From an uncultured Bacteroidales bacterium (GTDB lineage Bacteria; Bacteroidota; Bacteroidia; Bacteroidales; Paludibacteraceae), in contig ONHW01000016.1 of NCBI GenBank assembly GCA_900317745.1, positions 1 through 64,000 of the forward strand: a stretch of 64,000 nucleotides of DNA. The letters run 5' to 3'. Position 1 is the stretch's first letter, and the number at the start of each line of letters is the position of its first letter. Below, in pieces: positions 1 to 64,000 of this stretch. Position numbers and translations under genes: made by a program. Under the pieces are notes generated by a model. The model was not told where the DNA came from, did not search any database, and saw only the letters and a list, made by a program, of their open reading frames with translations.

Positions 1-25
1 TGTCTTGTCCTGAAATACGTTGACA
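1..25. repeat. Left terminal inverted repeat of the IS
   Basis: The reverse complement of these bases matches 1391-1415 at about 18 of 25 positions. The match includes the TGTCAACG block and the AGGA block. It reaches the first base of the window, so it may continue to the left. Confidence 0.55.
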
Positions 26-40
26 CTAAAAAGTGTCTTT

Positions 41-391
41 ATGAAGTATAAATTTACGAAAGCGGACAGGATGAAGATTGTCCACGAGTATGAAACGAGT
101 GATCTAAGTTATGATGAGTTAGCATTGAAATATGGAATTTCTTGTGGAAATACCATAGCTACTTGGCGCAGACGTTTGGAAAATTCAAAAAAAAGTTGTA
201 TCTTAGCAGCCGATTTAAAATCTCGAAGAGTTATGCAAGATGCCGAACGTGAGGAATTAGAATCTCAGATAGCCGATTTGAAGCAGCGTCTTCATAAGGC
301 AGAGATGCAGAACTTAGCGTTAAATACGCTGATAGATGTGGCTGAGGAGCAAGGGCTTGCGATACGAAAAAAATGTGGGGCCAAGCAGTAG
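41..391 (+). CDS. IS3-family transposase OrfA
   Basis: This is a 116-residue DNA-binding subunit of the transposase. It has an N-terminal helix-turn-helix of the transposase-8 type (about residues 1-60) followed by a leucine-zipper-like coiled coil (about 65-105) that usually mediates OrfA/OrfB pairing. I start it at ATG 41; a TTG at 20 is in frame but lies within the terminal repeat. It overlaps orfB by 19 bases. The run of seven A residues at 367-373 reads A AAA AAA in this frame, so a -1 slip would join OrfA to OrfB and make the full OrfAB transposase. Confidence 0.85.
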   Translation: MKYKFTKADRMKIVHEYETSDLSYDELALKYGISCGNTIATWRRRLENSKKSCILAADLKSRRVMQDAEREELESQIADLKQRLHKAEMQNLALNTLIDVAEEQGLAIRKKCGAKQ

Positions 392-1311
392 AACGTATCT
401 GCGAGCGGCAGGGCTTGTCCGTAGAAGCCGCAAGCGATCTGTTTGGCCATAGTAGACAGGCCTACTACCAACAACGTGACCGGAACAGAGATCATTTGTC
501 GCATGAGCGAACTCTTGTTAAGATTGCACGCTCTCTGCGCGAACAGGATGCCGGTATTGGTAGATACAAGATGTGGCGCATGATCCAAGAAGCCTACATG
601 CCAGACTGGATGCCCGGTAGAGATGCGTTCTTTAAGATAATGGATAGGTATGGATTGACGTTACCGCGTCCTCGTCCGCGGCATACAACGAACTCGAACC
701 ACCGCTTTCATAGGTTTAAGAACCTGACGAAAGGATTAGAGTTGACACAGCCTAATCAGCTGTGGGTAAGTGATATAACGTACATTGACATAGCGAATGA
801 TAGTCATTATTTACATTTAGTGACAGATGCCTACTCGCACAAGATTATAGGTTGGTGTTTTGCCGAGTCGTTAAGTGCTAAGCATACATTAGATGCACTT
901 AGGATGGCGATTGCTCAGACAGGCAAGGAGGATCTACACGGTCTGATACACCACTCGGATAGAGGTATCCAGTACTGCTGCAACGCTTATGTGGAAGAGC
1001 TTGAATCTCATGGTATAAGTATCAGCATGACAGAGGATTATAAGCCTACAGACAATGCGGTAGCAGAGCGTGTAAACGGAATTATTAAGCAAGAGCTTAT
1101 CTATCGTCGCAAGCAATTTGCGTCATATGAGGAAGCAAAAGAAGCGATAGAACGGTTTATTACCTTCTATAATAATGACCGGCCGCACATGAGCATCGGA
1201 TTCCAGACTCCTACTGTTGCGCACCAACAAGTCGGTGCGCAACAGAGACATTGGAAAGGCTATTATGAACGATGTCAACAAAAACAGGACAATGAATGTA
1301 AACAAATTTAG
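373..1311 (+). CDS. IS3-family transposase OrfB (DDE integrase)
   Basis: This is the 312-residue catalytic part of the transposase. It begins with an HTH_21-like region (about residues 45-105) and continues with a retroviral-integrase-type core. The catalytic triad is visible: D134 in WVSDITYI, D196 in HHSDRG, and E232 in NAVAERVNG, with 35 residues between the second Asp and the Glu as expected. The usual C-terminal RPH motif is present (NNDRPHMS). Its frame is -1 relative to orfA. The initial ATG sits at the slippery run, so it is probably made mainly as an OrfAB frameshift product. No inactivating mutation is seen. Confidence 0.92.
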   Translation: MWGQAVERICERQGLSVEAASDLFGHSRQAYYQQRDRNRDHLSHERTLVKIARSLREQDAGIGRYKMWRMIQEAYMPDWMPGRDAFFKIMDRYGLTLPRPRPRHTTNSNHRFHRFKNLTKGLELTQPNQLWVSDITYIDIANDSHYLHLVTDAYSHKIIGWCFAESLSAKHTLDALRMAIAQTGKEDLHGLIHHSDRGIQYCCNAYVEELESHGISISMTEDYKPTDNAVAERVNGIIKQELIYRRKQFASYEEAKEAIERFITFYNNDRPHMSIGFQTPTVAHQQVGAQQRHWKGYYERCQQKQDNECKQI

Positions 1312-1415
1312 GACAATGTCAACTTTTTTAGGAGAGTGTCAATATTTTCCAGGAAGATGTCAAGTCTTTTAGTAAAAAATATTAAAAAACTGTCAACGCT
1401 ATTTAGGAAAAGTCA
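1273..1415. repeat. Iterated terminal motif at the right end of the IS
   Basis: Six near-copies of TGTCAA, 7-8 bases, AGGA run in the same orientation. Clear copies start at 1273, 1317, 1337, 1358 and 1391, with a degenerate one near 1297. Neighbouring copies are mostly about 20-21 bp apart. The last copy (1391-1415) best matches the left end. They look like repeated transposase-binding sites; this role is inferred. Confidence 0.55.
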
Positions 1416-1421
1416 TTACGC

Positions 1422-1608
1422 TTGAACTTGGTCAAGTTGGTCAACTTTGCCATATCATTTTTTTATAACTTGGGGCTTTTTCTTTTTGCCTTCAGCGACT
1501 GCATTCTCAATTAGTATTATATACTATGTATATAATATATAGCGTTTCAAATCGTTAGTGGTTCTTATATATTCTTAGTTATTCGTTAGCCATTATCGGA
1601 CCTATTAC
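1422..1608. repeat. Dispersed intergenic repeat, copy 1, with otherwise empty flank to 1725
   Basis: Two blocks recur in the same order and orientation near 23.3-23.5 kb. Block one (1431-1458) is built of 9-bp steps such as GTCAAGTTG and GTCAACTTT. Block two (1553-1608) contains CGTTAGTG at its start and TTATCGGACCT near its end. No gene is visible between the IS and 1846: a leftward frame over 1579-1932 has no recognisable features and crosses the next promoter. The stretch 1609-1725 shows nothing I can assign. Confidence 0.5.
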
Positions 1609-1725
1609 GTACCCAAATCGATGGCAATAGGCAGTTGATACACCAGCGCTCGGTCGATTCGTTTGACTATTTACCTTGCTCCAAATAATCACATACCTTT
1701 CAACTTCGTTCCGAATCGTACATCT

Positions 1726-1813
1726 TCTGCTACTTTGAGAATTATTTTCTGCTACTTTGAGAATTTTTCTTGCATAAATTGAGAATTTTTCTTGCATATT
1801 TTGAGAATTTTTT
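1726..1813. repeat. Four 22-bp iterons overlapping a promoter
   Basis: The core TTGAGAATT occurs at 1735, 1757, 1779 and 1801, exactly 22 bp apart, which is close to two helical turns. The first two units share the upstream sequence TCTGCTACT, and the last two share TCTTGCATA. The last unit lies in the spacer of the promoter at 1791-1822, so a protein bound here would be expected to affect transcription of the ATPase gene at 1846. Confidence 0.7.
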
Positions 1814-1822
1814 GTATCTTTG
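1791..1822 (+). promoter_or_regulatory. Bacteroidetes-type promoter of the DUF4143 ATPase gene
   Basis: The -7 element TATCTTTG (1815-1822) lies 19 bases after a TTG at 1792-1794. Transcription would start about 15-20 bases before ATG 1846. The 22-bp iterons cover this promoter. Confidence 0.7.
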
Positions 1823-1845
1823 CAGCGAATTTTAATTTTGGTATT

Positions 1846-3033
1846 ATGTTTAAACGTCAACAAGCTACTATTTTGCAGTCTCGAATCGCAGAACCTCGCC
1901 GGTTTATTCAAGTGATTGCAGGGGCTCGACAAGTGGGAAAATCAACCATGGTGAAACAAGTGACACAGGAACTGACCATTCCTCATTTGCTCACAACAGC
2001 AGAAGAAGCACCGGATAAGGATCCGGGGTGGATTAGTTATGTGTGGCAACAAGCCCGGCAGTCCATGAGACTTAATAACTATCTGGAATTTTTATTAGTG
2101 ATAGATGAGATACACAAACTGGATAACTGGAGCGAAGTGGTAAAAGCCGAATGGGACACAGACACCATGCGTGACGTAAACTTGAAGGTCGTTCTATTGG
2201 GTTCTTCGCGCTTGTTAATCAAGGATGGTTTGACGGAGTCTTTAGCAGGACGATATGAGCTGATCGAAATGGAACACTGGTCTTTTAGCGAAATGCGTGA
2301 GGCTTTCGGTATGAGCGCAGAACAATATATCTATTATGGCGGTTACCCCGGAGCCGCTTCGCTATTACAGGATGAGCAAAGATGGCGCAAATATATGAAG
2401 GATGCCATCATCGAACCGGCTATTACCAAGGATGTGCTGACCACCAAACGGGTGCTCAAACCGGCTCTTTTGAGGCAGTTGTTCCAATTGGGCTGTGCGT
2501 ATTCCGGCGAATTACTCTCATTTAACAAGATTCTCGGGCAACTTCAAGATGCAGGCAATACCTCTACATTAGCAAATTATCTGCAACTACTTGACGAGAG
2601 CAAACTGCTATGCGGTTTGCAGCAGTATGCCGCGGATGATGCACGCAAATACAAGTCCATCCCTAAGTATCAGGTATATAACTCGGGTTTGCTTAGCGCT
2701 TGCAATTCGTTGAGTTTCAAAGATGTGTATCCTTCTCCTGCGGAGTGGGGCAAATGGGTAGAATCGGCTGTTGGGGCTTATCTGGTTAATCATGCCGACC
2801 GATTAGAATACAAAGTGTATTACTGGCGCCATGACAGCGATGAAGTAGATTTTGTCCTGCAACGCTCACGACAATTAGTGGCGATTGAGGTAAAAAGCGG
2901 AAGGCGGAAAATGAACCAAGGGCTTAAGCTTTTCCATGAACAGTTTAACCCCACAATGGACCTGGTGGTCGGTAGTGAAGCCATGACGATAGAACAATTC
3001 CTTTTGCTTGATTTGGAAAAGTTGTTCATGTAA
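1846..3033 (+). CDS. AAA ATPase with DUF4143 domain
   Basis: A 395-residue cytoplasmic protein of the AAA_14/DUF4143 family, common in Bacteroidetes and of unknown function; some members are discussed as defence- or toxin-related. The Walker A motif is GARQVGKST (residues 26-34) and Walker B is LLVIDEIH (Asp87, Glu88). The C-terminal half (about 230-390) fits DUF4143 and contains a nuclease-like stretch, DEVDFVL followed by AIEVKSG, reminiscent of PD-(D/E)xK folds. I start at ATG 1846; the in-frame ATG at 1792 lies inside the promoter. It stands alone, with the iteron-bearing promoter upstream. No trans-acting partner gene is adjacent. Confidence 0.85.
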   Translation: MFKRQQATILQSRIAEPRRFIQVIAGARQVGKSTMVKQVTQELTIPHLLTTAEEAPDKDPGWISYVWQQARQSMRLNNYLEFLLVIDEIHKLDNWSEVVKAEWDTDTMRDVNLKVVLLGSSRLLIKDGLTESLAGRYELIEMEHWSFSEMREAFGMSAEQYIYYGGYPGAASLLQDEQRWRKYMKDAIIEPAITKDVLTTKRVLKPALLRQLFQLGCAYSGELLSFNKILGQLQDAGNTSTLANYLQLLDESKLLCGLQQYAADDARKYKSIPKYQVYNSGLLSACNSLSFKDVYPSPAEWGKWVESAVGAYLVNHADRLEYKVYYWRHDSDEVDFVLQRSRQLVAIEVKSGRRKMNQGLKLFHEQFNPTMDLVVGSEAMTIEQFLLLDLEKLFM

Positions 3034-3076
3034 AATTACGTTTCTGCGAAAATGGTAGATATTTGGCGAATTTGTG

Positions 3077-3108
3077 TTTGTATGTTTGAAGAAAATGTAG
3101 TAATTTTG
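3077..3108 (+). promoter_or_regulatory. Promoter of the CMD-cupin/hydrolase/flavodoxin operon
   Basis: TTTG at 3077-3080, a 20-base spacer, then TAATTTTG at 3101-3108. It lies 40 bases before the first start codon of a three-gene operon. Confidence 0.75.
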
Positions 3109-3147
3109 TAGTGGATTTTCAAGAGAAGTAATTAAGTTTAAGGAATT

Positions 3148-4296
3148 ATGCAAATAAGAAATCTATTCACCACTTTGCTTGCAGCCCTTACATTGGTTGC
3201 TTGCACAAATTCCAATGAGAAAATGAGTAAATGCGAAAATGACAAAATGAAGCTCAGTTTTTCGGCTGAGCAGGCGGCGTGGATGTCTGCTATCGCTTGT
3301 AATGAGGCAAAGGGCGACCTTGTAGCACTTGAGTCGGCTATTCATAACGGCTTGGAAGCCGAGTTGACGGTTAGTCAGATCAAGGAAGCCCTCTCGCAGT
3401 TGTATGCCTATACGGGTTTTCCGAGAAGCCTGAATGCACTGGGCGTTTTGCAGCGCGTAATCGGCGACCGTCAGGCAAAAGGTGTGAAGGTTATTATGGG
3501 CGAGGATGCCAGTGCTCTGCCTGACGATTATGATGCGCTCGAGCGTGGCACTGCAGTGCAGACGCAACTGACCGGCAAACCTTTCAATTATGCGTTTGCA
3601 CCGGCGACGGATTATTACCTGAAGGCGCATTTGTTCGGTGATATTTTTGCCCGCGATAACTTGACGTTCGCCGACCGCGAGTTGGTGACCGTTTCGGCGT
3701 TGAGCGGTTTGGAAGGCGTGGAGCCGCAACTCAAAGCACACATCGCCGGCGCACGTAATATGGGCGTTAGTGAAGAGCAGTTACAAGGTGTTGTAGTTGC
3801 CCTTGCAGCGAATGGACTTCTGAATGAGGCAGGAAGGTTGGCGAAAGCTTATGATGAGTTATCCAACAGCGATAGCGGTCTAACAGTGGAACGGTCTAAC
3901 AGCGCAAGCGGTCCAACAACGAAGTGGTCTGTTGGCTCGCCCAACTCTGCTTACGCGCAGTATTTCACGGGACAGAGTTATCTGCAACCATATTTCGGCA
4001 GTGTGGCGAATGTGACGTTCGAACCGCGTTGCCGCAACAACTGGCATATTCACCACGGAGCAGTTCAAGTGCTAATCTGCGTGAGTGGTAAAGGTTGGTA
4101 TCAAGAGTGGAACAAACCCGCTGTTCCGCTTACTCCCGGAACCGTGATTGCTATCCCCGAAGGCGTCAAACACTGGCATGGAGCCGCGGCGGACTCGTGG
4201 ATGCAGCATTTGGCGATTCACACCCAAGAGCAACCCGGCGCCACAAACGAATGGCTCGAACCTGTCAGCGATGCACAATACAATTCCGTACAATAA
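3148..4296 (+). CDS. Lipoprotein with two carboxymuconolactone decarboxylase-like domains and a cupin
   Basis: A 382-residue protein with a lipoprotein signal (lipobox LVAC, Cys19). It has two CMD/AhpD-like helical domains (about residues 38-105 and 165-232) and a C-terminal cupin (about 270-370) with the metal-type HIHHG and late HWH histidines. No CxxC peroxidase motif is visible in the CMD domains. This CMD-cupin fusion is widespread in Bacteroidales and is usually of unassigned function. A short Ser/Asn/Gly-rich linker (about 236-262) joins the halves and contains degenerate internal repeats. The stop codon overlaps the next ATG (TAATG). The signal region is nearly duplicated at the start of the next gene. 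Confidence 0.85.
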   Translation: MQIRNLFTTLLAALTLVACTNSNEKMSKCENDKMKLSFSAEQAAWMSAIACNEAKGDLVALESAIHNGLEAELTVSQIKEALSQLYAYTGFPRSLNALGVLQRVIGDRQAKGVKVIMGEDASALPDDYDALERGTAVQTQLTGKPFNYAFAPATDYYLKAHLFGDIFARDNLTFADRELVTVSALSGLEGVEPQLKAHIAGARNMGVSEEQLQGVVVALAANGLLNEAGRLAKAYDELSNSDSGLTVERSNSASGPTTKWSVGSPNSAYAQYFTGQSYLQPYFGSVANVTFEPRCRNNWHIHHGAVQVLICVSGKGWYQEWNKPAVPLTPGTVIAIPEGVKHWHGAAADSWMQHLAIHTQEQPGATNEWLEPVSDAQYNSVQ

Positions 4297-5408
4297 TGAG
4301 AAAGTTTTTCACCCTAATGCTTGCAGCACTTACGTTGGCTGCCTGCACAAATTCCAATGAAAAAATGAATACATGCGAAAATGATTCATGGGACAAAGTC
4401 TTCCCGCTTAGTGAGAAAGTAAACCACAAGAAAGTGAATTTCCAAAACCAATATGGCTTCACGTTGGTTGGCGATCTTTACACGCCGAAGTCTGTCAGTC
4501 CGCAGGACGGTCTTCCTGCGCTTGCCGTCAGTGGTCCTTTCGGCGCAACGAAAGAGCAGAGTTCAGGGCTGTATGCCATGAAGATGGCTGAGCGCGGGTT
4601 TGTTGCGCTGGCTTTTGATCCTTCCTTTACAGGCGAGAGTTCGGGCGAACCGCGTCGTACGGCTTCACCGGACATCAATACCGAAGATTTCATGGCAGCG
4701 GTGGATTTTCTTTCCAAGTTGCCCGAAGTGGACTCGCAGCGCATTGGTATCATCGGTATCTGCGGCTGGGGTGGCATTGCGCTCAATGCTGCTGCGGCTG
4801 ATACGCGTATCAAAGCGACCGTGGCTTCCACGATGTACGACATGACGCGTGTGTCTGGCAATGGTTATTTCGATTCCGCAGACAATGAGTCGGCACGTTA
4901 CGAAGCGCGTCAGGCTTTGGCAGCGCAACGTCTGTCTGATCCGCAAGCTATGGCAGGCGGCGTGATTGACCCGCTGCCGGAAGATGCGCCGCAGTTCGTC
5001 AAGGACTACTACGATTACTACAAGACCCCGCGCGGCTACCATGCGCTTAGTGGCAACTCGAATGACGGTTGGCGTGTTATCGGCACGCAAGCATACTCCA
5101 ACAGCCGTTTCCTGTATTATATCAACGAGATCCGTTCGGCAGTTCTGATCATGCACGGCGAGAACGCGCATAGCCGTTATTTCGGCGAAGCGGCGTACCA
5201 TTACATGGTGGACGGCAAGGCGGACGGCTACAAAACCGTTGTTGCTCCGAATCCGTGTCCCGAGAACAAAGAGTTGCTCATTATCCCCGGTGCTTCGCAT
5301 TGCGACCTATATGATGGCGGTTTCACAGAACCGCAGGGAAAAGGCGAACCCAAGAACCTCATTCCTTGGGATAAGTTGGCGGAGTTCTTCAACAAGAATC
5401 TAAAGTAA
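4296..5408 (+). CDS. Alpha/beta hydrolase lipoprotein with a cysteine at the nucleophile position
   Basis: A 370-residue lipoprotein (lipobox LAAC, Cys17) with an alpha/beta-hydrolase fold. The nucleophile elbow reads GICGWGG, placing Cys156 where serine hydrolases have Ser, as in dienelactone hydrolases. A histidine in GASHCD near the C-terminus is the likely catalytic His, and HGENAHS marks the acid-loop region. The start is the ATG overlapping the previous stop by one base; a longer in-frame extension to 4095 runs inside the preceding gene and is not used. It sits in an operon with a CMD-cupin protein and an FMN-type reductase. The substrate is unknown. Confidence 0.82.
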   Translation: MRKFFTLMLAALTLAACTNSNEKMNTCENDSWDKVFPLSEKVNHKKVNFQNQYGFTLVGDLYTPKSVSPQDGLPALAVSGPFGATKEQSSGLYAMKMAERGFVALAFDPSFTGESSGEPRRTASPDINTEDFMAAVDFLSKLPEVDSQRIGIIGICGWGGIALNAAAADTRIKATVASTMYDMTRVSGNGYFDSADNESARYEARQALAAQRLSDPQAMAGGVIDPLPEDAPQFVKDYYDYYKTPRGYHALSGNSNDGWRVIGTQAYSNSRFLYYINEIRSAVLIMHGENAHSRYFGEAAYHYMVDGKADGYKTVVAPNPCPENKELLIIPGASHCDLYDGGFTEPQGKGEPKNLIPWDKLAEFFNKNLK

Positions 5409-5417
5409 ATTGCATAT

Positions 5418-5951
5418 ATGAAAGTAGTTGTTATCTCAACAAGTCTCCGGGCGGGATCGAATAGCCATCAGTTGGCGGAGCAGTTTGCAGAAGGTGCAAA
5501 GAGCGCGGGACATGAAGTGGAGCTGATCTCGCTGCGCGGCAAGGAGATAAAGTTCTGTATCGGTTGTCTGAAGTGTCAGCAGACCGGCGCGTGTGTGTTC
5601 AAAGATGACGTGCCGGCAATCATGGAGCGTGTGCTCAACGCGGATGTCGTTTGCTGGGCAACGCCGATTTATTACTATGAGATGTCGGGGCAGATGAAAA
5701 CGCTCATCGACCGGATGAACGCCATGTACCCGAAGGATTACAAGTTCCGCGATATCTACCTGCTGACCACGGCTGCCGAGGATGAGGAGTTCACGCCGAA
5801 ACGTGCCGAGAGCGGTTTGCAAGGATGGATTGATTGTTATGAGAAATGCGCGCTCAAAGGGCATTTGTTCTGTGGCGGCGTGAATGATCCGCGCGAGATT
5901 GCAGGCAATGCCAAACTTCAAGAGGCGTACGAACTGGGTAAACGAATATAA
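5418..5951 (+). CDS. Flavodoxin-like NAD(P)H-dependent reductase with a cysteine cluster
   Basis: A 177-residue protein of the FMN_red/flavodoxin-2 family. The N-terminal phosphate-binding loop is STSLRAGSNSH (residues 7-17). The cysteines in FCIGCLKCQQTGAC (about 47-60) resemble the cluster of iron-sulfur flavoproteins, and TPIYYYEMSG is the conserved flavin-loop motif. It begins nine bases after the hydrolase stop and ends the operon, followed by a strong terminator. It probably supplies flavin-dependent reducing power to the same pathway; the substrate cannot be read from the sequence. Confidence 0.85.
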   Translation: MKVVVISTSLRAGSNSHQLAEQFAEGAKSAGHEVELISLRGKEIKFCIGCLKCQQTGACVFKDDVPAIMERVLNADVVCWATPIYYYEMSGQMKTLIDRMNAMYPKDYKFRDIYLLTTAAEDEEFTPKRAESGLQGWIDCYEKCALKGHLFCGGVNDPREIAGNAKLQEAYELGKRI

Positions 5952-5972
5952 AAATCGGGTAATACCCAAAGA

Positions 5973-5999
5973 AAAGTGATCTTCGGGTCACTTTTTTTT
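5973..5999 (+). terminator. Rho-independent terminator with UUCG loop
   Basis: The stem AAAGTGA/TCACTTT is extended by a T-G and a C-G pair and closed by a TTCG tetraloop at 5982-5985. It is followed by a run of T. It ends the 3148-5951 operon. Confidence 0.9.
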
Positions 6000-6016
6000 G
6001 AAAATGTTCGATTTAA

Positions 6017-6048
6017 TTTGTTTATTTCGAAAAAAAGTTGTAACTTTG
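6017..6048 (+). promoter_or_regulatory. Promoter of the HdeD-like gene
   Basis: TTTG at 6017-6020, a 20-base spacer, then TAACTTTG at 6041-6048, about 30 bases before ATG 6080. Confidence 0.8.
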
Positions 6049-6079
6049 TATTCCGATTGACATTTAAATCAATATTTTT

Positions 6080-6673
6080 ATGAAAACCAGTACAAAAATA
6101 TGGATGTGCCTTGCGGGTGTAGCACTCGTGGCACTCGGCGTAATGTGTATCCTCTACCCGGGAACCACATTGTTAAGCCTGGCATGGGTATTCGGTCTGA
6201 TGTTCTTTCTGGGCGGTTGCACAGAGATGGCAGCCTGGTCGGCAACACGCGGATTTATTCCGATGAGCGGCCTGATGTTCCTTTCGGCATTGCTGCAAAT
6301 CATTCTTGGTGCAGTTATGGTCTTCCATCCGGCTCCGTTGATGGTTGCTTTGCCGTTTATCTTCGCCTTCTGGCTGTTGTTCGAAGGTATCAACCTCGCT
6401 ATCAGTTCGTTTGACTTCAAGCGTGTCGGTTTCCGCCACTGGTGGATCGTCTGCTGTTTCGGCGTGCTGGTTGCATGTTTCGGTATGTGCTGCCTCGTGA
6501 ATCCGAATATCAGCGCTGAGACTATCGCCTGGGTTGTCGGCTTGGGTATCATACTCGACGGTATAGGCAACTGGGTGAAAGTGGCGGTTGTCAACAAAGT
6601 GGAGAAACGTTTCGTCAAACTGCACGACCGTCTGCGTGAAGTAACGGATATCGATTGGGAAGATGTAAAATAA
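6080..6673 (+). CDS. HdeD-like (DUF308) integral membrane protein
   Basis: A 197-residue inner-membrane protein with about six hydrophobic helices arranged as three hairpins, the DUF308/HdeD pattern. The repeats carry typical features such as GVMCILYPG near residue 20 and a later GMCCLVNPN. The C-terminus (about 170-197) is hydrophilic and probably cytoplasmic. HdeD is linked to acid resistance in E. coli; in Bacteroidales the role is not established. The gene has its own promoter and terminator and so is monocistronic. Confidence 0.85.
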   Translation: MKTSTKIWMCLAGVALVALGVMCILYPGTTLLSLAWVFGLMFFLGGCTEMAAWSATRGFIPMSGLMFLSALLQIILGAVMVFHPAPLMVALPFIFAFWLLFEGINLAISSFDFKRVGFRHWWIVCCFGVLVACFGMCCLVNPNISAETIAWVVGLGIILDGIGNWVKVAVVNKVEKRFVKLHDRLREVTDIDWEDVK

Positions 6674-6688
6674 CAAAACAAAGATGTA

Positions 6689-6725
6689 AAAAATCCCACA
6701 TACGCAAGTTTTGTGGGATTTTTTT
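6689..6725 (+). terminator. Rho-independent terminator after the HdeD-like gene
   Basis: The arms TCCCACA (6694-6700) and TGTGGGA (6712-6718) are flanked by A-rich and T-rich runs. It may work in both directions. Confidence 0.88.
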
Positions 6726-7023
6726 GTGCCTATTCCTGTCGCAGATGGTCTTTGCACACGATGTTTTTCTTATATATAGATTACGCTGAGACTACTTGTT
6801 AGGTCGCATACGAACATAATAACAGTTGTATAAAAACTGTATAAAAACATACAAAAAACATACTAATAACATAATAAAATCATAATAATACCCTAATTCT
6901 TATAGCATGCAATATGCAGAATGATCGCATTGTGAAAGGATTGTAAAAGGAATGCGAAAGGTTTGTATAAGGATTACAAAATCATTGCGGAAGCATTCAT
7001 TTTGTAGAAAATGTGTTCAAGTC
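6726..7023. other. AT-rich gene-free stretch with short repeats
   Basis: No coding frame, RNA gene or promoter core is recognisable before 7024. The stretch contains direct repeats of GTATAAAAAC near 6825-6850 and, further on, four 11-bp tandem repeats (listed separately). It precedes the promoter of the reductase gene and may be regulatory. Confidence 0.4.
6930..6973. repeat. Four tandem 11-bp repeats upstream of a promoter
   Basis: The consecutive units start at 6930, 6941, 6952 and 6963 and fit the pattern TTGTAAAAGGA with one to three changes each. Each unit is one helical turn. The array ends about 50 bases before the -33 element of the promoter at 7024. Confidence 0.6.
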
Positions 7024-7054
7024 TTGCAAATGTCAGATTTTTTTTGTACCTTTG
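7024..7054 (+). promoter_or_regulatory. Promoter of the second flavodoxin-like reductase gene
   Basis: TTG at 7024-7026, a 20-base spacer, then TACCTTTG at 7047-7054. Expected transcription start is near 7061, which favours ATG 7080 over ATG 7068 as the translation start. Confidence 0.7.
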
Positions 7055-7079
7055 CATCGTAATTTAAATGTTCGAACAA

Positions 7080-7703
7080 ATGAAAGTATTACTGATTAAC
7101 GGTTCGCCGCGTAAGAACGGGAACACGTTTACCGCGCTGAGCGAGATTGCGGAGACACTCGGAAAAGACGGAATCGACTCCGAAATCGTATGGATAGGGA
7201 ACAAGCCAGTTCGCGGTTGTATAGCCTGCGGCACGTGTAAAGCAAAAGGCAACGGTCGGTGTGTGTTCGATGATGATGTGTGCAACACCATCTCAGCCAA
7301 GTTCGCCGAGGCAGACGGTTTTGTGTTCGGTTCGCCAGTTTATTATGGTCAGCCTAACGGTGCGTTGCTGTCGATCATGCAGCGTGCGTTCTTCTCGAAC
7401 GGCGTGAACGTGCAGAACAAGCCGTCAGCAGTTGTAACGATCTGCCGTCGCGGCGGTGCGACAGCAGCGTTTGAGGCACTGCAGATGCCGCTGCAGATGA
7501 TGAATATGCCGCTTGCTACTTCGCAGTACTGGAACATTGCGTATGGTCGAGAAGAAGGACAAGTGGCGCAGGACAGCGAAGGTATGCAGACTATGCGCAC
7601 CCTTGCGCACAACCTGGCGTGGATGATTCGCGGGCTGCGCGGCGTAGATGCGCCTGCTATACCCGAACGTGAAGCATGGCAGCCGATGCACTTTATCCGC
7701 TGA
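7080..7703 (+). CDS. Flavodoxin family / iron-sulfur flavoprotein-like NAD(P)H reductase
   Basis: A 207-residue protein from ATG 7080 with the FMN phosphate loop LINGSPRKNGNT at its N-terminus. A cysteine cluster follows, CIACGTCKAKGNGRC, then the flavin-loop motif GSPVYYGQPNG. The four-cysteine spacing resembles iron-sulfur flavoproteins, so a bound cluster is possible but not proven. An alternative start at 7068 would add four residues. It is transcribed alone, from a promoter preceded by the 11-bp repeat array. It is more distant from the reductase at 5418 than a recent duplicate would be. Confidence 0.88.
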   Translation: MKVLLINGSPRKNGNTFTALSEIAETLGKDGIDSEIVWIGNKPVRGCIACGTCKAKGNGRCVFDDDVCNTISAKFAEADGFVFGSPVYYGQPNGALLSIMQRAFFSNGVNVQNKPSAVVTICRRGGATAAFEALQMPLQMMNMPLATSQYWNIAYGREEGQVAQDSEGMQTMRTLAHNLAWMIRGLRGVDAPAIPEREAWQPMHFIR

Positions 7704-7748
7704 AAAGTGATGAAAAGTGAACCGAAAAAACAAAATATTGCAATAAAA

Positions 7749-7780
7749 TTTGCAAATGTCAAAAAAAAGTATTAACTTTG
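7749..7780 (+). promoter_or_regulatory. Promoter of malate dehydrogenase
   Basis: TTTG at 7749-7752, a 20-base spacer, then TAACTTTG at 7773-7780. The leader to ATG 7855 is about 70 bases. Confidence 0.8.
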
Positions 7781-7854
7781 CAGTCGCGTTTGTGATGAAC
7801 GAGATGAATCACGACAAAAAGGACTAAAAAACAATCAAACATAAATACAAAGAC

Positions 7855-8796
7855 ATGTCAAAAGTAACTGTTGTAGGCGCAGGTAACGTAGGTGCTACCG
7901 CAGCCAATGTGATCGCTGTGAAGAATATCGCCAGCGAAGTTGTACTGATTGATATCAAGGAAGGCGTAGCCGAAGGCAAAGCCATGGATATCATGCAATC
8001 CGCCCAGACGATCGGTTTCTCGACCGTAGTGAAGGGCATTACGAACGACTACAGTCTGACCGCTGGTTCGGATGTAGTGGTTATCACATCCGGTCTGCCC
8101 CGTAAGCCGGGTATGACCCGTGAGGAGCTGATTGGTGTAAACGCCGGTATCGTTAAGAGCGTTGCAACGCAGATTCTCCAGCACTCACCCAATGCAATCA
8201 TCATCGTAGTATCGAACCCGATGGATACGATGGCTTATCTGACTCTGAAAGCTATGGGGCTGCCGCGTAACCGCGTGATCGGTATGGGTGGTGCGCTCGA
8301 CTCGAGCCGCTTCAAATACTATCTGAGCCAGAAGCTCGGCTGCTATGCTCATGACATCGATGCTTTCGTTATCGGTGGTCACGGCGACACGACGATGATT
8401 CCTATGAAGCGTTTTGCGGCATACCGCGGAATCCCCGTATCGAGCCTGATGAGCGCCGAGGATTTGGACGAGGTAGTTAAGGCTACGATGGTTGGCGGTG
8501 CTACGTTGACCGGTCTGCTGGGCACCTCAGCCTGGATGGCTCCGGGTGCATCGGTAGCGTTCATGGTTGACGCTATCATCAACGACCAGAAGCGTATGAT
8601 CCCTGCTTCGGCTAAGCTCGAGGGCGAGTATGGTTACGACGATATCATGATGGGTGTACCGTGTATCATCGGCAAGAACGGTATCGAGAAGATCTGCGAA
8701 CTTGACCTGAACGAGGAGGAGAAAGCTCTGTTCAAGGCTTCGCATGATGCAGTAGCCAAGACCACGAACATCCTTCACGAGATCGGCGCGCTCTAA
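7855..8796 (+). CDS. mdh: Malate dehydrogenase
   Basis: A 313-residue NAD-dependent enzyme of the LDH-like malate dehydrogenase type, oxidising malate to oxaloacetate in the cytoplasm. The Rossmann loop is GAGNVGATAA (residues 7-16). The substrate-binding arginines are in LPRKPGMTR, and the catalytic His is in IGGHGDTTM; the NPMD motif is typical of malate dehydrogenase. Full length and intact. It has its own promoter and is followed by a stem-loop shared with the convergent AraC gene. In Bacteroidales it serves the reductive succinate branch. Confidence 0.96.
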   Translation: MSKVTVVGAGNVGATAANVIAVKNIASEVVLIDIKEGVAEGKAMDIMQSAQTIGFSTVVKGITNDYSLTAGSDVVVITSGLPRKPGMTREELIGVNAGIVKSVATQILQHSPNAIIIVVSNPMDTMAYLTLKAMGLPRNRVIGMGGALDSSRFKYYLSQKLGCYAHDIDAFVIGGHGDTTMIPMKRFAAYRGIPVSSLMSAEDLDEVVKATMVGGATLTGLLGTSAWMAPGASVAFMVDAIINDQKRMIPASAKLEGEYGYDDIMMGVPCIIGKNGIEKICELDLNEEEKALFKASHDAVAKTTNILHEIGAL

Positions 8797-8820
8797 TCGG
8801 CTCGGCTGTCCCGCAAGAAG

Positions 8821-8854
8821 AAGGGTCAAGATGTCTGGTTGCGTCTTGACCCTT
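8821..8854. terminator. Bidirectional stem-loop between mdh and the AraC gene
   Basis: The arms AAGGGTCAAGA (8821-8831) and TCTTGACCCTT (8844-8854) are perfect complements. They lie between the convergent ends of mdh and the AraC-family gene. T-runs are weak on both sides. Confidence 0.75.
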
Positions 8855-8857
8855 CGT

Positions 8858-9754
8858 TTATTGCTCCGGGCGAAAGCCGTTTCGGAACGTACGTGGCGAT
8901 ATGCCTTCGTGCTGCCTGAAGAACGTGGATAACTGATTGGAGTTGGCGAAGCCGAGATCGTACGCTATGGTGCTGATACTGCTGGTGCCGTTAGCCAGCC
9001 TCTCCTTGGCTTCCGCCAATCGCAGTTGCTGCTGGTATTGTGCCGGAGAGATACCCGTATATTCCTTGAAAATCCGCCTGAACCACGAGTAGCCTACACC
9101 TAATTGTTGAGCGATCTGCTCGGGAGAGATGTTCTTGCCTATGCTTGCCTTCATTATCCCGCGCGCATCATCGATAACCTTGACAAACTCCTTCTCCTGA
9201 AAATTCCGCTCAGTAAGATTGAAAACAATGCTGCCCAGAATGTGCATAATGATTCCTGTGATGTAATTCTGGTAGCCGTGAATCTCGTTCTGCGAGTTGT
9301 GAATAATCTCGTCGTACAGGCTGATAATGTGAACATCCGTGCCGATATATGCCAGCGGAGCCTCTTTGGAGAAGAACTTCATGTTCAAGCGCTCATCGAT
9401 AAACCTGCCTTTGAATCCTACCCAATACTCCTTCCAGCCCGTGTTGGGATTAGGCGCATAATGATGCCACTCTCCGGGAAAGAGCATGATGATCGTTCCG
9501 GCATGTACAATCTGCTTCTCGCAATGCTCCGACTCAAACCAGCCGTTGCCCTCAACAATATACACAAGTTGATACTCGTTGAGCTTGCGACCAAGACCTT
9601 TCTGGAAGAAATAATCATCCGGATGTCTGTTCACCGGCGGGTAGGGTGAGTGTGGTGGCATCTTCTGGTATCCGACTGTGGTACAAACAATTCCCCATTG
9701 CTCGTCACGGGGTGTGAAATGTAGGTAGTGGGAGTAGCATTCGGTAGGTTTCAT
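8858..9754 (-). CDS. AraC-family transcriptional regulator
   Basis: A 298-residue one-component regulator. The N-terminal half (about residues 30-160) is an AraC-binding cupin-like domain that would sense a sugar. The C-terminal part (about 195-295) is the double helix-turn-helix, with the conserved end AYDLGFANSNQLSTFFRQ and GISPRTFR. I start at the second in-frame ATG; ATG 9766 would add four residues. It is divergent from the SusC gene, and the two promoters share their -33 region, so it is the obvious candidate regulator of the glycan locus. Absence of a transmembrane sensor separates it from the hybrid two-component regulators common in such loci. Confidence 0.9.
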   Translation of the reverse strand: MKPTECYSHYLHFTPRDEQWGIVCTTVGYQKMPPHSPYPPVNRHPDDYFFQKGLGRKLNEYQLVYIVEGNGWFESEHCEKQIVHAGTIIMLFPGEWHHYAPNPNTGWKEYWVGFKGRFIDERLNMKFFSKEAPLAYIGTDVHIISLYDEIIHNSQNEIHGYQNYITGIIMHILGSIVFNLTERNFQEKEFVKVIDDARGIMKASIGKNISPEQIAQQLGVGYSWFRRIFKEYTGISPAQYQQQLRLAEAKERLANGTSSISTIAYDLGFANSNQLSTFFRQHEGISPRTFRNGFRPEQ

Positions 9755-9785
9755 GTTATAAAGCATATTTTATAAAATGCGGTGT

Positions 9786-9817
9786 CAAAATTAATACATT
9801 TTTTGTCAAAAAGCAAA
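9786..9817 (-). promoter_or_regulatory. Promoter of the AraC-family gene
   Basis: On the minus strand TTTG (9817-9814) is followed after 20 bases by TAATTTTG (9793-9786). It is back to back with the SusC promoter. Confidence 0.75.
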
Positions 9818-9847
9818 TGTACATGTAGAAAAAATGTGCTAACTTTG
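9816..9847 (+). promoter_or_regulatory. Promoter of the SusC/SusD locus
   Basis: A clear -7 element TAACTTTG lies at 9840-9847. The -33 position (about 9816-9819) is poor and falls on the -33 box of the divergent AraC promoter. A weak -33 element would suit an activator-dependent promoter. Confidence 0.65.
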
Positions 9848-9888
9848 CAGCGATTTTTAATTTTAGCATCTCTATGTACGTTTTAGCC

Positions 9889-12800
9889 ATGAAATTAAAG
9901 AGACTGATACTTCCGGTTCTGTTTGCTGTTTGCTGCCTGAATATGTATGCACAATCTCACTTGACGGGAACCGTAGTGGATGTTCAGGGCGAGCCTGTGA
10001 TAGGTGCTGCGGTGCGCATTGCCGGCACAACAACCGGAACGGTGACGGACATCGACGGTCAGTTTGCATTGGAGGCAACCGACGGAGCAAAAATCGAAGT
10101 TTCCTATCTCGGCTATCTGACAGTTGAACTCACAGTGAAAGAACTGCGTTCGCAAGGCGGGAAGGTTGTGCTGCGCGAGGATACTCAGGCGCTGGAGGAA
10201 GTGGTGGTAGTCGGTTACGGTGTGCAAAAGAAATCCGTAGTGACTGCCGCTATCAGTAAGGTGTCTGCCGAGGATCTGGAGAACGTTATACCTACGCGCG
10301 TGGATAACATGCTGAAGGGTAAAGCCGCAGGTGTGACGATCACCTCGTCCTCCGGTCAGCCTGGCGCAGGTGCCAGAGTGAACATCCGCGGTGTGGGCAC
10401 AATCAATGATGCCTCGCCGTTGTATGTGGTGGACGGCATGCCGATGGATGACATCGACTACCTCAACCCCACGGATATAGCCTCCATCGAGGTGCTGAAG
10501 GATGCCGCGTCAGCCGCTATCTACGGAACGAAGGGCGCCAACGGCGTTATACTCGTTACCACCAAGAGCGGTGAGCTCAACCAGCGTGCGCATGTCAGTT
10601 ATGATATGTCGGTGGGATTTCAGAATCCGTGGAAGCAGAAAGCCGTGCTGAACGGGCCGTGGTATCAGACTATCCTGAACGAGGCTCGCCTGAACGACGG
10701 CAGTGCTCCGTACTTCCAGCAGATAACTACCGATCCCGGCACGAACTGGCAGGATCAGCTGTTCAACTACAACGCTCCCGTGCAAAGCCATCAGGTGAGT
10801 GTGAACGGCGGTTCGGACAAAGTGACGTACTTCGTTAGTTTCGGATACTTCGACCACCAGGGTATAGTAGGCGGCAACTTCGGTCGCTCCAACTACACGC
10901 GTTATAGCGTGCGCAACAACAATGTGTATAAGGTGTTGGACGACACGGCGGAGCGCACATGGCTCAACCGCTTGACGTTCACAAGCAACCTGAGTTACAC
11001 CAACTCTGCATCAACCGGTATAGCCGAGAACTCGGCGTTCTATTCGCCGCTGGGCTCGGCACTGCTCATCGATCCGACACAACCATTGTATGCTACCGAC
11101 CCGGATGCCGTGCTCGCCAAGTATCCCGATGCAGTGAAAGACAAGAACGGCAAGGTTTATTCTATCCCCGACATCACAATGAGCGAGGTGATCAACCCTG
11201 TTGCCAATCTCGAACTGCCTGCAGGCTGGAACAGAGCAGACCGCTTCACCGCCAACCTGACGGGCGAGTTGCAGTTATATACCGATCTGGTATGGAAAAC
11301 GAGTTTCAATGCCGACTTCAGTTTCAACCGCTATGACGGTTACGGCTATCCGTACTACCTGAGTTCGGGCGGTGCGGGCAGCAGCCACACCAGTAGCGTA
11401 TCTGCCAGTCAGAGCCGAACATTCACATGGCAGGTCGAGAACACGCTGAGTTACAACCACACCTTTGGTGGTGACCATGAGTTCGGTGTGCTGATAGGAC
11501 AGAGTGCTACCAAGACCGCTTACACCTACGTCAGCGGCACAGCATACGACCTGCCGAGCAATGATCCGTACAAGGCAACCATTGATTATACGCAAGGCAC
11601 GCGCGAGGAACAGTCCACATCCGGCGGACGCAGTTACTCGGCGGGGGCATCGTACTTCGCGCGCGTGAACTATAATTATAAGGAGCGATATATCTTCCAG
11701 GCCTCGTTGCGTTGTGACGGTTCGGACAAGTTCGGCACGAACAACCGCTGGGGCTTGTTCCCTTCGTTCTCGCTGGGTTGGAACATTGCGCACGAAGACT
11801 TCTGGGCCAACGCTCCCGAGGAGTGGAGTGCACTGAAGCTTCGCGGCAGTTGGGGTATGAACGGTAACGACCGTATATCCTCGTTCGCGTACACATCGCT
11901 GATAGTCAGTGGTTCGAACTACACTTTCGGTCGCGGTGAAGAGGAGAAGATTGTGACCGGTGTGCGTCAGGGACGTCTCGCCAACGCTGACCTGAAGTGG
12001 GAAACAAGCCGGCAGACGGATATCGGTTTGGAGATGGGATTCCTGAGCAACGCCCTGAACCTGAATCTGGACTGGTACTACAAGACTACTGAAGATATGC
12101 TTATGCCCGCTCTGCTGCCGGCGTACGTGGGAATAGAGCAACCTTGGACAAACGGTGGAAAGATGCTTAACTGGGGTATAGAAGCCGATTTGAGTTACAA
12201 GTGGCACGCCGGACCTGTGAACTTCTCCATCAGCGGAAACATCAGTTACCTGAAGAACCGCCTGATTGATTACGGCAACGAGGCAGGTGCAAGCAACCTG
12301 GACAACGTGCAGGGCGTAGGTATAGTCAGCCGTGCCGAGAACGGCGAGGTTTATCCGTTCTTCTACGGCTACAAGACAGACGGACTCTTCCAGACCGAAG
12401 CGGAAGTGAAGAGTTACGTCAACAGCAACGGCGACCTGCTGCAACCCAATGCCCGACCGGGTGACGTGCGGTTCGTGGATTTTAACGGCGACGGCAAGAT
12501 TGACGACAACGACCGTACAAAGATCGGCAAAGGTATGCCGGACATCACTTACTCGCTCACCTACGGTATGGATTTCTATGGTGTGGATCTGAACCTGTTC
12601 TTCCAGGGCGTAGGCGGCAACCAGGTGTTCGATGCAACTCGTCGCCCCGACCTGAGCCTGAGTAACCAGCCGGCGTGGATCCTCAACCGCTGGACAGGAC
12701 CGAACACCAGCACCCGCATACCTCGTATGACGGAGCAGGATCCGAACGACAACTGGCGATCGAGCGACCTGTATATAAAGAACGGCGCGTATCTGCGTCT

Positions 12801-13020
12801 GAAAACCCTGCAAGTCGGCTACAGCTTCCCCAAGGCGTGGATGAAAAAGATCCACTTCACGAAGATCCGCCTGTATTTCTCGGCAGAGAACCTGCTGACC
12901 ATTACCGGCTACGACGGCTTTGATCCCGAGATCGGTTCCGGCGGAACGAGCATAGGTATCGATGCAGGCTGCTATCCGCAGAGCAGGACAATGAGTTTTG
13001 GTGCAAACATTACGTTGTAA
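9889..13020 (+). CDS. susC: SusC/RagA-family TonB-dependent outer-membrane transporter
   Basis: A 1043-residue outer-membrane oligosaccharide importer. It has a signal peptide (about residues 1-21), a carboxypeptidase-like regulatory domain (about 25-100), a TonB-box-like segment EEVVVVGYG, a plug domain (about 115-230) with VRG-type NIRGVGT and the SusC signature KDAASAAIYG, then the beta-barrel. ATG 9874 would add five residues ahead of the signal peptide; ATG 9889 gives a normal signal peptide. The SusD partner follows 18 bases later. It starts the glycan locus, so it should import oligosaccharides released by the enzymes encoded downstream. The barrel is full length. Confidence 0.96.
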   Translation: MKLKRLILPVLFAVCCLNMYAQSHLTGTVVDVQGEPVIGAAVRIAGTTTGTVTDIDGQFALEATDGAKIEVSYLGYLTVELTVKELRSQGGKVVLREDTQALEEVVVVGYGVQKKSVVTAAISKVSAEDLENVIPTRVDNMLKGKAAGVTITSSSGQPGAGARVNIRGVGTINDASPLYVVDGMPMDDIDYLNPTDIASIEVLKDAASAAIYGTKGANGVILVTTKSGELNQRAHVSYDMSVGFQNPWKQKAVLNGPWYQTILNEARLNDGSAPYFQQITTDPGTNWQDQLFNYNAPVQSHQVSVNGGSDKVTYFVSFGYFDHQGIVGGNFGRSNYTRYSVRNNNVYKVLDDTAERTWLNRLTFTSNLSYTNSASTGIAENSAFYSPLGSALLIDPTQPLYATDPDAVLAKYPDAVKDKNGKVYSIPDITMSEVINPVANLELPAGWNRADRFTANLTGELQLYTDLVWKTSFNADFSFNRYDGYGYPYYLSSGGAGSSHTSSVSASQSRTFTWQVENTLSYNHTFGGDHEFGVLIGQSATKTAYTYVSGTAYDLPSNDPYKATIDYTQGTREEQSTSGGRSYSAGASYFARVNYNYKERYIFQASLRCDGSDKFGTNNRWGLFPSFSLGWNIAHEDFWANAPEEWSALKLRGSWGMNGNDRISSFAYTSLIVSGSNYTFGRGEEEKIVTGVRQGRLANADLKWETSRQTDIGLEMGFLSNALNLNLDWYYKTTEDMLMPALLPAYVGIEQPWTNGGKMLNWGIEADLSYKWHAGPVNFSISGNISYLKNRLIDYGNEAGASNLDNVQGVGIVSRAENGEVYPFFYGYKTDGLFQTEAEVKSYVNSNGDLLQPNARPGDVRFVDFNGDGKIDDNDRTKIGKGMPDITYSLTYGMDFYGVDLNLFFQGVGGNQVFDATRRPDLSLSNQPAWILNRWTGPNTSTRIPRMTEQDPNDNWRSSDLYIKNGAYLRLKTLQVGYSFPKAWMKKIHFTKIRLYFSAENLLTITGYDGFDPEIGSGGTSIGIDAGCYPQSRTMSFGANITL

Positions 13021-13038
13021 TCAAAAATACGGAGCAAT

Positions 13039-14652
13039 ATGAAGACTTATAGTAAAATAATGATGCTTGCGGCAGTTGTCGTATTGACTGCTTGCGGCAA
13101 CGAGTTTCTGAACATCCGTTCAACCTCTGCTGATGTGTTGGAAGACTACTACAAGACCGAGGCGCAGATCTACAAGACTCTTGTAGGCGCGTACGATCCC
13201 TTGCAGTGGAGTGACTATTATGGCGGGTACAACCAGTTTATGTTCCTCAGCGACCTGCGTGGCGATGATATCTACGTAGGCGGTGACAAGGGATCGGACA
13301 ACTTCTTCCACCAGATGCAGCGCTTCCAGATGCAGCCGATAGATGCACCGCGCAGTTTCTGGGAGAATATGTACACGGGCATTGAGCGCTGTAACACCGT
13401 GATTGACAATCTGCCCAAGGTGGAGGATATATCTCCGGTTACGGCAGAACGATACGAGGCGGAAGCACGATTCCTCAGAGCGTGGTACTACCACTGGCTA
13501 TGGAAGTTCTGGGGAAATATACCATATTTCGACCACGTGCTGGAAGCGCCGTACGTAACGACCCAGATGCCTGCTGACTCGGTATATACACATATCCTCG
13601 CTGACCTCGACTATTGCTGCGAGAAGTCGGAAGGTGCCTATCGCCTGATGGACCGTCCTGCCGAGGACGAATGGGGCAGAGTAACCATCTATGCCGCCAT
13701 GATGCTACGTGCCAGAGTGGTGCTCTTCCAGAACGACAAGTCGCGCTTTGAGCAGGTGTACAACGATATGGATATCATCAAGCGTTCGGCTCTGTTCACC
13801 TTGTGCGAAGATTATGACCGCATCTGGCTGGGCGAGTATGAGTTTGTGACCGATCCGGATATGATGAACAAGTCGGAGTCGATCTGGGAGATCAACCACC
13901 GTTCGGAAGGCGGCAGCTGGTCGTGGCCGCAGGGCGGACAGGGAACGATCTTCCCGAAGTTCATCGGTATCAACGGCTTGGACGGCGATCCTGAGTATCA
14001 GGACGGCTGGGGATTCGGTCCGATACGCAAGGCGGCTTACCTGCTGTATGATGCAGAAGACCAGCGCCGTGATGCATCTATCATTGATATTGTGGCGCGC
14101 AAGCAAATGCTGCAAGACTCGCTCGGCATAACCATCTCCTGGGCAGAACGCGCCAACCATACAGGTTACTACAACAAGAAGTATACGGCGCGCAAGGGAT
14201 ATAACGAGTGCTCGTACGACCCCGAACTGAACTTTAACAACAACATACGTGTCTTCCGTTACTCGGAGTGTCTGCTCAACCTTGCCGAGGTCAGCATGCG
14301 ACTGGGATATACCCGTCCTGCGCAGACCAATCTCGACCTGGTGCGCAAGCGTGCATATCCGGGTGAGAACTACGGTTCAGGCAGTCCGCACTACAAGGCA
14401 GTCAGCATGGTGGCTATCATGCTGGAGCGACGTCTGGAGTTCATGGGCGAAGGTCACCGCTTCTGGGATCTCGTCCGCTGGAGCCACTCTGAGGATGTCA
14501 ACTGCGATATATCGGCTATCCTAAGCGGCACAGACGAGATTGGCAATTATTCACGTACTTGGAACGACAACTGGAAGTGGTTGCCTATACCGTCGCTGGA
14601 GATCGACCGTACGGAAGGTGAGCACCAACTCAAGCAGAACCCGGGATATTAA
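13039..14652 (+). CDS. susD: SusD/RagB-family glycan-binding lipoprotein
   Basis: A 537-residue outer-membrane lipoprotein (lipobox LTAC, Cys19) that caps SusC and binds glycan. The N-terminal SusD-like region is helical and carries TPR-type helices (RFLRAWYYHWLWKFWG around residue 150). The C-terminal RagB part contains LNLAEVSMR, RRLEFMGEGHRFWDLVRW and the final NPGY typical of the family. It directly follows SusC and precedes a third surface lipoprotein. Ligand specificity cannot be read; the neighbouring GH128 and GH3 genes suggest beta-1,3-glucan. Confidence 0.96.
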   Translation: MKTYSKIMMLAAVVVLTACGNEFLNIRSTSADVLEDYYKTEAQIYKTLVGAYDPLQWSDYYGGYNQFMFLSDLRGDDIYVGGDKGSDNFFHQMQRFQMQPIDAPRSFWENMYTGIERCNTVIDNLPKVEDISPVTAERYEAEARFLRAWYYHWLWKFWGNIPYFDHVLEAPYVTTQMPADSVYTHILADLDYCCEKSEGAYRLMDRPAEDEWGRVTIYAAMMLRARVVLFQNDKSRFEQVYNDMDIIKRSALFTLCEDYDRIWLGEYEFVTDPDMMNKSESIWEINHRSEGGSWSWPQGGQGTIFPKFIGINGLDGDPEYQDGWGFGPIRKAAYLLYDAEDQRRDASIIDIVARKQMLQDSLGITISWAERANHTGYYNKKYTARKGYNECSYDPELNFNNNIRVFRYSECLLNLAEVSMRLGYTRPAQTNLDLVRKRAYPGENYGSGSPHYKAVSMVAIMLERRLEFMGEGHRFWDLVRWSHSEDVNCDISAILSGTDEIGNYSRTWNDNWKWLPIPSLEIDRTEGEHQLKQNPGY

Positions 14653-14671
14653 TCATCAAAATCTGAATAGT

Positions 14672-15571
14672 ATGAACAACTGTAAATACTTTAGCCATAG
14701 TAGTCTTTCATCGTTCAGCAGCGCGGCCTTTCTTCTTTCAGTGTTAGCGGTCATTATGGCAGGCTGCAAGCCGAAGAGTTATATGGACGATCTGCCGGAC
14801 TTGGTGCCAAACACCGATGCCGGTGTTGTAGAGGCACTCAACCCGCGGGCTGTTGTGGACGACAAAGATCCGAACCTGGTCCACCTGATCATGGATGAGA
14901 AGGACGGTTGGGTAGGAATGTGGCAGGTAGGTAACAAACGATATACGCAGTCGCGTGTGGACCGCAGGTTTGAGTTTGCGGGCGATTATACCGTCAAAGC
15001 CTCGGCGTACAACAAGAACGGTGTTGCGCCTATGGTGGATGTGCACTTTACCATCGAGCAGATGGATGAGGCAGTGTGTGTAAACGCTAACTACAAAGCC
15101 CTGACCGGCGGATGCGATGCTCCTGAAGGCAAGACATGGATCCTGTCGGACCAAACCGGCTATTACGGACTGATTGATATCAATACCTGGCTTATAGAGT
15201 ACAACTCCGACTATTGGTGGGCAGCCGAGCGAGGCAGCCATCAGGGCGTGTATGACGACGAACTGACGTTTGTCCTGGATGCTGATATGACCTATCGCCA
15301 CGTCACCAACGGACAATCGGGCATAGATAGCAATCCTTTTGACCGTGCGGATTACACGGCAGCGTGGGAACTGGTGCCGGAAAACGCCAGTCAGGATGGA
15401 CGGTTGCACCTGGTGATTAGCGGTGACGGCTTTCTGCCGCCTATACCCAGCGAGTGTCAGGGGCAGAACGATTACACCGTACTTGTGCTCAACGATACGG
15501 TGCTGATGACTAAGATCTACAAGCAGGGCAGCAATCAGGCTTGGGTGCATAAGTTTGTGCCGAAGGAGTAG
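14672..15571 (+). CDS. Surface lipoprotein in SusE/F position, probable glycan-binding protein
   Basis: A 299-residue lipoprotein with a long signal (lipobox IMAGC, about residue 34). Residues about 55-135 look like a PKD/immunoglobulin-like beta domain ending in VDVHFTIEQ. The rest (about 140-295) is rich in Trp and Tyr, with WLIEYNSDYWWAA exposed-type aromatics, consistent with carbohydrate binding. I do not recognise a named family. Position directly after SusD matches surface glycan-binding proteins of other Sus loci, so this is inferred from context. I use ATG 14672; an upstream in-frame extension overlaps susD and is not supported. Confidence 0.75.
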   Translation: MNNCKYFSHSSLSSFSSAAFLLSVLAVIMAGCKPKSYMDDLPDLVPNTDAGVVEALNPRAVVDDKDPNLVHLIMDEKDGWVGMWQVGNKRYTQSRVDRRFEFAGDYTVKASAYNKNGVAPMVDVHFTIEQMDEAVCVNANYKALTGGCDAPEGKTWILSDQTGYYGLIDINTWLIEYNSDYWWAAERGSHQGVYDDELTFVLDADMTYRHVTNGQSGIDSNPFDRADYTAAWELVPENASQDGRLHLVISGDGFLPPIPSECQGQNDYTVLVLNDTVLMTKIYKQGSNQAWVHKFVPKE

Positions 15572-15613
15572 TTTAGGGTTTAGAGTTTAGTGTTAAGTGT
15601 TTAGAGCTTAGTG
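15572..15613. repeat. Six 7-bp tandem repeats filling the spacer before the GH3 gene
   Basis: The whole spacer from the previous stop codon to ATG 15614 is six heptamers, TTTAGGG, TTTAGAG, TTTAGTG, TTAAGTG, TTTAGAG and CTTAGTG, with no leftover base. The last unit abuts the start codon and supplies the GTG at 15611. Change in copy number would alter the spacing to the start. Confidence 0.8.
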
Positions 15614-17506
15614 ATGCGTAGGCAAGCAGTTATATTGTTGATAGGTATCGTGCTCGCGGTTATGGCACTGGATAGTTGCACACCGCAACTGGGGCGCAGC
15701 AGCGACGAGCGTGTTATAGCTACCATGACGCGTGAGGAGAAGGTGCGATTGTTGGTGGGTACGTGCAAAGACTGGAACCTTGTGCCCGAACCAGCTCCGG
15801 CTACTATCCATCGTCCGCCAGTGCCCGAAGGCTACTGGGAAAACTATCAGGGTAACACCGCCACGATGAAAGGTAAGGTCAGCGGTGCTGCCGGAGTGAG
15901 TTACGCCATACCTCGTCTCGGTGTACCTGAGATTGTGTTTGCCGACGGTCCGGTTGGTCTGCGTATCGACAGCGTGTGCACAGCCTTCCCGTCAACCACC
16001 CTGCTTGCCGCTACGCGTGATACGGATCTCGTATATCGCGTGGGAAAAGCGATTGGAGAAGAAATGTTGTACTACGGCGTGGATATACTGCTCGCACCGG
16101 GTATAAACAACATGCGCAACCCCTTGTGCGGACGTAACTACGAGTATATGTCTTCCGATCCGGATATTGCCGCCGATATGGCTGCTGCGTATGTGCGCGG
16201 TGTGCAGTCGATGGGCGTAGGCGCGTGCATCAAGCACTTTGCCGCCAACAATCAGGAGACCTACCGCAACGGTATAGATGTTCAGGTTGCTGACAGTGTG
16301 TTGCGCGGATTGTATCTGCGGGCTTTCGAGCGTGTGGTAAAGGAAGCGCAGCCGTGGACTGTCATGTCATCCTACAACAAGGTCAACGGCGTTTATGCGT
16401 CTGAGAACACGTACCTGCTTACCGATATACTGCGTGGCGAATGGGGATTCGACGGATTCGTGATGACCGATTGGTGGGCAGAGGAAGATCCCGTCCGTAT
16501 GCAGCAGGCGGGCAACGATATGCTTATGCCGGGCACGGATATGCAGATTGATACACTTTTGGTGGCTCTTGCAGACGGTCGTTTGGCTGAAGCCGTGCTG
16601 GACCGTAACCTGTTGAACGTGCTGCGCATCATTCGCCGCTGTCCGAGTTTTCGCAACCAAGGCACGACGAATCCTGACGGTCTGTGCCTGCAACAGATGC
16701 TCAAAACCCATGCCGACCTGGCGCGTAGTGCTGCGGCTAAAGGTATGGTGCTGCTCAAGAATGACAACGGTGCACTGCCATTGAACCGTGCCGGACAACG
16801 GGTTGCATTGTTGGGCAAAGGCAGTTACGATACCTACGTCGGAGGTACAGGCTCGGGACGTGTCAGTCGGGCGTATGCCGTTATGCTTAATGATGCTTTG
16901 GTTCAGGCCGGTTACACACCGGATGCAGCAGTGACAAACCTATATACCGAACATATACGTCATTCGCGAAGCGTGCAGCCGGAGGAGAGCACGTGGTATA
17001 TGCCATATGTGTCGGAATTGGAGTGGTCGCGCTCGGAGTTACAGGATATGGCACGAAACAACGACCTGTGTATCATTACTCTCCAACGTATGGCAGGCGA
17101 GGGAGGCGACCGCCACCTGACGGAAGGTGACTATTACCTCACATCGGTTGAACGTTCGCTGATACGCGATGCATCCGAGGCTTTCCACAAGCAAGGTAAA
17201 CCGGTGGTGCTACTGCTGAATATTGGTGCGAGTGTCGAACTGACGGATGTATGTGCCTATCCGGATGCTATTCTGCTGACATGGTTGCCCGGGCAGGAAG
17301 CAGGACATGCCATTACGGATGTGCTCACAGGAATACAACAGCCGCAAGGCAAGTTGCCCATGCCGTTCTATGTGCGCTATGAGGATGTGCCGTCGGCTGC
17401 CAACTTCCCGTCTTCGGACGGCAACCCGAACATAGTCATCTACCGTGAGGGTTTTGCTCAGCCCGAACGCACACTCTATCCTGTAGGATTCGGATTAACT
17501 TATTGA
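15614..17506 (+). CDS. GH3 family beta-glucosidase-like lipoprotein without the C-terminal FnIII domain
   Basis: A 630-residue glycoside hydrolase family 3 enzyme with a lipoprotein-type signal (lipobox LDSC). The N-terminal barrel (about residues 30-340) carries the nucleophile Asp in VMTDWWAEE (about D286), and KHFAANNQE is the conserved substrate-binding stretch. The second domain (about 375-600) contains RMAGEGGDR, where GH3 beta-glucosidases place the acid/base Glu. The protein stops at YPVGFGLTY, where most GH3 enzymes continue into a fibronectin-III-like domain. It probably releases glucose from beta-glucan oligosaccharides at the cell surface or in the periplasm. A GTG at 15611 is an alternative start. 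Confidence 0.92.
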   Translation: MRRQAVILLIGIVLAVMALDSCTPQLGRSSDERVIATMTREEKVRLLVGTCKDWNLVPEPAPATIHRPPVPEGYWENYQGNTATMKGKVSGAAGVSYAIPRLGVPEIVFADGPVGLRIDSVCTAFPSTTLLAATRDTDLVYRVGKAIGEEMLYYGVDILLAPGINNMRNPLCGRNYEYMSSDPDIAADMAAAYVRGVQSMGVGACIKHFAANNQETYRNGIDVQVADSVLRGLYLRAFERVVKEAQPWTVMSSYNKVNGVYASENTYLLTDILRGEWGFDGFVMTDWWAEEDPVRMQQAGNDMLMPGTDMQIDTLLVALADGRLAEAVLDRNLLNVLRIIRRCPSFRNQGTTNPDGLCLQQMLKTHADLARSAAAKGMVLLKNDNGALPLNRAGQRVALLGKGSYDTYVGGTGSGRVSRAYAVMLNDALVQAGYTPDAAVTNLYTEHIRHSRSVQPEESTWYMPYVSELEWSRSELQDMARNNDLCIITLQRMAGEGGDRHLTEGDYYLTSVERSLIRDASEAFHKQGKPVVLLLNIGASVELTDVCAYPDAILLTWLPGQEAGHAITDVLTGIQQPQGKLPMPFYVRYEDVPSAANFPSSDGNPNIVIYREGFAQPERTLYPVGFGLTY

Positions 17507-17515
17507 TGTTTGTAT

Positions 17516-19126
17516 ATGAACGCATTACTATCCATATTACTGGTCGTTACATCGGCATTCTACCCGCAGTCTGCCAAGTGGCTCGAACAAGCCGAGGCCT
17601 CCAAACCTGCGTTGCATCATACCTTATGTACGCCGGTGCGAATGGTGGAACCGCATGCTGATAACACGGCTTTTCAGGGCTGGCGTTACGATGCATCGCC
17701 TGTCACGGTAAGCGAGGCTTGCAGCACACCGCTGCGAGCAGGGCAGGTCTTCACTTTCGACTTCGGCAGGCACATGGTGGGCTATCTTACCCTTAACACC
17801 CGTACCTTGCGACGTTGTCAGGATGCACCGCTTCGACTGCGCGTGATGATGGGCGAACTGCCTGCCGAACTCAACACGCCTCTCGAACCATGGGGAGCAT
17901 GGCTCAGTCGCGGATGGATGCAGGACGAGGTGCTGACCATCGAACAAGTGGATCAACCCGTCACGCTCTCCCGACGCATGGCAGGACGATATCTAAAAGT
18001 TGAGGTGCTGGGTGCTTCCAAGGATTTTGACTGTGCACTGAGTAGTGTGACGTTCGATGCCGTGTCATCGGCTGGCGAAGAGCAGGTGCGTATGCCGGAT
18101 AATCTTTCTGATGAACTGCAGGCTATCTACCGCGTGTCGGTGGCTACGTTGCAGGAGTGCATGCAGACCGTGTATGAGGATGGACCGAAGCGTGACCGAC
18201 GTCTGTGGTCGGGAGACCTGTATCTGCAATCGCTGGTTAACCGCTATAGTTTCCGTAACTTTGACCTCACCAAGCGATGCCTGTATCTGTTTGCAGCATT
18301 GGCAGCCGACGATGGCACTATTATCAGCAATATCATTGAGCAGCCTTACCCCCATCCGCAGATTGGCTCGTATATGATCACCTACTGCTTGCTTTGGAAT
18401 TCCACATTGCTCGAATATCTGATTGATACCGGCGATACAGCCACTGCGCAGGACCTGTGGCAGGTGGCAAAACGGCAGATGGAGGATGCGCTGTCGTATG
18501 TGGGAGAGGATTATATATTCGACATCCACAAGCGCGATGTATGGATCTTCTTCGATTGGCGCGAGCACGAAGGTTTGGATGTATCTGCAGCCATGCAGGC
18601 GGCTACTGTCTTTGCCATTGACCAGACGTACGATCTGGCTCGTCGCTTGGGCAGAACCAATGAGGTGAAGCATTATCCCGATATCGCTGCCAAGATGCGT
18701 CGGGCTGCTATCAGGCAGATGTATGACGCCAAACGCGGTGTTATCTTCAGCGGCCCGGAGCGACAACTGTCAGTTCAGTCGCAGACCTGGGCGGTGAAGG
18801 CTGGCATCCTCACCGGCGCCAAGGCGCGCAAGGCGCTGACAACGGCTCTGGCTGACCGGCAAGCCATCCAGCCGGGCACGCCGTACGCTACCCATTATGT
18901 GGTCGAAGCTATGGTTCTTGCGGGCATGACTGCCGAGGCGCGCGAGTACCTCACGGATTATTGGGGAGGCATGGTGCGCAAGGGTGCTGATACGTTCTGG
19001 GAAGCCTACGACCCGAATAACGATTATCTGTCGCCTTACGACTTCTTCCCCGTCAACTCTGCATGCCATGCATGGAGCTGTACACCGGTATATTTCATGC
19101 AGAAGTATCCGGAAGTATTCAAGTAA
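17516..19126 (+). CDS. GH78-like (alpha/alpha)6-barrel glycosidase
   Basis: A 536-residue secreted protein with a short signal peptide (about residues 1-17). The N-terminal part is beta-rich and includes FDFGRHMVGYL, the accessory-domain motif of alpha-L-rhamnosidases. The catalytic part has YEDGPKRDRRLWSGD, corresponding to the general-acid region of GH78 and related six-hairpin glycosidases, and GADTFWEAYDP near the end. It is shorter than the 858-residue GH78 at 35384. The activity is probably on a rhamnoside, but related families act on other sugars. I take ATG 17516; the upstream TTG at 17510 is less likely. It follows the GH3 gene by nine bases. Confidence 0.72.
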   Translation: MNALLSILLVVTSAFYPQSAKWLEQAEASKPALHHTLCTPVRMVEPHADNTAFQGWRYDASPVTVSEACSTPLRAGQVFTFDFGRHMVGYLTLNTRTLRRCQDAPLRLRVMMGELPAELNTPLEPWGAWLSRGWMQDEVLTIEQVDQPVTLSRRMAGRYLKVEVLGASKDFDCALSSVTFDAVSSAGEEQVRMPDNLSDELQAIYRVSVATLQECMQTVYEDGPKRDRRLWSGDLYLQSLVNRYSFRNFDLTKRCLYLFAALAADDGTIISNIIEQPYPHPQIGSYMITYCLLWNSTLLEYLIDTGDTATAQDLWQVAKRQMEDALSYVGEDYIFDIHKRDVWIFFDWREHEGLDVSAAMQAATVFAIDQTYDLARRLGRTNEVKHYPDIAAKMRRAAIRQMYDAKRGVIFSGPERQLSVQSQTWAVKAGILTGAKARKALTTALADRQAIQPGTPYATHYVVEAMVLAGMTAEAREYLTDYWGGMVRKGADTFWEAYDPNNDYLSPYDFFPVNSACHAWSCTPVYFMQKYPEVFK

Positions 19127-19182
19127 TAATATCAATTATTAACTATTAACTTTTCATTTTAACCCCTTAAAACATTAATCGT

Positions 19183-19908
19183 ATGAAAAAGCTATTCTTT
19201 TTGAGCCTTATGGTTCTGACGGCAGCTACGATGTCTGCCAAGCGTTATTACGTGATGGGTGATGACCGCGCTATCCCTATGTCGGCAAACACCTCTATCA
19301 TGGAGAAAACCGAACTCATGCTCTGGATTCGTGACTGGGGCGATCAGTCGCTCACCTGCTCGCTGGAGACCAGCAGCGATGCCGGTCCTTCGGGATTCAG
19401 CTATCTCGTTTTTATGTGCCACAGCGATAACACGGGTGCACCCGCTTCCGGTTACTACGGCGCAACATGGGCTATCAAAGAGCCGCTCGACCTCACCGAG
19501 ATTACTGAAGACTGGAAGATGGTTATCGTCTGCAAGACCGATGTACCTGTATGGACACTGACCGTTACCGGTGATGCTTGCACGCTTGACCTCGCTGCCA
19601 AAGTAGCCACCAAGGACAACCAAACTTGGCAGACTATCGAAATCCCGATGTTCGATATCTTCGACAAGGGTATCTCCTTCGCTCAGCCGCTGGCAACAGG
19701 TTACCTGTTCAATATGCTGACCAACGACAACACCGCTACCACGCAGCTCTGCATAGACTCGTGGTACTTCACCGACGGCAACGACGACGAGGGCGATGCT
19801 GTTGACAATGTATCGCTGACCGGCAAGGCTACCAAGGTTATCGAGAACGGACAGATCGTTATTATCAAGAACGGCGTTCGTTTCAATGCTCTGGGTGCAC
19901 AACTGTAA
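19183..19908 (+). CDS. Secreted single-module B protein with C-terminal tag
   Basis: A 241-residue secreted protein (signal about residues 1-19). The mature part begins KRYYVMGDD and is one copy of the module called B here, ending in IDSWYFTDGNDDEGD. It is predicted from residue pattern to be an all-beta, jelly-roll-like domain. The last 25 residues carry the shared tag (ENGQI, then NGVRFNALG). No catalytic motif is visible. It lies between the glycosidase at 17516 and the first GH128 enzyme. A carbohydrate-binding role is inferred from context only. An AT-rich stretch with ATTAACT repeats precedes it. Confidence 0.7.
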   Translation: MKKLFFLSLMVLTAATMSAKRYYVMGDDRAIPMSANTSIMEKTELMLWIRDWGDQSLTCSLETSSDAGPSGFSYLVFMCHSDNTGAPASGYYGATWAIKEPLDLTEITEDWKMVIVCKTDVPVWTLTVTGDACTLDLAAKVATKDNQTWQTIEIPMFDIFDKGISFAQPLATGYLFNMLTNDNTATTQLCIDSWYFTDGNDDEGDAVDNVSLTGKATKVIENGQIVIIKNGVRFNALGAQL

Positions 19909-19938
19909 TTGACACCATTCTGACTAACGTCACTTATG

Positions 19939-19965
19939 CCGGCGGCGGCTGACTACTGCCGCCGG
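19939..19965. other. GC-rich intercistronic hairpin
   Basis: CCGGCGGC (19939-19946) pairs perfectly with GCCGCCGG (19958-19965) over an 11-base loop, with no T-run after it. It lies between the module-B gene and the GH128 gene and may stabilise or partly end the upstream transcript. Confidence 0.7.
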
Positions 19966-19989
19966 TTGCTAATCAAACCTCTCTGACCA

Positions 19990-21357
19990 ATGAAGCGACT
20001 GATAACTTTTACACTTGCTCTTACTCTGATCTTGTGCGCTGCAATGGCGCAGCAACCGCGTAGCAACAAACGCGGTGCGGGTACGAACAATATGGCGTAC
20101 CGTGCTAACTTCGAAGTGCTCAACCCCGGATTGTCATGGTTCTACAACTGGACATTCACAGCACCTACGGTCATTGCCAACGATTGGGAGTCACTCAATC
20201 TTGAGTATGTGCCTATGACCTGGGGCGGCGGTCTGGACCGCGAAGGTGGACTGGATAAGATTCGCGCCTACCTCAGTCAGCACCCGAGTATCAAGTATAT
20301 CCTGGGGTTCAACGAACCGAACTTCACTTCCCAATCGCGTATGACGCCTAAGTACGCCGCTTCGCAGTGGCCCTATCTCGAGCAGATTGCCGATGAGTTC
20401 AACCTCACCATCGTAGGACCCGCACTGAACTTCGGTCCTGCAGGAGGATCGGTGCGCGACGAGGATGATGGTCACGAATATACCAGTCCGTACGACTGGT
20501 ACGACAAGTTCTTCTCCTACTGCCCCGATTGCCGAGTTGACCATATCGCCATTCACCTGTATATGCCTACCGGCGCTTTGCAGGGAACAATCGACCAGTT
20601 CTGGCAGAAGTACCACCGACCTATCTGGCTCACCGAGTTCAACTACAACTCCGGCGGCAGTGCCACACCTGAAGATCACATGCGCTTCCTTACGTCCGAA
20701 CTGGAGATGCTTGAGAAGCATCCGCACGTCTTTCGCTATGCATGGTTCATGACCTACAGCAGTGTATGGCAGATCAACCTGCTCGACCTCGGAGAGGGCA
20801 AACTTACCGACCTCGGCAAACTCTATGTAGGTATGTCCAGCTTCGACTCGACGTACTATCACTCCGTAGGCGAGAAGATCCCTGCTGCGCATTATCAGAA
20901 CGCCAAGTCCGTGACTATACGCACCTCAACCGATGATACCAACACCCTCATGCTCAAGGATATGTCCACCGGCTCGTGGGCGGAATATCTGGTAGAAGTA
21001 CCCAGGTCGGATACCTACAAAGTGTTCATGCACCTGGCATGCAAATCCGGCTCGAAGATTGATGTCTATGAGGACGATCAACTCGTTACTACCCTCCAAC
21101 CGACTGCTACCTCTACGACTGATTTCGACACGTGGGGAACGCAGCAGTTCGATGTCCCGCTCACTGCCGGCAAACATCGCCTGAAGTTCTATAGCAACGC
21201 CCGACTCTATTACTACGAGTGGCTCAGCATCGGCGAACCCACGCCTGTCGAGCAGACGGCCGCGCAAACGCTACCGGCAAAATGTATAGAAAACGGTCAA
21301 CTGCTCATCCATACCAACGGAAGGACGTATAATGCTTTCGGTCAAGCCGTTGATTGA
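19990..21357 (+). CDS. GH128-like endo-beta-1,3-glucanase with C-terminal carbohydrate-binding domain
   Basis: A 455-residue secreted enzyme (signal about residues 1-20). The catalytic domain (about 28-275) fits the GH128 barrel, whose characterised members cleave beta-1,3-glucans. The acid/base is probably E109 in GFNEPNF and the nucleophile E216 in WLTEFNY; both are in the expected strand positions. A beta-sandwich of the CBM6/CBM35 type follows (about 290-415, AAHYQNA through YYEWLSIGE). The C-terminal 25 residues are the shared tag. It is a clear paralogue of the enzyme at 34028, with the same domain order. Confidence 0.88.
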   Translation: MKRLITFTLALTLILCAAMAQQPRSNKRGAGTNNMAYRANFEVLNPGLSWFYNWTFTAPTVIANDWESLNLEYVPMTWGGGLDREGGLDKIRAYLSQHPSIKYILGFNEPNFTSQSRMTPKYAASQWPYLEQIADEFNLTIVGPALNFGPAGGSVRDEDDGHEYTSPYDWYDKFFSYCPDCRVDHIAIHLYMPTGALQGTIDQFWQKYHRPIWLTEFNYNSGGSATPEDHMRFLTSELEMLEKHPHVFRYAWFMTYSSVWQINLLDLGEGKLTDLGKLYVGMSSFDSTYYHSVGEKIPAAHYQNAKSVTIRTSTDDTNTLMLKDMSTGSWAEYLVEVPRSDTYKVFMHLACKSGSKIDVYEDDQLVTTLQPTATSTTDFDTWGTQQFDVPLTAGKHRLKFYSNARLYYYEWLSIGEPTPVEQTAAQTLPAKCIENGQLLIHTNGRTYNAFGQAVD

Positions 21358-21463
21358 TGCCGATTTATGCCCAAAAGTGCTATAAAGCATAAAACAATAT
21401 ACTAAATGTCAAAATTCATATATTTTTCGCCATTATTCATATCTTACTTTGGCAAAAAAGCAG

Positions 21464-21471
21464 TAATTTTG
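21464..21471 (+). promoter_or_regulatory. Possible internal promoter (-7 element)
   Basis: TAATTTTG matches the Bacteroidetes -7 element and is followed by the usual CAGCG. No good -33 box is present at 19-21 bases. It lies 55 bases before the 584-residue protein and could give that gene its own transcription start. Confidence 0.5.
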
Positions 21472-21525
21472 CAGCGTTATTGATAATAATACGTGATTTT
21501 TATTAATTTCTAAATCTCTAATAGT

Positions 21526-23280
21526 ATGAAAAAGTTTTTCCTCTTCATCGCAATGGCAGTAGCCACAATGGCTGCCAATGCTACCACCTATGCACTCTTT
21601 GGCGCAGTCCCCGAAGGTGCTACTGACCTGACGGCTAAAGTTGTAGCCGAAGCACAAGGCACGGCTGCTTTTGCTGAAGGCGTGCTGACCGGCGCAGGTC
21701 TGCCCGGACGTATCAACGAAACGAGCAACTATCTGCGCTTGTCGTTCTCTGAGGCACAGGATCTCTCTCTTACGGATGAGTTTGCTCTGCACATCGTTCT
21801 CCAAAAGGCTGACGGCGCTGCAGGCAAGGTGCAAGTATCTCTCTGCAACAATGGTTGGAATGCTGCACGTGTCGCTTGGGAAATTGAGAATGCCGACATC
21901 GCTGCCGACAAGGCTTCGGATGTAGCGCTCAAGTATGGCGATCGCAATACAGGTAACTGGAACAGTTACGGTGAGTCGAACATCGTTGGCGATAAGACGT
22001 TCACCAATGAGATCATGCGTATCAGCGCAGCCAGCGGCGAGCAGTTCACCATCACATCCATCTATTTGGAGTCTAAGTATGAATCGCAAGGTGGCGATGA
22101 CCCTGTTACGCCTCCCACTCCCGAAGGCAATGTACGTTACTACCTCTATCGTGGCAACAACACCGATGCGCTGCCTACCATTGATGAGGTAACCTGCATT
22201 GACGTTCGTCCTACTGCCAACGCTACCGTTTCCTGCAACTCTGCAGCTCAAGATGCCGCTGTTACCGACTACGCACAGTTCACCGTCAACGGATCGTGGT
22301 GCGCTATCGACCACAAGCCGACGGCAACTGTTACCAATGCTATCGACAACACCTATTACCTCGTCGTTCGATTCAAAACAGACTTGGCTGATGGGGCTGT
22401 CACCAGCAACAAACTCCGCTTCAACCTCTCCAGCGGTGCAGGTAACTTCTATATCAACAACTCTGAAGAAGTTACGTACAACGACGGCAAGTGGCATATC
22501 GTTCAGCTCGCGCTCGCTGATGCCAATGGCAACAAACCGTCTTCTTACCTCGTCGCCAACCAGCACGCTTTCCAGATTCACCTCGACGGTAATGGCGCGT
22601 CCGGCAAGATCATCGCTATCGACTATGCGTACTTCACCAACGACATCTCCGCTATTGACGAAGGTACAGCCGCGGACGGCGAGATACCTGTTGAACCGGA
22701 AGTTATCCCCGAGCAAGACCCGTACCTCACATCTGAGTGGTGGAACTGCTCTGTATCCAACGAGTTCTTTGGTATAACAACCAACGCCGAGTGGTGGTTC
22801 AACTTCCAACTCAAGAACAATGCTGCCGTTGACCTCACACCGGTTTATAGCACCTGGCGACTCGTTATCCGCCTCAGGAACGGTGTTGTTGAGGACGGTC
22901 AGGACCGTGGACTGACCATCGAGATGGGTGAGCCTGCAGCCAATGTTAACTTGGTTAGCACCTTTGCTGAGGCTGAAAACTTCGTAGTCAAAGAGCTTCC
23001 GCTCACAGAGAGCCTGACCGATGCCAAGCACTTGAAGGAACTGGCTGCCGGAGCAAACATCCTCGTTATGTCTTCCGGTAACAACAACGAGGCAGGTCGT
23101 GCCATCGAGTTCGATTACATCTACTTCACCAACGAACCGGAGTCTGTTGATCCCGCTACAGGCTTGGATTGCACCGGCAATACTGTTCTTGACCAACCGG
23201 TTAAGTTCATCAACAACGGTCAGATGTTTATCCGCCGTGGTGATGTAATATACGATCTCAATGGCCAGCAAATTCGCTAA
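21526..23280 (+). CDS. Secreted three-module protein (A-B-B) with C-terminal tag
   Basis: A 584-residue secreted protein (signal about residues 1-20). Module A spans about 21-190, beginning YALFGAVPEGATDLT. A Pro-rich linker leads to module B1 (about 203-380, RYYLYRGNN to YAYFTNDISAIDEGT) and a divergent B2 (about 398-545, ending DYIYFTNEPESVD). The tag (KFINNGQMFI and YDLNGQ) is at about 560-584. No enzyme motif is seen. Related modules occur in the proteins at 19183, 23553, 30171 and 32748. It is probably an extracellular glycan-binding protein, inferred from its place between GH128 enzymes. A long leftward frame on the opposite strand is a composition shadow. Confidence 0.75.
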   Translation: MKKFFLFIAMAVATMAANATTYALFGAVPEGATDLTAKVVAEAQGTAAFAEGVLTGAGLPGRINETSNYLRLSFSEAQDLSLTDEFALHIVLQKADGAAGKVQVSLCNNGWNAARVAWEIENADIAADKASDVALKYGDRNTGNWNSYGESNIVGDKTFTNEIMRISAASGEQFTITSIYLESKYESQGGDDPVTPPTPEGNVRYYLYRGNNTDALPTIDEVTCIDVRPTANATVSCNSAAQDAAVTDYAQFTVNGSWCAIDHKPTATVTNAIDNTYYLVVRFKTDLADGAVTSNKLRFNLSSGAGNFYINNSEEVTYNDGKWHIVQLALADANGNKPSSYLVANQHAFQIHLDGNGASGKIIAIDYAYFTNDISAIDEGTAADGEIPVEPEVIPEQDPYLTSEWWNCSVSNEFFGITTNAEWWFNFQLKNNAAVDLTPVYSTWRLVIRLRNGVVEDGQDRGLTIEMGEPAANVNLVSTFAEAENFVVKELPLTESLTDAKHLKELAAGANILVMSSGNNNEAGRAIEFDYIYFTNEPESVDPATGLDCTGNTVLDQPVKFINNGQMFIRRGDVIYDLNGQQIR

Positions 23281-23305
23281 TCATGACCGATTAACAAAAA
23301 ATATA

Positions 23306-23475
23306 ATGGCAAAAGTGGCAAAAATGGCAATTTTGTCAACTTGGTCACTTTTGCCATTTCTGCCACATATACTCTCTATTAATCCAACATTTTCGAACGC
23401 AGTGTTCAAATAGTTAGCGTTAGTGATTCGTTAATGATTCGTTAGAGATTCATTAGTTATTATCGGACCTTTTAG
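23306..23475. repeat. Dispersed intergenic repeat, copy 2, with terminator-like hairpin
   Basis: The perfect arms ATGGCAAAAGTG (23306-23317) and CACTTTTGCCAT (23346-23357) form a hairpin. Between and beyond them, 9-bp steps such as TGGCAAAAA and TGTCAACTT repeat. The later block (23418-23475) has three 11-bp steps of GATTCGTTA type, then TTATCGGACCT. Both blocks match the intergenic region at 1431-1608. The hairpin may act as a terminator for the upstream gene. No promoter core is recognisable between here and ATG 23553. Confidence 0.6.
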
Positions 23476-23552
23476 CACCTTAAGTAGAACTGTCAGCGGT
23501 GCCAAACAAGGAATATGTATAAACAACCATAGTAACCCCAAAAACTAATACA

Positions 23553-26273
23553 ATGAAACGTTTGTTTTTATCTTTAACTTTTGCCTGCCTCGGTCTGTTC
23601 GTCTCCACCCAGGCGCAAACTCCCGCCGGCTACGCCATCTTCGGCGACGTGCCTGATGGCTATACTGACCTCTCAAGTGCTGTTAATGTTGTCGGAGCAG
23701 GTTCATATTCAGATAAAGTTGTTATAGAAGATGGTAAGATCAAACTTACAGGTAACACTTCTTTATCAACAACTCGTGTTTGCTCAGATGAAAGCAATAA
23801 TGTAAGACTGCAGTTTACATCTGTGCAAACGTTAACGTGGACATCTGATTTCGCCATACACATTAAAATTAAAAAAGGAAGCACAAATTCCAATGCTAAT
23901 TTTCATTTCGCATTATGTCGGGACGGCTGGAATTCCAAACGTTTAGGCTACTTTATTCCGCAATCTGAAATCTCTGATGCTGATGAAAGCGAGATAGTCT
24001 TGCAGTTGGGTGATCGCGCGACGACAGACTGGAGTAGTGCTAACGATAATCAAATGTATGGAACAAACATGTCATTCGGCGCAAATGATATAGTGCGTTT
24101 GCAAGCTGCCACAGGTGATTATTTCGAAATATCCCAAATATTCATCGAGGCCGAATATGTAGCACCTGTAGAACCTCTGACACCTCAAGACCCCAAGCGT
24201 TATTACTTTGTACGCGGTGGAGATCTTCCCGTAATTGATGGAGTTGAGTGCGTTGATTTACGCGCAACAACCTATTCTGCTTGGGGAACAAATAGTATTA
24301 CTGCTCCGACATTAAATGAAAACGGTGCATCGTTTACGCTTCCGAATAGTTGGTTTGCGGCAGATATTAGACCCAAAGCACAATGTATGGCAGATGTTCG
24401 CCGTGCAGACTGGTATCTGCGTATGAAATTCAAAACCGATGCTTCTTCTCTGGCAAATCAAAATCTTTGTATCAATTTAAGTAATGGTGCTAACAACTTC
24501 CATTTGACAAATGATTATGGAGATGGGGAGTGGCACGATATAACCTTCTCATTGGATGATGCAGCAAATACTTTGCGTTCCTTCCCTGTTGCCGCAAATG
24601 ATATTGCTTTCCAATTGCATGCTAACGGATCCTTGAATGGCTCTTATTTCAATATTGAATACGCGTATCTTACCAATGACCCCGATTCTGACGAGAAACC
24701 GGCTATCGTTGATGAAGAAGCACCGGCTAACTTCAGTGTGACGGAGAAACCGGCGGCAACTACATTTAGTTCTACTACGTTGCTACTATACGCCGAGGAC
24801 GAAGATACGCCAATCACATACACTATCCGTTATGCCGTCAAGAACTCCGGTGATACGCCTACGGAAACATCCGTTAACGGTGCACAAGGCTCAACGGTTG
24901 AGAAAACCATATCCGGTCTGGCTCCTGAAACAACGTACACCTTCTCTGTAGTTGCCAGTGACCCGAACGGCAACGAAACATCACCTGTCGAGTTGGATAT
25001 CACTACAGCCGCATTTGCCGCACAACGTTACTATCTCTGGCGTGGCGATAACTCCGATTTTCCATCCTCGGCTTCTGTTACAAGTACATACGTCGACTGC
25101 AATCTGGAGTTTGGCAACAGTTCCAGAAACGCTCGAGCAACAGACTATATTTCCGCCACTACGGGCAACACATGGATTGCAATTACACTCAAACCCAAAG
25201 CAACCGTCGCTAATGACATTGATGACGATTGGTATATTGTCGTTCGCTTCCGTGCCAATTTGTCGAATAATGTCTTTGGCTTCAACAATTTCCGTCTCAA
25301 TCTATCCAACAATGCTCAAAACTGGTATATCAATAATGATGATGCGGATAAGCCCTTCGGCCGTGATTATTACGATGGGCAATGGATTGTACTCAAGAAG
25401 CGTATCGGTGAACGCCGCGCTGGGACTGTTGTTCCTGCATCTTATTTGCAAGCAGGCCAAGTGGCTGTTCAAATGCATGTCAATGCCAACCTCATTGCCG
25501 GCGAGTTCCTTGACCTCGATTACGCCTATTTTACCAACGACATTTCCTCCATTGACGAAGGAACACAATCGCGCCGCAGGATTGTGCTGAAAGACAGTCA
25601 GAATAACTCCTCTGTTCTTGCGGCACGCAACGGCGAGACGGTTGATGTGGATCTCGTTCGCTCATTGTCTTCGGCAAGTTACAACTCGTTCTGCGTACCG
25701 TTCAGCATGAACGCTGAGCAAGTGGAAAAAGCCTTTGGTGCAGACGTCAAAATTGGCAAACTCGATAACGCCCGCATCAAGGAGAATGATGAACTTTATC
25801 TCGGTTTTGCTTTCGTGGACGCTATTGAAGCCGGTGTGCCGTATATTATCCAACCGGGCAGCAATGTTACAAGTTCGCTCATTCATGATGTAACTATTAG
25901 CAACGCGCTCGTTCCCACCGTTATTGATGGCGTAATCACGTTCCACGGTGTTGTCAATCCAACAGAGATTTCCGCCCAGTCGGCTGAGGATCATACAATC
26001 CTGCTGTTGGGTGCTGAGAACACCCTGTCATGGCCGAACACGACTGCTAATATCAAAGGTATGCGTGCTTACTTCCAAACCACCTCGGCTATTGCTCCTG
26101 TTGTTCGCAGAGCGCGTCTGGGCTTTGAGCAAACCGAAGTAGCCACCGATATCCATGATCTCCCAACCGCCGACAATGTAGCAAAAGTGGTTCACGACGG
26201 ACAACTTTACATCCTTCGTGACGGCGAGGAGTACTCGGTATTAGGTCAACACATTCACCATATCAACCAATAA
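23553..26273 (+). CDS. Large secreted protein with modules A-B-FnIII-B, a C-terminal beta domain and tag
   Basis: A 906-residue secreted protein (signal about residues 1-22). Module A (about 25-205, YAIFGDVPDGYTDLS) is followed by B1 (about 215-382, KRYYFVRGGD to YAYLTND). Next are a fibronectin-III domain (about 395-487, ending PVELDITTA), B2 (about 490-671, QRYYLWRGDN to YAYFTNDISSIDEGT), and a different C-terminal region (about 675-865). The tag with DGQLYILRDG and YSVLGQ ends the protein. Bases about 23650-24700 are visibly richer in A and T than the surrounding genes, suggesting that modules A and B1 have a separate history. No catalytic site is evident; adhesion or glycan binding is inferred. 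Confidence 0.75.
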   Translation: MKRLFLSLTFACLGLFVSTQAQTPAGYAIFGDVPDGYTDLSSAVNVVGAGSYSDKVVIEDGKIKLTGNTSLSTTRVCSDESNNVRLQFTSVQTLTWTSDFAIHIKIKKGSTNSNANFHFALCRDGWNSKRLGYFIPQSEISDADESEIVLQLGDRATTDWSSANDNQMYGTNMSFGANDIVRLQAATGDYFEISQIFIEAEYVAPVEPLTPQDPKRYYFVRGGDLPVIDGVECVDLRATTYSAWGTNSITAPTLNENGASFTLPNSWFAADIRPKAQCMADVRRADWYLRMKFKTDASSLANQNLCINLSNGANNFHLTNDYGDGEWHDITFSLDDAANTLRSFPVAANDIAFQLHANGSLNGSYFNIEYAYLTNDPDSDEKPAIVDEEAPANFSVTEKPAATTFSSTTLLLYAEDEDTPITYTIRYAVKNSGDTPTETSVNGAQGSTVEKTISGLAPETTYTFSVVASDPNGNETSPVELDITTAAFAAQRYYLWRGDNSDFPSSASVTSTYVDCNLEFGNSSRNARATDYISATTGNTWIAITLKPKATVANDIDDDWYIVVRFRANLSNNVFGFNNFRLNLSNNAQNWYINNDDADKPFGRDYYDGQWIVLKKRIGERRAGTVVPASYLQAGQVAVQMHVNANLIAGEFLDLDYAYFTNDISSIDEGTQSRRRIVLKDSQNNSSVLAARNGETVDVDLVRSLSSASYNSFCVPFSMNAEQVEKAFGADVKIGKLDNARIKENDELYLGFAFVDAIEAGVPYIIQPGSNVTSSLIHDVTISNALVPTVIDGVITFHGVVNPTEISAQSAEDHTILLLGAENTLSWPNTTANIKGMRAYFQTTSAIAPVVRRARLGFEQTEVATDIHDLPTADNVAKVVHDGQLYILRDGEEYSVLGQHIHHINQ

Positions 26274-26285
26274 ATTCTGACGATT

Positions 26286-26414
26286 ATGAAAAAGTATATC
26301 AGTCCGCAAACAGATATTGTTTCCTCCGCTATCGTCGGAGTGGTACTTATGGTAAGCAATAATGCGGGATTAAACTATTCTGAGGACGGAATAGATCCCA
26401 ACAATGCATGGTAA
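26286..26414 (+). CDS. Small 42-residue protein of the MKKYISP type
   Basis: A 42-codon frame starting MKKYISPQTDIVSSAIV and ending DPNNAW. Short proteins with the same opening (MKKY, I, P, then E/T-I-V) are often seen unannotated beside Bacteroidales surface loci. It starts 12 bases after the preceding stop and ends one base before ATG 26416 of the adhesin-like gene, so it is well placed for co-translation. It has no signal peptide and one moderately hydrophobic stretch (about 11-23). Its function is unknown. Confidence 0.6.
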   Translation: MKKYISPQTDIVSSAIVGVVLMVSNNAGLNYSEDGIDPNNAW

Positions 26415-26415
26415 T

Positions 26416-28869
26416 ATGAAGAATATTATTCGTTATCTGACGTGTATGCTGCTGCTCTTGTGCGCTCTTGGCGCACAGGCGCAGCGAGGCACGGAGTTTT
26501 GGTTTGCACCGCCGTGGATGAACTCACACCATACCGGTGAGGCAGATTTTCATGTTGTCCTCTCGGCGTATGATCGGGATGCACATGTTGTCATCTTCCA
26601 ACCGGCGGACGGCAACCTTGTGTTGTGTGATACTGTTGTACTCGCACACAGTTACTGCGACGTTATCGTTGCCCCGAAGTCCGATCACAAGTCGTACGCC
26701 GAAGCGCAGATAGAGGTGCCGTACAACTCTATATCCAAACGCGGTATGTACATCACTGCCGATCATGATATTGGCGCGTACTACCAGATAACGATGCACA
26801 ATGGCGAGGCATACACGCTCAAAGGACAGAACGCTCTGGGAACGGAGTTCGTTGTCATGTCGCAGAACAAGTATCCCAACCATGCCGACTATAACGGCTA
26901 CAAGAGCCACAACAACAGCATTCAGATCGTTGCTACCGAGGATGGAACCACGGTCACCATCACACCCTCGCAACCCATTATACATGACGATAACACTTCT
27001 TCTACAGCGCCTGTCACGCTTACGCTCAATCGCGGTCAGACCTATGCGGTCAAGGCTGCCGGCACCGCTGCGGCTGCACATCTGATAGGCACGCGCGTGG
27101 ATGCCGACAAACCTATAGCCGTCACTACCTCCGATGACTCGGTAGAAGGCGGAGGTGGTGAGGATGCCGTAGGCGAACAACTGGTGCCGACCGACATGGC
27201 AGGAACGGATTATACAGTTATCCCTCTGTCCGGCTCAACTAAGGAGAGCATCTTTATCCTCGCCTTGCATCCGTCCACTACTGTCGAACTGCATGCTGAA
27301 GGCAGCGACGAAACAATCGTGCTCGATTCGCTGCAAAGCGTATCCCGCACCTTATCCAAAGTCACATATATCCACGCCGATGCGGATATTCAAATCTTCC
27401 AACTCACGCATCGTGAGGGCGAGTTGGGCGGTACGGTGCTCCCGCAGATGCTATGTACAGGCTCTAATCATGTGACATACAAGCGTATCCCCAATAGTAC
27501 ATACACTGTCCTCAATATCCTGACTCAGACCGACAACGCCGCTTACCTGTATATGAACGGCAACGAGGTGCCACAATCCGACTTCAACCCCATACCCTGC
27601 ACAGACGGCAAGTGGTCGTATGTCTCGCTGAACGTAACCGCCAAGCCTGCTGCTATGCCGCTGGAGATAGAGTCCAAACGCGGTGTGTTCCAACTCGGTG
27701 TGGTCGATTTTGCTTCCGACCCGACAAAAACGCTCACTTACGGATTCTTCTCCGATTATGCCAACGGAGCTGCTATCGATGTGGTGGTTGACGAGGAATT
27801 GCTTGACACGGCTTTCGTGCTCTGCGAAGGCGAATCGGTTACAATGGTTGCCGCCGCTCCTGATGGGGTAAGCAACTTCAAGTGGTACAGGGGCAATACG
27901 CTGGTGCATACCGGTGATACACTGACCATTGAGGCTGCCGATGTAGCCAAGTCCGGCACCTATCGCGTGGAAGGCGACAGCCACGATTGTACGGTTGAGT
28001 ACAAGGAGTTCACATTCTTTATTCAACCTCGCCAGACGGTTATTCCGCTCACCGAGGTTATTATCGCTGAGGGCGAGAGCTATACTTGGCCCGTTAATGG
28101 ACAAACCTATTCCACTTCAACATACGACACCGTTTGGACTGCTGTTCAGTATGGCGATCTGCCAATCTTTGGCTGCGATACGGCTGAGGCATTGCATGTC
28201 ATTGTTCGTGCGTGCATCGAGGCTACACTGACTTGTCCTGACGAGATTTGCGGCGATGAAGCAACTATCCTTCTACCCTTCACCATCACAGGTAGTGGCG
28301 AATATACCGTAGCCGCTGCTTTTGACGCCAAGGCGAAGGCCGCAGGATTCACTGATGGTGAACTGACTGCCTCCGGTTCTGATCTTGTATTGCCTGTACC
28401 CGAAGCCGTCTATGCCGACACCTATACGGCTGTCGTCACATTCACCCCAACTGAGGACGGTTGCGAGATTCAGCAGTTCCCGATCTCTTTCCTTGTGCGC
28501 TATCCGAATACGGTATTTACGCAGCGTTGGAACGATGTGCTTGCTGTCTATAACGAGCGTTACAACCGTGGTGAGGGGCGTGTGGGCTACAAGTTCACAT
28601 CCTACCAGTGGTACAAGAACGGCCAACCTATCACCGGAGCAACAGGATCGTATTACTACGTTGGTCCTGTCGAGCAACTGGACTTCAATGCCGACTATTC
28701 GGTTGAACTCAAGCGTGAAGACGGTGTGGTTATGCGCTCATGCGAGTATCGTCCCGTGCAGACCGATGCACCGGATATGGTTACTACCACCAAATCGCTC
28801 ATACGCGGACAGATCATCATCCGCCGTGGCGATAAGGAATATACCCCGTTAGGACTGCCGCTCAGATGA
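26416..28869 (+). CDS. Secreted adhesin-like protein with IgGFc-binding domain, Ig-like domains and C-terminal tag
   Basis: An 817-residue secreted protein (signal about residues 1-22). The region about 25-440 resembles the IgGFc-binding N-terminal family: it opens with GTEFWFAPP and contains repeated beta units such as DGTTVTITPS and ADKPIAVTTSDDS. Immunoglobulin-like domains follow (about 470-560, with FKWYRGN and SGTYRVEG; and about 690-775, with YQWYKNG). The tag (RGQIIIRRGDKEY) ends the protein. In Bacteroidetes such proteins often precede OmpA-anchored partners, as here. I start at ATG 26416; ATG 26404 lies inside the small upstream gene. Its stop overlaps the next start (ATGA). Ligand unknown. 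Confidence 0.75.
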   Translation: MKNIIRYLTCMLLLLCALGAQAQRGTEFWFAPPWMNSHHTGEADFHVVLSAYDRDAHVVIFQPADGNLVLCDTVVLAHSYCDVIVAPKSDHKSYAEAQIEVPYNSISKRGMYITADHDIGAYYQITMHNGEAYTLKGQNALGTEFVVMSQNKYPNHADYNGYKSHNNSIQIVATEDGTTVTITPSQPIIHDDNTSSTAPVTLTLNRGQTYAVKAAGTAAAAHLIGTRVDADKPIAVTTSDDSVEGGGGEDAVGEQLVPTDMAGTDYTVIPLSGSTKESIFILALHPSTTVELHAEGSDETIVLDSLQSVSRTLSKVTYIHADADIQIFQLTHREGELGGTVLPQMLCTGSNHVTYKRIPNSTYTVLNILTQTDNAAYLYMNGNEVPQSDFNPIPCTDGKWSYVSLNVTAKPAAMPLEIESKRGVFQLGVVDFASDPTKTLTYGFFSDYANGAAIDVVVDEELLDTAFVLCEGESVTMVAAAPDGVSNFKWYRGNTLVHTGDTLTIEAADVAKSGTYRVEGDSHDCTVEYKEFTFFIQPRQTVIPLTEVIIAEGESYTWPVNGQTYSTSTYDTVWTAVQYGDLPIFGCDTAEALHVIVRACIEATLTCPDEICGDEATILLPFTITGSGEYTVAAAFDAKAKAAGFTDGELTASGSDLVLPVPEAVYADTYTAVVTFTPTEDGCEIQQFPISFLVRYPNTVFTQRWNDVLAVYNERYNRGEGRVGYKFTSYQWYKNGQPITGATGSYYYVGPVEQLDFNADYSVELKREDGVVMRSCEYRPVQTDAPDMVTTTKSLIRGQIIIRRGDKEYTPLGLPLR

Positions 28870-30149
28870 GAAACGTGCTTCGTATCATATTGTCGGTCAT
28901 GATGGCTGCTTGCGTGGCATCTGCATCAGCTCAGATGCGCGACTCGTTGCTCACCCACTATGTGGGGCTGGAGGCGCATGTCGGTTACAGCAATATGTTC
29001 ACGCGTCAGAACGGCTTGCATGATTTAGGCGGAGTAGGTGGCGGACTCGGGTTTGCTTACAAGTTCCAGTACCGCCCGTGGCGCTTCCAGACAGGTCTGG
29101 CTGTCACTTCGCTCAACTCGCTCTCCCGCGGTGATTGGTATAGTTCTACGCCGGTCACCTCGCCGTATCCGTCCATGACGCTCAACGAGCGCTACGAGGA
29201 TGTGCGGTTTGGTCGTCACGCCGTGTCAATCTCCCTGCCGGTCAAAGCAGGCTATCGCATAGGTGACTGGACACTCATGGCAGGTGTACGTGCCTCATAT
29301 CCCGTATGGCAGACCGCCAACTATAGCGGCAAGCGGGCTCCAACCATCACCGACGAACAACTCATCGACGAACTGCGCGATATGCCTAACCATGGATTGG
29401 TCACAACACCGTTTGAGGATGTTCTGCCGCGTACCATGGGACCGGATCTGACGGTAGAAGCAGAGGCTATTTGGGATCTCGACAAGTATCTGGCTTACCA
29501 CTCGAAAAAGAAATCAAGAAAAAGCCGCAGAAAGACTTTCAAGGAACTGCTTCATTACGAAGTATCCGTTTTTGCATCGGCCGGAGTGCTCAATTCAGGC
29601 ACGGCTGCCGATCCGCTGAACAGTCTGTTTGTTGGTGGAAGGTTTGCTGTGTTCTATGAGTTCGAACACCCGAAGCCCAAGAAGAAACCCGGCCAGAGCA
29701 AACCTCGCCCGAAACCCAAACCTACACCTGCGCCCGAACCTGTTCTTCCTCCGGTTGAGCAACCTGTTCAGCAGGATACGATCTACTATGGCGAGCAGGT
29801 GATTCAAAAGGGAGATACCGTCGTGTTGCAGAACCTGTATTTTGCCACCAACAAAGTACACGTGCTGCCCTCCTCCGCTGAGGCGTTGGACGAACTATAT
29901 ACCTTCCTGGACGAAAATCCCGACATGCGCATCCGTATAACCGGTCACACCGATAACACGGCTTCCCGTGAGTACAACCTCCGCCTGTCGAAGGGACGCG
30001 CCGAAGCAGTCAAACAGGAGATGGTTAAGCGCGGCATTGATCCCGAACGTATTGAAACGGATGGCAAGGGCATGGACGAACCTGTAGCGGATAACTCTAC
30101 TGAAGAAGGTCGTCAGCAGAACAGACGTGTGGAGTTTGTAGTATTGTAA
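28866..30149 (+). CDS. Outer-membrane beta-barrel protein with Pro/Lys linker and OmpA peptidoglycan-binding domain
   Basis: A 427-residue protein (signal about residues 1-22). Residues about 30-265 form a predicted outer-membrane barrel. A linker of Pro, Lys and Arg (about 270-310) leads to an OmpA-C domain (about 320-427) with the peptidoglycan-binding features TGHTDNTASREYNLRLSKGR and the final NRRVEFVVL, so it should tie the outer membrane to the wall. It is translationally coupled to the adhesin-like gene by ATGA. Its barrel shares the unusual MPNHGL motif with the barrel protein at 31976, so the two are paralogues, one with and one without the wall anchor. Confidence 0.85.
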   Translation: MRNVLRIILSVMMAACVASASAQMRDSLLTHYVGLEAHVGYSNMFTRQNGLHDLGGVGGGLGFAYKFQYRPWRFQTGLAVTSLNSLSRGDWYSSTPVTSPYPSMTLNERYEDVRFGRHAVSISLPVKAGYRIGDWTLMAGVRASYPVWQTANYSGKRAPTITDEQLIDELRDMPNHGLVTTPFEDVLPRTMGPDLTVEAEAIWDLDKYLAYHSKKKSRKSRRKTFKELLHYEVSVFASAGVLNSGTAADPLNSLFVGGRFAVFYEFEHPKPKKKPGQSKPRPKPKPTPAPEPVLPPVEQPVQQDTIYYGEQVIQKGDTVVLQNLYFATNKVHVLPSSAEALDELYTFLDENPDMRIRITGHTDNTASREYNLRLSKGRAEAVKQEMVKRGIDPERIETDGKGMDEPVADNSTEEGRQQNRRVEFVVL

Positions 30150-30170
30150 AATCATCGAAAAGTGCAAGAT

Positions 30171-31979
30171 ATGAAACGAATAGTATGCATACTGGCAGCC
30201 CTGACTTTGGTGCTGGCTATATATGCGGAGAAGCGCATCTACTTCTTCCGTGCTAAAGACCTGCCGACTGATGTTGAGACCATCGATCTGCGTCCCGACA
30301 TGGGTTTGACGCAACTGACACTCAACAATATCTACGCCGATCCCGAGGCGCGCTACGCTTTGTTCAACAAGAATTCGGACAGTTGGTGGCAAGTGATGGT
30401 GGAGACAGCCAAAGGCAAGACGGTTGACCTCAGTGAGGTGGATAACACTTGGTATCTGAAACTCAAGATCCGCCGCACGGTTGATTATACCCTCACGCTT
30501 GTTCTTGCCGGTGCAGGCACAGCCAACGGCTATCCCTTACCTGTATCCCAACTGCCGGCTAACGGCGAGTGGACCGAATTCACCATACCGATGAAGGATC
30601 TTCCCGTACTGCCCGAACTGACTGAGAAGTATTCCGGACGGCTGTTGCAGATTCACTCCGACGCAGGTTATACGGGTGACATAGTAGGTATCGACTATTG
30701 CTACCTTACCAATGACCCGACGGGCGTGGATGAAGGTACTGTGCAACGCCCCAAGCGGTACTATTTTATCACCAACAGCAAGACGCCCCTCAGCGGCATG
30801 CCATACGCTATAGTGGATTATTCGGCTCAGATGACCGCGCGTGCTCAGGGATGGATGCAGTGGTCATATATCCCGTTCCCTTATTACTCAATGGACGCCG
30901 ACATGCCCGTAGTACAACAATTGCAATGCGCTGCGCCATGTTCCATGTCTGACGTGAATGACGACTGGTATGTGATAGCCCAGATCCGTACAAACGTAGA
31001 GGGTACATTTGCCGTTCGCCTGTACTTGCCCGATGGTAAGGCTTATGCCGATACCATTGCAGCCGGTCAACTCGTTCGCGACGGCAGTACGTGGAACACG
31101 CTCACTCTGCCGTTTGACAGAATGTATCCTTACACCTATTCGGAAACAACCGATGTGTTGCTGTCTCTTGCATCCGTCGGCAACGCCTCTGCTGGCGAAT
31201 GGACTATGGCTTCGCTTATGCTTACCAACGATCCCTCGATTGCTGACCCGCAACCCGCCGTACCTGCTGACCCATCACAAGAGTCGCGTATCTATCTGCT
31301 CAACGATGGTTCACCGCTTCCCGCTGCTATGACGTGCACGGATTATCGGCTCGATCAGACAGACTACTTATCCATCGGTTATGGCAACAACACCACACGC
31401 AAGTCCACCGATGCGTTTCTTACCTTGCTGCCTACCAACGGATGGTGGTCGGCTGACATTGCTGCCAAGTCTGCAGTTGATCTGACAGCCGTGGATGATA
31501 CATGGACCATGCATACGCGTATCCGCACTACCTCTACCTATCGGCCGATCAACCTCATCCTGTACAAGGAGGGAAATGCCCAACTTGCCCGCTACCAACT
31601 CACCGATGCCCTCTTGCCCGTAGCACAGAACGGCAATTGGTACGACTTCGATATACCTATGACTGCTTTCCTGGCAACAGGAAGCACACTGATCAGTTAT
31701 ACCTCGCGTATCTTCTCTTTCCACTCCGATGGCGGAGGTACAAGCGGTGTAGAGGTTAGTATGGAGTACCTGTATTTCTCCAAGGAAGGCGAATCGCGAC
31801 CTGATCCGCAACCGACACTGCCGCCTGTGGCAGAACCGGAACTCGAACCTGTGCAGACTCCTGACGGATTATTCTATCCGGCTATCACGTCTGCACAGAA
31901 ATACATCCGAAACGGATTGCTGGTTATTCAGCACCAAGACAAATACTTTGACGTATTAGGCAGACCGCTAACCAGATGA
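30171..31979 (+). CDS. Secreted triple module B protein with C-terminal tag
   Basis: A 602-residue secreted protein (signal about residues 1-19) made almost entirely of three B modules: about 20-192 (KRIYFFRAKD to YCYLTNDPTGVDEGT), 195-360 (KRYYFITNS to LMLTNDPS) and 373-545 (SRIYLLNDG to YLYFSKEGE). A Pro/Glu linker follows, then the tag (RNGLLVI, YFDVLG). This is the clearest evidence that module B is an independent repeat unit. I start at ATG 30171; the GTG at 30162 is less likely. The stop overlaps the next ATG (ATGA), coupling it to the barrel protein. No enzymatic motif is visible. Confidence 0.75.
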   Translation: MKRIVCILAALTLVLAIYAEKRIYFFRAKDLPTDVETIDLRPDMGLTQLTLNNIYADPEARYALFNKNSDSWWQVMVETAKGKTVDLSEVDNTWYLKLKIRRTVDYTLTLVLAGAGTANGYPLPVSQLPANGEWTEFTIPMKDLPVLPELTEKYSGRLLQIHSDAGYTGDIVGIDYCYLTNDPTGVDEGTVQRPKRYYFITNSKTPLSGMPYAIVDYSAQMTARAQGWMQWSYIPFPYYSMDADMPVVQQLQCAAPCSMSDVNDDWYVIAQIRTNVEGTFAVRLYLPDGKAYADTIAAGQLVRDGSTWNTLTLPFDRMYPYTYSETTDVLLSLASVGNASAGEWTMASLMLTNDPSIADPQPAVPADPSQESRIYLLNDGSPLPAAMTCTDYRLDQTDYLSIGYGNNTTRKSTDAFLTLLPTNGWWSADIAAKSAVDLTAVDDTWTMHTRIRTTSTYRPINLILYKEGNAQLARYQLTDALLPVAQNGNWYDFDIPMTAFLATGSTLISYTSRIFSFHSDGGGTSGVEVSMEYLYFSKEGESRPDPQPTLPPVAEPELEPVQTPDGLFYPAITSAQKYIRNGLLVIQHQDKYFDVLGRPLTR

Positions 31980-32731
31980 ATCGACTGAAGCTGATACTTG
32001 TTTCGGGCTATACAGCGCTACTGATGTCTGCTGCGTTGCAGGCGCAAACCGTTACCCATTATCTGACGGCAGAGGCAGGTGTCGGTTATTCGGCAGGATT
32101 CCTGGGCGAAGCAGGTGTAGGCTACGCGTTTGCCGACAGGTTGTTTCTGATGCGCACAGGTCTTGAGATGGCATATACTTTCCGTCGAATGCGTGTGCCT
32201 GATCATACGGAGCAACAGGGTGAAGTAGATAGCGAAGATGTACCTTATACTGCCGTATATGATTATACACGCCAGACCGACCGTTTGCACCTCACCGAGC
32301 TGCGTGTGCCCTTGTTGGCAGGTGTGCAGTGGCAGAACTGGTATCTGCTTGCCGGAGTAAAAGCGGGCGTACTGGTGGCAGGTAAGCAAAAGTCTGAGAT
32401 GGATATTACCAAGTCAGGCGATTATGCGATGTTCAACGATATATTTGAGGAAATGCCCAACCACGGCTTGACTACCGATCATCAGTTCAGTTCAGCCTCT
32501 TTGCCTGCTCAGGCGACAGCCTACGCCACGCTTGAGACGGGTATGCACTGGCAGTACTTGGGTTGGGCAGTGTTTGCCGATTACAGGCTGCCCGGTTACA
32601 GCGTTGACACACGCCCGATTGACCGCCTGACCATTGGCGCCAAACTCACCTTCTGGCTCGGTTGGCAGAAACGCCGCTCAATGCCCTGCATGTGCACACC
32701 CCAAGCAGCCTATTATTTACGCAGACGATGA
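31976..32731 (+). CDS. Outer-membrane beta-barrel protein, paralogue of the OmpA-anchored barrel
   Basis: A 251-residue protein with a signal peptide (about residues 1-23) and alternating beta-strand pattern consistent with a small outer-membrane barrel. The segment EEMPNHGLTTD and nearby residues correspond to DMPNHGLVTT in the protein encoded at 28866, but there is no OmpA domain. The C-terminus is unusual, ending in a basic, Cys-containing tail (CMCTP, then YYLRRR) rather than an aromatic barrel strand, so the end may be frameshifted or degenerate. It overlaps the upstream module-B gene by four bases. Its role may be to anchor or pass the partner protein. Confidence 0.65.
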   Translation: MNRLKLILVSGYTALLMSAALQAQTVTHYLTAEAGVGYSAGFLGEAGVGYAFADRLFLMRTGLEMAYTFRRMRVPDHTEQQGEVDSEDVPYTAVYDYTRQTDRLHLTELRVPLLAGVQWQNWYLLAGVKAGVLVAGKQKSEMDITKSGDYAMFNDIFEEMPNHGLTTDHQFSSASLPAQATAYATLETGMHWQYLGWAVFADYRLPGYSVDTRPIDRLTIGAKLTFWLGWQKRRSMPCMCTPQAAYYLRRR

Positions 32732-32747
32732 TAAAAACAATCATATT

Positions 32748-34013
32748 ATGAAACGAATAGTATTTATATCACTACTTACACTCCTTGTGAGTGTTTCTAA
32801 AGCGGATATTCCCGCAGGTTACGCTATTTACGGTATAGTGCCTTCCGGTTATACAGATTTGACGGCTAATGTAAGTATAGGCGACTGGGGAGGTGGCTAT
32901 AATGATTCCCAAACGTCCTATATTGAATATACCGGCAAAGGATTGGGCGGTAATGTAGGAGAGGGAAACTACTTACGCTTGTCTTTTACAACTGAGCAAC
33001 AGCTTCAACTCACTTCAACTTTCCGTGTGCATATAATTATGCGTAAAACAGCGGATTCGGAAAATAGTGTGCAGTTCTCATTGTGTCGCAATGGTTGGAA
33101 TTTCAACCGTGCCGGTAAAACGATTGCCGCTGCCAACCTGTCAACCGATTATCAAGACATCGTGCTTGCCAATACTGACTTGACTGAATCTACCTGGGGA
33201 ACAATCCGCACGGGTGATGAAACCACGTTTGGGGCGGCGGACGTGATGCGCTTTTGTGCAGTTAATGGTGAAGTAATCAATATTAAGCAGATTTACATTG
33301 AGAACGTATTCTCGCCGTTTGTGCAATCATCCGGATTGGGTATCCTTCGTGCCAAGGCTCTTCCAATTTATGCAGAAACAAGCGCATTTGTGCCGACAGG
33401 TGCAAGTGTGGATAACATAAACTTGTATGTAGTTAGTGTAAATCAAGATGTTTACGCTCGGATGACATCCACCGGGCATAGTTTCGATGCCGGTTTTGCT
33501 GATAACTACCAGTTACGCACATGGAGAAGCAACGGTGATGCCAACGCAACAGGCAATACGGTTAGTCCTTATCCGTATCCCGATGGTGCGATGTTTACAA
33601 TGGTAAATGGTTTGTTTGGCATTGGACCAAATGCGGATTGTTACGTGAGTGCCCGTGCCAAGCTATGGGGACAAGGAAGTATAAGATGTTCTGCGCAACT
33701 TTATTTCCGTGGCACCTATGTTTGCACTCCTACAGGCGACAAGACCGCTCCGACCGCTACCGCTTCGCCGTATTACGATGGCGAGCATTTTACCGTTACT
33801 ATTTCTGCAACCGATAATAGCGGCGAAGTGTTCTATTATACAGAAAACACGACTCGAGGTACAAAGCAAATATCTTTTGTCCCTACATTTGTGCTGAACG
33901 GTGCGGTTGAGGGAGATATTATCACGTGCTATGCCGTAGATTTTGACGGCAACATGTCTTCTCCTATGCGTGTCGGCGCTATGACCTGCAATAATTGTTT
34001 TATCGTAAATTGA
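32748..34013 (+). CDS. Secreted module A protein with chitobiase-C-like C-terminal domain
   Basis: A 421-residue secreted protein (signal about residues 1-18) that starts with module A (about 19-190, YAIYGIVPSGYTDLT to IYIENVFSP). A middle region of unrecognised fold follows (about 195-335). The last part (about 338-415), with TAPTATASPYYDG and ITCYAVDFDGNMS, resembles the CHB_HEX_C/chitobiase-C beta-sandwich found on many glycan-active proteins. Unlike its neighbours it has no C-terminal tag. Like the start of the 23553 gene, it is visibly AT-richer than the flanking enzyme genes. A longer frame upstream overlaps the barrel gene; ATG 32748 gives a proper signal peptide. Confidence 0.68.
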   Translation: MKRIVFISLLTLLVSVSKADIPAGYAIYGIVPSGYTDLTANVSIGDWGGGYNDSQTSYIEYTGKGLGGNVGEGNYLRLSFTTEQQLQLTSTFRVHIIMRKTADSENSVQFSLCRNGWNFNRAGKTIAAANLSTDYQDIVLANTDLTESTWGTIRTGDETTFGAADVMRFCAVNGEVINIKQIYIENVFSPFVQSSGLGILRAKALPIYAETSAFVPTGASVDNINLYVVSVNQDVYARMTSTGHSFDAGFADNYQLRTWRSNGDANATGNTVSPYPYPDGAMFTMVNGLFGIGPNADCYVSARAKLWGQGSIRCSAQLYFRGTYVCTPTGDKTAPTATASPYYDGEHFTVTISATDNSGEVFYYTENTTRGTKQISFVPTFVLNGAVEGDIITCYAVDFDGNMSSPMRVGAMTCNNCFIVN

Positions 34014-34027
34014 ATCAGTAGTAATAT

Positions 34028-35368
34028 ATGAAGCGAATTATTCTTTTCTTTCTTGTTTTGTTCCCGTTGCTTGCGGTAGCGCAGACGCAGAGTTACAAAC
34101 GCGGTTACGGTGTTGATCAGTCGAAGTTCACCAATCAGGCTATAGCCAACCTCGCACCGGGTGCAGGTTGGTACTACGACTGGAGTCACTCTACCTACCT
34201 GGATTTCGAAGGCGCAGATGTCGATTTTGTGCCTATGACCTGGAATGGCGGCTATAATGCCTCGCAGTTACGGCAGTTCCTCTCCGAGCACCCTAATGTC
34301 AAGTACCTGTTGGCGTTCAACGAACCGAACTTCCGCGACCAGGCAAACATGACTCCCTCGCAGGCTGCTGCCGCGTGGCCTGCACTGCAGGCTATTGCCG
34401 ATGAGTATAACCTCAAGATTGTTTCTCCTGCGCCAAACTGGTGCGGCTGGTGCGTCGAGGAGGGCGGCACGACCTACAACTCGCCCTACGACTGGCTACG
34501 TGACTTCTTTGCTGCCTGCCCCGACTGCCGCGTGGATTATATAGGTATTCACTTCTATATGGGTGCAATGGAGTCGGTCAAAGGTAGTATTGATCTGCTA
34601 TGGGAGCAGTTTCACAAACCCGTTTGGCTCACCGAGTTCAATATGGATAAAAACGGCATGGGCGACAACGGCACGGCTGACGAGCAGCGCGCGTTCATGG
34701 TAAAGATGATCGACTGGATGGAACGCGACGAGCATGTGTACCGCTATGCCTGGTTCCTTGGTCGCGGCGGAATAATCACTGACCTTATCGGCTCTGACAA
34801 GCAATCGTTGACTCTGCTCGGCAAGGTATATGCCAATATGTCGTCGTATGACGCCAATTTCTATCACTCTACCGGCAAACGTATTGAGGCTGAACATTAT
34901 ATATCAATGGACAATATCTCGCTTGTCGAGAGCACGGACGTTGATGGTGCTCTGTCGGTCGGCTACACTGCAGCAGGTAGCAAGGTGGCATATCAGATTG
35001 ATGTGCCGAATGCGGGGCAGTGGGATCTGACCTTGCGTACCGCAGGCGAACAAATAACAGGTGTGGAGATTTACAGCAATAACACGTTCCTTGCCTCCGT
35101 TACTATCCCGTCCTCCGGGTCATGGACGAAATGGCAGGATTACAAGACTGCCCTCAACCTCCCTGCCGGCAAACAGACTTTGGAACTAAAGATTGCCTCC
35201 GGATCATGTGACTTCAACTGGTTGCAACTGGGCAACACTGCTTCTGCGCTGCCCGCCACAGCCGATGAGCAAAGCACTGTTGCACGTAAGCATATCTTGC
35301 GCGACGGCTCGCTCATTATCACCACACCGTTTGGCGAGTACGATGTTTGGGGACGAAAAATTCAATAA
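34028..35368 (+). CDS. GH128-like endo-beta-1,3-glucanase with carbohydrate-binding domain, second copy
   Basis: A 446-residue secreted enzyme (signal about residues 1-18) paralogous to the protein at 19990. The barrel (about 22-265) holds the probable acid/base E99 in AFNEPNF and nucleophile E203 in WLTEFNM. A tryptophan/cysteine-rich loop (PNWCGWCVEEG, about 137-147) is absent from the other copy and may change the binding cleft. A CBM6-like sandwich follows (about 290-405, EAEHYIS to FNWLQLG), then the tag (RDGSLII, YDVWG). It probably cuts beta-1,3-glucan at a different chain position or branching from the first copy. Confidence 0.88.
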   Translation: MKRIILFFLVLFPLLAVAQTQSYKRGYGVDQSKFTNQAIANLAPGAGWYYDWSHSTYLDFEGADVDFVPMTWNGGYNASQLRQFLSEHPNVKYLLAFNEPNFRDQANMTPSQAAAAWPALQAIADEYNLKIVSPAPNWCGWCVEEGGTTYNSPYDWLRDFFAACPDCRVDYIGIHFYMGAMESVKGSIDLLWEQFHKPVWLTEFNMDKNGMGDNGTADEQRAFMVKMIDWMERDEHVYRYAWFLGRGGIITDLIGSDKQSLTLLGKVYANMSSYDANFYHSTGKRIEAEHYISMDNISLVESTDVDGALSVGYTAAGSKVAYQIDVPNAGQWDLTLRTAGEQITGVEIYSNNTFLASVTIPSSGSWTKWQDYKTALNLPAGKQTLELKIASGSCDFNWLQLGNTASALPATADEQSTVARKHILRDGSLIITTPFGEYDVWGRKIQ

Positions 35369-35383
35369 TCACGCATCACTGCT

Positions 35384-37960
35384 ATGAGAAATAATCTGTT
35401 CATCCTGTTGGTTGCCTTCTGCTTGAGCGCCTGCCATCATGCGTCTGTCCAACCCGACGTAACGGTTGGTCATCGTGCTATAGCCTTACCAGACGAGACT
35501 TGGAACGCCGCCGAGTGGATATCTGTGGCGGACGCACCGGTTAGTACCGAGATAGTGCAGGACAGTTGCCGTGCTGCCGATGGTGCTAATTGGTTTGTAT
35601 GTTCTTTGCCTGCCGACAAACAGATCGCTTCCGCCTCATGGATGACCGCAGGCTTGGGCGTTTATCAGTTGTACGTCAATGCACAACCTGTAGGCAATGA
35701 GTTTCTCAAACCCGGCTTCACCCATTATGCCAAAACCAAACGCTCGTTTACGTACGATATAACCGATGCCATGCATCTTACAGCCGGCAGCACGAATATC
35801 CTGGCAGCACAAGTCACACCGGGTTGGTGGGCTGACAAGATCATCACCCCGGCAGGTACACAGGGAATGTATGGTCGCAAGTGTGCTTTTCGCGCAGTGC
35901 TGCGGCTACAGTTCGCAGATGGCACGGAGCAACTTGTCGGAACAGATACTATCCGTTGGCGTGCAGGCATAGCCGGGCCGGTGACACACGCTGCTATCTT
36001 TGATGGTGAGGAGTACGACGCCCGTATCCCAATGGGCTATGATACTCCATATAAACTTGGCGTACCTGAACTCAATCATGAGTTTGCAGGCGATATACTT
36101 CCCTCTGAAGGTGCAGAGGTCTATCTGCGCTACGACTTGGCTCTATCGCCACAATCGGCATACGTCTGGAGCGGAGTAGAGCAGGCTGACGAAACGCATT
36201 ACGGTCGCGTGAGCATTCTCCGCCGTTATTCCGCCGGGCAGACGATGACTATCCGTGCCGGCGAGACACTGGTGCTTGACTTCGGGCAGAACAGTGCTGC
36301 CGTTCCAGCCTTTGTATTTGAGGCAAGAGAGGGTACGGTTCTTACTTTTGCACCGGGCGAACTGCTTAACGACAGTCTGGGCGCCCACAGCCGTGGCATG
36401 GACGGACCGGAAGGCAGCGTACATCGCCGCAACCTGCGTATCCCGCACACCGGCGTGACACTGTTCTATACCTTCGGTCAATCTGACGCGCCGGTGACGT
36501 ATCACCCGCAATGTACCTATTTCGGCTATCGCTATGCAGGTATAACGGCTACCGATGAGGTGAAGATTTATGCTATACGTTCCATACCCGTCTCGTCTAT
36601 TACGAGCGAGTTGGAGACCGGATCTATCACCACAGGTAATCCTTCCGTCAACCGGCTTATTCAAAATACGCTATGGGGGCAGCGTAGCAATTATCTGTCT
36701 GTGCCTACCGATTGTCCGCAACGCAACGAGCGTCTTGGCTGGACGGCCGACACGCAGGTGTTCTGCGAGACGGGCACATACTTCGCCAATACCGACCGCT
36801 TCTTCCATAAGTGGCTGCGCGATCTGCGCGATACGCAAAAGGATAACGGTGGCTACCCGGGTGTGGCGCCCTTCGGACAGTACGGCTCCAGCCATGTCGA
36901 TATGGCGCGTGTCGGCTGGTCGGATGCCGGAGTGATCGTACCCTGGACAATCTGGAAACAGTTTGCCGATACTCAGATTGTGAACGAGCACTGGCAGTCG
37001 ATGGCCAAGTTCGTGGACCATATCGCCGAATACAAATACGACCATACAGCCATGTTCCCCGACAATGGCGGTTACCAGTGGGCTGACTGGCTCAGTTATG
37101 AGGCACTGGAGTCGTTCACCGGTCAGCCTTGGGATGCCCGAGGCCTGCGCCCCGAGGCGGCGGAATACTGGTCATTCTTGTGCGGATCGTACTGGATGAT
37201 CGATGCCGGTATGATGCTGGATATGGCGCGCGCCACAGGACGGGATACTGCCAAATATGCCCGAATGGTAGCTGAGGCAAAGGCATATCTGTGCGAGCGC
37301 TTCCTGAACAGCGATGGCTCGTTCAAGTTGGATATACTCAATACGATGCAAACACCGGCATTGTTCGCGCTCAGAAACAATCTGCTTGACGGTGAAGCCC
37401 GTGAAAACATGAAACAACGCCTGCGGGCCAATTTCCGTGAGCATAACCAGTGTCTGCAAACGGGCTTCCTGGGCACATCTATCCTCATGCAGACACTTAC
37501 CGACAACGGCATGGTTGATATAGCCTACGACCTCTTGTTCCAGCGCCGTAACCCCAGTTGGCTCTATTCGGTGGATAACGGGGCAACTACTATCTGGGAG
37601 CGGTGGAACAGTTACACCATCGAACATGGTATGGCTCCCAACGGCATGAACAGTTTTAACCATTATGCGTACGGCTGCGTATGCCAGTGGCTGTGGCAAA
37701 CGGTGGCGGGTATCCGCACGGATATAGCGCAGCCCGGGTTCCGACATATCCTGCTTGCTCCTGTGCCTGACAAACGTCTTGGCTCGGTCAATGCCAGCTT
37801 TCAGTCCGCCGCGGGACTTATCAAGTCCGAGTGGCATTATGACGGAGATGTTTGCACGTGGTCGTTCAGTATCCCCGAGGGCACAACGGCTACGGTTCGT
37901 CTGCCGAACAGCGAACAAAGGGAATATGCTGCCGGCACATATACATTGCGCATTGATTGA
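35384..37960 (+). CDS. GH78 alpha-L-rhamnosidase lipoprotein
   Basis: An 858-residue lipoprotein (lipobox LSAC) of glycoside hydrolase family 78, which removes terminal alpha-L-rhamnose. N-terminal beta-sandwich domains (about residues 40-400) contain LDFGQNSAAVPAF, the accessory-domain signature. The (alpha/alpha)6 barrel (about 425-770) has the general-acid region DCPQRNERLGWTAD and the second catalytic Glu in TTIWERWNSY; a C-terminal sandwich completes it. It is directly upstream of the rhamnose catabolic genes, with the kinase starting five bases after its stop, so release and use of rhamnose appear to be co-expressed. Intact and of normal length. Confidence 0.93.
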   Translation: MRNNLFILLVAFCLSACHHASVQPDVTVGHRAIALPDETWNAAEWISVADAPVSTEIVQDSCRAADGANWFVCSLPADKQIASASWMTAGLGVYQLYVNAQPVGNEFLKPGFTHYAKTKRSFTYDITDAMHLTAGSTNILAAQVTPGWWADKIITPAGTQGMYGRKCAFRAVLRLQFADGTEQLVGTDTIRWRAGIAGPVTHAAIFDGEEYDARIPMGYDTPYKLGVPELNHEFAGDILPSEGAEVYLRYDLALSPQSAYVWSGVEQADETHYGRVSILRRYSAGQTMTIRAGETLVLDFGQNSAAVPAFVFEAREGTVLTFAPGELLNDSLGAHSRGMDGPEGSVHRRNLRIPHTGVTLFYTFGQSDAPVTYHPQCTYFGYRYAGITATDEVKIYAIRSIPVSSITSELETGSITTGNPSVNRLIQNTLWGQRSNYLSVPTDCPQRNERLGWTADTQVFCETGTYFANTDRFFHKWLRDLRDTQKDNGGYPGVAPFGQYGSSHVDMARVGWSDAGVIVPWTIWKQFADTQIVNEHWQSMAKFVDHIAEYKYDHTAMFPDNGGYQWADWLSYEALESFTGQPWDARGLRPEAAEYWSFLCGSYWMIDAGMMLDMARATGRDTAKYARMVAEAKAYLCERFLNSDGSFKLDILNTMQTPALFALRNNLLDGEARENMKQRLRANFREHNQCLQTGFLGTSILMQTLTDNGMVDIAYDLLFQRRNPSWLYSVDNGATTIWERWNSYTIEHGMAPNGMNSFNHYAYGCVCQWLWQTVAGIRTDIAQPGFRHILLAPVPDKRLGSVNASFQSAAGLIKSEWHYDGDVCTWSFSIPEGTTATVRLPNSEQREYAAGTYTLRID

Positions 37961-37965
37961 TTCGG

Positions 37966-39321
37966 ATGACCAACGATTATAAATATTATATTGCCATCGA
38001 CTGGGGAGCGACTTCCGGTCGCGTGATGGTTGCCCGTGTGCTTGACGGTGATATCCGTCTGCGCGAGGTGTATCGTTTCACGCATAGTGTCGTGCAGGGC
38101 GCTGACGGACATTGGTACTGGGATTTCAATTCCCTGCTCAGCGAGACGCTCACCGGCTTGCGCGAAGCAGCCGGGCTGGGACATCACTACGAGTCTGTCG
38201 GAGTGGATACATGGGGTGTGGATGTAGCGTTTTACGGCGGGAATGGTCAACTGCTGTATGCTCCTTTAGCATATCGCGACCCGTTCACTACAGATGCGCA
38301 GAAGCAGTTTTACGAGCAGATGTCTGCCGGTGAATTGTATGGCAAGACAGGTATTCAGCAGATGCACTTCAATACGGTATTCAAGTTGTACGCGTGTCAA
38401 AGGGAGCGATATCTTCCGCTGTTGAATGCCGAACATATCCTGTTCCTGCCCGATGCAGTCAGTTACTTCTTGACAGGACAGATGGTTTGCGAGTATTCCG
38501 TTTTGTCCACTTCCGCCATGCTCAACCCCGTAACCAAAGATTTCGACGAGGATATACTCTCTCTTTGTGGCTTACGGCGGGAGCAGTTCCCTGATATCGT
38601 TTATCCCGGGCAGGTCATCGGCAGCCTCAAACCCGAAATCATTGCCCAAACAGGTCTGAATGCTGATTGCCGGGTTGTGGCTGTAGCCGGTCATGACACC
38701 GCCAGTGCAGTCGCGGCTGTGCCTCGTCTGTACAATGGCAAGCGCGTAGCCTATCTCAGTAGCGGTACGTGGAGTCTGATGGGCACTGTGGTTGATTCAC
38801 CGGTTATCACCGAGCAAAGTATGCAGCTGAACTTCACCAACGAGGGTGGAGTGAACGGCACAACGCGACTGCTGAAGAATATCACAGGTATGTGGATCCT
38901 CGAGCAGTGCCGCAAGCAGTGGAGCCTGCAAGGCAAGCGGTACAGCTATCCGCAACTCATTGATATGGCGGAGAGTGTGTGCCGGGTGCCCGAATTGTTC
39001 AATCCTGACGAACCGCGGTTTGCTAATCCTGAAGATATGCTGTCGGAGGTAGCAGCTGGACGTTCGCTTACCGATGCTGAGATAGTCAGTTGTATTTTCC
39101 ACTCGCTGGCGCAACGCTACGGAGAGGTGTTTGACATGCTCTGTGCACTCGTCGGCGAAGCGTTCGGAGCATTGTATATCATCGGTGGCGGAGCGCAGAA
39201 CAGTTATCTTAACAGCCTGACCAAGCAGGCGGTAGGAGTACCGGTGCTCATCGGATCAACCGAGGCAACCGCTATCGGAAACATAATGGTGCAAAATCAA
39301 AATAACCCATCTCAGTTCTAA
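37966..39321 (+). CDS. rhaB: Rhamnulokinase
   Basis: A 451-residue FGGY-family sugar kinase that phosphorylates L-rhamnulose. The N-terminal ATP/substrate motif IDWGATSGR, the GVDTWGVD segment and the GHDTASAV segment match rhamnulokinases closely, and IGGGAQNSYLN is the adenosine-binding motif near the C-terminus. I start at ATG 37966; the in-frame TTG at 37957 overlaps the GH78 stop. It is the first gene of a four-gene rhamnose block with short intergenic gaps. Intact. Confidence 0.92.
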   Translation: MTNDYKYYIAIDWGATSGRVMVARVLDGDIRLREVYRFTHSVVQGADGHWYWDFNSLLSETLTGLREAAGLGHHYESVGVDTWGVDVAFYGGNGQLLYAPLAYRDPFTTDAQKQFYEQMSAGELYGKTGIQQMHFNTVFKLYACQRERYLPLLNAEHILFLPDAVSYFLTGQMVCEYSVLSTSAMLNPVTKDFDEDILSLCGLRREQFPDIVYPGQVIGSLKPEIIAQTGLNADCRVVAVAGHDTASAVAAVPRLYNGKRVAYLSSGTWSLMGTVVDSPVITEQSMQLNFTNEGGVNGTTRLLKNITGMWILEQCRKQWSLQGKRYSYPQLIDMAESVCRVPELFNPDEPRFANPEDMLSEVAAGRSLTDAEIVSCIFHSLAQRYGEVFDMLCALVGEAFGALYIIGGGAQNSYLNSLTKQAVGVPVLIGSTEATAIGNIMVQNQNNPSQF

Positions 39322-39341
39322 CATATAAAATAACAATCTCT

Positions 39342-40769
39342 ATGAATACTCCCCTTGTTCCCACCCAAGCACGTGTTGGCGTTTTCTCAATCGCCTTAGG
39401 TGCGTATTTGCCGCAATTCCCGTCACTTGTGCCGGAGTTTGAGGCGCAGTATAAATCATTCAAGGCTACCTTGCCGGACAGTGTTGAAATCATCGATGGC
39501 GGCATAGTTACTACCAAGGAGCTGGCACAGGCTGCAGGCGACAAGTTCCGCGCTGCGGATGTTGACCTGGTTATCCTGCAATTGCTCACCTACGCCACGT
39601 CGTATAATATGCTGCCCGCCGTGCGTGACTTGGATGTGCCGGTTGTGTTGGTTAATGTCCAGAAGTTGCCCGCGCCTGACTACAAGCACACCGATACGCC
39701 TACTTGGCTTGGCGAACTATATGCCTGCGGTGCCGTAGGCGAGATGGTTGCCGACCTTGAGCGTGCCGGCAAACGGCATGCCGTTGTTACAGGTATTCAA
39801 GGTGACGATCCCGAAGTGCAGCGCGAGATCGAACAGTGGTGCCGCGCAGCACAAGTGCGCCGCCGGTTCCGCGACACGAACATCGCACAGATCGGACGAC
39901 CGTATCCGGGCATGATGGACCTGTATATCGACGAAACGAACCTCTACCACCGCATGTGGCTTTATACCAAGCAGTTTGATTGGGAGAAGATGTGGGCTAT
40001 AGCCGACCATGTCACTGATGAGGCGGCTATCCGCGCCAAAGCCGAGGATATATTGGCAACCTTTGACATTGAAGGCGGAGCAAGCGTTGATACCGTGTGG
40101 GATATGGCGCGATATGTGGTTGCTTTCGAGCAATGGGTCAGGGACGAACACCTCGGACTCATCGCCTCTCATTACGATGGTTTTGCCCAGGGCGTAGCCG
40201 GCAAACTCGACTCTATGCTCATCCCCGCTTTCTCCATGCTGATCAAGCAGCATACGGCTTGCGCCGTCGAGGGAGATATCAAGGTTGCTATGGCTATGTC
40301 TATTCTCAAGACTATTGCCGGCACAGGACAACTCAGCGAGATGTATTCTATCGATTTCCCTGCCGACATCTGTATCATCGGTCACTCGGGCAGTGGCGAT
40401 GCCGATATATCGCAGGCGCATAAGCCTACGATGAAGATCGTGCCCGTCTTCCACGGCAAGACAGGCGGCGGCTATCTCACGCAGTTCTATCCGCCTGCAG
40501 GTCCCGTAACGTATCTGGCTATCACGCAGGACAGAAACGGTGTGTTCAAGTTCGTTGTTGCTGAAGGCGTCAACGAGCCGGGCGATATCTTTATGTTCGG
40601 CGATACGAACATGCGTACGCGATTCAGCATCGGTGCACGGGAGTTCTGCAACCGCTGGTCGGAAGCAGGACCTACCCACCACATGGCGGCTGCCGTCGGA
40701 CGACATATCGATACGATACTCAAGGTTGCCAAAATCTTCAATATCCAAGTAGATATAATTTGCAGATAA
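39342..40769 (+). CDS. L-arabinose/L-fucose isomerase-like enzyme, probable rhamnose isomerase substitute
   Basis: A 475-residue cytoplasmic protein of the L-fucose/L-arabinose isomerase superfamily. Features include LVILQLLTYATSYN in the N-terminal domain, the internal HSGSGDAD segment and the metal-ligand-type EAGPTHHM near the C-terminus, which resembles the AraA histidine motif. It is not related to RhaA-type TIM-barrel rhamnose isomerases. Because it lies between rhaB and rhaD, and no rhaA is present, it probably turns L-rhamnose into L-rhamnulose; this is inferred from context. Action on a different deoxy sugar or on arabinose is possible. Confidence 0.78.
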   Translation: MNTPLVPTQARVGVFSIALGAYLPQFPSLVPEFEAQYKSFKATLPDSVEIIDGGIVTTKELAQAAGDKFRAADVDLVILQLLTYATSYNMLPAVRDLDVPVVLVNVQKLPAPDYKHTDTPTWLGELYACGAVGEMVADLERAGKRHAVVTGIQGDDPEVQREIEQWCRAAQVRRRFRDTNIAQIGRPYPGMMDLYIDETNLYHRMWLYTKQFDWEKMWAIADHVTDEAAIRAKAEDILATFDIEGGASVDTVWDMARYVVAFEQWVRDEHLGLIASHYDGFAQGVAGKLDSMLIPAFSMLIKQHTACAVEGDIKVAMAMSILKTIAGTGQLSEMYSIDFPADICIIGHSGSGDADISQAHKPTMKIVPVFHGKTGGGYLTQFYPPAGPVTYLAITQDRNGVFKFVVAEGVNEPGDIFMFGDTNMRTRFSIGAREFCNRWSEAGPTHHMAAAVGRHIDTILKVAKIFNIQVDIICR

Positions 40770-40770
40770 T

Positions 40771-42126
40771 ATGGGTAAAAGTAGTAGTTTGAAGAGCACT
40801 CTGGCGGTCTCGCTCAACAATTATCTGGATGCGGGTGCTATCGTGGCGGGCGCCAGCGGTTTGACATTGTGGCAGAACTATCTCGGATTGAGTGAGGTGA
40901 GTCTGGGCTGGTTGAACTTCATCAGTGCCAACTGCCTAGGTGCGGCTATTGGTGCAATCATCGGAGGATTTCTGGCGGACAAGTACGGACGTAAGTTCAT
41001 CTTTACTTACAACCTGCTCGTATATATGTTCGGCGTGCTGCTGGTGATGTGCGCCACTAACTTTGCCGTGCTGTTTGCGGGATTTCTGTTCACGGGTATA
41101 TCTGTCGGCATAGGCGTGCCGGCGTCGTGGACATATATCTCCGAAAGTTCGGAGGTGAACAACCGCGGTCGTAATATCAGTCTCTCGCAAATGTCGTGGG
41201 GCATAGGTCCCATGTGCATCTTGCTGCTCGGTATGCTTTTTGCTCCGGGGCATGCCGGCGAGACCGATGGCGTGCTCTACGGATGGGTACAAACGTTGGC
41301 GAACCTGTTCATGGGTGCTGAGGCGGATGTGGCAGCCGTGCAGGTGTTTGCTTCGCGTATAGTGTTCGCTTCGCTGTTCATCGTAGCATTCGTCGCGTGG
41401 AATCTGCAGCGGCGCTTGCAGGAGAGTGCCGAGTTTGAGGCTACCAAGGCTGCTGCTCAGCATACCGGTCTGTTGCAGAATATCAAAGTTTTGTTCCAGA
41501 ATAAGATTGCTATCCGCACTGTCGCATTCCTGGCAGTTATCTATCTGTCGTGGAACCTTGTGGCATCGGTCATGGGATTCTTCCAACCGCATATCTACGA
41601 GTCGGCAGGCGGTATGAGTAATAAGGACGCCAATATGCTCAGTTGCATCAGTTGGGCAGTGGTCGTATTTGTTACGTTCATCGTTTCCCGCCTGGTTGAT
41701 AAGTTCGCCCATCGCATTTTTTATATCTTCGGCTTGCTTTGCGCACTCACGGCGTGGATGATCATCATCGGCATAGGTGTCACAAATATCGTCTGGCTGT
41801 GGGTGTTCACCATCCTTTGGGGTGTCAACAACGGCTGCTCGGTGCAGATCTTCTACGCACTCTGGGGCTCGGAGCTGTTCCCCGCCAAGTTCCGTGCCGG
41901 AGCTCAGGGATTGATGTTCTTCCTCGTGCGCGGATTGTCGGCAGTCTGGGGACTGGTGTTCACCTATATCTATGGCGAGAACGGCGAAGGCTTTACCATA
42001 GCTGCCTGGTGCATGGTGGCTCTGCTGCTCGTGTCGCTCGTTGTCGGTGTGATTGGCGCACCGCAAACGCGTGGCAAATCATTAACTCAAATCACTAAAG
42101 AACGTTATGGAAATACTGTTGACTAA
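40771..42126 (+). CDS. MFS sugar porter, probable rhamnose transporter
   Basis: A 451-residue inner-membrane transporter with about 12 helices of the sugar-porter branch of the major facilitator superfamily. The loop 2-3 motif is GGFLADKYGRK, and the mid-protein loop has ESSEVNNRGR, the PESPR-like position. It starts one base after the isomerase stop and overlaps the aldolase gene by 20 bases, so it belongs to the rhamnose operon and probably imports L-rhamnose with protons. It is unrelated to the RhaT family used by enterobacteria. Substrate is inferred from context. Confidence 0.85.
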   Translation: MGKSSSLKSTLAVSLNNYLDAGAIVAGASGLTLWQNYLGLSEVSLGWLNFISANCLGAAIGAIIGGFLADKYGRKFIFTYNLLVYMFGVLLVMCATNFAVLFAGFLFTGISVGIGVPASWTYISESSEVNNRGRNISLSQMSWGIGPMCILLLGMLFAPGHAGETDGVLYGWVQTLANLFMGAEADVAAVQVFASRIVFASLFIVAFVAWNLQRRLQESAEFEATKAAAQHTGLLQNIKVLFQNKIAIRTVAFLAVIYLSWNLVASVMGFFQPHIYESAGGMSNKDANMLSCISWAVVVFVTFIVSRLVDKFAHRIFYIFGLLCALTAWMIIIGIGVTNIVWLWVFTILWGVNNGCSVQIFYALWGSELFPAKFRAGAQGLMFFLVRGLSAVWGLVFTYIYGENGEGFTIAAWCMVALLLVSLVVGVIGAPQTRGKSLTQITKERYGNTVD

Positions 42127-42925
42127 TCCGGCTCTGAAGGCTGTTATTACAGATGTATCGGAGGTGGCCGGGCATATATGGACTAAAGGCTGGGGCGAGC
42201 GTAACGGTGGAAATATCACCGTCAACATAACCGAGTTCGCCGATGCGTCCTGGCAGGTTATGCCTGCACTGGTTCCGGCTATTGCTATCGGTTGCACGCT
42301 GCCGCAACTCAAAGGCAAATATTTCTACGCCAAAGGCACGCAGAAACGCATGCGTGACTTGGCACGATTCCCCATGGCTAACGGCTCGATCATCCGTATC
42401 ACGGACGATTGTGCGCATTACGAGATCATTGCCGATCAGCCTGTCATGCCCACCAGCGAACTGCCGTCACACCTCATGGTGCAGAACTATCTGCTTGAGT
42501 CCGGCAGCCGCTACAAGGCTACGCTGCACACCCATCCTATCGAACTCGTAGCCATGAGCCACTCGCCCGAGTTCCTTGACGCCAAGCATATTACCCGTAC
42601 GCTGTGGTCAATGATTCCCGAGACGCTTGCGTTTGCTCCGCTCGGACTGGGCGTTGTGCCTTACGAGGTGCCCGGCTCGGTGCAGTTGGCGGAAGCAACG
42701 CTCAATCAGATTCATGATTACGATGTCGTGCTCTGGGAGAAACACGGCACTTTTGCTGTAGGGCAGGACATCATGGACGCTTTCGACCAGACCGATGTGC
42801 TCAACAAGGCGGCTACTATCTACCTGCGTGCCCGCTCCATGGGTTTCATCCCGCAGGGTATGTCCGACTGGCAGATGTCTGACATCCAGCGCATCTTTTC
42901 TTTACCCACTCAACGCCCCTGCTGA
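42107..42925 (+). CDS. rhaD: Rhamnulose-1-phosphate aldolase
   Basis: A 272-residue class II aldolase of the RhaD/FucA family that splits L-rhamnulose 1-phosphate into dihydroxyacetone phosphate and L-lactaldehyde. The N-terminal WTKGWGERNGGN motif is the phosphate-binding region, and the zinc ligands are in LHTHPIE with the later His in WEKHGTFA. Length is the usual one. It overlaps the porter gene by 20 bases and ends the rightward operon before a terminator. No lactaldehyde reductase gene follows in this window. Confidence 0.94.
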   Translation: MEILLTNPALKAVITDVSEVAGHIWTKGWGERNGGNITVNITEFADASWQVMPALVPAIAIGCTLPQLKGKYFYAKGTQKRMRDLARFPMANGSIIRITDDCAHYEIIADQPVMPTSELPSHLMVQNYLLESGSRYKATLHTHPIELVAMSHSPEFLDAKHITRTLWSMIPETLAFAPLGLGVVPYEVPGSVQLAEATLNQIHDYDVVLWEKHGTFAVGQDIMDAFDQTDVLNKAATIYLRARSMGFIPQGMSDWQMSDIQRIFSLPTQRPC

Positions 42926-43000
42926 ACATAAGTCATAGTCAAATTTTCGCCTTACCATAACGGGACCATCTCCCAATGAGAATCCAATAGGAAACATAGC

Positions 43001-43032
43001 AAAAAAAAGTGAGTATTTCTACCCACTTTTTT
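43001..43032. terminator. Bidirectional terminator between rhaD and the PorE-like gene
   Basis: The arms AAAAAAGTG (43003-43011) and CACTTTTTT (43024-43032) are extended by GTA/TAC around a TTTC loop. A-runs and T-runs on the two sides suit termination of both convergent operons. Confidence 0.88.
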
Positions 43033-43078
43033 GATTTTTAGAGTTAACTGCTATCCGATTACCGATTGCAAGCCTCTC

Positions 43079-45838
43079 TTACTTGATGAACTGCAGTTCG
43101 ACGCGGCGGTTCATTTGCTTGCCTTCGACTGTCTCGTTGTCGGAAATCGGGCGGGTTGCGCCGTAGCCTTTGGCAACGAGCAGTGCAGCGTCACAACCTT
43201 GCTTAATCAGGAAGGTGCGCACGGATTCAGCACGCTGGCGGGAGAGAACCATGTTCTTTTTGGGATCACCTGAAGAGTCGGTGTGACCGCTGATCTCAAC
43301 GCGCAGATTTTTAGCCTTGATGATCTCGGCAACACGCATAAGTTCGTTCTCCGACTGCGGCAACAACTCGTACTCGTTGACAGGGAAGAACAGGTTGTTG
43401 ACCTGCACAGCCATACCTTGCTCAATCATCTGTTTGTATGAAGTAAGTTGGATATTCTTCTCGATACTGATGAATGTCTTTTGCTCGCGCAGGTCAATGT
43501 TGTTTGACAGCGGGAAGTAACGCTCGTCGTCAATATAGTAACCATAATTTTTCCCAAGCGGCATAACGAGGTAGAATGTGCCGTCGTTCGGGTCTGTCTG
43601 CAACTGACCGATACTTTCGTGCGTGTCGAGGTCTTCCCAGCGAATGGTGACATCAGCGGTTTTTCCTGTTTCGTCACGCACGACACCTGATATGGTTGCT
43701 ACAGCATTTGGTCGCATGCTCCATGGCAACTCTAGCGTGTATAAGTCATCGCCATTGGAGTAGTAAGCTGTGCTGCCGTCGGTGCTGATCTTGTATCCCC
43801 ATTCCTGTCGCGGTGAATTGATTAGTGCTCCGAGGTTGACCGGTGTAGACCACTCCGTCCATGAGTCATCGCGCAGACGGGTAGTCTTGAATACATCCAA
43901 GTCGCCCAGATTGCTATGGCGGTCGGAACTGAAATACATGGTTCGCATATCTGGGTGCAGGAACGGCTTACGTTCCAGACCCGGAGTGTTGATAGTAGGA
44001 CCAAGATCAATAGGTTCGCCCCAGTTGCCGTTTTCATCCATGACGGAAACGAAAAGGTTAACGGATGTTCCTACTTCGTTCTCCACCTGCTTGAGCGCCG
44101 AGAAGAGCATAGCACGCCCGTCGCTACTGATCATAGCGTCACTCTGCCAAGTAGATATATTGATGTTATCCGGCAGTGTGACCGGGCGTGACCAACCTCC
44201 AGACGTCTTGGAAGTGGAGTAGAGCAAGCCGTTGCGGAAGAAGATCAACTGTGTACCGTCAGCTGAAACCGACTGCATAGCCTCGTTGGTCGCCGGCGTG
44301 TTGAGTTCTGATACAGGCGTAGCCTGCGTCCAACCGCGGGAACGTCGGGTGGACGTATAAATATCTTCGCTGTTGCCGGATGCCTTGTCGAATACAACTC
44401 GCACAAAGTATATCGTTTTGCCATCGGCGGTCATGACTGGCGAATATTCTTTCTGCGTGGTATTGATAGAATCAGAGAGAACTTCGGGAGTCAACTCCTT
44501 CTGCAAACCTTGTTCCAGCGCAGCTATCAATCCTTGGTAGTCTGGATCGTTGCCAAAGGCTTCCGCAAAAGGCCGTACCGTCTGCAAAGCCATCTCTGCG
44601 TCTTGACGGACAAGATAATTTGAAATGAGAGATAGCATCCACTCATACGCTACGCGATAAGGCGCAGCCAGTTTGATAAGTGCCTGCCATCCGTTGTCCG
44701 TGGTCATAACTGTGTTGTATTGCGATACAATCTTTTTGTCATGCGCAGCCAGTTCTGTGAATTGCGGATGCGGGTACTGGTCATGGAATTTGGTTATGTC
44801 GGAAACATTGCCTGTGCTGCAATAGATGACATGCAGCAGCATCCATGCCGAGTCCTTGATGTCCTGACTCGTTCCGTTCTGATAGGTCAATAGTGCAGCG
44901 GGTGCACTGTGCCTGTCGCGGGCAATCTTTAGGATAGCGTAATAGAGTTTGCGTTGCTCCATCTGATCTTTGCGTCCGGCGACTTTATTTTTGAGTGCCA
45001 CCCAATCTCCTTCGCGGATGTAAGAGGCGTATTTGTCTTCGGCTTGCAGAGCGAGTTGCCGGCGCGCGTAGGGACTTTCCGGATAGTTGCTGACATATTC
45101 AGCCAAGGCCTCTTCCGTGCCAACAGCCTGTGCTTTGCTCAGAGCCAGAGAATACACACTTTGCCGAGCCTGAGGTACCTCTTCGGCGTCGGGGTATTGG
45201 TCAATAAATGTATTGTATGCCAACAAGGTGTTTTTGCTCTGCGCGTCAGCGTATGCAAGAGCATTACGCCGGCGTACCGCCTCTTTTGCGTCTTGACCAT
45301 TCGGGTGCTGCTCAAGGAAAAACTCATACGATCCGATAGTGTTTCTGTCAGCAGCCTGCTCAAAGGCTATATGGCTCAAGTGCTCTTTCGCCTGACGTTG
45401 TAACGATGGCACGGCTCGAGGATAAGACTTGAGGAAATCGTTGTATGCTTCCTCGGTATCAATTACCTCGGCATCCTTGAGCGCAAGGGCACAAATCTCG
45501 TGAATGGTTGTGTTTAGCAGATCCTTGGTTAACCCTTTGGCAATGAGTTTATCTTGTGCATCCGGCTGAAGGCGGAGGAACTTGGCTTTGCAGTCGTTGA
45601 TATACTTGTATGCATTGGGTATATCTCTGCCGCTAAATTCTGCCAAAGAATAGAGTTTGGCAGCCGAATAGAGGTATGGCACATCTGCTGGATCTTTGGT
45701 TAAGCGCTTGTCAATATCCTTTTGTGCGGCTTCGTAGTTGCCCTTCAATACTTGTTTTAATATCGGATACTCATACTCCTGAGCTTGAAGCATGCACGCA
45801 AATAATAGTGCGATAATAGAAAGTGTAAAGTTCTTCAT
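43079..45838 (-). CDS. PorE-like protein: TPR, PD40 beta-propeller, carboxypeptidase-regulatory and OmpA domains
   Basis: A 919-residue exported protein (signal about residues 1-19). It begins with long TPR-like helices (about 20-450), then a PD40/WD40-type propeller (about 460-700) with repeated units such as SPVMTADGKTIYF and ADGTQLIFF. A short carboxypeptidase-regulatory-like domain follows (about 705-775), then an OmpA-C domain (about 800-919, SGHTDSSGDPKKN and MNRRVELQFIK). This order matches PorE, the wall-anchoring component linked to the type IX secretion system, though the TPR part is longer here. It is the last gene of an operon with parC. Non-T9SS proteins can share this order, so the assignment is tentative. 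Confidence 0.7.
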   Translation of the reverse strand: MKNFTLSIIALLFACMLQAQEYEYPILKQVLKGNYEAAQKDIDKRLTKDPADVPYLYSAAKLYSLAEFSGRDIPNAYKYINDCKAKFLRLQPDAQDKLIAKGLTKDLLNTTIHEICALALKDAEVIDTEEAYNDFLKSYPRAVPSLQRQAKEHLSHIAFEQAADRNTIGSYEFFLEQHPNGQDAKEAVRRRNALAYADAQSKNTLLAYNTFIDQYPDAEEVPQARQSVYSLALSKAQAVGTEEALAEYVSNYPESPYARRQLALQAEDKYASYIREGDWVALKNKVAGRKDQMEQRKLYYAILKIARDRHSAPAALLTYQNGTSQDIKDSAWMLLHVIYCSTGNVSDITKFHDQYPHPQFTELAAHDKKIVSQYNTVMTTDNGWQALIKLAAPYRVAYEWMLSLISNYLVRQDAEMALQTVRPFAEAFGNDPDYQGLIAALEQGLQKELTPEVLSDSINTTQKEYSPVMTADGKTIYFVRVVFDKASGNSEDIYTSTRRSRGWTQATPVSELNTPATNEAMQSVSADGTQLIFFRNGLLYSTSKTSGGWSRPVTLPDNINISTWQSDAMISSDGRAMLFSALKQVENEVGTSVNLFVSVMDENGNWGEPIDLGPTINTPGLERKPFLHPDMRTMYFSSDRHSNLGDLDVFKTTRLRDDSWTEWSTPVNLGALINSPRQEWGYKISTDGSTAYYSNGDDLYTLELPWSMRPNAVATISGVVRDETGKTADVTIRWEDLDTHESIGQLQTDPNDGTFYLVMPLGKNYGYYIDDERYFPLSNNIDLREQKTFISIEKNIQLTSYKQMIEQGMAVQVNNLFFPVNEYELLPQSENELMRVAEIIKAKNLRVEISGHTDSSGDPKKNMVLSRQRAESVRTFLIKQGCDAALLVAKGYGATRPISDNETVEGKQMNRRVELQFIK

Positions 45839-45870
45839 AAGTGCAATGGTTTTACGGGTTATTTGCGTTA

Positions 45871-46842
45871 TTAGAAATTATCGTCCCAGAAAATCTTCTT
45901 AAGGAATCGACACAGGTAATTTTGCCAGTTCTGCCATGTATGTCCGCCTGTACTTTCGTAATAGGTGTACTCAAAATGATTGGTATCCAGCCACAGCCGA
46001 TAATCTTGCATCTGAGCGTAGAGAAAGTCGTCACACCCCATACCAATCCAGTACATGGGCGGTGCGGAAGCCATGTGACGCATTTCTTCCATCCAGTTGC
46101 TGTAGGCAGGCGACTTATATTCAATCTGATAGTCGAATCCTGTGGTGTGGTACTGCGAGTCGTATTCGGGAGATACCTCCTCGTTGCCTTGCTGCGGAAT
46201 AATTACAGCCGAGAATAAGCCGATGTAAGCAAACTGATCGCGCAGATAATGGGCTACATGCATGGTGTGGAATCCGCCCATCGATAATCCTGCAATTGCC
46301 TTGTGTGCTGGATCGGTTGCGATGGAGTAGCGAGATTCGGCAGCATCCATAAACTCGCGGAAATGCTCCTCCCAGTAGCCGGACATCTCATAACTTTTCT
46401 CCTGATCATCGGTGAGCTTTCGCCAATGTGCACTGCCCTTGGATGTGTCAAACTTCTCACCGGCAGGTGTGACATTGGGTGCTTCCATCAACTGATAGCG
46501 CTCATCGGGAGGTATACTGCCCAGAAAATTGTCGGGCATAATTATTACCATCTCCTTGACTTGCCCTGCCAGTAATAGCATATTCATCAGCCGCAGCAGG
46601 TCGCCTTGTACTGTCCAATCATCTTCCGAACCGTACATGCCATGTTGCAGATACAGAATGGGGAAGACTATCTTGCTTGAATTCACACGTTCAGCATATT
46701 TGTATGGCAGATATATCCGGCAAGGTACACCAAGCAGCGTGTCGCGTTCAATCGTGCCGACGCTGACGGATGCGTAAGCCGTGTAACCTGACGAAATGCA
46801 GAACAGGGCTATCAGGGATAGCAGGAGAGAGGTGCGTTTCAT
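45871..46842 (-). CDS. Secreted CE1-like esterase
   Basis: A 323-residue secreted protein (signal about residues 1-24) of the putative esterase D/CE1 family. The nucleophile Ser is in GLSMGGFH, and the catalytic His is in ESTGGHTWQNW near the C-terminus; an Asp in GMGCDDFLY is the likely acid. Related enzymes act as feruloyl or acetyl-xylan esterases or as acyltransferases, so it may remove acyl groups from plant or microbial glycans. It starts five bases after the parC stop, an odd partner for a topoisomerase. No tag of the type seen in the glycan locus is present. Confidence 0.82.
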   Translation of the reverse strand: MKRTSLLLSLIALFCISSGYTAYASVSVGTIERDTLLGVPCRIYLPYKYAERVNSSKIVFPILYLQHGMYGSEDDWTVQGDLLRLMNMLLLAGQVKEMVIIMPDNFLGSIPPDERYQLMEAPNVTPAGEKFDTSKGSAHWRKLTDDQEKSYEMSGYWEEHFREFMDAAESRYSIATDPAHKAIAGLSMGGFHTMHVAHYLRDQFAYIGLFSAVIIPQQGNEEVSPEYDSQYHTTGFDYQIEYKSPAYSNWMEEMRHMASAPPMYWIGMGCDDFLYAQMQDYRLWLDTNHFEYTYYESTGGHTWQNWQNYLCRFLKKIFWDDNF

Positions 46843-46847
46843 ACTAA

Positions 46848-49493
46848 TTACAAATCAAGTGACAGTTGAACATCCGATTCGCCGTTCGTTATGGTAAACG
46901 GGATGCTTGAGGGAGAGTCGTCAGCAGCGTCCTTTGCACCAGCAGATGGTGCATCCGTGGCACCCGGCGTGCTCACCTCCGGCTGATCCGGTGTGTCAGG
47001 TGTTTCCGGCTCAGGTTCGGGCTCCGGTGGCTCGGGAGTGATGTCAATGATGTTGGCAATGTCGTAGTTGCTTAGACGTTTGCCGCGTGCCTTTGCCGAC
47101 TTGACATCGATAAAGTCCGCCATTATTACATCCTGTGCGGGACGGTTGGCATCGGTGAACTGCAATTGGAACGCTGCCTCTTCGCGGTCGGAAAGAATGA
47201 TTATTTTGTGCCCTTGAGCCTCGCCCAGTAAGGACTGAGGTTTGGCTAATGCATCCGACAGGGTAAAACGTTTGCCGTAATAGAATTGCAACTCATCATT
47301 CCACATTGCCAATGACCAGACCTTATCCGGTTGCCACTTCTCGATGCGCAGGATATTGTTGTCGAAGTGCGCTGTGGGATCGAAGTTGTTGAGGTAATAG
47401 TTGCCTTCGGTAGTGATAACAAGTATGCGGTCGTCATCATCGAACTCGCCGAGGTAAGTGCCTTGCTCGTCGTAATTGACACGCAGCACATCGGCATCGA
47501 ACCACACTTTGCGTCCGCCCAGTGTAGAGTGACCTTTCTGCTTGAGGGTGATTGATTTGACTTCGAACTTGGTCAGCACGTTACCCATTGCTCCACGGTT
47601 CTTGACAGCCAACTCTGACAGATCCTTGAGCACTTCCACTTTCTTGAGGTGCAGTTGCGGCTTCAGGGCTACGCGGATAATCTCTGCTTCGCCGTTGGGG
47701 TTAGCGGTGAAATACACAACTTTCGACCCCGGTTTGCCTTGCGTAAGATCGTACTCCTTGTCACGCGCCACGCCTGTTACGTGGAAACGCTTCATGTAGT
47801 ATATTCCGCCTTTGCCATCGCGGTACACTACGTTGTAGATGGTGCGGACGTCGTCTTTCTTGAAGATGGCGATGTGCAGAATATCCGTACCGATGAACAA
47901 CTTTTCCGCCACGCGCATGATCTTGTATTTGCCATCGCGGTGGAAGACGATGATATCGTCGATATCCGAACAATTGAACAGGAACTCGTCTTTCTTCAAG
48001 CCTGTGCCCACAAAACCGTCAGCGTAGTTGATGTACAACTTCTCGTTGGCCTCAACAACGGTCTTAACATTGATATTGGCAAAGTTGCGAACCTCGGTCT
48101 TGCGCGGATAGCGGCTGCCGTACTTCTGCTTGAGCATCTCAAACCATGCAATCGTATATTCGGTCAGATGGTTGAGGTCGTGTATGGTTGCCTTGATCTT
48201 TTTCTCCAGATCCTTCATCAGTTCGTCAGCCTTCTTGGTATCGAACTTGGTGATGCGGATCATGCGGATATCAAACAGGCGTTCAATATCTTCGGTGCGC
48301 ACTTCGCGAATCAGTTTCGCCTTGAACGGCTCCAAAGCACCGTCCACAAACTGAATCAGTTTTTCTTTGCTTGACGCTTGCTCGTAGCCTTGCTCCTTGT
48401 AGATGCGGTTCTCGATGAAGATCTTCTCCAGCGAGGTATAGAAATACTGCTCTTCCAGTTCTGCTTTCTGGATCTCCAACTCCTGGCGCAGCAGGTCTTT
48501 GGTGTTGTCCGTAGAAAGTTTGAGCAGGGTAGATACGTTGGTGAAGATTGGCTTTTTGTCCTGAATGACGCAGCAGTTAGGCGAGATGGACACCTCGCAA
48601 TCGGTGAACGCATAGAGCGCATCGATCGTCTTGTCGGACGATGCACCCGGAGCGAGTTGTACAACTATCTTGGCTTCTTCAGCGGTGAAATCATCAACTT
48701 TCTTGATCTTTATCTTTCCGCGCTCCTGCGCTTTCAGGATCGTGTCAATGATTTTCGACGTCGTTGTTCCGTATGGTACCTGACTGATGATCAGTGTCCT
48801 GTTGTCGTCCGCCTTGCTGATGTGCGAACGAATCTTGATAACACCGCCACGCTCCCCGTCGTTATAACGGCTGACATCCACTTCTCCGCCTGTGGGGAAG
48901 TCAGGGTACAAGGTAAATTCTTCACCGCGCAGATAGGCGAGTGAGGCATCGCACAGTTCTACGAAGTTGTGTGGCAGAATCTTCGAATTCAGACCGACAG
49001 CAATACCTTCCACACCTTGTGCCAGCAGCAGCGGGAACTTGACAGGCAGGTGTACGGGTTCCTTCTTCCTGCCATCGTAGGAAGCCATCCAGTGCGTTGT
49101 CTTGGGGTTGAAGACCGTCTCAAGTGCGAACTTTGACAAGCGCGCCTCGATGTAACGCGGAGCGGCTGCACCGTCACCTGTGAGGATGTTACCCCAGTTT
49201 CCCTGACAGTCAATCAGCAAATCTTTCTGCCCGAGTTGTACCAAAGCATCGCCGATAGATGCATCACCGTGAGGGTGATATTGCATCGTTTGGCCGACAA
49301 TGTTCGCTACCTTGTTGTACTTGCCGTCATCCACTGCTTTCATCGCATGCAGGATACGGCGCTGAACGGGCTTCAAACCGTCCTCTATCGCAGGAACGGC
49401 TCGCTCAAGAATGACATACGAAGCATAGTCCAGAAACCAGTCCTGGTACATGCCTGTCAGATGATATTTGATTGCGTCGCTGAAGTCAGCCAT
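46848..49493 (-). CDS. parC: DNA topoisomerase IV subunit A
   Basis: An 881-residue type IIA topoisomerase subunit that decatenates chromosomes. The catalytic tyrosine is Y114 in AAPRYIEARL, and the quinolone-region segment HPHGDASIGDALV (about residues 73-85) is present. The C-terminal domain lacks a GyrA-box, which favours ParC over GyrA; the overall form is the Bacteroidetes ParC type. The last 65 or so residues are a Pro/Glu/Asp-rich low-complexity tail with repeated Glu-Pro pairs. No parE gene is in the window. It follows the 55-residue membrane protein by six bases and precedes the esterase by five. Confidence 0.93.
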   Translation of the reverse strand: MADFSDAIKYHLTGMYQDWFLDYASYVILERAVPAIEDGLKPVQRRILHAMKAVDDGKYNKVANIVGQTMQYHPHGDASIGDALVQLGQKDLLIDCQGNWGNILTGDGAAAPRYIEARLSKFALETVFNPKTTHWMASYDGRKKEPVHLPVKFPLLLAQGVEGIAVGLNSKILPHNFVELCDASLAYLRGEEFTLYPDFPTGGEVDVSRYNDGERGGVIKIRSHISKADDNRTLIISQVPYGTTTSKIIDTILKAQERGKIKIKKVDDFTAEEAKIVVQLAPGASSDKTIDALYAFTDCEVSISPNCCVIQDKKPIFTNVSTLLKLSTDNTKDLLRQELEIQKAELEEQYFYTSLEKIFIENRIYKEQGYEQASSKEKLIQFVDGALEPFKAKLIREVRTEDIERLFDIRMIRITKFDTKKADELMKDLEKKIKATIHDLNHLTEYTIAWFEMLKQKYGSRYPRKTEVRNFANINVKTVVEANEKLYINYADGFVGTGLKKDEFLFNCSDIDDIIVFHRDGKYKIMRVAEKLFIGTDILHIAIFKKDDVRTIYNVVYRDGKGGIYYMKRFHVTGVARDKEYDLTQGKPGSKVVYFTANPNGEAEIIRVALKPQLHLKKVEVLKDLSELAVKNRGAMGNVLTKFEVKSITLKQKGHSTLGGRKVWFDADVLRVNYDEQGTYLGEFDDDDRILVITTEGNYYLNNFDPTAHFDNNILRIEKWQPDKVWSLAMWNDELQFYYGKRFTLSDALAKPQSLLGEAQGHKIIILSDREEAAFQLQFTDANRPAQDVIMADFIDVKSAKARGKRLSNYDIANIIDITPEPPEPEPEPETPDTPDQPEVSTPGATDAPSAGAKDAADDSPSSIPFTITNGESDVQLSLDL

Positions 49494-49499
49494 GAAGTA

Positions 49500-49667
49500 T
49501 TAGTCGAGGCGTTTGTTGAAGATAATGTAAGCCAGTATACCAACAAACTCCAGAACGAGACTGCTGACGAGCAGTTCGTTGATGGGTTTACTGAAATAGT
49601 ACACACACAGGCAAACAACTCCGCAAAGGAAGATAATCAATCCGAGATTTTTAAGTAATGAATTCAT
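49500..49667 (-). CDS. Small membrane protein of two helices, first gene of the parC operon
   Basis: A 55-residue protein beginning MNSLLKNLGLIIFLCG and ending YIIFNKRLD. It has two hydrophobic stretches (about residues 7-24 and 30-49) separated by a short polar turn, so it is probably an inner-membrane hairpin. Its ATG is 43 bases after the -7 element at 49717-49710, and its stop lies six bases before the parC start, so it is the promoter-proximal gene. Function unknown; similar small proteins are common in Bacteroidetes. Confidence 0.72.
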   Translation of the reverse strand: MNSLLKNLGLIIFLCGVVCLCVYYFSKPINELLVSSLVLEFVGILAYIIFNKRLD

Positions 49668-49709
49668 ATATTTATAGATTTAAGAATTTCCAAAAATTCG
49701 ATTTGCGTG

Positions 49710-49741
49710 CAAAGTTACAAAAAAAAAATGACATTTGCAAA
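49710..49741 (-). promoter_or_regulatory. Promoter of the small membrane protein-parC-esterase-PorE-like operon
   Basis: On the minus strand TTTG (49741-49738), a 20-base spacer, then TAACTTTG (49717-49710). Confidence 0.82.
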
Positions 49742-49793
49742 TAAAAATTAGCCAAATTGCAAAATTTGTCACATCCGTAGTGCCAAATGGCAA

Positions 49794-50876
49794 TTATATA
49801 GCCCTGAATTTGCCTCCCGGAAATGATTTTACACGTTTTTTCATTTCCAATGTCATAAGGTGAGTAATGATTTCCGAGTAGGGTATATCCGTCTCCTCGG
49901 CAATGTCGTTGACGAGCAGTCCGTCTTCCGCCTCACGCAAGAGGTGCAGGAGCATTTTTTCGTTGTCGTTGAGGTCGCTTTCGTCTTCTGCTTCCAATCC
50001 TTGCAATGTGGTTTGCACCGGATGTTGCGCTGTGGTCCACATCATTGCCTCAATCAGGTCCTCGGGCTTTTGCAGCAGCGTTGCTTTCTGGTCGCGTATC
50101 AGTTCGTTGCACCCGGCAGAGCAGTCATCGCTCACCCGTCCGGGTACGGCAAACACGGGACGATTGTAGTCAAATGCCATCGAAGCCGTGATGAGCGAGC
50201 CGCCGCGAGCACGGGATTCGACTACTATGGTGCAGTCCGATAAGCCGGCAATGATCCGGTTGCGCGCTACAAAATGATTACGCTCAGGCGTATTGCCGGA
50301 CATGTACTCCGTTATGATACCGCCGTTCTCCAAGGCGCGGATGGCGTCCGGGCGATGGTAGGCCGGATAAATCCTGTCCAAACCGTGCGCGGGGATAATC
50401 AGGGTAGGAATACCTGCTTCAATTGCTGCGCGGTGCGCTGCGATATCAATCCCGTAAGCCAAACCGGACACAATGGTTAACTTGGACAACTGATCCGCTA
50501 ACCGGAGGACAATCTCCCGCGTGGTTATTTTGCCGAGTTCGGAGGCTTGCCGAGTGCCTACTATTGATACGAAATGTCCGTCGGTGAGGTTGATGTTTCC
50601 CTTGGCGTAAAGCAACACCGGTGCATCCGGGCATTGTGCCAACCGTTGCGGATAATCGCTGTCGTGAAGGTAATAGGTGGCAATATGGTGTTTGTCAACA
50701 AATTCCAATTCCTGTTGTGCCCGTTGCCAGGCAGCACTCTTACCCGGCAGGCTGATTCTCTCCCACGCCTCTTCCGGGTTGGGATAACGCTGTAATACTT
50801 CGCGTGCCAAACGCAGTCGGCCTTCGTACAGACCGGTTATGGCAATCACATAAGGTAACTTGTCAAACGAAATCAT
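49794..50876 (-). CDS. dprA: DNA-processing protein DprA
   Basis: A 360-residue Rossmann-fold protein that binds single-stranded DNA and loads RecA during natural transformation. The signature motifs are present: IVGTRQASELGK, SGLAYGIDIAAH and IIPAHGLDRIYP, then the GGSLITA segment. The C-terminal winged-helix domain (about residues 300-360) is retained. It overlaps the VanZ-like gene by four bases and is last in the operon with upp. Intact. Confidence 0.95.
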   Translation of the reverse strand: MISFDKLPYVIAITGLYEGRLRLAREVLQRYPNPEEAWERISLPGKSAAWQRAQQELEFVDKHHIATYYLHDSDYPQRLAQCPDAPVLLYAKGNINLTDGHFVSIVGTRQASELGKITTREIVLRLADQLSKLTIVSGLAYGIDIAAHRAAIEAGIPTLIIPAHGLDRIYPAYHRPDAIRALENGGIITEYMSGNTPERNHFVARNRIIAGLSDCTIVVESRARGGSLITASMAFDYNRPVFAVPGRVSDDCSAGCNELIRDQKATLLQKPEDLIEAMMWTTAQHPVQTTLQGLEAEDESDLNDNEKMLLHLLREAEDGLLVNDIAEETDIPYSEIITHLMTLEMKKRVKSFPGGKFRAI

Positions 50877-51298
50877 TGTGCAGAGGTCGGAAGGTTTGTC
50901 TTGTGAATAAAATAGTATGAGGCGAACAGTCCTACACCGACTATCGTTCCGATGGCGTCTGCCACCCAGTCAAGCCATTCGCACCTGCGCGGTGGAAAAT
51001 AGTATTGTGCCCACTCCATCATGCCTCCGTATATCAGAGGCAGCAACAATGCTATTGCAAACAGTGCTGTTGCGCTCAATCGTGCACGATAACCATCAAA
51101 GGAAAGACACAAAGCCAGAACCATGTAAGCCAGCATGTGTCCCCATTTGTCAGCTAAAGGTATGTCCTCCATCACGGTAAAAGGCACTTGCTTGATCAGG
51201 CTCAGGTACGTTATGCCTATCAGCACAAGCAGCGATGGCAGGTAGTGCCACCGCCGCCTATGCGTACAGGACGTATTAAAACGAGGCATCAATGCCAT
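50873..51298 (-). CDS. VanZ-like membrane protein
   Basis: A 141-residue inner-membrane protein with about four helices. The VanZ-family motif is DKWGHMLAYMVLALCL (about residues 49-64), and the late DWVADAIGT matches the conserved Asp-containing helix start. I take the start at 51298, just after the upp stop; ATG 51289 is the alternative and an in-frame extension inside upp is rejected. It overlaps dprA by ATGA. Role unknown in Bacteroidetes; a VanZ homologue in enterococci gives low teicoplanin resistance. Confidence 0.82.
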   Translation of the reverse strand: MALMPRFNTSCTHRRRWHYLPSLLVLIGITYLSLIKQVPFTVMEDIPLADKWGHMLAYMVLALCLSFDGYRARLSATALFAIALLLPLIYGGMMEWAQYYFPPRRCEWLDWVADAIGTIVGVGLFASYYFIHKTNLPTSAQ

Positions 51299-51308
51299 AT
51301 ACGATGTA

Positions 51309-51995
51309 TCAGTTGCGGTCGGATAGGTGAATCTTGATTCCGTAGCACAAATCGCCGGCATCTCCAAGACCGGGAACGATGTATTTCTTTTCGTTCAAGA
51401 CGGGGTCTATCGCTGCGCACCAAAGGGTCACATCCGGGCTGTCGTTGAGCGACTGACGCAAACAATCGATAGCCTGCGGCGTACCGATAGTGCAGCATAA
51501 ATGCGTGTGTTTCGGTTTGCCGTGGCGAAGCAGTGCAAGATAACCAACCTCCATCGACATGCCGGTAGCCAACATCGGGTCAGCTATAATAAGTGTCTTG
51601 CCTTCAATCGACGGAGCTGCCATATACTCGGCGACAATCTCCAGCTCCTGCTTGCCGTCCACTACACGTCCGGCACGGCGGTAAGCTGACAGAAAAGCAT
51701 TCTCGGCACGGTCGAAGATGTTCAGAAATCCCTGGTGCAAAGGCAGTCCTGCGCGCAGAATAGTACCAAGCACGATAGAGTCCGTAATCTGCGGAACGCT
51801 GGCGACGCCGAGCGGAGTGGTTACGTCCTTGGCTTCATAATGGAGAGTCTTGCTGACCTCTACAGCCATTATCTCACCTATACGCTCGATGTTTCTGCGG
51901 AATCGCAACGGGTCTTGCTGGATTGTTACATCGCGAATCTCGCTCAGAAACTGGTGAAGAATGCTGTTGTTCTCCGATAGGTTGATAACTTGCAT
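51309..51995 (-). CDS. upp: Uracil phosphoribosyltransferase
   Basis: A 228-residue pyrimidine salvage enzyme making UMP from uracil and PRPP. The PRPP-binding loop is IIADPMLATGMS, and GTILRAGLPL and the C-terminal VPGLGDAGDLCYGIK uracil-binding motif are conserved. It starts five bases after the coiled-coil gene stop and belongs to the operon that ends with dprA. Full length. Confidence 0.95.
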   Translation of the reverse strand: MQVINLSENNSILHQFLSEIRDVTIQQDPLRFRRNIERIGEIMAVEVSKTLHYEAKDVTTPLGVASVPQITDSIVLGTILRAGLPLHQGFLNIFDRAENAFLSAYRRAGRVVDGKQELEIVAEYMAAPSIEGKTLIIADPMLATGMSMEVGYLALLRHGKPKHTHLCCTIGTPQAIDCLRQSLNDSPDVTLWCAAIDPVLNEKKYIVPGLGDAGDLCYGIKIHLSDRN

Positions 51996-52000
51996 AGCAA

Positions 52001-52639
52001 TTACTTTTGAGCTTTTACGTTCTTTGTCTCAGCCTTGATAATATCTCGGCGTTGTTTCAGAGTGGCCTCCATCTGCTTGATGTCGGTCTCTTTGTTTGTC
52101 AGCTCGTTGCTCAGAACCATCAGGTCGGTACGCATCTGTTGAAGTTGTACCGGCTGGTTGGCGAGTTGCGTTTGGCGCGAGGTGGTTGCATTGATGGCTG
52201 CGTCAAGGGCGCGGCGTTGCTCCTGAAGGATGTCAACGGCTTTGTTGCGAATCTCCGTGCTCAGCTGAGTGGCTGCATTAACGGTGCGCAGTTGTTTCTC
52301 CGAGTTGTCCTTCAACTTCTTGAACTCGTCCAGCTCTTTCTGTGACAGCGTTTGCAGGTTCTTGAACGAAGCCTCAGCCTTTGTAACATAACCCGACATG
52401 TTTTTGTAATACTCCTTTTCTGTCTTGAGCTGTTCCTGGGCTTCTTTCAGCACCTTGGTGTCGTCTTTCAGCAGTTTGTCCAGACGCTGAAGCTCCAGCA
52501 GGTAAGACTGACCCTGATAAATAGAGCGGAGCGTGTCAAGGTTGAATTCCGTCAAATGAATGTTGAGCGGAGCAACATGTTGTGCGGACATTGACACAGT
52601 CAGCATAACGAAGAAAGCAAAAATGATTGACTTTTTCAT
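52001..52639 (-). CDS. Periplasmic coiled-coil protein of unknown function
   Basis: A 212-residue exported protein (signal about residues 1-19) made almost wholly of charged heptad-type helices (about 45-205). No enzyme motif is visible. It is the first gene of the upp-VanZ-dprA operon, from a promoter that interlocks with that of the divergent exonuclease-Sua5 gene. Coiled-coil periplasmic proteins of this size in Bacteroidetes are often of OmpH or YbgF-like type, but the pattern does not allow a firm assignment. Confidence 0.7.
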   Translation of the reverse strand: MKKSIIFAFFVMLTVSMSAQHVAPLNIHLTEFNLDTLRSIYQGQSYLLELQRLDKLLKDDTKVLKEAQEQLKTEKEYYKNMSGYVTKAEASFKNLQTLSQKELDEFKKLKDNSEKQLRTVNAATQLSTEIRNKAVDILQEQRRALDAAINATTSRQTQLANQPVQLQQMRTDLMVLSNELTNKETDIKQMEATLKQRRDIIKAETKNVKAQK

Positions 52640-52704
52640 AATAATTGGTATTTAAAAGTAGTATTGATTTCGCAGGTTGAACAACAATTTTCATTTTGAC
52701 GCTG

Positions 52705-52736
52705 CAAAGATACAAAAAAATTTGGTAATTTGCAAA
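52705..52736 (-). promoter_or_regulatory. Promoter of the coiled-coil-upp-VanZ-dprA operon
   Basis: On the minus strand TTTG (52736-52733), 20 bases, then TATCTTTG (52712-52705). Its -33 region lies inside the spacer of the opposite promoter. Confidence 0.82.
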
Positions 52737-52752
52737 AAAAATTGTAACTTTG
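52721..52752 (+). promoter_or_regulatory. Promoter of the exonuclease-Sua5/WcaJ/xseB operon
   Basis: TTTG (52721-52724), 20 bases, then TAACTTTG (52745-52752), 30 bases before ATG 52782. It overlaps the divergent promoter by 16 bases, so the two can hardly be occupied at once. Confidence 0.82.
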
Positions 52753-52781
52753 TGTGCTTTTATTGATTTTTCCTTAATTTA

Positions 52782-54032
52782 ATGGAACACACTAAGCAAT
52801 TTGTACACCATATTTCCAAAGAACTGGTCAATCTGATGCCTATAGCGCAGTTTGATGGCGAAACAATTATCGTAGACCAACCCGAGCAGGTTGAAAAGGC
52901 TGTCAAGTATCTGCGTTCGTGCAGGATAATCGGGATTGATACGGAGTCTCGTCCATCTTTTACGCGGGGTATTCACTATCCGACTGCTCTGTTGCAGGTC
53001 GCATCCGAGCAACGGTGTTACCTCTTCCGGCTCAATAAGATTGGTATGCCTGTCGAATTGGCGCACCTGTTCAGCAACAAAAATATATGCAAGGTCGGAC
53101 TCGCGTTCAAAGATGATCTCAACGGCTTGCGGCGACTGCACGACTTCAAGCCTCAGAACTGCATTGACCTGCAATCGCTCGTGGCTAAATACGGCATTCT
53201 GGATTTGGGCTTGCAAAAAATCTTTGCCATTGTTTTCGGCAAAAAGATTTCCAAATCGCAGCAACTCACCAATTGGGAAGCGGATACGCTAACCGCCGAA
53301 CAGGCGCGTTATGCCGCTACCGATGCTTGGGCTACGCTGCTTATCTATCTTGCTCTGAAAGATTCCGAGCCCTTACCCAAACGCGAAGTGGACCGCCTCA
53401 AGTTCGCCGAACGCGAAGCACAAGTGCAACACCAGCTCGACGTGAATATGCACAAGGATATTGACAGAGCGGTTGAAGTGTTGCAGAACGGCGGAGTGAT
53501 TCTGTATCCTACTGATACGGTCTGGGGATTAGGATGCGACGCTACGAACAGTGAGGCTGTTGAAAAACTCTTCCGGCTCAAACAGCGCGAAATAGGGAAA
53601 TCAATGTTGGTATTAGTGGACTCTATCGATAGAATCCTAGACTTTACTCGAGAGATTCCTGAGGCTGCAATGCAGTTGTTGCAGGTCTCTGCACCCGAAG
53701 AAGGCACGTTGCCTAAAGCCGTGACAATCATCTATCCCAACGCCTGTGGCGTATCAAAAGATATCTTGGCGGAAGACGGCAGCCTCGGAATGCGTGTTAC
53801 GTATGAGAAATTCTCCAATATGCTTTGCAAGCAACTCGGCAAGCCGCTCGTATCTACCTCTGCCAACTTCTCCGGACGTCCCACACCGAAGACTTTTTGT
53901 GAGATTGATGCCAAACTGCTGGAGACCGTTGATTATGTCTGCCATTCGCGGCGAAGTGATAACAAACCTGCCAAACCCAGTACAATCATCAAGGTTGGTA
54001 CGGATGGCTCATTCAAAATTCTTCGCCCATGA
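52782..54032 (+). CDS. Fusion of RNase D-like 3'-5' exonuclease and Sua5/YrdC threonylcarbamoyl-AMP synthase
   Basis: A 416-residue single frame. The N-terminal half (about residues 28-205) is a DEDD-type exonuclease: D53 and E55 in GIDTESRP, an Asp in LAFKDDLNGL, and the Tyr/Asp end motif YAATDAWATLL. From residue 223 a complete short-form Sua5/YrdC protein follows (194 residues), with YPTDTVWGLGCDA, LKQREIGKSM and LVSTSANFSG; this enzyme makes the threonylcarbamoyl-AMP used for tRNA t6A37. Met223 (base 53448) stands where stand-alone Sua5 proteins start, so internal initiation is possible. No frameshift is seen. It overlaps the next gene by ATGA. The fusion could couple tRNA 3' trimming with t6A synthesis, which is speculation. 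Confidence 0.88.
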   Translation: MEHTKQFVHHISKELVNLMPIAQFDGETIIVDQPEQVEKAVKYLRSCRIIGIDTESRPSFTRGIHYPTALLQVASEQRCYLFRLNKIGMPVELAHLFSNKNICKVGLAFKDDLNGLRRLHDFKPQNCIDLQSLVAKYGILDLGLQKIFAIVFGKKISKSQQLTNWEADTLTAEQARYAATDAWATLLIYLALKDSEPLPKREVDRLKFAEREAQVQHQLDVNMHKDIDRAVEVLQNGGVILYPTDTVWGLGCDATNSEAVEKLFRLKQREIGKSMLVLVDSIDRILDFTREIPEAAMQLLQVSAPEEGTLPKAVTIIYPNACGVSKDILAEDGSLGMRVTYEKFSNMLCKQLGKPLVSTSANFSGRPTPKTFCEIDAKLLETVDYVCHSRRSDNKPAKPSTIIKVGTDGSFKILRP

Positions 54033-55300
54033 ACGCGCGCCACAAACAACAACTGATCTATCTAATAGCGGATATCATCAGTAGCGAACTGGTTTGGATA
54101 TGCTTCCTCGGCTTCCGATGGATGGTATATGATGGGCGTGTAGCATTGCTGGATGATGTGCTTGTACCTGCTTTCAGTTTTTGGAGACCGTTGATTGTTT
54201 ATCCCATCGTTTGCGTAGTTGTCTATTACCTCTCGGGATATTATCTGCGCCCGTTCCAGAAACCACTATGGCGCGAGTTCCTGCGAACATTCTTTGCCGC
54301 GATATTCATTTCGCTGTTTTTCTTCTTCGTTATAGTGATTGACGATCCGACGGAGAATTACCGCAGATATATCGTCTCGCTGCTTGTGCTGTTTGGCCTG
54401 CAGTTCACCCTTAGTTATATTCCACGCCTGATAATCACCTTGTTATCCCGCAGTATTGGTGTTCGCCAGACGCACGAGGTGTGTTCGCTGGAGGATGTCG
54501 ATAAACTGCGTGTGCGTGAGTCGGATGAAATAATCATCAATCTGCCGGGCAACTATACCGAGAATCAGTTGTACGAGATTATTGCGCGCCTGTATCCGCT
54601 GCGCTGCGATATAAGTATTGTACCGCGCGTGTACGACATGCTTACCGGTGCTGCACGAATAGGGCATATCGACAAGCCTTCGCTCATCCGAATCACCGAA
54701 CATAACATGATTGATGCCGAGTTGTGTATCAAACGCGCGTTCGATGTCACGGCTGCTGCATTCGGACTGATTATCCTCTCACCGCTTCTGCTGTTCATTG
54801 CCGTGTTCGTCAAATGTACGTCCAAAGGACCGGTTCTTTACAGTCAGGAGCGAATAGGCATGTATGGTCTGCCGTTCCGGATATTCAAGTTCCGTACAAT
54901 GATTGACCACGCCGAGGATGACGGTATTCCGCGTATCACGCTGAATGGCGATCCGCGAATCACCAAAGTCGGACTTTGGCTCCGCAAGTTCCGATTGGAT
55001 GAACTGCCGCAGTTGTGGAATATCCTGCGCGGAGAGATGTCCGTTGTAGGTCCGCGACCGGAGCGTGCATTCTTTATTGCCAAAATCATGGAGAAAGCTC
55101 CGTATTATTGCCTGTTGTACAAGGTTCGTCCGGGATTAACCAGTTGGGGACCAATTCGCGTCGGATACACCGATACGATGGATAAAATGATAGAACGCCT
55201 GAATTGTGATATTGTATATGTGGAGAACATGTCTCTGCTGCTGGATATGAAAATCATGTTCTATACCATAGGTGTCGTGCTTACGGGCAAAGGACAGTAA
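54029..55300 (+). CDS. WcaJ-like undecaprenyl-phosphate sugar phosphotransferase
   Basis: A 423-residue membrane protein that starts lipid-linked polysaccharide synthesis. The N-terminal part (about residues 1-125) has four to five hydrophobic helices, followed by a soluble region and then the bacterial sugar-transferase domain (about 228-423). That domain has the re-entrant helix with KRAFDVTAAAFGLIIL, the catalytic-type KFRTM, and LPQLWNILRGEMSVVGPRPE. It overlaps the fusion gene by four bases. No other polysaccharide genes adjoin it. Sugar specificity unknown. Confidence 0.9.
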   Translation: MNARHKQQLIYLIADIISSELVWICFLGFRWMVYDGRVALLDDVLVPAFSFWRPLIVYPIVCVVVYYLSGYYLRPFQKPLWREFLRTFFAAIFISLFFFFVIVIDDPTENYRRYIVSLLVLFGLQFTLSYIPRLIITLLSRSIGVRQTHEVCSLEDVDKLRVRESDEIIINLPGNYTENQLYEIIARLYPLRCDISIVPRVYDMLTGAARIGHIDKPSLIRITEHNMIDAELCIKRAFDVTAAAFGLIILSPLLLFIAVFVKCTSKGPVLYSQERIGMYGLPFRIFKFRTMIDHAEDDGIPRITLNGDPRITKVGLWLRKFRLDELPQLWNILRGEMSVVGPRPERAFFIAKIMEKAPYYCLLYKVRPGLTSWGPIRVGYTDTMDKMIERLNCDIVYVENMSLLLDMKIMFYTIGVVLTGKGQ

Positions 55301-55312
55301 CTGATTACAATT

Positions 55313-55486
55313 ATGACATACGATCAAGCTATCAAGCGAGTTGAACAGATTGTGCACGAACTGGAACAAACAGAAGCACTTTCTGTCAGCGAATACAAGA
55401 AAAAAGCAGCAGAAGCTCAGGAACTCCTGAACTTCTGTCAATCCCAACTTGTCGAATTGGAGAAATCACTCACTGAGCAAGACTGA
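55313..55486 (+). CDS. xseB: Exodeoxyribonuclease VII small subunit
   Basis: A 57-residue protein starting MTYDQAIKRVEQIVHELE and continuing with the typical antiparallel-helix pattern (VSEYKKKAAEAQELLNFC). It is the small partner of XseA in exonuclease VII; xseA is not in this window. It starts 12 bases after the sugar-transferase stop. Its last 17 bases overlap the end of the convergent ybeY gene, with no room for a terminator between them. Confidence 0.88.
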   Translation: MTYDQAIKRVEQIVHELEQTEALSVSEYKKKAAEAQELLNFCQSQLVELEKSLTEQD

Positions 55487-55922
55487 TGCAGCCTGAAGCA
55501 ATTTTGAGTGCCTGCTCTTCCTTGCGTGTCATTTCAGCTTTGGTCTCGGGCGTTTTATCCGCCTGCCCGGTGAGATGCAACAATCCGTGCGCTAAGATGC
55601 GCAGCAGTTCGTATTCAGACGCTACTCCCACTTCTGCAGCATTGTGCTGCACCATTTCCCATGAGATAAATATATCACCGTTCACGCAGTGCGGTGTTGT
55701 GTAGTCAAACGTGATAACATCGGTGTAATAGTCATGCCCGAGGAACTCGCGGTTGACTGCCAGTTCTTTATCGTCGGAGCAGAGGATATATGTCAGTTTG
55801 CCTATCGTGAAGTTGTACTGCGCAGCCACTTGCCTGAGCCAACGCTGCAAGCGTGCCTGCTGATTGTCGATGAGCGATATCCGCTCATCGCCTAACGAAC
55901 CGTCATAGAGGAATTGTATCAT
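55470..55922 (-). CDS. ybeY: Endoribonuclease YbeY
   Basis: A 150-residue metal-dependent RNase involved in 16S rRNA 3' end maturation and ribosome quality control. The metal site reads HGLLHLTGQADK near residue 115: two His ligands are present, and an Asp stands where the third His of the usual HGxLHLxGYDH motif lies, a variant seen in Bacteroidetes. DYYTDVITFDY and NGDIFIS are conserved upstream. It starts one base after the SpmAB-like gene stop and converges on xseB with a 17-base overlap. Confidence 0.92.
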   Translation of the reverse strand: MIQFLYDGSLGDERISLIDNQQARLQRWLRQVAAQYNFTIGKLTYILCSDDKELAVNREFLGHDYYTDVITFDYTTPHCVNGDIFISWEMVQHNAAEVGVASEYELLRILAHGLLHLTGQADKTPETKAEMTRKEEQALKIASGCISLAQ

Positions 55923-55923
55923 C

Positions 55924-57156
55924 TTAATGGAAGAACAAGTATGCTAACAGTATTGCCGCTACTATGCCGGCAAAGTCTGCCAGCAACCCGCACGCGAGCG
56001 CGTAGCGCGTATCCTTAATATTCACACTGCCGAAATATACGGCAATGATGTAAAAGGTGGTATCGGTTGAACCTTGCAGAATACTTACCAGCCTTCCAAC
56101 AAACGAGTCGGCTCCGTACTGCACCATAGCATCTACCATCAGCCCACGTGCACCCGAACCGGATAGCGGACGCATTAAGGCTGTGGGCAGCGCAGGTACA
56201 AAATCCGTATTCAATCCTACCGCAGCAAAGCACCATGCCAAACCGCTAACGAGCATATCCATTGCTCCGCTGGCGCGGAACATGCCTATTGCCACAAGCA
56301 TGGCAATCAGGTAAGGTATGATTCCTATCGCGGTGCTGAAACCGCCTTTGGCGCCATCAATGAACGCGTCATAGACGTTGATCTTTTTCACCATGCCGGC
56401 AATAATGAACCAGCAAATCACGCCCAGCAGCAAGACTGCAGCCAGAACGGCCGACCAGCGGCTGACTGTTTCCTGCGGAAAATACATGGCTGCGGCTATC
56501 ACTCCGCCAACAAACAGTGTTAATCCTCCCAGTGTGCCCAATATAACTTTGTCCAACAGGTTAATCCGCTGAATAACAGCCACTGCCACGACACCGGTGA
56601 TAGCAGCGAAGTAGGTCGCGAGCAAGATAGGCAGGAACACATCGGCAGGATTTGCCGCGCCAAGTTGTGCGCGGTAGGTCATGATGCTGACAGGCACAAG
56701 AGTCAGTCCACTGGTGACGAGCACGAGGAACATGATCATCGGATTGGACGCACGCGACTTGTCGGGGTTCGTCTCCTGCATCTCCCGTAGTGCCTGCAAG
56801 CCCAGAGGTGTGGCGGCATTGTCGATACCCAGCATAGTGGCGCTGATGTTCATCAGCATGGAGCCGAAAGCTGGGTGACCTTTAGGCAGGTCGGGAAAGA
56901 TGCGCGTAAAGAACGGACTCACGCCGCGTGAGAGTTGGTTCACTACACCTGCCTGCTCGCCGATCTTCATGATTCCCATCCACAGAGACAATACACCGGT
57001 CAGACCGATGGAAATCTCAAAACCTGTTTTTGCACTGGCAAAAGTCGAATCCAGGATGGCGGACATAACTCCCGCGTCACCCATCACCAGCCATTGAATG
57101 CAGCCTACCAAGACCGCAATCAGGATTAGTCCTATCCAAATATAGTTAAGTGCCAT
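55924..57156 (-). CDS. SpmA-SpmB-like nucleoside-recognition (Gate) membrane protein
   Basis: A 410-residue inner-membrane protein with two homologous nucleoside-recognition (Gate) domains, corresponding to SpmA (about residues 1-190) and SpmB (about 250-410) of Firmicutes fused into one chain. Features are GFEISIGLTGVLSLWMG and LGIDNAATPLGLQAL in the first half and STDTTFYIIAVYFG in the second. This fused form is usual in Bacteroidetes, which do not sporulate; the transported solute is unknown. It lies in the long leftward operon between an SDR and ybeY. Confidence 0.9.
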   Translation of the reverse strand: MALNYIWIGLILIAVLVGCIQWLVMGDAGVMSAILDSTFASAKTGFEISIGLTGVLSLWMGIMKIGEQAGVVNQLSRGVSPFFTRIFPDLPKGHPAFGSMLMNISATMLGIDNAATPLGLQALREMQETNPDKSRASNPMIMFLVLVTSGLTLVPVSIMTYRAQLGAANPADVFLPILLATYFAAITGVVAVAVIQRINLLDKVILGTLGGLTLFVGGVIAAAMYFPQETVSRWSAVLAAVLLLGVICWFIIAGMVKKINVYDAFIDGAKGGFSTAIGIIPYLIAMLVAIGMFRASGAMDMLVSGLAWCFAAVGLNTDFVPALPTALMRPLSGSGARGLMVDAMVQYGADSFVGRLVSILQGSTDTTFYIIAVYFGSVNIKDTRYALACGLLADFAGIVAAILLAYLFFH

Positions 57157-57172
57157 AGTTGTCGTTTTCTAT

Positions 57173-57192
57173 ATCAGCCAAACTTGGCTGAT
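57173..57192. other. Intercistronic hairpin between the SDR and the SpmAB-like gene
   Basis: ATCAGCCAA (57173-57181) and TTGGCTGAT (57184-57192) are perfect complements separated by two bases. There is no T-run, so it is more likely an RNA-stability element than a terminator. Confidence 0.6.
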
Positions 57193-57199
57193 GCTCTTG

Positions 57200-58732
57200 T
57201 TATTCCCAGCCGTTGAAGATTTCGGAGCCGTAAATATTGTTCTCGTCGTGTTCGTGCAGGGGCGTCCAAATCTGCGCAAAGAAAGGGTTTGATTTGGCAA
57301 CCTCATCCCAATGCCACGGGCGCTCGTCTTCTTTTCCTCTGTACGGGAAAGGCATGTCACCGGGTGCCCAATGTCCGCCCAGCAGAATCAGTCGCGGTGT
57401 AGCCTCAAACACTTCTCCGGATGCTGACTGCCATTGCAATGGTGTATCCCAATCGCCTTGCTTCATTGTCTTGCTCAGACATTTGCCTCCACGGAAAGCG
57501 GCTGCCTGTTGCATGTCAGCAAGCGAGAACTCCTCCATTGGTTTGCTCTCGTCGTAACCGTGATCAAGAACAACGGCTTCGCGGGAGTTGTGGCTAAGGT
57601 CCATGTGCTTCCAGTCGGGAATGCGATTGTAAGCCTCCAGACTGCCATAATAGGCGTGGATACGCGGCGTTATATTGTGGCGGATCCACCATTGTGTGCC
57701 GTGCTCCTCGCTATATGCCATGGCGCGCATTGCCAATTTAACGATATGCGGTACGAGTTTGGCTGCCTTGGTGATACGTGCAATCTGAATGCCCTTTGGC
57801 ACACTTGGCGATTTTGCCATTTGTGCAAAATACTCTTTGACAGGGATGTTCGCACGGAAAGGAATGATCTCGTTCAGTTTGTCGCTGTCCAGATACCACA
57901 TGCCGTGGAAGTTGCGTGTGGTGAACCATTTGGTGTTGAAAATCAGTTCGGGTCGCGGACAACCGATGGCGTCGAGTAGCAGACATTCAAACTCGTAGTT
58001 CGACAGGCGGTACTCTTCTCCCGAACCGATGTTATAGTAGTTCTTCCAGAACGATTCAGGTACTTCGTCACGGCACACACCTTCCAGCAGTCGTCCGCTA
58101 TCCTCAACCGTAGCCCACTCCAGCACGCCGCGTATAGGCACGTGGAACATGATCGGGTCGTAGTTCTTCAGAATAGCCGGGTAGAGTATGCCTGACTGCC
58201 GGAGGCTTACCCAATGCTTGATAGGCGAGTTGGTGATGATGCGTTCGGCGAGTACTTTGGTTATGCCGTAGTGGTCGTAGGCAGACACGCAAATAGGATC
58301 GCCTGTACGTCCCCAATGCAAAGGTTCGCGGCGATCGCCCATCTGTGCAACGCTGCCGATATACACAACTTTGGGTTGTTTGTCTTCGGGCTGTGCGAGT
58401 ACGGCGTTGCGAACATTTTCAGCAGCGGTTATGTTTGTTTTGTAGGTGGCTTTTGGGCGATAGTCGGCAGCCGGAGAAACCATGCCTCCTACATGAAGAA
58501 CGACATCTGCGCCGGATACGCCACGCAGCACGTCCTCATAACGGGTTAGGTCGCCCCATACGACGCTCAGTGCCGGATATTTGGCAGCCAGCGGTTCGAG
58601 CAGGGCTTTGTTCTTCTGGCTGGGTCGCGCCAAGACGCGTACGTCATAACGGTCGGGATACCGCAGCAGTTCGTTCATGCCGGCGTGTCCCATAGTGCCG
58701 GTGGCACCTGTAAGGAATATAGTTTTTTTCAT
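57200..58732 (-). CDS. NAD-dependent epimerase/dehydratase (extended SDR) with an extra C-terminal half
   Basis: A 510-residue protein. The first part (about residues 1-300) is an extended short-chain dehydrogenase with the dinucleotide loop TGATGTMG and the catalytic YDHYGITK. The remaining 200 or so residues do not match a domain I recognise; they contain HAYYGSLEAYNRIPDWKHM and end in HDENNIYGSEIFNGWE. Substrate is unknown; sugar nucleotides, sterol-like molecules or acyl substrates are all possible. Its start overlaps the antiporter stop by four bases. Confidence 0.82.
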   Translation of the reverse strand: MKKTIFLTGATGTMGHAGMNELLRYPDRYDVRVLARPSQKNKALLEPLAAKYPALSVVWGDLTRYEDVLRGVSGADVVLHVGGMVSPAADYRPKATYKTNITAAENVRNAVLAQPEDKQPKVVYIGSVAQMGDRREPLHWGRTGDPICVSAYDHYGITKVLAERIITNSPIKHWVSLRQSGILYPAILKNYDPIMFHVPIRGVLEWATVEDSGRLLEGVCRDEVPESFWKNYYNIGSGEEYRLSNYEFECLLLDAIGCPRPELIFNTKWFTTRNFHGMWYLDSDKLNEIIPFRANIPVKEYFAQMAKSPSVPKGIQIARITKAAKLVPHIVKLAMRAMAYSEEHGTQWWIRHNITPRIHAYYGSLEAYNRIPDWKHMDLSHNSREAVVLDHGYDESKPMEEFSLADMQQAAAFRGGKCLSKTMKQGDWDTPLQWQSASGEVFEATPRLILLGGHWAPGDMPFPYRGKEDERPWHWDEVAKSNPFFAQIWTPLHEHDENNIYGSEIFNGWE

Positions 58733-60450
58733 TCTTCTTCAGTAATTATGATTTTGGGGTCTTGCAGCGTTTGTTCCTGCAAGTGGTCTTGCTGAACGTG
58801 TTGCTGTTCGTCTTTGTCGTGCGCCATGGACTTACGTCTGCTGCGGTAAGGCATCGGTTTGTTGTCGCGAATATGTTCCCACACGCGAACAACGAATGAA
58901 CGCGTATTGGAGATCAGTTGTATGTTCCAGAGATTATTCTGCTGTTCTTCTTCAGCCGCCTTGTATTGATTAGCCATCTCGACATCGTTGTCGGTGAGCA
59001 CAAGCAGTTGATCGCCCACCTGCAGTTCACTTTGCCCGGTGGGTACGAAGAAATCTTCGCCGCGCCTTACCATGATAACCAAGGTGTGTTGAGGGATAGT
59101 TATCTCACGGAGGTGGTTGCCTTTGGCAATCACATCCTCGGTTACCTCTATTTCTGTGGCAGACGACTGTATCTCTTCCGGCAGTTCGAGGTCAAAATGT
59201 TCCAATTTGCGCAGTTTGACCGGTTCGGTGGCAATGTTGAGTTTGCGTGCCATGGCGGATAGTGATGTGCCTTGTACGAGTAGCGACACAAGCGTGCAAA
59301 GGAAGATGATGTTAAACAGCACGTCGGCGTGCGGCACACCCTCCGCCTTGCACATGATGGCAAACACGATAGGCACAGCCCCCTTGAGTCCTACCCAACT
59401 GAGGAAAGCTTTGTCGTTGCGCGTGTATTGCTTGAAGGGTATCATGCACAACCAGACTGATAACGGGCGAGAGATAAACACCATCACGATGCTGACAATG
59501 AGTCCAGCCAGAAGGATGTGCCACGACAGCAGTTCGTGTGGGCGAACCATCAAACCTAACATCAAGAACATTACCAATTGTGACAGCCACGTCAAACCAT
59601 CGAAGAACGATTTGGTTTGATGCTTGCGCGTGAACTTGCTGTTACCAATGATGAGTCCGCCTACATATACAGCCAGATAGGTGTTACCCTTCATGAAATA
59701 AGTGACAGAGAAGATAAAAATGCACGCTGTGAGAACCATGATCGGGTACAGCGATTCGTTGGACAATCTGACACGGCGCATCAGTTCGACCAGTCCGCGA
59801 CCGAAGAAAAAGCCGATTACTGTACCCATGACGAGTTGGATAACGATCGTCTGTACAATCTCTAAGCCACTGACCGCGGCACCGGCAGTAACCACGCCAA
59901 TCAGAGTGGTCGTCAACACGTATGCCATCGGGTCGTTGGCACCGGATTCCAATTCCAACAGCGGGCGCAAGTTATGCTTGAGTCCTACACCGCTGGTACG
60001 CAGGATTGAGAATACGGATGCCGAATCCGTTGATGACATGGTAGCCGCCATCAGCAGGGCAAGACTCAGGGGGATAGTAGCACCAACCCAATCATACACG
60101 TAAAACATGATGACGCCTGTAATCAGTGCCGTGAGTAGCACACCGATAGTGGCTAATGTCACACCGGGTGCCATAACCGGCTTGATGTCGGTGAGCCTGG
60201 TATCCATGCCACCTGAGAACAAGATGATACACAGGGCAATGGTACTGATTGCTTCTGCCGTTTCGGTCTGAAGCATGTACCCCACACCATCATCGTTGAA
60301 GATGACACCTATACCATCGGGACCGAACAACATTCCCACTCCCAAAAACAACAGCAGAGCAGGTACGCCGAACTTATAGCCTATCTTATCAGTAAAGATG
60401 CTCGCAAAAAACAGGAGCGAAAGAACTAATAATACAACTTCAACTTGCAT
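58729..60450 (-). CDS. K+/H+ antiporter of the CPA1/NhaP2 (CvrA) type
   Basis: A 573-residue inner-membrane antiporter. Residues about 1-390 contain about 12 helices with the CPA1 core, including LFSGGMDTR, SSTDSASVFS and ELESGANDPMAY, which holds the ion-binding Asp residues. A TrkA-C domain follows (about 400-495, with VTEDVIAKGNHLREITIP) for nucleotide or ion regulation, then a charged tail with Gln and Asp. It probably exports K+ for protons. It lies between the thioredoxin gene and the SDR. Confidence 0.9.
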   Translation of the reverse strand: MQVEVVLLVLSLLFFASIFTDKIGYKFGVPALLLFLGVGMLFGPDGIGVIFNDDGVGYMLQTETAEAISTIALCIILFSGGMDTRLTDIKPVMAPGVTLATIGVLLTALITGVIMFYVYDWVGATIPLSLALLMAATMSSTDSASVFSILRTSGVGLKHNLRPLLELESGANDPMAYVLTTTLIGVVTAGAAVSGLEIVQTIVIQLVMGTVIGFFFGRGLVELMRRVRLSNESLYPIMVLTACIFIFSVTYFMKGNTYLAVYVGGLIIGNSKFTRKHQTKSFFDGLTWLSQLVMFLMLGLMVRPHELLSWHILLAGLIVSIVMVFISRPLSVWLCMIPFKQYTRNDKAFLSWVGLKGAVPIVFAIMCKAEGVPHADVLFNIIFLCTLVSLLVQGTSLSAMARKLNIATEPVKLRKLEHFDLELPEEIQSSATEIEVTEDVIAKGNHLREITIPQHTLVIMVRRGEDFFVPTGQSELQVGDQLLVLTDNDVEMANQYKAAEEEQQNNLWNIQLISNTRSFVVRVWEHIRDNKPMPYRSRRKSMAHDKDEQQHVQQDHLQEQTLQDPKIIITEEE

Positions 60451-60491
60451 ATATATATCGGGATTAGTTCGTCAGACGGGTACTGTTGTGC

Positions 60492-60935
60492 TTATTTGTT
60501 GGCAGAAGGTTTGGGCTTCTTGAGCAGGTATTCGTCAATGATCTCTACAATATTCTCCTTGGGATACAATCCCTTCAGTATGATCGGTTCACCCTCAACG
60601 GGGATATACAGCACCTGGGGAATACTGCTGATGCGGAAAACGCCTGCGAGTTCGCGTTCGCGCTCGGTGTCAACCTTGTAGAATCGGACCTGGTCGCAAT
60701 AGGTCTGACTGAGTTCCTCCATGATCGGTGCGAGCCGTTTGCATGGTCCGCACCAGGTGGTGTAGAAATCAATGACGCAGGGTTTGTCGCCCTGGTAATG
60801 CCAATCGGCATTCGTTGTATAATCGAAGATACGTTCCTTAAACTGTTGTGTGGTAAGGTACGTTACATCGTCAGCCATGGCAGGCAGGATAAGACCTAAC
60901 ATAATCAAGGCTGATAACAGGATTTTCTTTTTCAT
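60492..60935 (-). CDS. Exported thioredoxin-like protein
   Basis: A 147-residue periplasmic protein (signal about residues 1-21). It has the active-site motif WCGPCK (about 61-66) and the cis-Pro segment SSIPQVLYIP, as in reducing thioredoxins. It probably moves disulfides in the periplasm, perhaps for envelope proteins. It overlaps the porW gene by four bases (ATGA), so the two are coupled. Confidence 0.9.
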   Translation of the reverse strand: MKKKILLSALIMLGLILPAMADDVTYLTTQQFKERIFDYTTNADWHYQGDKPCVIDFYTTWCGPCKRLAPIMEELSQTYCDQVRFYKVDTERERELAGVFRISSIPQVLYIPVEGEPIILKGLYPKENIVEIIDEYLLKKPKPSANK

Positions 60936-63691
60936 TGCAATTGTCCTTTCATAAATTCGTTGTAATCGTCCATAGTCTTGCCGTTGCCAATCAGTTTGCT
61001 GTTGGTTTCGGTGATAGGCACGACGGTTATTTGCCGGTTAGTGACGAGTGCTTTCATCTCTTCGCTCTCGAGGAGTATGCCGATGTACCATTCGGCTTCG
61101 TCCATCGACTCCATTCCGCTGATACGCAGTGTCGGTCCAGCGCTATAGGCTTGCAGAGCGGTGAGGTCGAAGTCTCGGATAAGGAAGCGCGTGAAGTTGA
61201 ACAGCGCCACTTCGTAGAGCAGGTTGTTGAGGTCGGCTTGTATCTCTTCGTCCGTCATGACGGAGGTGGCAGGGTAGATGAGCAGTACAAAAGCTTTCTC
61301 GTTGCGCTCGGCAGAGAACTGAACCGTTGTGTCGGCAGCCTGCTCTTCGGGTTGCACATCTTCGCGTTTGGTAGAGAGAGTGGATACAGCGCCGCCCTTC
61401 TGGCTCTCCATACCTTGTCCGAGCATAGCCAGCATGTCGCGGCTCATGGTTGCCAGTTCGGAGTCGGGGTAACGGGCAATCATATCACGCAGCGACTCGG
61501 CAAACGAGTCTTTGCCCTCGGTGCGGGCTTTGGCAACCGCGTTGAGGAACAGGAACCGCGGCATAAGCGGCGAGAGCGGATAGTTCTGCTCGGCATGTTG
61601 CGTGTTTGCCTTGACGGTAGCGAACTGCCCGACGCGATAGGCGTTGTATGTTGCCTCGTAGAGCGAATCCTGTTCGGCAGCCATTCGGCGGAGTTGTGCA
61701 AAGTATTGCGGGTCGGCAACAATCTTCGCCTGCTTGGTGTCAGGATACTTGGTGAGTATGGCCTGTCGTGCGCTTTCGGCTTCGGCAGGTTTGTTGTCCT
61801 TGAGCGCATCGAGGTAACGGGCATAGTACAGTTCTACACAGCGCTTGTCTTGCGGGAAACGCCTGCAGAACTCCTCGAAGGTGGCGTCTGCCTGAACGGT
61901 GTCCTGAAGCTTGTCCTTGTAGATGAAGATCATCTTGAACATGGCATCGGCTATGGTGGAGTCGCTTATGGCGAATTCTTCGGGTGTGCGGGGTATCTGC
62001 TGGAGATAATACGCCGGGTCGTAGATATCCGTTACGCGCGGTTTGACTGTAGTAATGCTGTCGGCAGCAATGCTGTCGGTTGATTCGCTGAGGTCGGAAT
62101 CTTCGGTTGATTCATCGGTAGGCGGAGTCCAGTCGCCTGAAGAGGCTTTGCTCTTGCGTCGCCAGTTGTCTTCCAGTGGCCGGTTGCCCCAGCGGCGTGA
62201 GAACTCCTGTTTGCCGTTGCGCATGAGCTGAGCGTTGTAGAAGTACCACTCGCCCGTTGCACCTGCTCCGCCGAACATCTTTGATGTGTTGACGCTGTTC
62301 AGGCCTTTGTCGCGTGCTTCGCGCTCCTGCTGAACGGCTTTGGCTGAGTCTTCGGCTTCGGCTTTGCGCAGGTCGGCAACAACCTTTTCGGCAATCTTGA
62401 GTTGTTCTTCTTCGCTGAGTGTACTCAGGTGCTGCAGCGAGTCTTGCAGAACGACTGTGCCGTATTCGGTGCTCAGTTCGTCAAGAACTTCGGCGAGTGT
62501 GCGCGTGCGCTGGTAACCTTCTGATTCGGCGGGAAGGATAGTGATAGCCTCGGAGTAGCATGGCGCAGCCTTGGTGTAGTTGCGCTGAGCGTAATAGATG
62601 TCACCGGCTTTGAGCAGCACGGCGGCTTTGTCCATGCCGTTCTTCTCGCTCTTCTCGATAGCCAGTTCGTAGTTTTCGAGGGCTTGTGCGGTGTCGTGCT
62701 GTGCAAGATAGATATCGCCGATAGCGCCGTAGAGGACGTCAAGTTGCTCGTGGTACTTGTAGTTCTTCGCCATGTTTTTGAGTTGGCGGATAGATTTTTT
62801 CTTGTCGGCAGACACGAGTGCCATGCGGATGCGTGCATTAAAATCCATCTGCACAGGCGGATAGAGCCGCGTGCACTTTTTGTAAGCATCATAGGCGTCG
62901 GCAGGTTTGCCGTCGAGTTCGTATAGTTGGCCGAGTACGTAAGCGAAGCGTGCGCGGTTGCCTTTGCGTTTCTCGTCGGGCATAGCCAGTTTGACGAAAG
63001 GAATGGCTTCCTTGTACTGCTTTGCTTTGAGCCGGATATCTGCCGTTGTGGCAGCGTAGAGTGAGGCGTGTTTGCGCTTGAGATTGTCCGCCTGCACCTT
63101 GTTGAGCATATCTTCCGCCTCGTATATCCAGCCCATCTCGGCGTAGGCTCGTGCGACCCATAACTGGCATTGCGCGACAACATCGGCATCGTAGTCGTAA
63201 TGCCGCATGACGTAGTTGAATGTACCTACCGAGCCGAGGAAATCGCCCTTGTGGAACTCCGCCTGACCGAGTAGGATCCAGGCGTCCGCCAGTTCTTTGT
63301 TGAACTCGCCCTGCTTGAGCCACGCCTTGTATTTAGGGTCTTTGGAGCGATTGGGGTCGGGTTTGGGTTTCGCTTTTATGGAGTGGAGTTTGATACACTT
63401 GCGGCACTTCTCGATAGTGACGTCCATTTTTCCGGAAGCGGATTCAGCGGCTTTGTGGTCGGAGACGGGGTACAGGGGCAATATCTCGCCGTAGTTGTCC
63501 TCGTGGGCTGTGGCGATCTGCTCCAGTCCTTCGTTGAAGGCGTTGCGTCCGTTGAAGGCGATGTTGTACTTCGTTTTGGTCTGGTGATACCAGCGCGACA
63601 TGCCGGTGTTCTTCTGTGTGGAACAGGAAGACGCCAGTAGCGCCAGCAGAACGGCGGCGAAGAGATATGTTATGTGGTTATGAAGTTTCAA
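60932..63691 (-). CDS. porW: Type IX secretion lipoprotein PorW/SprE
   Basis: A 919-residue TPR lipoprotein (lipobox LASSC, Cys23) needed in T9SS-bearing Bacteroidetes for secretion and, in gliding species, motility. The stretch just after the lipid site, SRWYHQTKTKYNIAFNGR, matches the family hallmark, in which an aromatic-His-rich segment precedes FNG. TPR units fill about residues 130-480 and 590-770, separated by an acidic Ser/Asp linker; the C-terminal domain (about 790-919) is typical. The start codon is TTG at 63691; an in-frame stop lies just upstream and the next ATG would remove the signal. It is coupled to the thioredoxin gene. Confidence 0.85.
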   Translation of the reverse strand: MKLHNHITYLFAAVLLALLASSCSTQKNTGMSRWYHQTKTKYNIAFNGRNAFNEGLEQIATAHEDNYGEILPLYPVSDHKAAESASGKMDVTIEKCRKCIKLHSIKAKPKPDPNRSKDPKYKAWLKQGEFNKELADAWILLGQAEFHKGDFLGSVGTFNYVMRHYDYDADVVAQCQLWVARAYAEMGWIYEAEDMLNKVQADNLKRKHASLYAATTADIRLKAKQYKEAIPFVKLAMPDEKRKGNRARFAYVLGQLYELDGKPADAYDAYKKCTRLYPPVQMDFNARIRMALVSADKKKSIRQLKNMAKNYKYHEQLDVLYGAIGDIYLAQHDTAQALENYELAIEKSEKNGMDKAAVLLKAGDIYYAQRNYTKAAPCYSEAITILPAESEGYQRTRTLAEVLDELSTEYGTVVLQDSLQHLSTLSEEEQLKIAEKVVADLRKAEAEDSAKAVQQEREARDKGLNSVNTSKMFGGAGATGEWYFYNAQLMRNGKQEFSRRWGNRPLEDNWRRKSKASSGDWTPPTDESTEDSDLSESTDSIAADSITTVKPRVTDIYDPAYYLQQIPRTPEEFAISDSTIADAMFKMIFIYKDKLQDTVQADATFEEFCRRFPQDKRCVELYYARYLDALKDNKPAEAESARQAILTKYPDTKQAKIVADPQYFAQLRRMAAEQDSLYEATYNAYRVGQFATVKANTQHAEQNYPLSPLMPRFLFLNAVAKARTEGKDSFAESLRDMIARYPDSELATMSRDMLAMLGQGMESQKGGAVSTLSTKREDVQPEEQAADTTVQFSAERNEKAFVLLIYPATSVMTDEEIQADLNNLLYEVALFNFTRFLIRDFDLTALQAYSAGPTLRISGMESMDEAEWYIGILLESEEMKALVTNRQITVVPITETNSKLIGNGKTMDDYNEFMKGQLQ

Positions 63692-63698
63692 GGGAGGT

Positions 63699-63751
63699 AT
63701 GATGTGTTATGTTTGATGTATGATGTATGATGTATGATGTGTTATGTTTGA
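63699..63751. repeat. 7-bp tandem repeats flanked by an 18-bp direct repeat
   Basis: Four heptamers of the TGATGTA type run from 63714. They are bracketed by two identical copies of ATGATGTGTTATGTTTGA (63699-63716 and 63734-63751). The array occupies nearly the whole spacer between tsaB and porW. Confidence 0.75.
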
Positions 63752-63758
63752 CGTGTGG

Positions 63759-64000
63759 TTAGTGAGCGGTTAGTCCTTTGACGTGCGAGGGCGCGGCAAC
63801 GAACTCCTTGAGGTAGTTGGGTTCGAAGTACGCGATGTCCTTGCCTGCAACGGTTCGCACGAGTTCGGGGTTGTTGCGGTAGGCGTGCGCCAATTGTCCG
63901 GCAGCTGTGCCGGTGGGCAGAATACCGTCTATCCAATGTGCGTGCGGATGGCTAATGACTGATCTGCACTTGTCGGCGCCGTTGCCGCAGAAGTAGATGT
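63759..64000 (-). CDS. tsaB: t6A biosynthesis protein TsaB (C-terminal part, cut by window edge)
   Basis: The last 79 residues and stop of a leftward gene whose start is beyond the window. The visible end includes GNGADKCR, HAHWIDGILP, and IAYFEPNYLKEFVAAPSHVK, matching the C-terminus of TsaB, the dimerisation partner of TsaD in tRNA threonylcarbamoyladenosine synthesis. It is upstream of porW in the same orientation, separated by the heptamer repeat spacer. A second t6A gene, the Sua5 part of the fusion, lies 10 kb away in this window. Confidence 0.82.
   Translation of the reverse strand, partial: IYFCGNGADKCRSVISHPHAHWIDGILPTGTAAGQLAHAYRNNPELVRTVAGKDIAYFEPNYLKEFVAAPSHVKGLTAH

What the first reader, a model, noticed from the sequence alone, without database searches (positions are those of the whole stretch)
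19183..34013. Undescribed secreted modular protein family (modules A and B) inside a glycan locus
Eight copies of a domain of about 160-180 residues (module B) can be read in four proteins: one in the 19183 gene, two in 21526, two in 23553 and three in 30171. Copies typically open with KRYY/RYYLYRG-type residues and end with YAYFTND, then an Asp/Glu-rich DEGT. Another domain (module A, opening YA-FG-VP-G-TDL) occurs at the N-terminus of the 21526, 23553 and 32748 products. I do not recognise either as a named domain. Their secretion, repetition and placement between two GH128 enzymes suggest a new carbohydrate-binding or surface-assembly module; the function is inference.
Basis: partly seen in the sequence, partly recalled or inferred. 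Interest (0 to 1): 0.85.

Follow-up and report, generated by a model that had tools for sequence, protein, structure and literature searches.

The report
Unnamed glucan-binding-like modules in glucan locus
A gut-type bacterium carries exported proteins built from repeated, unnamed, sugar-binding-like modules inside a gene cluster for eating a beta-1,3-glucan that probably also carries rhamnose; relatives of the main module often stand beside, or are fused to, beta-1,3-glucan-digesting enzymes in related bacteria.

Summary
In detail: the 8 B and 3 A copies are homologous domains, without a Pfam or NCBIfam family. The carbohydrate-binding reading is well supported for B and only plausible for A. 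B belongs to a wider Bacteroidota family that often sits at the SusE ('SGBP-B') position of beta-1,3-glucan loci or is fused to GH16/GH128 domains. The B model (pLDDT 90) is mostly beta, with CBM30, CBM11, CBM15, CBM29, CBM6 and the ExoP X domain among its PDB neighbours. A is also predicted all-beta and was seen only in this locus type, in four same-genus genomes. The locus is a PUL with SusCD, GH3, two GH78, two GH128-CBM6 and rhamnose genes. Its four B proteins end in a tail found at 88 places in a genome that encodes SprA, so type IX export is likely, not shown. Likeliest job: multivalent capture of a beta-1,3-glucan, perhaps rhamnose-substituted. Binding is not shown. A new variant of a known kind.

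The parts
8858..9766 (-). AraC-family regulator, probable PUL regulator
   Evidence: HTH_18/AraC_binding; relatives stand beside the same kind of PUL in G014, G795 and G066
9874..13020 (+). SusC-like TonB-dependent transporter
   Evidence: Pfam; 78% identical in G795 and G014, 63% in G066
13039..14652 (+). SusD-like protein
   Evidence: PF07980 over cut-off
14672..15571 (+). SusE-position, lipoprotein-like protein of another family (not B); probable ATG start at 14672 inside the listed frame 14540-15571
   Evidence: no convincing Pfam family (scanned from 14612); 67-70% identical relatives in G795/G014, 45% in G066
15611..17506 (+). GH3 glycosidase
   Evidence: PF00933/PF01915
17510..19126 (+). 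GH78-type alpha-L-rhamnosidase (a)
   Evidence: PF21104, PF17389
19183..19908 (+). p19: signal-peptide-like start, one B module, C-terminal tail
19237..19794 (+). module B, copy 1
   Evidence: profile E 3.3e-53 (copy was in the profile); leave-one-out E 9.6e-11
19990..21357 (+). GH128 + CBM6 enzyme (a), with C-terminal tail
   Evidence: PF11790 E 1.3e-53, CBM_6 E 3.1e-12; tail
21526..23280 (+). p21: signal-peptide-like start, A, B, short B, C-terminal tail
21583..22086 (+). module A, copy 1
   Evidence: leave-one-out E 5.4e-36
22132..22668 (+). module B, copy 2 (the one modelled by AlphaFold)
   Evidence: leave-one-out E 5.1e-35; model pLDDT 90.2
22732..23157 (+). module B, copy 3, lacking its first part
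   Evidence: profile positions 28-172; leave-one-out E 4.9e-14
23553..26273 (+). p23: signal-peptide-like start, A, B, Fn3, B, module C, C-terminal tail
23616..24161 (+). module A, copy 2 (modelled)
   Evidence: leave-one-out E 3.6e-41; pLDDT 83.5
24195..24701 (+). module B, copy 4
   Evidence: leave-one-out E 4.4e-31
24798..24986 (+). Fn3 domain between the B copies
   Evidence: PF00041 E 8.1e-05, 23.2 bits against a cut-off of 25; the G014 relative is over the cut-off
25020..25565 (+). module B, copy 5
   Evidence: leave-one-out E 1.2e-30
25569..26132 (+). module C, a third recurrent domain (boundaries approximate)
   Evidence: stretch matched in many same-genus genomes
26404..28869 (+). p26: IgGFc_binding + Ig-like protein with C-terminal tail
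   Evidence: PF17517 E 3.8e-36; relatives in the same locus of G014, G785, G795
28866..30149 (+). OmpA-family protein
   Evidence: PF00691 E 5.3e-22; also in G785 and G795, not in the G014 stretch
30171..31979 (+). p30: signal-peptide-like start, B, B, B, C-terminal tail
30228..30740 (+). module B, copy 6
   Evidence: leave-one-out E 1.5e-24
30753..31253 (+). module B, copy 7
   Evidence: leave-one-out E 2.4e-10
31281..31799 (+). module B, copy 8
   Evidence: leave-one-out E 2.8e-25
31976..32731 (+). small outer-membrane beta-barrel protein downstream of p30
   Evidence: PF13568 29.1 bits against 27; a relative (24-28%) follows p30 in G014, G785 and G795
32748..34013 (+). p32: signal-peptide-like start, A, unassigned C-terminal half, no C-terminal tail
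32805..33314 (+). module A, copy 3
   Evidence: leave-one-out E 5.9e-37
34028..35368 (+). GH128 + CBM6 enzyme (b), with C-terminal tail
   Evidence: PF11790 E 2.5e-58, CBM_6 E 1.2e-18; matches PDB 8j3x over residues 42-403, E 3e-63; tail
35384..37960 (+). GH78 alpha-L-rhamnosidase (b)
   Evidence: PF17389 E 5.5e-94 and three further domains
37957..42925 (+). rhamnose-type catabolism: rhamnulokinase-like kinase, isomerase of another type, MFS transporter, rhamnulose-1-phosphate aldolase
   Evidence: NF002963 287.8 bits over cut-off 170; TIGR02627 396 bits, below its cut-off 528

Best explanation
Module B is a CBM-like domain, probably a beta-sandwich, that most likely binds beta-1,3-glucan chains. 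The four B proteins are exported by the Sec pathway and then, I infer from their tails, by the type IX system to the cell surface, where one to three B modules per protein give multivalent capture of a beta-1,3-glucan, probably one that carries alpha-L-rhamnose. Two GH128-CBM6 enzymes with the same tail cut the chain, GH78 enzymes remove rhamnose, GH3 trims glucosides, SusCD import the pieces and the adjacent genes catabolise rhamnose. Module A is a second predicted all-beta domain of the same exported set, of unknown ligand, perhaps for the same glycan. Shown here: homology of the copies, kinship with the wider family, its genomic context, predicted folds, and a shared locus in four genomes. 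Inferred: ligand, surface location, substrate, division of labour.
For: Profile-profile match of the window-type B set to the SusE-position domain: probability 97.7, E 1.6e-12 over 161 columns. Of 45 named loci fetched with that domain, 42 have a GH16 or GH128 catalytic domain on the fetched stretch, and 11 ORFs fuse the domain to one (9 GH16, 2 GH128). In the own genome all 3 GH128 genes and all 3 over-cut-off GH16 genes lie in the 2 loci, of 11 with an over-cut-off SusD gene, that also have B modules. AlphaFold pLDDT 90.2, pTM 0.88; Foldseek neighbours include CBM30, CBM11, CBM15, CBM29, CBM6 and the ExoP X domain; a sequence profile of 54 domains finds CBM11 best in the PDB, E 0.0027. One related triple-B protein passes the Pfam cut-off for Exop_C. 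Four same-genus genomes share the locus type. SprA is present; 88 tail matches, and 9 of 9 checked end 0-3 residues before the stop. In a B. uniformis beta-1,3-glucan PUL the protein at the SGBP-B gene position binds laminarin (PMC7157763, passages).
Against: No binding data for any B or A module. The family profile finds no solved SGBP-B by sequence at E up to 10, so the link to the measured Bacteroides SGBP-Bs is by gene position only. 8 of the 30 places and 3 of the 45 loci have no GH16/GH128/GH81 found in the fetched stretch, and no random-locus control was run beyond the own genome. In the Foldseek list TM-scores by query length are modest (0.24-0.54), domains of insecticidal Cry proteins rank first, and a chondroitin lyase and botulinum neurotoxin receptor-binding domains also appear. 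The signature of the SusE-position branch (GWSG, RDGxW) is only partly kept in the window copies, which are 10-21% identical to it (copy 2 against 29 rows). The window tails match no Pfam or NCBIfam sorting-domain model at E up to 1.
Confidence: 0.7

Rival explanations
1. The modules are structural: spacers or assembly domains of a surface layer or fibre (with the IgGFc_binding protein, OmpA protein and small barrel), not ligand binders.
For: p23, p26, OmpA, p30 and the barrel gene stand together in G795 and, in part, in G014 and G785; low conservation between copies and partial loss of the SusE-branch signature; one copy is shortened.
Against: The wider family is fused to GH16 and GH128 catalytic domains in 11 ORFs and often follows SusD in beta-1,3-glucan loci, the usual setting of binding modules.
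Confidence: 0.15
2. B in this locus binds another part of the substrate (rhamnose side chains or a different polymer) rather than the beta-1,3-glucan backbone.
For: Rhamnose genes are in the locus: a rhamnulokinase-like gene in all four same-genus genomes, GH78 genes on the fetched stretch in three of the four (not G785); G044 has SusC, SusD, B, GH128, GH78, rhaB, rhaD and G066 has GH78 in its locus. Copy 2 is 10-21% identical to 29 domains of the SusE-position and enzyme-fused branch.
Against: In the 45 named loci no GH78 relative was found on the fetched stretch, though GH78 was in the reference set, nor in the 12 places; there the family goes with GH16/GH128/GH3 alone.
Confidence: 0.15
3. 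B and A belong to a CAZy CBM family that the held libraries do not contain (for example a recently named laminarin-binding family), so nothing is undescribed.
For: No CAZy/dbCAN library was on hand; I recall (no call) that laminarin-binding CBM families were named from marine Bacteroidota in 2024; the rows listed (20 rows; 5 rows) hold no occurrence of CBM102 or CBM103.
Against: Of 54 B-family domains scanned against Pfam the CBM-named matches are weak and single (CBM_35_2 E 0.012, CBM_11 E 0.043; SGBP_B_XBD 2 members, best 0.0006; Exop_C one member, 3.8e-05); 4 of 4 A domains hit nothing at E up to 0.1.
Confidence: 0.2

Closest known systems
SGBP-B (SusE-position) proteins of Bacteroides beta(1,3)-glucan utilisation loci, e.g. 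BACUNI_01487 (PMC7157763)
   Same: Gene position of the wider B family: SusC, SusD, binding protein, GH16, with GH3 and/or GH128 near; BuSGBP-B binds laminarin (passages)
   Different: No sequence match of the B profile to a solved SGBP-B at E up to 10; I recall, from no call, that 1,3-glucan SGBP-B structures are deposited beside the SusD entries 7kv1-7kv4 that one search lists. The window proteins have no lipobox by a simple pattern, mostly repeat the module and carry a C-terminal tail
CBM11 (CtLic26A-Cel5E), CBM30, CBM15, CBM29, CBM4 beta-sandwich CBMs
   Same: Fold neighbours of the B model; best PDB sequence match CBM11, E 0.0027, over profile positions 102-155 only
   Different: Pfam CBM_11 reached only by 1 of 54 members, E 0.043; modest TM-scores
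ExoP X domain / Pfam Exop_C (PF18559)
   Same: Fold neighbour 3f95; one related triple-B protein beside a GH81 (L071) passes the Pfam cut-off, 29.5 against 26.1 bits
   Different: The window proteins do not match it at E up to 1
GH128-CBM6 endo-beta-1,3-glucanase CBM6E of Saccharophagus degradans (PDB 8j3x; PMC10956234)
   Same: Both window GH128 enzymes have the GH128-CBM6 layout; the one at 34028 matches 8j3x over both domains, E 3e-63 (passages)
   Different: The window enzymes add the C-terminal tail; they are neighbours of the finding, not the modules
Rumen fosmid 41O1 (PMC11351036)
   Same: A beta-1,3-glucan PUL with an unknown lipoprotein after SusD, and rhamnose genes with GH78 and GH106 on the same fosmid (passages)

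Membership tests
Wider B family (SusE-position and enzyme-fused domains of beta-1,3-glucan loci, as gathered here) | Homologous domain over its full length | tested here: met
   hhalign probability 97.7, E 1.6e-12, 161 columns; window-type profile hits in 40 of 45 loci
Wider B family (SusE-position form) | Lipoprotein directly after SusD | tested here: not met
   window B proteins lack a lipobox pattern and that position is held by another family. The feature itself is not universal: 19 of 37 short relatives show a lipobox-like pattern in the first 60 residues of uncurated ORFs
Bacteroides SGBP-B with measured laminarin binding | Detectable sequence homology | tested here: inconclusive
   no PDB SGBP-B found at E up to 10; the BACUNI_01487 sequence itself was not obtained
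Carbohydrate-binding module (CBM) | Separate domain found appended to catalytic domains, with a CBM-like fold | tested here: met
   for the wider family: fused to GH16/GH128 in 11 ORFs; for a window copy: predicted mostly-beta model with CBM neighbours. No window copy is fused to an enzyme
Carbohydrate-binding module (CBM) | Measured carbohydrate binding | not testable with these tools
   needs protein
Known Pfam CBM families | Match above the curated cut-off | tested here: not met
   no A or B region of the window proteins; 4 A members hit nothing; 54 B members give only weak single CBM-named hits
Type IX secretion cargo | Conserved C-terminal sorting tail at the very end | tested here: inconclusive
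   shared tail in 7 window proteins, 88 places in the genome, 9 of 9 checked at the C-terminus; no match to a named sorting-domain model; related proteins in G066 and G425 match PF18962 below its cut-off
Type IX secretion cargo | Genome encodes the translocon (SprA) | tested here: met
   PF14349 619.7 bits in a 2535-aa frame; other components not tested

The most novel reading that the evidence does not exclude
p19, p21, p23, p26, OmpA, p30, the small barrel and p32 form a mostly type IX-exported, multi-protein capture apparatus that supplements or replaces the usual SGBP-B lipoprotein, holding a rhamnose-substituted beta-1,3-glucan on the cell surface through many B modules and a second, lineage-restricted binding module A, alongside tail-bearing GH128-CBM6 enzymes.
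Probability: 0.25. Interest if true: 0.72.

Novelty: new variant of a known kind. Interest (0 to 1): 0.5.

Why it matters
It gives a definable domain family, absent from Pfam and NCBIfam, to binding-type proteins of beta-1,3-glucan loci in Paludibacteraceae, Dysgonomonas, Flammeovirga, Pedobacter and Prevotella-type bacteria, and links it to GH16 and GH128 enzymes. It also points to a PUL whose accessory binding proteins appear to leave by the type IX route rather than as lipoproteins, and to a substrate (a rhamnose-bearing beta-1,3-glucan) that the gene content implies and that I did not see described as a PUL substrate in the listings.

Tried and rejected
A as a divergent B copy: direct profile comparisons give probabilities of 0.4 to 6.7%. 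The two models share fold neighbours (CBM15 1gny, CBM30 1wzx, CBM16 2zey/2zez, 6xj9), but homology is not shown and I had no coordinates to superpose them. A outside this locus type: 392 other genomes of the order gave one marginal row (E 0.0066) and 344 others of the phylum four marginal rows (E 0.001-0.009), none convincing; I did not run the A profile over the genus. PDB sequence searches with the window-type B and with A gave nothing convincing. Structural re-ranking (pdb_via) was not available. Literature searches. I read passages of PMC7157763, PMC11351036, PMC10956234 and PMC12016534; the other papers I saw as listings only.

Limits of the counts: the 45 named loci were fetched with five SusE-position proteins (A5), not with the window copies, and at least four of them (L089, L095, L107, L113) are named versions of loci used to make A5 and counted again among the 30 places. 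The first GH16 labelling used a reference that included an Ig-like domain; for the 45 I redid it with the catalytic part only, and the count stayed 41. Labels rest on similarity to a few reference proteins, so other glucanase families would be missed unless scanned with Pfam. The 30 places are those fetched with flanks; one search lists further places (for example in G040, G125, G169, G250, G257 and other contigs of G164, G367, G428) and many same-genus places that I did not examine, apart from G785 and G795. No random-locus control was run apart from the own-genome SusD comparison.
Full report
What was checked. Leaving out each copy in turn, a profile of the rest ranked the missing copy first in 8 of 8 cases for B (E 2.4e-10 to 5.1e-35) and 3 of 3 for A, against 400 shuffled decoys, three other locus proteins and the copies of the other module. 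So the repeats are real and not composition. None of the ten locus proteins scanned has an over-cut-off Pfam or NCBIfam match in an A or B region. Of 54 B-family domains scanned singly, 14 Pfam families match at E up to 0.1: SGBP_B_XBD 2 members (best 0.0006), the other 13 one member each, the best being Exop_C (3.8e-05) and PKD (0.00052). 4 of 4 A domains hit nothing.

Anatomy. p19 (19183) is B-tail; p21 (21526) A-B-short B-tail; p23 (23553) A-B-Fn3-B-module C-tail; p30 (30171) B-B-B-tail; p32 (32748) A plus an unassigned half, without the tail; all begin with a signal-peptide-like stretch. By a simple pattern none of these has a lipobox, while the relative in the second locus of the genome does.

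The B family. The p30 protein and then a profile of window-type B copies found a relative elsewhere in the same genome, in a lipoprotein-like protein between SusD and a GH16 enzyme. A profile of such SusE-position domains and the window-type profile match over nearly their whole length (probability 97.7, E 1.6e-12). With the window-type profile 15 of 393 genomes of the order, own included, have a member (E up to 0.001), with the broad profile 32 of 393 (E up to 1e-4); in the genus 49 of 101. Named loci come from Dysgonomonas, Pedobacter, Labilibacter, Flammeovirga, Paludibacter, Paludibacteraceae, Breznakibacter, Muribaculaceae, Prevotella-type and Bacteroides-labelled records. The SusE-position form is not always a clear lipoprotein: 19 of 37 short relatives show a lipobox-like pattern in uncurated ORFs.

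Context of the family. Of the 45 named loci, 42 have a GH16 (41) or GH128 (30) catalytic domain on the fetched stretch; 3 do not (L110, L117, L127). Eleven ORFs fuse the domain to GH16 (9) or GH128 (2). Of 30 places fetched with flanks (17 in other genomes, the second locus of the own genome, and 12; at least four are among the 45), 22 have GH16, GH128 or GH81 nearby or fused and 8 do not (L070, L072, L073, L084, L085, L185, L186, L192). In L181-L183 the order is SusC, SusD, B protein, GH16, with GH128 and/or GH3 following, much like the 1,3-glucan loci of PMC7157763 (passages). In the own genome 11 SusD genes are over the Pfam cut-off; the 2 loci with B modules are also the only places with GH128 (3 of 3) and over-cut-off GH16 (3 of 3).

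Fold. AlphaFold with 54 sequences gives B pLDDT 90.2 and pTM 0.88; the model is mostly strands with two short helices. Foldseek against the PDB has 12 matches at E up to 0.001: domains of insecticidal Cry proteins rank first, with CBM30, CBM11, CBM15 and a chondroitin lyase; CBM6, CBM29, the ExoP X domain and CBM4 follow, as do receptor-binding domains of botulinum neurotoxin. TM-scores by query length are modest, 0.24-0.54 in the 50 rows shown. That B is a beta-sandwich is inferred from these neighbours. A sequence profile of the 54 domains finds CBM11 best in the PDB (E 0.0027), over profile positions 102-155. A, with four sequences only, gives pLDDT 83.5 and pTM 0.85, all strands; its neighbours are L-type lectin domains, CBM15, CBM16, CBM30 and neurotoxin binding domains. 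Conserved aromatics in B include W56 (Trp or Tyr in 52 of 54), position 75 (aromatic in 54 of 54) and W121 (Trp in 49, Phe in 5 of 54); which are exposed I could not test.

The locus. Four same-genus genomes (own, G014, G785, G795) share p23-type, p19-type and p30-type B proteins with two GH128 genes, p26, the small barrel and a rhamnulokinase-like gene; the p19 relative of G785 is only 26% identical and its barrel 24%. G014 and G795 also show SusC and SusD at 78-80% identity, GH3, both GH78 and the aldolase on the fetched stretch; G785 does not, its contig piece being shorter. A is at the N-terminus of the p23 relative in all four. In another family G066 has AraC, B, GH128, B, GH128, SusC (63%), SusD, the SusE-position protein (45%), GH3, GH78, GH3, a B protein and GH16 in a row. 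G044 has SusC, SusD, B, GH128, GH78, rhaB and rhaD. Rhamnulose-1-phosphate aldolase passes one curated cut-off in the window and in G014; rhamnose isomerase does so in G014, whereas the window has a different isomerase and an MFS transporter in those places. Hence the inferred substrate: a beta-1,3-glucan that also yields rhamnose. The GH128 enzyme at 34028 matches the GH128-CBM6 curdlan enzyme CBM6E over both domains.

Export. Seven window proteins end in the same kind of tail. A model of it matches 88 places in the own genome at E up to 0.01, these seven included; in 9 of 9 further places that lay in sequence I held, the match ends 0-3 residues before the stop. SprA is encoded. The window tail matches no named sorting-domain model, but related B proteins in G066 and G425 match PF18962 below its cut-off, and two neighbours of theirs pass it. 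Type IX export is therefore likely, not shown.

Verdict. Its interpretation is right in direction for B, but B is a repeated, probably type IX-exported branch of a wider family of beta-1,3-glucan loci rather than an isolated invention; A remains a lineage-restricted orphan as far as I searched. The main gaps are binding data and a scan against CAZy.

Noticed in passing
window 25569-26132: Module C (about residues 673-860 of the 23553 product) recurs in proteins of many same-genus genomes; most of the listed matches run on into the C-terminal tail, some do not. No named family in the scan of p23.
   Followed up: partly
window 26404-32731: IgGFc_binding protein, OmpA protein, triple-B protein and small beta-barrel stand together in G795 and G785, and without OmpA in G014; possibly a joint surface apparatus.
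   Followed up: partly
window 14672-15571: The SusE-position protein of this PUL belongs to another family without a convincing Pfam match, conserved to 45% in a different bacterial family (G066).
   Followed up: partly
window 39342-42126: Rhamnose isomerase and RhaT of the G014 locus are replaced here by a Fucose_iso_C-type isomerase and an MFS transporter.
   Followed up: partly
L071 2646-5759: A GH81 gene beside a triple-B protein is split over two open frames in this assembly; broken gene or sequencing error, left as it is.
   Followed up: no
L072, L073: G425 has four single-B proteins, near a GH97 and a BNR-repeat protein; no GH16 or GH128 relative was labelled in the fetched stretch, so the family may serve other glycans too.
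   Followed up: partly
window 43079-45838: An OmpA-family protein with PD40 repeats next to the locus, probably unrelated.
   Followed up: no
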